Below, piece after piece: positions 1 through 21,733 of a stretch of DNA of 21,733 bases. How positions within the stretch are numbered: position 1 is the first letter of the stretch; every line of letters begins with the position of its first letter. Under the pieces are notes generated by a model. The model saw nothing but the letters and a program-made list of their open reading frames with translations. It was not told where the DNA came from and did no database searches. The position numbers were made by a program, and so were the translations under genes. The DNA is from a virus: positions 1 to 21,733 of the IMG/VR virus record IMGVR_UViG_3300025806_000263. One strand, given 5' to 3'.

Positions 1-1469
1 CATACACAGGTAACGCTGCAACAGGCTATAACGATCCTGTTGGCGGCTCTCCGTCCAACGTTGGCAATCAAATTCGTACAGATAAGTACGAGAAAAAAGC
101 ACTCATTGAAGCACGCAAAGAGCAGTATTTTATGCCTTTGTCTAACTCAGTAAATTTACCCAAAAACATGGGTAAGAAAATTAAAAAGTATCATTACTTG
201 CCGATTCTTGATGACGCTAACATTAATGATCAAGGTATTGACGCAGCAGGTGCAGTTCAGGCTGGTTATACAGATACTTGGACTGTTTCTGGCGGCAGTA
301 TTCAATCTGAGCCAGGGCATCCAGCAAACACTATGTATTTTGTGGGTCAAACAGAAGATGCAGCCGGCCACGCTAGTGGATCGGCTGCAACTGCAGCTAC
401 CAAAGAGCTAATCTTCGACAAAGCAACTAATGGTGTAGCAACCGGCGGTTGGGGAGTTACAACCTCTGAAACTTCGTACACTAGTACTTTTGGCACTGAA
501 TTAGCCGACGCTGGATTTACTGTTACAGTAGGTACTCCAATAACGCAAGGCGGTAATCTTTACGGTTCATCAAAAGATCCTGGCGTTATTATCGGCAAAA
601 TGCCTTCGCTGACCGAACACGGTGGCCGTGTAAATCGTGTAGGACACAAGCGCATTGATCTTGAAGGCTCTATTGAGAAACAAGGTTTCTTTGATGAGTA
701 CACGCAAGAGTCTTTAGATTTTGATACTGACGAAGATCTAATGATGCACATTACGCGAGAAATGGTTAATGCCGCTACTGAGATGACTGAAGATCGGTTA
801 CAAATAGATCTTCTTAACTCTGCAGGTGTTGTTCGTTACGCCGGCACTGCCACAAGCACGGCTACTGTTGCCGATGACGATATAGTTTCATATGGCGATT
901 TGTTGCGTTTGTCGATTGAGTTAGATCAAAACCGTACGCCTAAGCAGACTAAAATGTTTACAGGCACGCGAATGGTTGACACTAAAACCGTAGCAGCATG
1001 TCGAATCCTGTACATCGGCTCTGAATTAGTTCCTACACTTAAAGCAATGGTAGATAGCTTCAGTAATGCGGCGTTTATTCCTGTACAGCATTACGCAGGT
1101 GGCGGCACAGTAATGAACGGAGAAATCGGTACGATTGATAACTTCCGCATTGTTGTTGTGCCTGAAATGGTGGCATACGCAGGGGCAGGCGTGGCAGGCA
1201 CTAATACTAGTGAAGTTTATGAAACCAATGCGAAAGTAGACGTTTTTCCAATGCTTTGCGTTGGTAGTGAGTCGTTTTCTACAATTGGTTTTCAAACTGA
1301 TGGACAAACTGTCAAATTTAAAATCACGCATAAAAAACCAGGTGAAGCTACTGCAGATCGTAATGATCCGTACGGCGAGACTGGCTTTATGTCAATTAAA
1401 TGGTACTACGGATTTTTGTTAGAGCGTCCTGAGCGTATCGCAAAAATCTTAACTGCAGCGACAGTATAA
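1..1469 (+). CDS. N4-like major capsid protein (gp56-like), 5' end outside the window
   Basis: This is the main shell protein of the phage head, expected to have the HK97 fold. The frame is open from base 3, giving 488 visible residues to the TAA at 1467-1469. The ATG at 132 is internal, because the upstream codons already read like capsid protein ([20 protein letters not shown]). The clearest family marks are [12 protein letters not shown] near bases 208-243, [20 protein letters not shown] near 580-640, and the [18 protein letters not shown] segment near 795-845; all resemble N4-like capsid proteins as I remember them. About 110 residues between these blocks are rich in Gly, Ala, Ser and Thr, which suggests a surface insertion that makes it longer than the roughly 400-residue N4 protein. 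A strong terminator follows directly, fitting a very highly expressed gene. The family call is firm; the true start is not visible. Confidence 0.93.
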
Positions 1470-1487
1470 ATCAGTAACCTTTCTTAA

Positions 1488-1516
1488 CCTTCCTCCTTCG
1501 GGGGGAAGGCTTTTTT
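1488..1516 (+). terminator. Rho-independent terminator after the capsid gene
   Basis: CCTTCCTCC (1488-1496) pairs with GGGGGAAGG (1501-1509) as nine base pairs including one G-U. The loop is TTCG, closed by C-G, which is the very stable UUCG tetraloop. One C and six T follow (1511-1516), then ATTT. The hairpin begins 19 bases after the capsid stop and should cut transcription before the less abundant virion proteins. Confidence 0.9.
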
Positions 1517-1546
1517 ATTTACATTCAATTATCGGAGATTTCCGCA

Positions 1547-2140
1547 ATGAACGAACCTACAGACAACAGTGAAATAATGTCAGCAGAGCTAGATGCATTA
1601 AAAGCACGAGCTGATGTATTAGGCGTAAAATACCATCCTGCAATTGGTGCTGAAAAACTTGGTAATAAAATTGCCGAAGCTTTAAACGCAAAAGAAGCTG
1701 AAAAAGAAGCTGAAATTGTAAAAAATACTGTCGTTGCGCAACCAAAAGTTGTAGCAAACAAAGATTTAACTGAAGGGCAAAAACGAAAAAAAATTAAAGA
1801 AGAAGCAACTAAGTTGCTACGTGTTCGCGTAGCGTGCATGAACCCTAACAAACGAGAGTGGCAAGGTGAAACATTCTCTGTCGGCAACTCGTTAATAGGC
1901 CAAATTAAAAAATACGTGCCGTATGACACAGAATGGCATGTACCACAAATTATTGTAAACGCAATTAAAGAGCGCACTTGCCAGGTATTTACTACTACAA
2001 CCGGCCCACGCGGACAAAAAACGCGAGCTGGCAAACTCGTAGCAGAATTTGCCATTGAAAGTCTTCCGCCTTTAACAGGCAAAGAACTTCATGACTTAGC
2101 ACAAAGGCAAGCTATGGCAAATGGTTCTACTGAATACTAA
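1547..2140 (+). CDS. Small virion protein with an HeH/LEM-like N-terminal helix motif (gp55-like)
   Basis: This 197-residue protein lies between the capsid gene and the coiled-coil gene, where N4 has gene 55. Residues about 12-46 (ELDALKARADVLGVKYHP, then IGAEKLGNKIAEAL) match the short helix-extended-helix (HeH/LEM/SAP-like) motif common in phage capsid-associated proteins. Residues about 48-85 are charged and helical. The C-terminal half (RVRVACMNPNKREW, SLIGQIKKYVPYDTEWHVP, LPPLTGKELHDLAQRQAMA) is a block I recognise from N4-like phages and some other phage structural operons. GGAG at 1534-1537 sits nine bases before the ATG. Because it follows the terminator without a visible promoter, it is probably expressed by readthrough. 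A role in the virion, perhaps contacting capsid or DNA, is inferred from position; no function is proven. Confidence 0.72.
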   Translation: MNEPTDNSEIMSAELDALKARADVLGVKYHPAIGAEKLGNKIAEALNAKEAEKEAEIVKNTVVAQPKVVANKDLTEGQKRKKIKEEATKLLRVRVACMNPNKREWQGETFSVGNSLIGQIKKYVPYDTEWHVPQIIVNAIKERTCQVFTTTTGPRGQKTRAGKLVAEFAIESLPPLTGKELHDLAQRQAMANGSTEY

Positions 2141-2166
2141 ATAGTTAATTTTCTAAGGCGGCATTA

Positions 2167-4686
2167 ATGGCTATCCAGATACAAGATTTAACAGACGCGC
2201 AATTAAAAGACGGTAATGGAGTCTTTGATGTATTAATGCGCTCTGTAGCTTCGCACCTTGATCAGGAGTACTCGAAAAATAGAATTCGAGGCCCTGAATA
2301 TTCTCAGGTCTATCTTGGAGCTATTAATGCTGTCTTAGAAAAATCGCTAACATTTGTTTTACAACAAGAAAAAATTGTTGCTGAAAATAGTTTAATTACA
2401 GCTCAATACGACAATACAGTTGCTGAAGGATTAAATATCACTAAGCAAGGTATTTTAATTGATGCACAAGCATCTAAGATGGCAATAGACGAAACATTAG
2501 TAGCACAACAAGCTCTTAAAGTTTTACAAGATACAAATTTAACTGAACAGCAAGTGTTAAACGAAGTAATTAAAGAAACTTTGTTAGAAGAACAAGTTGA
2601 TACAGTAATTGCTGAACGACAAAACATCCCAAAACAAGGAGCGTTAATAACTGCTCAAACATCTAAAGTAGGTGTAGACGAAACTTTAGTTACTGCGCAA
2701 GTGAGTAAATTAAATAAAGATGAAAATTTAATTGATCAACAAATACTTGTTGCGGCACAAGATGTATTAACTGCAGAACAACAAGTACAAAACTCCATTA
2801 AAGAAGTCTTGTTTACCCAAGCTAAAATTGACAAATTAACTAAAGACGAAGATTTGGTAGATGAGCAAATTACAAGATCTACGGCAGAACGTGCAAACAT
2901 ACCTAAGCAAGGTGAGATGATTGATGCACAAAAAGCGAAAGTAAACGCAGATACTACTTTGGTTACAGCGCAAAAGGGTAAAGTAGATGCTGACACTGTT
3001 TTAACAACTTTAAATTACACTAAAATTGATAAAGAAATTAATTTAGCTACGCAAAACATATTAAACGCTGAGCAAGAAGTGCTGATGTCACAAGCCCAAG
3101 TTGAAAAGCTTGAATTTGAAGTAGATGCAATGCTGCCCGCGCAGCTAACTAAAATTAACGAAGAAAATCTTTTGTTAGTTAAGCAAGCAGCAAAACTTGA
3201 CGCAGACACTGGTTTAGTTAGTAAACAAGAAGACAAAATAGATAAAGATATAGAGGTTGCTGCGCAAAATATTCTTAATGCAGAACAAGAAGTCTTAATG
3301 TCAGCGGCACAAGTAGAAAAAATTGGATTTGAAGTAGCTTCGTTATTACCTGCTGAATTAGATAAGATTACCGCTGGTAACTTATTAACAGCTGAGCAAA
3401 CGTTAAAACTTGTAGAAGACAAAGAATTAGTTGAAGCACAAACTGTGCAAATTTCTGCAGAGACTGCAAATATTTCAAAACAAGGCGATTTAATTGATGC
3501 TCAAAAAGATAAAGCTATTGCAGAAGAATTGCGTATTGATCAAGATACTGCATTAACAACGGCACAAGCTGGTAAGGTTGCTTTTGAACTCAGTGATATG
3601 TTGCCAGTACAAAAACTTAAACTAGAAGCAGAAAAAGATGTGGCAGTAAAACAAATTGATGTAGCCACACAAGAAATTGCAATGTCTACAGCGCAAGCGT
3701 TAAAAGTTGGATATGAGGTAAGCGATGTATTGCCTGCTGAAGTAGCTAGGCTTACTGCACAAAACGCATTAACAGCTAAGCAAGAATTAAAAGTTGTAGA
3801 AGATACCGCATTAACTTTAGAGCAGAAAAACAAATTAGCTTACGAAGTAACAAACATGCTGCCGGAAGAGCTGGCTAAGTTAGTTGCTGAGAAAAACATT
3901 ACTATTCAGCAAGTGCGTAACGCAGTAGCTGATGTAAGTATTGCTGAAGCGCAAGTAAGCAAAATAGAATTTGAAGTTGAATCCTTATTGCCAAAACAAC
4001 TAGAAAAAATTACTGGTGAAGCCGGCGTATTAACTGCTAAAGCTGTCAACACTGGATTAGAAGGAGATATTTTACAAGACCGTATTACCAACAACCTGGC
4101 TAATGAAAGTTTAATTATTTCCTCACAAAAAGATTTGGCAGCTAAAGAAGTTGAAATAGCGGCGCATAAAGAAAATATTGTAGAAAAAGAAGTTGATTTA
4201 ACAACCAGTAAAATTAGCAAATTAGACGCTGATAAATTAGCAGTTGATGCTGAAGTTAATAAAACTGCTCAAGAAACTACTTTAATTCAGCAAAGAGTCC
4301 AAAATGCTGTAGCAGAAGAAGCAGTAGCTGAGTCAACAGCCTGTAAGCTTAAAGCTGAATTTGACACATTGATGCAACAAGAACTTAAACTTATTGCTGA
4401 AACTCAATTGTTAGGCCAAAAGAAAGCGACTGAAGTAGCTCAGACAACGTCAACGAACGTTGATCCAGATAGTGTGGTTGGTGTACAGAAAGCGTTGTAT
4501 GCGGCGCAAACCGCCGGCTATCAGCGAAATGCTGAACAGCAAGCCGCTAAAATTATGGTAGAAACGTGGAATACACGTCGCCTTACAGATGAGACAACCA
4601 CGGCACCTACAACTGAAAATAAACTCAGGGACGTTGATATTGGGGCTGTAATACAAAAACTAAAAGAGGGAGTAGCAGCCCCGTAA
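2167..4686 (+). CDS. Expanded coiled-coil structural protein (gp54-like)
   Basis: This is an 839-residue, mostly helical protein. The N-terminal 65 residues (QIQDLTDAQLKDGNGVFDVL, then a block ending at YLGAINAVLEKSL) and the last 75 or so (GVQKALYAAQTAGYQRNAEQ, AAKIMVETWNTRR, VIQKLKEGV) match the ends of N4-like gp54 structural proteins as I remember them, which are about 250-300 residues. The middle, residues about 70-740, is Glu/Ala/Gln/Lys/Leu/Val-rich with almost no aromatics and is built from imperfect repeats. NI(P/T/S)KQG recurs at residues 90, 153, 244 and 435. (F/Y)E(V/L) followed by LP recurs at about 317, 388, 473, 517, 559 and 602. AAGG at 2155-2158 supports the start, 26 bases after the previous stop. 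An elongated rod or fibre-like assembly is inferred. The family call is good; why it expanded is unknown. Confidence 0.75.
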   Translation: MAIQIQDLTDAQLKDGNGVFDVLMRSVASHLDQEYSKNRIRGPEYSQVYLGAINAVLEKSLTFVLQQEKIVAENSLITAQYDNTVAEGLNITKQGILIDAQASKMAIDETLVAQQALKVLQDTNLTEQQVLNEVIKETLLEEQVDTVIAERQNIPKQGALITAQTSKVGVDETLVTAQVSKLNKDENLIDQQILVAAQDVLTAEQQVQNSIKEVLFTQAKIDKLTKDEDLVDEQITRSTAERANIPKQGEMIDAQKAKVNADTTLVTAQKGKVDADTVLTTLNYTKIDKEINLATQNILNAEQEVLMSQAQVEKLEFEVDAMLPAQLTKINEENLLLVKQAAKLDADTGLVSKQEDKIDKDIEVAAQNILNAEQEVLMSAAQVEKIGFEVASLLPAELDKITAGNLLTAEQTLKLVEDKELVEAQTVQISAETANISKQGDLIDAQKDKAIAEELRIDQDTALTTAQAGKVAFELSDMLPVQKLKLEAEKDVAVKQIDVATQEIAMSTAQALKVGYEVSDVLPAEVARLTAQNALTAKQELKVVEDTALTLEQKNKLAYEVTNMLPEELAKLVAEKNITIQQVRNAVADVSIAEAQVSKIEFEVESLLPKQLEKITGEAGVLTAKAVNTGLEGDILQDRITNNLANESLIISSQKDLAAKEVEIAAHKENIVEKEVDLTTSKISKLDADKLAVDAEVNKTAQETTLIQQRVQNAVAEEAVAESTACKLKAEFDTLMQQELKLIAETQLLGQKKATEVAQTTSTNVDPDSVVGVQKALYAAQTAGYQRNAEQQAAKIMVETWNTRRLTDETTTAPTTENKLRDVDIGAVIQKLKEGVAAP
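2434..3486 (+). repeat. Four coding copies of an NI(P/T/S)KQG repeat unit
   Basis: Within the coiled-coil gene, the pattern AE(R/T)xNIPKQG, then about five residues, AQxxK, and an acidic stretch with TLVTAQ, occurs at residues 90-95, 153-158, 244-249 and 435-440. The third and fourth copies still share the frame NI(P/S)KQG followed by IDAQK. The DNA of the copies has diverged, so this is a protein-level repeat and not a recent tandem duplication. Confidence 0.8.
3052..3369 (+). repeat. Diverged 35-codon duplication inside the coiled-coil gene
   Basis: Residues 296-330 (3052-3156) and 367-401 (3265-3369) align without gaps, 27 of 35 residues identical and offset by 71 residues. Both begin QNILNAEQEVLMS and contain FEV, then LPA and KI. 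Within those 13 identical residues, eight codons differ synonymously, so the copies are old and the protein sequence has been conserved. Confidence 0.85.
3115..3993 (+). repeat. Six copies of an (F/Y)E(V/L)xx(M/L/V)LP helix-break motif
   Basis: The motif begins at about residues 317, 388, 473, 517, 559 and 602 of the coiled-coil protein. The last four copies are spaced 42-44 residues apart, suggesting a unit of about 43 residues. Each copy puts a proline in an otherwise nearly proline-free helical region, so these are likely regular kinks or hinges. Examples are FEVDAMLP, YEVSDVLP and FEVESLLP. Confidence 0.8.
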
Positions 4687-4717
4687 AAACTTCAGATAAA
4701 TATTACATAATAAGCAT

Positions 4718-4746
4718 AATTAAGGAGCCTTTTGGCTCCTTAATTT
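4718..4746 (+). terminator. Hairpin terminator between the coiled-coil and internal-protein genes
   Basis: AATTAAGGAGCC (4718-4729) and GGCTCCTTAATT (4734-4745) form a perfect 12-pair stem around a TTTT loop. The T-rich tail is short: the arm ends in TT, one more T follows, then G. The hairpin is strong but the U-tract is weak, so partial termination, or protection of the upstream mRNA end, is more likely than a full stop. It ends 15 bases before the next ATG, so it may also affect translation of that gene. Confidence 0.68.
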
Positions 4747-4761
4747 GTTAGGCACAGTATT

Positions 4762-7611
4762 ATGGCCAGTTATTATTTATATAATTATTCACAGCACGCA
4801 AGAATGTTTCGAGATGAGGACATTCCTGATGTGGTTGCCGAAGCTGGCCGTTTAGCCATTATAAAAAACTTGCCTTTAATTCCTGTAATTCTTAGCCAAA
4901 TAAAAGATAGTCAAAGCAATAATTTTGAAAGAGCGTGGCAACTAGCAGGGCAAAGTACGGTTGGCAACACTGAAAACTCAATAGGGTTGTTACAGTTTTC
5001 GCACACCAATGTAATTAAAAACTCAGAAAAATGGACATATGGCAGCAGCAATTATAGAGCTGGTGACCCCAACGAAGAATATTTTTATAACAGAAGAGAT
5101 CCTAAATCCTATAATTTTTTTGGGGTAGCCGCATTAGCTGTTGCTGATCAATTAGCCACAAAATTTAATGTCCCTCTTACGCCGGCTCCCTACGACGGTG
5201 TAACAGAAACCCCGTATCCCAGTGAAATAGGAAAAATTAATTGGCAAACAGACATTGAGTTTGATTATCACGTTGCTAGTGAAATAAATCTTGATCACGC
5301 TAAGTGGGATTACGCTGTCAATGTATTAGGCTTTGTTGAAGAAACCGGTGAGTTAACAGAACGAACGGCTTATCATGGACATAAATGCGTTATATTGCGA
5401 GCAATCAAACGTATTAAAGGTAGCTTAACGGATGATGCTACAGCTTATTATCAGTCTCCTTGGATTGCTATAACTCGCAGCAGCAACCGTAGCGAAAAGA
5501 GTGGTCCTCTAGGAGGGCTTGGCATAACGCAAGAGGTTGATCGACTGTCTGATTATGACGCAATATACTCAATGGCTTCTGGGTATTTAAATGATTTTCG
5601 TATATCGCCTGATTTTGAAGAAGACGGTTTTGAAATTCATTATCAATACTGGGACAGCGTTGGTGATGTACAACAAGAAATTATTATAATAAATAAAAGT
5701 GAATTGCACACTTGGGGATTTATTCAAACAACTGGGCCTAATTTAGATATTCAGCCTGTTGTTATTATGGCTCAATATACGTTTACTCCAGCAAGCAGTG
5801 GATCAAATGACGTAAACGAAGGCAAACCTTATACAGGGTATATTTCATATAGCCCACCAAAAAGCGCTTTTTACGATGAAGGTAATAACAGAGGTGGTTT
5901 AATTAAAACTGCTGGTAGTTATTACGACAATAGCAGCTGGGCAAAACAGCGAGTATTAGAGTATTGGGCTGCTGCTTTTTTTGCGAGCACAACTTCAGGC
6001 GGTTCATACGACTCTGCTGAGTTATTTGAAGAAAACGCTGTTTGGCTAATAGATTCTTATAATTCAAATTTTCCGTTATTTGGTTCGTATTTCCCTGTTA
6101 TTCAGCTACGTATGAGCAGTCAGAACATTACAGAAGAATACGATCCAGACCAATGGGCTGTTAATCAAAAATTATTAAAAACCATGGGGCTTTCACAAGA
6201 AGCAATTTTAGACGCTGTATATGAAAATCCTGAAGGCACTGGTGACTTGTCAGAGATTCATCTACAAATGTCTGTTGACATGAACAGTGATAACCAAACA
6301 GACATGGCTTACACGTTTGATTGGTGGAAAGCGCGATATGACCAAGCTTATTTGCTAGAACCTAGAAATACTGTTCAAGATATTGAAAACGGTTTAGATG
6401 CTTACGATCCTTTAGAATATGGATTTTCCGAAAAATTTTGGTTTATGACGTTAACTGTACACAGTATTTCATTTCGCTACAAAATTGGGTCTATTGGGGA
6501 TGTTGGTACTTATGAAAAAGAAGTAACTCGACCATCATCTCCATCGTCGTTTCTTGATCCGCCTCCTGGATATAACAATTTTTACGACAATAAAATATCT
6601 TACCCTAGCAGAAACGGTGATGTTCAAAAGAATTCTTGGGATCAACTCGGTCAGTGGCAAAACTCCCATAAATACTGGGTTTATCGTAAACAAGTTGCTC
6701 CAAATATTTATCAAGAATTAATTGTTAAAAATCCACTAGCAGTCTATTACGGTTGGGATGGCGGCGATTGGGAAGGTGGAACAGGCCGTTGGGAATTAGA
6801 CGGAATAGGGGGCAATCGACGCTACAGAACAATGAATGCAGATCTTTCGTACGCTGCAGGCATTAACAACATGTTTCTGCCAGTTGATATGACGCAACTA
6901 GCAAGTTCTGTGCGCTCTATTAAAAAGCGAAACGAGTTTTATTATAGAAATTATCGTTTATATCTGTCTTCTTGGTCAGAAGTAAAAGTAGAGTGGTATG
7001 AAACAGAAGAATTTGCAGACTTTATTATGGTTGTTGGCTTTGCATTAGCTATTTTTACTTTTGGTGAAAGCATAGCCTTAGCTACAACTATTATTGCACT
7101 TTTAGAAGCTATTGCAGTTTGGGTGCTAACAACACTCATAATTTCATTTATAGCCAAAACCGTTGTGCGCTTGGTTGGAATTGAAGCTGCTTTAATTATT
7201 GCAACTATTGCAATGCTACTAGGCGGATTTGCCGGAGATACAGGTTTACTATCAGCAGAAAATTTGTTTTTATTTTCTAGTGGATTGTCTGGCGGCGTCC
7301 AAACAAATTTAGCTGACAAAATGGAAAAATTGGAAAAAAACAGAATTGCTTGGGAATTATCTAATGAAGAGCGTTTTGCAGAATTAGAGCAGTATGATTC
7401 CTTAATAAATACTCAGCAATTTATTGAGCCATATGCTTTCATACGTCAAGAACCGATCATAATTCCAGGAGAAGAAGCAGAGCAATATTACGAACGAATA
7501 TTTTCTGGAAATATTGGAGTTTTGACTTACGACATAGTCAACAATTACGTTGATATAAATTTAAGATTGCCAACTTTTCATGACAGTTTAGGTAATTCAA
7601 ATTACGCATAA
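4762..7611 (+). CDS. Large internal/ejection protein with C-terminal membrane segments (gp53-like by position)
   Basis: The product has 949 residues. I recognise no enzyme family. Residues 1-740 are rich in Tyr, Trp, Asp and Asn, with a Pro-rich stretch (TRPSSPSSFLDPPPGYNN) near residues 590-610. Three hydrophobic segments follow: residues about 754-770, 772-797 and 808-824, the first beginning FIMVVGFALAIFTFG and the last containing AALIIATIAMLLGGFAG. A charged helical segment (DKMEKLEKNRIAWELS) and about 90 more residues end the protein. A virion protein with late hydrophobic helices, encoded before the vRNAP, fits a protein ejected into the host envelope to form part of the channel for DNA and vRNAP; that is inference from position and topology. 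The ribosome site is weak (AGG at 4750-4752, nine bases before the ATG) and follows the 4718-4746 hairpin, so output is probably low. It contains a single cysteine. Confidence 0.6.
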   Translation: MASYYLYNYSQHARMFRDEDIPDVVAEAGRLAIIKNLPLIPVILSQIKDSQSNNFERAWQLAGQSTVGNTENSIGLLQFSHTNVIKNSEKWTYGSSNYRAGDPNEEYFYNRRDPKSYNFFGVAALAVADQLATKFNVPLTPAPYDGVTETPYPSEIGKINWQTDIEFDYHVASEINLDHAKWDYAVNVLGFVEETGELTERTAYHGHKCVILRAIKRIKGSLTDDATAYYQSPWIAITRSSNRSEKSGPLGGLGITQEVDRLSDYDAIYSMASGYLNDFRISPDFEEDGFEIHYQYWDSVGDVQQEIIIINKSELHTWGFIQTTGPNLDIQPVVIMAQYTFTPASSGSNDVNEGKPYTGYISYSPPKSAFYDEGNNRGGLIKTAGSYYDNSSWAKQRVLEYWAAAFFASTTSGGSYDSAELFEENAVWLIDSYNSNFPLFGSYFPVIQLRMSSQNITEEYDPDQWAVNQKLLKTMGLSQEAILDAVYENPEGTGDLSEIHLQMSVDMNSDNQTDMAYTFDWWKARYDQAYLLEPRNTVQDIENGLDAYDPLEYGFSEKFWFMTLTVHSISFRYKIGSIGDVGTYEKEVTRPSSPSSFLDPPPGYNNFYDNKISYPSRNGDVQKNSWDQLGQWQNSHKYWVYRKQVAPNIYQELIVKNPLAVYYGWDGGDWEGGTGRWELDGIGGNRRYRTMNADLSYAAGINNMFLPVDMTQLASSVRSIKKRNEFYYRNYRLYLSSWSEVKVEWYETEEFADFIMVVGFALAIFTFGESIALATTIIALLEAIAVWVLTTLIISFIAKTVVRLVGIEAALIIATIAMLLGGFAGDTGLLSAENLFLFSSGLSGGVQTNLADKMEKLEKNRIAWELSNEERFAELEQYDSLINTQQFIEPYAFIRQEPIIIPGEEAEQYYERIFSGNIGVLTYDIVNNYVDINLRLPTFHDSLGNSNYA

Positions 7612-7627
7612 AAGATAGGAGATTTCA

Positions 7628-8242
7628 ATGAATCAAGCAGTTAACAGATTTTTAGGTGGTGAAATTGAAGATGTAACCTCGCAGCCTTCTTGGACGTCAA
7701 AAGACATGTTGATAGGTAACACAGGGTACACAAATCAACAGGCTAATCAATCTAACCCGTGGAACAGTTCTGGTAATTATCTTCAAAACGCTGGAAAAGC
7801 TTTAAACATTACACCTGCTTCTTTTCAACAAGCAGGGCCTACCATGGGATCAGGCTATCAATTTAGTTCAGGTCAGCCATCAAGCATGTTTGAGTTTGCT
7901 GATTTAGGCTCTTTTGCAAAGAAACCATGGCAACCTAAAGGCGGTATGAAAAATTGGATGTTTGGTGAATACAACCCAGATACGGGGACTAATACGCCTG
8001 CGTATGGTATGCAGACATTAAATGCTGCACTAGGTTTAGGCCAGTCATTTCTTGGGTATCAGCAATATAAAATGGGTAAAAAAGCGTTTAAACGTTCAAT
8101 TTTTGAAAGTGATCGTAATTACAACGCACAAAAACAAACAATTAACACCGCTATGGAAGATCGCGCTAGAGCTAATTACAGCGCTAATCCTAATTTTTAT
8201 CAGTCTCCTGAACAATACATGAACAAAAACGAGATTAAATAA
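7628..8242 (+). CDS. Small internal virion protein (gp52-like by position)
   Basis: This 204-residue protein has a Gln/Asn/Ser/Gly-rich, probably disordered N-terminal half. A GMQTLNAALGLGQSFLGYQQ segment near residues 125-145 is moderately hydrophobic and Gly/Leu/Gln-rich. A basic helical tail contains KKAFKRSIFESDRNYNAQKQ, RANYSANPNFYQ and EQYM. That layout, an AxxGLGxxxLGYxxYKxGKKAFK helix followed by a short NPNxYQSxxEYM tail, recurs in small proteins encoded just before the large internal proteins of podoviruses. A strong AGGAG at 7617-7621 lies six bases before the ATG. The next gene starts one base after this stop, so the two are probably translationally coupled. It has no cysteine. 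A role as internal or ejected protein is inferred; I know no biochemical function. Confidence 0.62.
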   Translation: MNQAVNRFLGGEIEDVTSQPSWTSKDMLIGNTGYTNQQANQSNPWNSSGNYLQNAGKALNITPASFQQAGPTMGSGYQFSSGQPSSMFEFADLGSFAKKPWQPKGGMKNWMFGEYNPDTGTNTPAYGMQTLNAALGLGQSFLGYQQYKMGKKAFKRSIFESDRNYNAQKQTINTAMEDRARANYSANPNFYQSPEQYMNKNEIK

Positions 8243-8243
8243 T

Positions 8244-9620
8244 ATGCCTATTACGTGGAAAAATATTGAAGCCGATGCAGGAAAAATGGCTGTTAGCAAT
8301 GATTTTTTAAACAGCGCTAACACCAATATGGCCGCAGGTATTGGTCAATTTCAAACTGTTTTAAACAATGAAAAACAACGCCAAGAAGACAACCGAGAAA
8401 TTGTTACTGATAACAATACTTTGTCGTATCAGAAGTTTTTAAATTCAATGAGTCCTGAACAACTTCAAGAAGCACAAGCGTCTGGAGCCATAAACAATCA
8501 ATTGGGGCAATACGGAAAATCTATTGACCAAAATGTTGCGTTAAATGGTTTTAACGACAGGCTTAATGCTGCACGAAGCGAGTTTAACGCAGGGGTTACG
8601 TACGACAACAATGTACGTGACGAGAAAGAGCGACCAACTATTCAGCAGTTTAAAGCAGCTATTGCGGGTGATGATGATGCCGCTTTTGCAAAACTTACTG
8701 CAGATAACCCTGGCTTAAGTAATTTAGGGGACTTAACAAATGAGTACAACGATAAGGAAAGACGTAGGTTAGAAATCGGCAGAACAGAAAAGATAATAAG
8801 CAGTAAACAAACGATGGATTCCATAATTCAAGACGGATTTGCGGCTGGTAAAACTGAACGTGAGATTCAGACTGATATACACGCAGCACGAGTTAGCGGG
8901 GACATATCGGGAGATGATCAAAATAAAGCTGTTACTACAACTTCAGATTATTTTGCTGCGCAATACAACATGACGCCCACTGAAAAAATTAATTATAATA
9001 CTGACATAGCTAAACTTGATGCAGCTTACAATGCTGCTGTGGAACGTGCTGAGCTTGTAAACCAGCAAGCAGAGGAAACTTATAAATTAAACGAAGGGTT
9101 TAACAGCACGACAATACCAGACAATAACACTGCAAGCACTGCGTTAGAAACGTTTAAACAGAGCGGCTTTGATCAAAACCCTACTTGGGGCACATCGCCT
9201 GACAAATTAATTAATGACCAGCGTGAGCGATTGCTTCATGGAGAAGTACTAAAAAACGCAAAGGGTAATCCTATTTTAGAAAACGGAAAACCTAAACGAG
9301 CGGGAGGTATAGACGGCGATCTGCAAGAAGGTGAAGCGTACGCAATAATAACTCACGCTTTGAAAAAATTTCTGGCGAACAGTGGCGCTGTTTTCACCGA
9401 AAATTTGGGAATTGAGGAACTGAACACAGCAGTTAACAATTCATTGGAAACTTATTTGATAGGTAACGCAAAAAGAGCTGAGCATGAAAAAAACCAACAA
9501 GATCATTTACAATATATGCAAGGTCTTAACACCGCGTACGGAGCAGGCAAGACTGATGCACTAAGAAAGAACACAACCAAGTTTAACCAACAAAAAATAC
9601 AAAACGCTAAAATACAATAG
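8244..9620 (+). CDS. Internal virion protein, MPITWKNI type (gp51-like by position)
   Basis: The product has 458 residues and no cysteine. It begins MPITWKNIEADAG, a start resembling the (S/P)(L/I)TWRN(V/I)xAP openings of internal proteins of many podoviruses. The rest is hydrophilic and helical, with repeated Asn/Gln/Asp/Glu stretches (GIGQFQTVLNNEKQRQEDNR, NPGLSNLGDLTNEYNDKERR, RERLLHGEVLKNAKGNPI). No membrane segment or catalytic motif is visible. The ATG is one base past the previous TAA; upstream there is only GAG at 8231-8233, ten bases away, so initiation likely depends on ribosomes finishing the 204-residue gene. It lies directly before the vRNAP gene, as N4 gene 51 does before gene 50. 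It probably packs inside the capsid and leaves with the polymerase, which is inferred from position and composition. Confidence 0.6.
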   Translation: MPITWKNIEADAGKMAVSNDFLNSANTNMAAGIGQFQTVLNNEKQRQEDNREIVTDNNTLSYQKFLNSMSPEQLQEAQASGAINNQLGQYGKSIDQNVALNGFNDRLNAARSEFNAGVTYDNNVRDEKERPTIQQFKAAIAGDDDAAFAKLTADNPGLSNLGDLTNEYNDKERRRLEIGRTEKIISSKQTMDSIIQDGFAAGKTEREIQTDIHAARVSGDISGDDQNKAVTTTSDYFAAQYNMTPTEKINYNTDIAKLDAAYNAAVERAELVNQQAEETYKLNEGFNSTTIPDNNTASTALETFKQSGFDQNPTWGTSPDKLINDQRERLLHGEVLKNAKGNPILENGKPKRAGGIDGDLQEGEAYAIITHALKKFLANSGAVFTENLGIEELNTAVNNSLETYLIGNAKRAEHEKNQQDHLQYMQGLNTAYGAGKTDALRKNTTKFNQQKIQNAKIQ

Positions 9621-9636
9621 TTTTTCTTTCTACTTT

Positions 9637-9640
9637 AGGA
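9637..9640 (+). promoter_or_regulatory. Ribosome binding site of the giant polymerase gene
   Basis: AGGA lies six bases before the ATG at 9647 and 17 bases after the previous stop. It supports 9647 as the start of the giant frame. No promoter-like sequence is visible in the 26-base gap, so the gene is read from the upstream transcript. Confidence 0.7.
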
Positions 9641-9646
9641 TCGTAA

Positions 9647-12600
9647 ATGGCAACTCCAGCAGAACAAGTACTAGCATCTTTAGCACCAAAATCACAAGCA
9701 ATTGCGGCAGCAACAGAAAACAAGACAATTCAGCTAGGCAATTTAACTGTGCCCAGTGAACAGGTGCTTGTAAACCCTGCGTATGAAACTCAAAATAATC
9801 GCAATTTACGAAATCAAGCGGCTTTAGAAAAAATTAAAGCGTCAAATGCTGCTGTAAGAGAATCTGACAAAACTGCTTGGAGAAAAAGTGATGAAGACGG
9901 TGTTTGGCCGTGGATGAAAGATACTGCTGCAAGAATAAGTACAGTAAGCAGTAGGATTGTTAATGAAACAATTAATGCACCGTCAAGCATAAGAAGTGCT
10001 GCTAGAGCTTCTTTATTAACTGAAAAAACAGCCGATATTGGTCGGCGTGACCAGGATTATCTTCGATACCAAGAATTAATTAGTCAACCAGGCAGTCCGA
10101 TAGTTAAAGACGAACGTGACTTGGCTTTGTTGAATAATCCACCACAGCCTATTACGCAAGAAGAATCTGAGTATTTAAATCAAAGACCTGTACAAACAGA
10201 CGAGCAACTTAGAGGGTCACAGCTTGGTGGATCGGGGCAGAAAGAAAAAGCAACGACAAGTATCTACTCTCGCAAAGAGCTGCTTGATAAAATTGACAAA
10301 AGTGCTGAATTTAGAAAAAAAGTAGATAAAGCTTTTGAAAATAGTCTGTCAGTAAAAGGAATAGTACAGAAAAATAAACAAAATAGATTAGATAACGCAG
10401 TTCAAAAAGATTTTGAAGTAATGGACGGTGAAAAACGTTTAGATACTATTGTTGGGGAATGGAAAGAAGGTAACAAGGTTGATAGTGCAATAGAAACAGC
10501 CAAGTTAATTGGCGACATGACTACGTCTTTAATAGAAAACGGAGCAAATAATAAAATTGCTGTAACTGGGTATATAGCAGAAGTTATTCCTTACATGATG
10601 GCAGGAATGTACGGTTCAAAAGACAAAATAGTTGGCGGAAAAGAGGTATTAGCTGGAATTAACGCAGCTTACGCTGGAAACATTTATTCTGATGGTGTTG
10701 AGCATTATAAGAAAGAAAACAATGGAGAAATTCCAGTAGGTAAAAACAACGCAGAAATAGCGACATGGAGCGCAGCTGCAGGAAGTGTTGAATTAGCGGG
10801 TAACTTAACTTTGTTAGGTACTTTAAGACCTAAAACTATGAGTTTGGAAGCCGCTAATAAAATACTTACTCGCGGAGCCGCAAGAAACACTCTAAATAAA
10901 ACTGTTGCTGCAACAGGTACGACTGCTAAAGGTGCAGTAGTGGAATCCGCAACAGAAGTAGGGCAAACGTCTATTGAAGATAATTTTTCAAAGCTAAACA
11001 GAGATTTTGATGTTCCTAAACTGGTTCATGCATTAGCAGCTGGATTTTACGGCGGTGGTGGTGTGGCAGCTCCAGGCGCAGCAATAAACGCATTAACAAC
11101 GCCTGACAATACAACGCAAAAAGCAAAAAAACGTGTAAATTCAAACCTAAATAAAATAGTAGAAAAAGCATTTGAATCTGTGAATACAGGTGACGTTGCT
11201 GATTTAGTTGATAAGGATAAGCCTGAAACTTACAGTCCGTTACATGCTGCAAGCGCTTTAAAAATGCGTTTAGAAAATCCTAATCTAACTGAAGATGAAA
11301 AAGTCGAAGCAACTGAAACATTAAATAACGTTATAAAAGATTCTGAACAAGTAATGGACGATTTAGCTAGTAAAATCGAAACCATTACGCCATTAACTAT
11401 ACAAAAAAGAAAAAATAACCTTAAAAAAGTGTTTTCTGATCTTAAAATGTTAAAAGAACAAAAAGATTCTGTGCCTCCTGTTGCTGAAGGTGAGCCGGCT
11501 TTATCTAAAAAAGAAATAGCAAAAGAAATTAAAAGAAAAAATATAGCTTATAGAAAAGCAGAAAAGCTAGCTAAGGCAGCAAGAAAAAATCAAGAAACTA
11601 AAATAAAAGAAGAAAAAGAATTTTTAGCAACAAAGCCAGTTAAACAGCTTGTTGCTATGCGTAAAGCAATGAATGATGTGTACAGCCAACAAGATAATGC
11701 TGGAGAAAAAGCAAGCGAGCCTGCAGTAGCTGCCGCTGATAGTGTTATTGATAGTGCAGATGCAACGCCTGAACAAAAAGAAGAAGCAGCACAACAAACT
11801 GTCAGTTATATGCTGAATAATGAAGTATTTGCTACGCCAGAACGGGCACAACGGTTATTGGATAGCAACCTGACAGGATTTACGCCGCAACAAACAGAAT
11901 ATTTAAAAGCAATGTTAGATGCGCCGGCTGGAGATAGTAAAGTAAGTAAAGAAGTTACTGATGGACAAAGTAAAGGATTAGCTTCGTACGCAAAAAGAAT
12001 TGCTTCTGCAGTGCGCTTGAACGATAAAAACACTGCTGATAAACAACAAACTGATATTAAAGAATGGTTAACCAGTACTGTAAGTAAAAAGAAAGCTGTT
12101 GATTCAGCCGACGCAGCGTTTAAAGCGGGTCCTCAAGGTAAGCGCGTTACGCAATACGTGTATAAAACCGATGCAAATTCAAATGAATGGACGACTTCAG
12201 ACGTAAAACCTGCAAATTTCAAAGAGTTACAAGGCTTAACGTTTGAAGGCAGGCAAAAAAACATTGTTGAAGAAATGGGACAAGAAGTAAAAGCTATTAA
12301 AGCAATGGATAGGCAAATAGCTGCTGCTATTGATTTAAAATGGAACAATCAAGATGCTACACAGCCTGCGCCTGAGTCCACGCCCACGCGTGGATCTCAG
12401 GAAGCGGCTGCTACACCAACACAAGAAACAGCACAATCAACTGAACAAGACACACTTAACGAGTCTGAAAGTGTTGCACCTACAGAAAGTACGCCTACTG
12501 CACTTACTACAGAAAACACTGTGGAGCCTGCGTCGGTTTCCGTCGCTGACGGACAACCGGTAGCGGCGACTCAAAGCACGCCAGAAGTTGAAGCAACAAA

Positions 12601-15600
12601 AACCCAACTTACTGAATTAAATGCAATTAATGATAACGGCGACGTAAACTTTACTCCTGAAGTACTTACTGTTATGAATGCTGATCCTGTATCGTTTGCA
12701 GCGGCTGTGACAGCACTTAAAGCGCCTACCGCACCAGTTGAGCCTGTAAACACAGAAACAGCTCAGCCGGCTGCACAAGCGCCTGTAAAAGCAGCTAAGC
12801 CTACACCAAAGAAAAAGAAACAAACATACGCAGAAAAAGTTTTTGCTAAATACAGAGCAATTATAGATGACCCAGACTCTAGTACATTTAAAAAAATTAA
12901 TGCTGCTGCAAGTTTATTAAAAAATGCTAAAACAGCAGGCAACACTAATCAAGCCGCAGAAGCACAAGCGGTGTTGGCTGAGTTTAAAGAACAAGGTTAC
13001 GAAACAACTCTTGCTGTAGGCGACAACTACAATGAAGGAATGCGAGTAGTCGCAAATTTTGTACCTGATGACAGTCTTTATGAAGACGAGCAAATAATAC
13101 AAAAAATAGTAAAGCCGCAAATTAATAAAGACGGCAAAATGGTTCAAGCTGGATCAATAGTAGTATCTCAAGGCACTAAAGTTAGAGAACAGCCTACTAC
13201 TACTGTGGCTAGGGAGTCTGCGCGACAACCCCAGGAAGTAAATTCTTCTGAGTCTGGAGTGGAGGCGCAGCCGGAAGGACAGCGAAGAACGGATTTAGTT
13301 CCTGGGGTTGTTGAAGCGACAACCAGCCAAGAACCACAAACATCTGCTACAGCCCAAGAAGCAGAACCGCAAGTGCAAGCAAAAACCGCAAAAGCGCCTG
13401 CCCGTGAACAAATAACTATCAACCTTGATGATTATAAACTTGGGATAGATGCGCTCGACGCTGCCCTAAAAGCAACCATTAATACCGCTCAGCGTACAGT
13501 CTCCCGTGGGGAGGTTAAAGAAGCTACAGCGGGGGGGTTCTACTCGATGTTTAAGGCAAATATTAGCCGACACTATGAAGCCAATGGCGCACAACCAGGA
13601 AAGTCGGAAGAAATTCGTAAAAAAGTGGTTGCGGAAACATTAGGCGAAGTCGATATTCACGAACAAGTAACCCGTGCTTTGCGTACCCACACATCACTTG
13701 AGATCCCATTAACTCGTTTTATTCGCGGTAGAGCGGATATGGCTGAAACGGTTAATGGGATTTTAGGATCGCTCAGCGGAACCAAGGATTTCCAAGCTCT
13801 CCCCGCAGAAGTAATGGGTCCCATTGTCGAAGAGTACCTCAACACTCTCCCTCTCATTCAGGTTAGCAAAAAAGGGGAGAACGCGTCTGCTCCAGTAACT
13901 GATACATCTTCGTTGCAAGAAAAAGCCAGTGACAATACTCAAGAGTCTGCTAGCAACACTTCTGTAAAGAATGTTGCACAAGAAGAAACAGATGCGCTTA
14001 CGGCAGAAACAGGCCGATCAAAAGTTCTTTTGAAAGAAACTAAAGAAGAAGCGGCGTTACCGTTTAAAGAAGCTAATTTAATTAAACGTTGGGTAACCCA
14101 AGGTAAAAAGAAAGCTAGCGATATAACTAAACACGCACTTGTTGCGCAAAAAGATTTCTTTGCAACTTTATTAAGAAAAGACGGACAAGGCGCACAAATA
14201 CTTCAAGATCTCATTGGTAATGAAGAATTAACTCCCGAACAAAAACAATTGTTGTTTAAATTAGCTAAATATACGCAAGCATGGCGTGGCAAAATTTCAA
14301 ACAACATGTCTCACAAAGCAGTTCATAAAACATGGAGCGATAAAGCTAAGTACTTTAAAGAACCAATTTTGAACGAAGCTGGAGAAATTATTGGATACGA
14401 AGATCTAGAAGCAAATATTGAAGACGCAATGGTTACTGCAGCGTTTCAATATTTAGTAGAGCACATTCGTGATACGGGTTTTAATACTGAATCAGAAATT
14501 CAATATTTGCTAGGTTTAGATAGTAATAGCAGTATAACTGCTTCTGCTGTTTCTATTTACGGCGAAGGTTGGGGACAAAACCATGCTCTGCATAATGAAA
14601 TTGGCAAAAATGTTATTAGCATACTCAATCTCAAATTAAAAAATGATCCCTCAACAGAGCCACCGCTCGATGTTATGAACACATTAGCAACGTCATTTGG
14701 TGCGACGGCTGTAGGATTATTATTACAAGAAGGTATTTTAGAGCAGCGTTCTTTTACTCAACAAGAGTATTTAGAAGCAACAGGGCAATCTGACGCCCCA
14801 ATGAATAGAATTGTTGCATACCGCATACGTAGAGATTATGCCCCTGACAAAAGAAATAAAGGTACTGCGCCGTTAATATCATTAGATAATGGTTTACCGC
14901 CATTGTCATCAATGCTTGAACAAGTCGTTGGTTCAACTGCATTGTTTGTTAAATTGTTTGGGGCAGAAGCAGGAAAGAAATTTCCAACGTTTACACCACA
15001 GCAAAACGAACAAAATAAAACCAGTAAAAGTATGCAAGAAATGCCCAAATTAGGCACTGAAAGATTAAACGCGCATAACAATACTGCATATCAACTTAAA
15101 GAAACTATGGCTTTTCTTGTAGAAGAACTTGGAGAACAATTTACTAAGTTGGCAATGGGTTGGGTGGATGTAGACAGTAATCCTGAAATAATGCACAAAG
15201 TAGACCGAGAAAGCCAACAAGCTGTTAATGCAGAAATTGAGCGTGCAATAGATCAGTTCAACGAATTTAAAGAAATATTAAAAACGCAAAAAGATGGTGC
15301 ACAAACACCGTTTTATCTGCAATCAGTTATGTGGATAAATCAACGAGTGGGTTATGTACAAAACGCTATAAACCCACAAACAAGCAAGTTTATTCGTCAC
15401 ATGATAGGCGCATCGGCGTATAAACAGACTATTCAATTTGACGGCACAGAAAAAGACACGCAGTTACAAAATATTTTCTTACTTGCTGTAGCGCAAAATC
15501 TTGGCTTTAAAATTGAAAATACAAAAAATACTGACACAGTTGCAATCTTGCAAGATGAGATGAGTCAGCCAAATAATGTTCGCGTACAATCAATTATGGC

Positions 15601-18600
15601 AAATTTGCTTGATCCTGGCAGAGTTGTACCAGTGTCTGCAGAAGACTCTCAAGCTTTATTAGATTTTGTAGCATCACGCAAAGAAAAATTTGCTGTCGTT
15701 GACGCGTTATCGCAATACGTACAATTTATGGATGCAGCAAATAACAACGTTCCATTTGAAGCCAATATAATGATGGAAATTGACGGAGTAGCTAATGGGC
15801 CGGCACTTCTTCATATGCTGTTAGGTACAAGATTAGAAGATTTTGGTGAGGCATTCGGGTTCTTTACAAAAGATTCTGAACATGAAAGTTTTGCTGACTA
15901 CAAAAAAGAAGGGCTAGGAGATTTTTACGAAAAAACAACAGTGCGTTTAAAAGGCTATTTAGCAAACTACTTGTCAGCACCTTGGGTAAAAAGTGATAAA
16001 GAAAAATATGAATCAAAAAACAAAAAGAACAAACAAGTATTAAGCATTGTTTCAAATTTTATTTCTGAATCAGAAAAGCCGCTTATAGCTGATGGAAAAG
16101 CGACAGCAGCTGGACGTAAATTTTCTAAAGGTCCATTAACGCCTCTGATGTTTGGATCATCAGGCAAAAAAGCTTTTAGCTCGTTAGCTGAAAGTATTTT
16201 AGATAATTACACGGGAATTATTCTAAGTTTAAAAAACAATCCACAAGAGTTGGAAAGATTTTTAACAGACTTAAACTTTTTAACAAAAAAACAAGCAGGC
16301 AAACAGGACGGATTTAAAATCATTGTTCCAGGCATAAATACAAAAATGTCGTGGAATCAAGCAATGGAATTTGAGTTGAGCACGCGACAATATAATTCAG
16401 CAAAAGAAACAATTTACAACGCATTAGAACCAAGCACTGATACACTTATTACGAACTATTTTAGTGAATTAATGGAGCGCAGAGACGCAATAGCTACAGC
16501 AAGTAGTACTGCGCACGCGCAATATAATCTTGCTTACACACTTGCACGAAAACAATACATAGACGAATTAATTGAACAAGGATTAATAGCAACTCCTGAT
16601 AACGGCAAAGCACCTTTACATGATTTAACGGCTACTCAAGAAGCAGAAGTGCGAAGACGAGTGCAGTTAATGGAACCTACTGTACATAGTAGAATGTCAA
16701 AGCAAGAAAATAACCCTGGCGCTGGATTGCGCATGTCAAAAATGGGTTTTGCATCTACAGATGGTTTTGAAAATGCATATAAAACGAAGACTTATTTCAA
16801 TTCTCCAATAAATGTTGCAACTAGATTGGCTCGATTAACAGAAGAAGAAGTTAATGAAACAAGAGAATTTTTACAAAGCTATGCTCAAAAATTAGTAGAA
16901 CAAGAACCTGGAGCAGGAACAACGCCGGCAGGCACGCATTCAACTGATAGTAATATTGCATCTAAAGTGTACGGAAAATTTAAAGCACTTAATGTACATG
17001 ACGCATTAGGCGTGTCTATTGCTGACGCTGTAGATGTTGCAAAAGATCTTAATAAAGAAACTTTTGTAAGTTTAGTAGAGTATTCTTTGCCCACTGAAGT
17101 TGTTACATCAGCAGAACGTGTAAATCGTCAATTTAAAGAATGGGTTGCAGCAAATCCAGAATTAAAAAATGAAATAGATCGTGGCATAAATGAGTATGCA
17201 GAAAATACTATAAAAAGAAATAAAGATTTGTTAGAGGGTGTGCAAAATAAGGATGTAGCTGACGCTGTAATTTCTAATTTAGCTCAAATAGCTGAACAAG
17301 CTGAAATAGCAAAATTACAGCACTTGCATACGTTACGCGTAGTTAACCAATATAATTTTGAAGATGGTGGTTGGTCTGTTACTCCAGAATGGAAAGCTAA
17401 CATTGAAGCACGTCTTATTGCTTTAAATGCGCCGTTAACTGCTCCTGTAGCTTCTGTATCTACAGTAGAGACTGCCAATCCTAAAACAGAGCCGGATATG
17501 CCATCAGACAGTGCTAGTGGCGCTCAAGTTGGTATGCCTGTTAAGCAGCCAGATTCAAAAACAGAACAAAATATTAATCGTCGTTTAAAGACGATACTAA
17601 CAAAGTTACCAAACCTGACAGCTAAATCAATTATTGCCCATTTAAACCAACAAATGGACAAAACCACTTTGACGCCAACTGAGCAAGCCTACAAAACATT
17701 ATTGCCTAAGTTAAATGAAATTGTTGATCCAGATATAGCAATTGTTTATGTAACTAAAGACATGAAAATGCCAAAAGGGACTGAAACAGCGTACGGGTGG
17801 TTTAACCCAAATTCTACTAAGGATTATCCTAATGGCGCAATTTTTATCAAAAGTGATGAACATACACATTCAAACGTTTCAGCAGAATTAATAGCGCATG
17901 AGTTGCTACATGCGAGCGTTAAGACACAAATGTTTAATGCTCGAAAGAGAAAAAATAAAACTGCAGCTGACAAAATTGTTTTAGCCGCAGTTGATAATTT
18001 AGAAGTAATTAGAAAAGCCGCCGAGGACTATATTGCTAGTAACAATTTAGAAGGCTTTGGTAACGCAGTAAACGACGTTGATGAATTGATTGCTTGGGGC
18101 ATTACTAATGAACGCTTCCAAAAAGAAGTGCTTGGTCAACTGGTAATTGACAATAAAAAGCTAAAAGAAACAGGCTTGGAAAATTCTGTTAAAAATGGCA
18201 TTAAACAATTTATTAAAGCAATAGGACAAATACTTAATGCAAATTTAGGTGCTAAAGCAAACACAGCAGCCAGTATTAATGCATTACAGCTTGTGTTTGC
18301 TAACACTGCTGCTGTTATGTCAACAGTAGATAGCAGAGGTGTTCAAGCGTTAAGTAATAAACAACGCATTAGTAAGCAAGACAGCGGTGCTCCTATAAGC
18401 TTTAGCCACAGGAGAGTATTTGAAGCGCTAGGCAATTCGCACGGTGCGCCAAGTACACCAAGACATGTAGGCAGAATGGCTAGTGCATTGGAACAAGTAG
18501 TCGAAACAGTGTACGGGCCTTTTGGAATGTTCCAAGCTGAAGCTGAACGTAGTTCGCCGGCAATAGCTACAGATGTATTTTTGCAATCTTTGGCCAACAA

Positions 18601-21600
18601 AACTAAACCATTTACTTCTAAGGCGTTAGGGGTATTGCAATTAAATGATCAAGAAGCGTTTACTTTAGAATCAGTTGAGCTGGTAATGAAAGAAGCGCTA
18701 GAAACAGACACTATTGCATCTTTAGAATTAGCTAAAGTGTTTGAAGAAGTGCGTAACTCACTGTCTGCTACAGATTTTTATTCAGGAGACGTAGCACAAG
18801 CCCAAGAAATTTATGATTTTATATTTAACGCAGATCAGCGCATTGACGAAAAAAGATCAGATTATTTAAGTAGGTTTTCTGCTTTAGCTGTTGCGTACGC
18901 GCCTTTAGCGTCTGCTATGGATCAATTAACTGTTCCTGAATCAGAGAATCAGCAAGGCAGTACGTTACTAGAAAAAGTTAGCAAAGTTGTTAAAGACGCA
19001 TTTAATAGACTCCGAAAAATTATTACTAGAACAAGCTCTGCGAATACGCAAAGTCAGCGCCATGCTATTTTAGCCAAAAATTTAGCTACAATTCGGAAAA
19101 AAGAAGCTGCACGACTACAAAAAGACAAAACTGTTTTAAACATTGCAGAAAACACAATAGATACACTGGCAGAAAAAGGGAAAAACAAACTAGTATCAGT
19201 TTTAGCGTCAAACCGGTTTAATAATAAATCTACAATTATTAAAGCATTTAGTTCAATAGGGCAAGTGGCTTTGTCAGGGCAAGGAGAAGCAATTGTAAAG
19301 ACAATTAATAAAGTACGTAATGAACTTACTGAAGGCAAGCAAGGCGTACTTATGAACATTGTTACTGATTTACAAGGTCGAACTATAGACTCTCAAATAT
19401 ATCACACGTTATTAAATGCGGCTAACAGGCACATGCAACAACGCCAGCAAACAACTAAACAAATAAGTAAATTAGTTGTAGACGCGTTTTCACGTCCTTT
19501 AAATAAAGATGAATCAGTAGCAGTTACAGAATTAATACGTACTGATTTATCTGATTTAGTAACTACTTACTCAATGAAAGAACTACAAGAATTGTTTGAC
19601 CAGGATCAAACAATTTTAGATAGTCGCATTGAAGAACTAAGTTCGCAATTAACAGGCAAAAATAAATTGTATTATTTATATGCGGCTAAAGCGTTAGCTG
19701 ATCATATGATGACTTCAAATACTCACGAAAATCAAGTTCAAAATGTTTATCAAATAGCAAGAATGGACGGATTTTCTGATAGTGTGCCGGCAAGTGAGCA
19801 AAAAGATTTAGTTAAGATACTTAACCCGTTAGTTACATTGCTGTCTATTAAATATATGGAAGAAGCTCCAGCTAACTCTTCTGCACTTTCTGGCGCATCG
19901 AAAAAATCAATGTTACGTAAGCTATTTGAACTGGAGAATAATCGTCTTGCCGAAGACGGAACTCCTGATGTAAATAAAAACGGCATAGAATATGTATTAC
20001 GTTTGCACGCTAGCATGAAGAAAGATGCGTTAAAAAGTTCTTTTGACAACGATCCTAGTTTAATGAAAAAAGGGTATGTTAGAGAAATAAACAATCCTAA
20101 TATTAGTATAAAAGCAGCTGATCCTTTCAAGGGCAAGGAGCTAGAGCGGGCTGGCTATAAAAAAGTATGGCCGTATAATTCTCCGTTACCTGTAGATGAA
20201 GATGCAGTAACTAGTAATTATGTACCGCAACATTTATACATAGCAAAAGGATTAGGACTGCAAAAAGTAGTATCAGGTATAGTATCAAACAAAAATACGC
20301 GAGCAAAAGGATCTTTAGCAGGTATAGACAATAACGGCGAATTTAGTCGGGCTAGAATAGTTGAGATAACAGCTAAAAAAGGCAAAAAACTAAATAGTTT
20401 AAAAGCTATTCCTGAAAATTGGGACCCACGAAGTGACCGAAAAACAAGATTAGCCCCAATTTGGAACCCTAAAGGAAATATAGTTGGTTGGCGGCAATTG
20501 ATGAAGGAAACTACAAAAGATGCGCTAATGTCTCCAGATCGTAGAATAGACCAGGTACTTGGGGCAACGGCAGGAAGTATTTTTGACAAGGCAGGATCAG
20601 AGGCAATTAATAAAAAAGTTGTTGAAGCGCATTACAAACAATATCAAGAAGACTATCTTGCGAATCCTAATAGTTATATTCATGTTCATGAAAATAGCAA
20701 AGATCCTGAAATTGCTGAACGTGCTAAATTACTTCCAAAAACTACTAAGCGCCAAATTAATGCAGTTTGGGGAAAAACTGGTTTAAATGGAATGATGATT
20801 AAAAACGACGTATACAATATGTCGGTTGGGTATCGAAAATATTCAATTACTGAAGGGTATGATAAAAAAGCTTTAAGTTTAAAAGCAGCGATAAAAACAG
20901 CTATTCCGTATTCACTTAATGATGAGCAGCAACGTACAATTGTTGAACAAGTAACTATTGGTATTGCGACTAAATTAGGCGTATCACAATTGCGCGTTAA
21001 ACAAACAGAAGATCTTTGGCAAGAAATTGTAGGAGTTGTTAAAGACATACTAGTTGTTAAAAATTTAGTAACGTTTTTAGGCAATTTATCAAGTAATGCA
21101 ACGCTTCTTGCTTGGTCAGGCGTGCCAATAAATAAAATTATTGCAGGGCATATAAAAGGGTTTATTGATATAAACAGGTATGAGAAAGATGAAAAAAGGT
21201 TGTTTGAGCTGAAAAATAAGCTAGAGACAGGGTATTTTGCGGGGGCTTTAGAAAGGAATGTAAGGCAGGATATTGTTCGTCTTGAAAACGCTTTAGAGCG
21301 TAATCCAGTACATAGTGAAGTACAAGCTGGGTTGTATCAAACTATTGTTGAAGATGGTATTGAAACAGACGATGACCCTTATTCAATGAAATCAGCGTTA
21401 ATGGCGTCTATTGATGAAAAGACGCAAAAAGTTCCTAAATTAATTAAAAACGGCGTTAAAATTGCTTTAATGACTCACGACACAGCGCTTTATAAAATGT
21501 TGCATAAAGGTACGCAGTACAGTGACTTTATTGGTCGGCTTGTACTGATAGAGCATTTACAAACGCGTAAAAAAGATCCTTTATCAATTGTAGCCGCTCG

Positions 21601-21733
21601 TAACAGAGCACAAGATTCTTTTGTTAACTACGATATTCCGCAACATAAAGGATTGCAGTATTTAAATGACACTGGATTAATTTGGTTTACTAAATATTAC
21701 ATTCGTATTCAAAAAACAATTATTAATCTTTTG
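9647..21733 (+). CDS. Giant N4-type virion RNA polymerase (gp50-like), 3' end outside the window
   Basis: The frame is open for 4029 codons to the last base, so the protein is longer than N4 vRNAP (about 3500 residues). N4 vRNAP is packaged, injected with the DNA, and transcribes early genes from hairpin promoters. Visible order: N-terminal region (1-900) with Gly/Ala-rich hydrophobic stretches near 300-345 and 460-480; Pro/Thr/Ala/Gln/Glu linker (905-1060); small domain (1060-1182); linker and GC-rich island (1182-1408); linker (1408-1458); polymerase module (1459-2594); linker (2594-2644); HELLH metallopeptidase-like region (2640-2860); and a long helical C-terminal region (2860 on). Polymerase motifs are motif A MEIDGVANGPALLHM (D2046), motif B R2157-xxx-K2161-x7-F2169-G, and motif C VHDALGVSIADA (D2452). 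Reading every codon gave no cysteine and no stop. The polymerase call is very secure; roles of the flanking regions are not known. Confidence 0.95.
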   Translation, partial: MATPAEQVLASLAPKSQAIAAATENKTIQLGNLTVPSEQVLVNPAYETQNNRNLRNQAALEKIKASNAAVRESDKTAWRKSDEDGVWPWMKDTAARISTVSSRIVNETINAPSSIRSAARASLLTEKTADIGRRDQDYLRYQELISQPGSPIVKDERDLALLNNPPQPITQEESEYLNQRPVQTDEQLRGSQLGGSGQKEKATTSIYSRKELLDKIDKSAEFRKKVDKAFENSLSVKGIVQKNKQNRLDNAVQKDFEVMDGEKRLDTIVGEWKEGNKVDSAIETAKLIGDMTTSLIENGANNKIAVTGYIAEVIPYMMAGMYGSKDKIVGGKEVLAGINAAYAGNIYSDGVEHYKKENNGEIPVGKNNAEIATWSAAAGSVELAGNLTLLGTLRPKTMSLEAANKILTRGAARNTLNKTVAATGTTAKGAVVESATEVGQTSIEDNFSKLNRDFDVPKLVHALAAGFYGGGGVAAPGAAINALTTPDNTTQKAKKRVNSNLNKIVEKAFESVNTGDVADLVDKDKPETYSPLHAASALKMRLENPNLTEDEKVEATETLNNVIKDSEQVMDDLASKIETITPLTIQKRKNNLKKVFSDLKMLKEQKDSVPPVAEGEPALSKKEIAKEIKRKNIAYRKAEKLAKAARKNQETKIKEEKEFLATKPVKQLVAMRKAMNDVYSQQDNAGEKASEPAVAAADSVIDSADATPEQKEEAAQQTVSYMLNNEVFATPERAQRLLDSNLTGFTPQQTEYLKAMLDAPAGDSKVSKEVTDGQSKGLASYAKRIASAVRLNDKNTADKQQTDIKEWLTSTVSKKKAVDSADAAFKAGPQGKRVTQYVYKTDANSNEWTTSDVKPANFKELQGLTFEGRQKNIVEEMGQEVKAIKAMDRQIAAAIDLKWNNQDATQPAPESTPTRGSQEAAATPTQETAQSTEQDTLNESESVAPTESTPTALTTENTVEPASVSVADGQPVAATQSTPEVEATKTQLTELNAINDNGDVNFTPEVLTVMNADPVSFAAAVTALKAPTAPVEPVNTETAQPAAQAPVKAAKPTPKKKKQTYAEKVFAKYRAIIDDPDSSTFKKINAAASLLKNAKTAGNTNQAAEAQAVLAEFKEQGYETTLAVGDNYNEGMRVVANFVPDDSLYEDEQIIQKIVKPQINKDGKMVQAGSIVVSQGTKVREQPTTTVARESARQPQEVNSSESGVEAQPEGQRRTDLVPGVVEATTSQEPQTSATAQEAEPQVQAKTAKAPAREQITINLDDYKLGIDALDAALKATINTAQRTVSRGEVKEATAGGFYSMFKANISRHYEANGAQPGKSEEIRKKVVAETLGEVDIHEQVTRALRTHTSLEIPLTRFIRGRADMAETVNGILGSLSGTKDFQALPAEVMGPIVEEYLNTLPLIQVSKKGENASAPVTDTSSLQEKASDNTQESASNTSVKNVAQEETDALTAETGRSKVLLKETKEEAALPFKEANLIKRWVTQGKKKASDITKHALVAQKDFFATLLRKDGQGAQILQDLIGNEELTPEQKQLLFKLAKYTQAWRGKISNNMSHKAVHKTWSDKAKYFKEPILNEAGEIIGYEDLEANIEDAMVTAAFQYLVEHIRDTGFNTESEIQYLLGLDSNSSITASAVSIYGEGWGQNHALHNEIGKNVISILNLKLKNDPSTEPPLDVMNTLATSFGATAVGLLLQEGILEQRSFTQQEYLEATGQSDAPMNRIVAYRIRRDYAPDKRNKGTAPLISLDNGLPPLSSMLEQVVGSTALFVKLFGAEAGKKFPTFTPQQNEQNKTSKSMQEMPKLGTERLNAHNNTAYQLKETMAFLVEELGEQFTKLAMGWVDVDSNPEIMHKVDRESQQAVNAEIERAIDQFNEFKEILKTQKDGAQTPFYLQSVMWINQRVGYVQNAINPQTSKFIRHMIGASAYKQTIQFDGTEKDTQLQNIFLLAVAQNLGFKIENTKNTDTVAILQDEMSQPNNVRVQSIMANLLDPGRVVPVSAEDSQALLDFVASRKEKFAVVDALSQYVQFMDAANNNVPFEANIMMEIDGVANGPALLHMLLGTRLEDFGEAFGFFTKDSEHESFADYKKEGLGDFYEKTTVRLKGYLANYLSAPWVKSDKEKYESKNKKNKQVLSIVSNFISESEKPLIADGKATAAGRKFSKGPLTPLMFGSSGKKAFSSLAESILDNYTGIILSLKNNPQELERFLTDLNFLTKKQAGKQDGFKIIVPGINTKMSWNQAMEFELSTRQYNSAKETIYNALEPSTDTLITNYFSELMERRDAIATASSTAHAQYNLAYTLARKQYIDELIEQGLIATPDNGKAPLHDLTATQEAEVRRRVQLMEPTVHSRMSKQENNPGAGLRMSKMGFASTDGFENAYKTKTYFNSPINVATRLARLTEEEVNETREFLQSYAQKLVEQEPGAGTTPAGTHSTDSNIASKVYGKFKALNVHDALGVSIADAVDVAKDLNKETFVSLVEYSLPTEVVTSAERVNRQFKEWVAANPELKNEIDRGINEYAENTIKRNKDLLEGVQNKDVADAVISNLAQIAEQAEIAKLQHLHTLRVVNQYNFEDGGWSVTPEWKANIEARLIALNAPLTAPVASVSTVETANPKTEPDMPSDSASGAQVGMPVKQPDSKTEQNINRRLKTILTKLPNLTAKSIIAHLNQQMDKTTLTPTEQAYKTLLPKLNEIVDPDIAIVYVTKDMKMPKGTETAYGWFNPNSTKDYPNGAIFIKSDEHTHSNVSAELIAHELLHASVKTQMFNARKRKNKTAADKIVLAAVDNLEVIRKAAEDYIASNNLEGFGNAVNDVDELIAWGITNERFQKEVLGQLVIDNKKLKETGLENSVKNGIKQFIKAIGQILNANLGAKANTAASINALQLVFANTAAVMSTVDSRGVQALSNKQRISKQDSGAPISFSHRRVFEALGNSHGAPSTPRHVGRMASALEQVVETVYGPFGMFQAEAERSSPAIATDVFLQSLANKTKPFTSKALGVLQLNDQEAFTLESVELVMKEALETDTIASLELAKVFEEVRNSLSATDFYSGDVAQAQEIYDFIFNADQRIDEKRSDYLSRFSALAVAYAPLASAMDQLTVPESENQQGSTLLEKVSKVVKDAFNRLRKIITRTSSANTQSQRHAILAKNLATIRKKEAARLQKDKTVLNIAENTIDTLAEKGKNKLVSVLASNRFNNKSTIIKAFSSIGQVALSGQGEAIVKTINKVRNELTEGKQGVLMNIVTDLQGRTIDSQIYHTLLNAANRHMQQRQQTTKQISKLVVDAFSRPLNKDESVAVTELIRTDLSDLVTTYSMKELQELFDQDQTILDSRIEELSSQLTGKNKLYYLYAAKALADHMMTSNTHENQVQNVYQIARMDGFSDSVPASEQKDLVKILNPLVTLLSIKYMEEAPANSSALSGASKKSMLRKLFELENNRLAEDGTPDVNKNGIEYVLRLHASMKKDALKSSFDNDPSLMKKGYVREINNPNISIKAADPFKGKELERAGYKKVWPYNSPLPVDEDAVTSNYVPQHLYIAKGLGLQKVVSGIVSNKNTRAKGSLAGIDNNGEFSRARIVEITAKKGKKLNSLKAIPENWDPRSDRKTRLAPIWNPKGNIVGWRQLMKETTKDALMSPDRRIDQVLGATAGSIFDKAGSEAINKKVVEAHYKQYQEDYLANPNSYIHVHENSKDPEIAERAKLLPKTTKRQINAVWGKTGLNGMMIKNDVYNMSVGYRKYSITEGYDKKALSLKAAIKTAIPYSLNDEQQRTIVEQVTIGIATKLGVSQLRVKQTEDLWQEIVGVVKDILVVKNLVTFLGNLSSNATLLAWSGVPINKIIAGHIKGFIDINRYEKDEKRLFELKNKLETGYFAGALERNVRQDIVRLENALERNPVHSEVQAGLYQTIVEDGIETDDDPYSMKSALMASIDEKTQKVPKLIKNGVKIALMTHDTALYKMLHKGTQYSDFIGRLVLIEHLQTRKKDPLSIVAARNRAQDSFVNYDIPQHKGLQYLNDTGLIWFTKYYIRIQKTIINLL
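12362..12410 (+). repeat. Inverted repeat in the first linker of the giant gene
   Basis: CCTGAGTCCACG (12371-12382) pairs with CGTGGA, one bulged T, and CTCAGG (12389-12401), giving 12 pairs with a six-base loop. CAGCC (12362-12366) and GGCTG (12406-12410) add five pairs beyond an internal loop. The hairpin lies wholly in coding sequence for Pro/Thr/Ala-rich linker. Confidence 0.8.
12534..12559 (+). repeat. Second bulged inverted repeat in the same linker
   Basis: CGGTT plus TCCGTC (12534-12544), loop GCT, and GACGGA, bulged C, AACCG (12548-12559) form 11 pairs. As in the hairpin at 12362-12410, six inner pairs are followed by a single bulged base on the 3' arm. Confidence 0.75.
13223..13313 (+). 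repeat. Long inverted repeat at the left part of the GC-rich island
   Basis: ACAACCCCAGGAA (13225-13237) is a perfect 13-base inverted match to TTCCTGGGGTTGT (13299-13311). After one G-G mismatch, TAAATTC (13239-13245) pairs with GGATTTA (13291-13297), allowing one G-U. C13223 with G13313, and a G-U inside it, extend the base outward. The loop is 45 bases. Confidence 0.85.
13501..13513 (+). repeat. Short 5-pair hairpin with 3-base loop in the island
   Basis: CTCCC, loop GTG, GGGAG. It is short enough to arise by chance. It resembles the shape of N4 vRNAP promoter hairpins, but no further promoter feature supports that use. Confidence 0.45.
13701..13763 (+). repeat. Long bulged inverted repeat at the right part of the island
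   Basis: ATCCCATTAAC (13703-13713) pairs with GTTAATGGGAT (13751-13761) in 11 Watson-Crick pairs. After bulged T13714, CGTTT (13715-13719) pairs with AAACG (13746-13750). G-U and A-T pairs extend both ends. The loop is about 24-26 bases. All of it is coding. Confidence 0.85.
14021..17428 (+). other. Catalytic polymerase module inside the giant protein
   Basis: Residues 1459-2594 form a module of about 1136 residues, close to the 1106-residue N4 mini-vRNAP, with disordered-looking linkers on both sides. Arg1900 in WINQRVGYVQNAINPQ aligns with the T7 DxxGR / N4 TxxGR arginine, with the NPQ that also follows it in T7. D2046 and D2452 are the expected metal-binding aspartates. R2157 and K2161 are the motif-B basic residues. 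From memory of N4 numbering, D559 to Y678 to D951 spans 119 and 273 residues; here the gaps are 123 and 283. The position of the motif-B tyrosine is F2169. The module should transcribe early phage DNA after injection. Confidence 0.92.
17564..18226 (+). other. HELLH zinc metallopeptidase-like region inside the giant protein
   Basis: Residues about 2640-2860 contain AELIAHELLHASV with H2751, E2752 and H2755, the HExxH signature of zincins. A downstream NDVDELIAWGITN places E2813 58 residues after the second histidine as a plausible third ligand. The stretch before it (DIAIVYVTKDMK, GAIFIKSDEH) looks like the beta strands that precede the active helix in this fold. Related HExxH domains occur in the large polyvalent proteins of phages and conjugative elements. 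Self-processing, or cleavage of a host protein after ejection, are possible roles; neither can be shown here. The domain call is moderate because it rests on one motif plus context. Confidence 0.62.

Follow-up and report, generated by a model that had tools for sequence, protein, structure and literature searches.

Phenylalanine at the motif-B tyrosine position of an N4-like virion RNA polymerase co-occurs with a histidine at the T7 His784 position

A giant virion RNA polymerase gene and its polymerase module

The stretch of viral DNA analyzed here, referred to as the window, comprises all 21,733 nucleotides of IMG/VR record IMGVR_UViG_3300025806_000263. Six of its open reading frames (ORFs) match an N4-like head and ejection block in the order of N4 gp56 to gp51, and they are followed by a very large last ORF that sits directly 3′ of two ejection-protein-type genes, as in the gp56-gp50 order of N4 (Table 1). 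This last ORF spans 4029 amino acids within the window and runs off the contig end. Its stop codon is found on contig L002, which comes from another sample and matches the window at 100% identity over the polymerase module, and there the gene has ∼4091 codons in all. Residues 1180-4028 of the ORF match PHROG 2206 'virion RNA polymerase' (1410.8 bits, E-value 0), and a Pfam search of the protein gave sub-threshold matches only. The last ORF encodes a virion RNA polymerase (vRNAP) of the Schitoviridae (N4-like) type.

To see how the module, which occupies the middle third of the protein, folds, we examined an AlphaFold2 model of it, which was confident (pLDDT 87.1, pTM 0.86) and whose best PDB match in a Foldseek search was N4 mini-vRNAP (2po4, E-value 7.8e-30), followed by the yeast mitochondrial RNA polymerase and then T7 RNA polymerase. 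Since a direct phmmer search of the module against PDB sequences gave no match, the structural link rests on AlphaFold and Foldseek. A first-pass annotation of the window, made from the sequence alone, had named the protein a virion RNA polymerase and had pointed to N4 mini-vRNAP as the structure on which to model it, and both hold on the PHROG match, the AlphaFold2 model and the Foldseek result.

Table 1. Features of the window that bear on the virion RNA polymerase
Feature	Position	Strand	Basis and remarks
Structural and ejection-type genes (major head protein, five further ORFs)	132..9620	+	PHROG matches
Giant virion RNA polymerase gene	9647..21733	+	PHROG 2206, E 0; open at contig end
Single-subunit RNAP module, N4 mini-vRNAP equivalent	14144..17536	+	Residues 1500-2630; AlphaFold2 and PDB match
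R1900, DxxGR-type motif arginine (N4 R424, T7 R425)	15344..15346	+	Invariant among 56 relatives; aligned to T7
Motif A, D2046-GVAN-G2051 (T7 D537-GSCS-G542)	15782..15799	+	D and G invariant; aligned to T7
Motif B, R2157-KFS-K2161-GPLTPLM-F2169-G2170	16115..16156	+	Translation, codon check, alignments
H2431-S-T-D2434, T7 H784-SQD equivalent	16937..16948	+	Aligned to T7 H784; proposed ribose/minor-groove checkpoint
Motif C, H2451-D2452 (T7 H811-D812, N4 D951)	16997..17002	+	D invariant; aligned to T7

The window protein shares its fold, catalytic residues and gene order with N4 vRNAP (gp50). The catalytic residues, including R1900, D2046, R2157, K2161 and D2452, are invariant among 56 aligned relatives, and so is Gly2051, which occupies the T7 Gly542 position. 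In family A DNA polymerases the position of T7 G542 holds a bulky acidic steric-gate residue. A DNA-polymerase-like active site was rejected for the module, since Gly2051 stands at the steric-gate position, and the bulky acidic residue taken as the mark of a DNA-polymerase-like or mixed-substrate enzyme is absent.

The family is marked by very large proteins of ∼3500 amino acids; the window protein is ∼600 residues longer than N4 vRNAP and has long Ala/Thr/Glu/Pro-rich stretches between residues ∼880 and 1320. Like the N4 protein it lacks cysteine (0 in 4029 amino acids), and both carry an HExxH motif in their C-terminal part. In the window this motif reads HELLH (residues 2751-2755, positions 17897-17911), which fits the HExxH motif reported in the C1 domain of N4 vRNAP (PMC12633501).

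Motif-B phenylalanine and its distribution

The motif-B region translates as ATAAGRKFSKGPLTPLMFGSSGKK, in which K2161 is encoded at 16127-16129, F2169 by TTT at 16151-16153, as first read, and G2170 at 16154-16156. The motif had been placed at 16118-16156; its sequence stands as given but its start does not, because 16118 falls at K2158 and R2157 lies just upstream at 16115-16117. F2169 lies opposite N4 Tyr678 without gaps in alignments of 17 and then 143 vRNAPs. When a profile of 56 vRNAPs was aligned with seven Autographiviridae RNA polymerases (93% probability, E-value 2.9e-7), motif B was again ungapped and T7 Tyr639 fell opposite F2169, so that the placement of Phe at the T7 Y639 / N4 Y678 position is upheld by all three alignments. 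For the same reason, a different tyrosine at the sugar-contact position was ruled out. A base-call error is very unlikely and a mis-framed motif was likewise ruled out, since the same Phe is found in L002 and in the nearest relative, L022, which is 47% identical.

The profile-profile alignment is local, stopping after motif B and excluding the H784 region. For that reason, the match of H2431 to T7 H784 rests on a profile-to-T7 alignment together with the shared HSxD pattern. The hhalign comparison with T7 alone had an overall probability of only 4.6-6.6%, yet its motifs are in register (DxxGR, DGSCSG/DGVANG, H784-SQD/H2431-STD and HDS/HDA), and from this low-probability alignment we used the motif register alone.

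The first-pass annotation had drawn attention to the natural Phe at this position and had proposed counting it across Schitoviridae. This count does not bear out that Phe is unusual for the family: Phe was found in 61 and Tyr in 115 of 176 non-redundant vRNAPs, with no other residue present, although these numbers hinge on locus sampling and are not natural frequencies. Besides the window, Phe occurs in the vRNAPs of Litunavirus, Luzseptimavirus and Littlefixvirus and in dozens of environmental contigs, and the 'Y678F' state was reported in 2010 for the vRNAPs of Pseudomonas phages LUZ7, LIT1 and PEV2 (PMC3715699), the one paper of the literature searched that applies this term to a polymerase. 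Because 61 of the 176 relatives lack the motif-B tyrosine, as the window does, and the exception is already published, this tyrosine is, by alignment, usual in the N4 vRNAP family yet no defining trait of it. T7-like RNA polymerases were uniform, with Tyr at the motif-B position and His at the H784 position in 87 of 87 sequences each.

The Litunavirus and Luzseptimavirus enzymes (Pseudomonas LIT1, LUZ7, PEV2, KPP21 and Ps1.JH) belong to the same family as the window vRNAP and also combine Phe at the N4 Y678 position (PMC3715699; here L005, L007 and L081) with His at the H784 position. They are nevertheless only ∼26% identical to the window module, their motif reads KKPLTAMMFGS where that of the window reads KGPLTPLMFGS, and the window protein is longer (∼4091 amino acids). 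The motif region of L006 (PP852687.1), an unverified 'Photobacterium phage TEMp-D1', is letter-for-letter that of the Pseudomonas Litunavirus Ps1.JH, and its host label may be wrong.

The history of the position was reconstructed on a tree of 68 rows from which the trait columns had been left out during building. The minimum number of Tyr/Phe changes is eight (seven to eight on bootstrap trees), at least five of which are forced by well-supported branches, on trees built from alignments of ∼25% identity. On the simplest reading, Phe would have been gained once, anciently, in the clade of the window and separately in L395 and L452, with several returns to Tyr (the Cbunavirus-like enzymes, the L076/L079/L085 group, the L030 group, L052 and L345), the direction of each change being contingent on midpoint rooting. 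Both L452 and L395 carry Phe and fall within Tyr enzymes with a PLMI/PVMI-type motif, which makes them useful as independent cases for testing the Phe/His rule proposed below.

Co-occurrence of phenylalanine with the His784-equivalent histidine

In T7 RNA polymerase, ribose discrimination is known to involve a pair of residues, Tyr639, whose hydroxyl contacts the 2′-OH, and His784, which reaches the minor groove or contacts the 2′-OH (PMC4551944; PMC13286181). We counted both positions jointly across the 176 vRNAPs. Within this sample Phe and His co-occur strictly, with 61 Phe/His enzymes and no Phe/non-His enzyme, while Tyr is found with His (18), Gln (28), Gly (63) or other residues (6), the 63 Tyr/Gly enzymes being those on the N4 side. 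A double state resembling Y639F/H784A, the T7 combination used for bulky 2′ groups (PMC4551944), is absent from all 176 natural vRNAPs.

On a tree of 121 rows we could place nine His-to-Gln events. Six of them lie on Tyr branches that started from His (16.8 length units) and three on Phe-to-Tyr branches (2.6 length units); the Phe branches, with 31.3 length units, have none. If the rate were uniform, zero His losses on Phe branches would have a probability of ∼0.404^9 = 3e-4. The control was branch-based, since ancestry dominates plain mutual information between columns. Across 872 columns, H2431 changed 0 times on Phe branches versus 11 times elsewhere (p = 3.5e-4), a value that counts as significant when T7 biochemistry supplies the candidate and fails a blind-scan correction for 872 columns; it ranked fourth of the 872, tied with S2480, and had been recognized as a candidate by inspection after the alignment was viewed. 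An independent-pairs sign test on a small, underpowered sample gave four pairs in the same direction and none opposite (p = 0.125). Since two Tyr revertants, the L030 group and L052, kept His, the link between Phe and His is one-way. The dependency of Phe enzymes on the H784-equivalent His appears to be new.

Two serines show a similar avoidance of Phe branches, S2435 (16949-16951; 1 versus 10 changes) and S2480 (17084-17086; 0 versus 11). They may belong to the same pocket as H2431, or to the same adjustment.

Ribose selection in the phenylalanine enzymes

Sequence comparison establishes where the Phe lies, that the catalytic set is intact, that Phe is widespread and that, within this sample, it is strictly tied to His at the T7 His784 position. 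The explanation we favor, at a probability of roughly 60%, is that the window encodes a normal early N4-type vRNAP of a large Phe lineage, in which the ribose check is carried by His2431 and the Gly2051 pocket. By analogy with N4, the enzyme would make RNA from early promoters after injection; vRNAPs of the N4 family recognize single-stranded hairpins as early promoters, and the early region lies outside this 21.7-kb contig. Loss of the bond between the Tyr hydroxyl and the 2′-OH would be tolerated because His2431 would still check the ribose or the minor groove and because the remaining pocket (Gly2051 and R1900) is RNA polymerase-like. Selectivity for rNTPs would then stay useful, though perhaps somewhat relaxed. 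The rule we propose is that a vRNAP can give up the Tyr hydroxyl or the His, but not both. One remark of the first-pass annotation, that the enzyme may compensate elsewhere, has thereby become the preferred one, as 61 of 61 Phe enzymes keep the His784-equivalent histidine.

The most serious competitor, which we nonetheless consider unlikely, is neutral drift. In that case this lineage could simply do without the Tyr hydroxyl, and the His pattern would be due to common descent rather than to compensation. Most Phe enzymes do trace to a single ancient gain, other columns show a comparable asymmetry (S2480 among them), and the sign test is not significant. Against this, His was also present in the background of the two further gains of Phe, in L395 and L452, its loss was seen on three Phe-to-Tyr branches and never along the long Phe branches, and the residue in question is the known T7 partner. 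It is less probable still that the sugar contact has been taken over by another residue or a fold change, for example by Ser2435, which adjoins the His motif. Of 53 Phe enzymes, 51 have Ser at this position, where most Tyr enzymes have Ala or Gly, and its branch counts lean the same way; however, two Phe enzymes have Ala there, several Tyr revertants have kept Ser, and the association is weaker than that of H2431.

The first-pass annotation had also raised the use of dNTPs, giving primer synthesis and mixed RNA/DNA polymerization as examples. Here the Phe would reflect a dNTP tolerance used in vivo, by which the injected polymerase would make short DNA or primers of mixed RNA and DNA. The Y639F change in T7 and Y564F in Syn5 loosen selection against 2′-modified substrates (PMC4538805), and N4 vRNAP is reportedly needed for N4 DNA replication (PMC2784036). 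Yet N4, which has Tyr, needs its vRNAP for replication as well, so Phe is not required for a replication role. The proposal is unsupported: Gly2051 and all RNA polymerase catalytic residues are retained, none of the computed results points to dNTP incorporation, and the presence of His2431 in every Phe enzyme is contrary to what selection for laxity would be expected to produce. We therefore regard this use of dNTPs as very improbable, and the same holds for its variant in which Phe-type vRNAPs are relaxed in the cell, checked only by the H784-equivalent His, and the phage exploits this, for example by placing dNMPs in early transcripts or primers.

If the ribose check does reside on His2431 and the Gly2051 pocket, this suggests that the N4 Y678F and T7 Y639F mutants are imperfect guides to the window enzyme. 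The mutant analogy drawn in the first-pass annotation is right as to the residue position, but the behavior of the N4 mutant cannot be carried over directly. N4 pairs Tyr678 with Gly at the H784 position (IGTGDG), where the window has Phe and His, and since N4 has no His, its Tyr-to-Phe mutant would lose both checkpoints and would be a poor model for a natural Phe enzyme. T7 Y639F and Syn5 Y564F share the motif-B residue of the window, and T7 Y639F also retains H784; these two are engineered, whereas the Phe of the window is natural and evolutionarily stable. In the literature searched, no biochemistry on any Phe enzyme was found.

T7 Y639F is a classic engineered mutant, built to relax sugar choice, and the same state has been kept naturally in a large lineage of phage polymerases, apparently gained at least two more times and reverted several times, and in the sampled data never found without the second ribose-checking residue, T7 His784. 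The question of which residue is responsible for sugar selection can thus be put to pairs of natural enzymes in a simple mutant experiment, making the two-residue rule directly testable, and the natural panel of Phe/His, Tyr/His, Tyr/Gln and Tyr/Gly enzymes may serve RNA synthesis with modified nucleotides.
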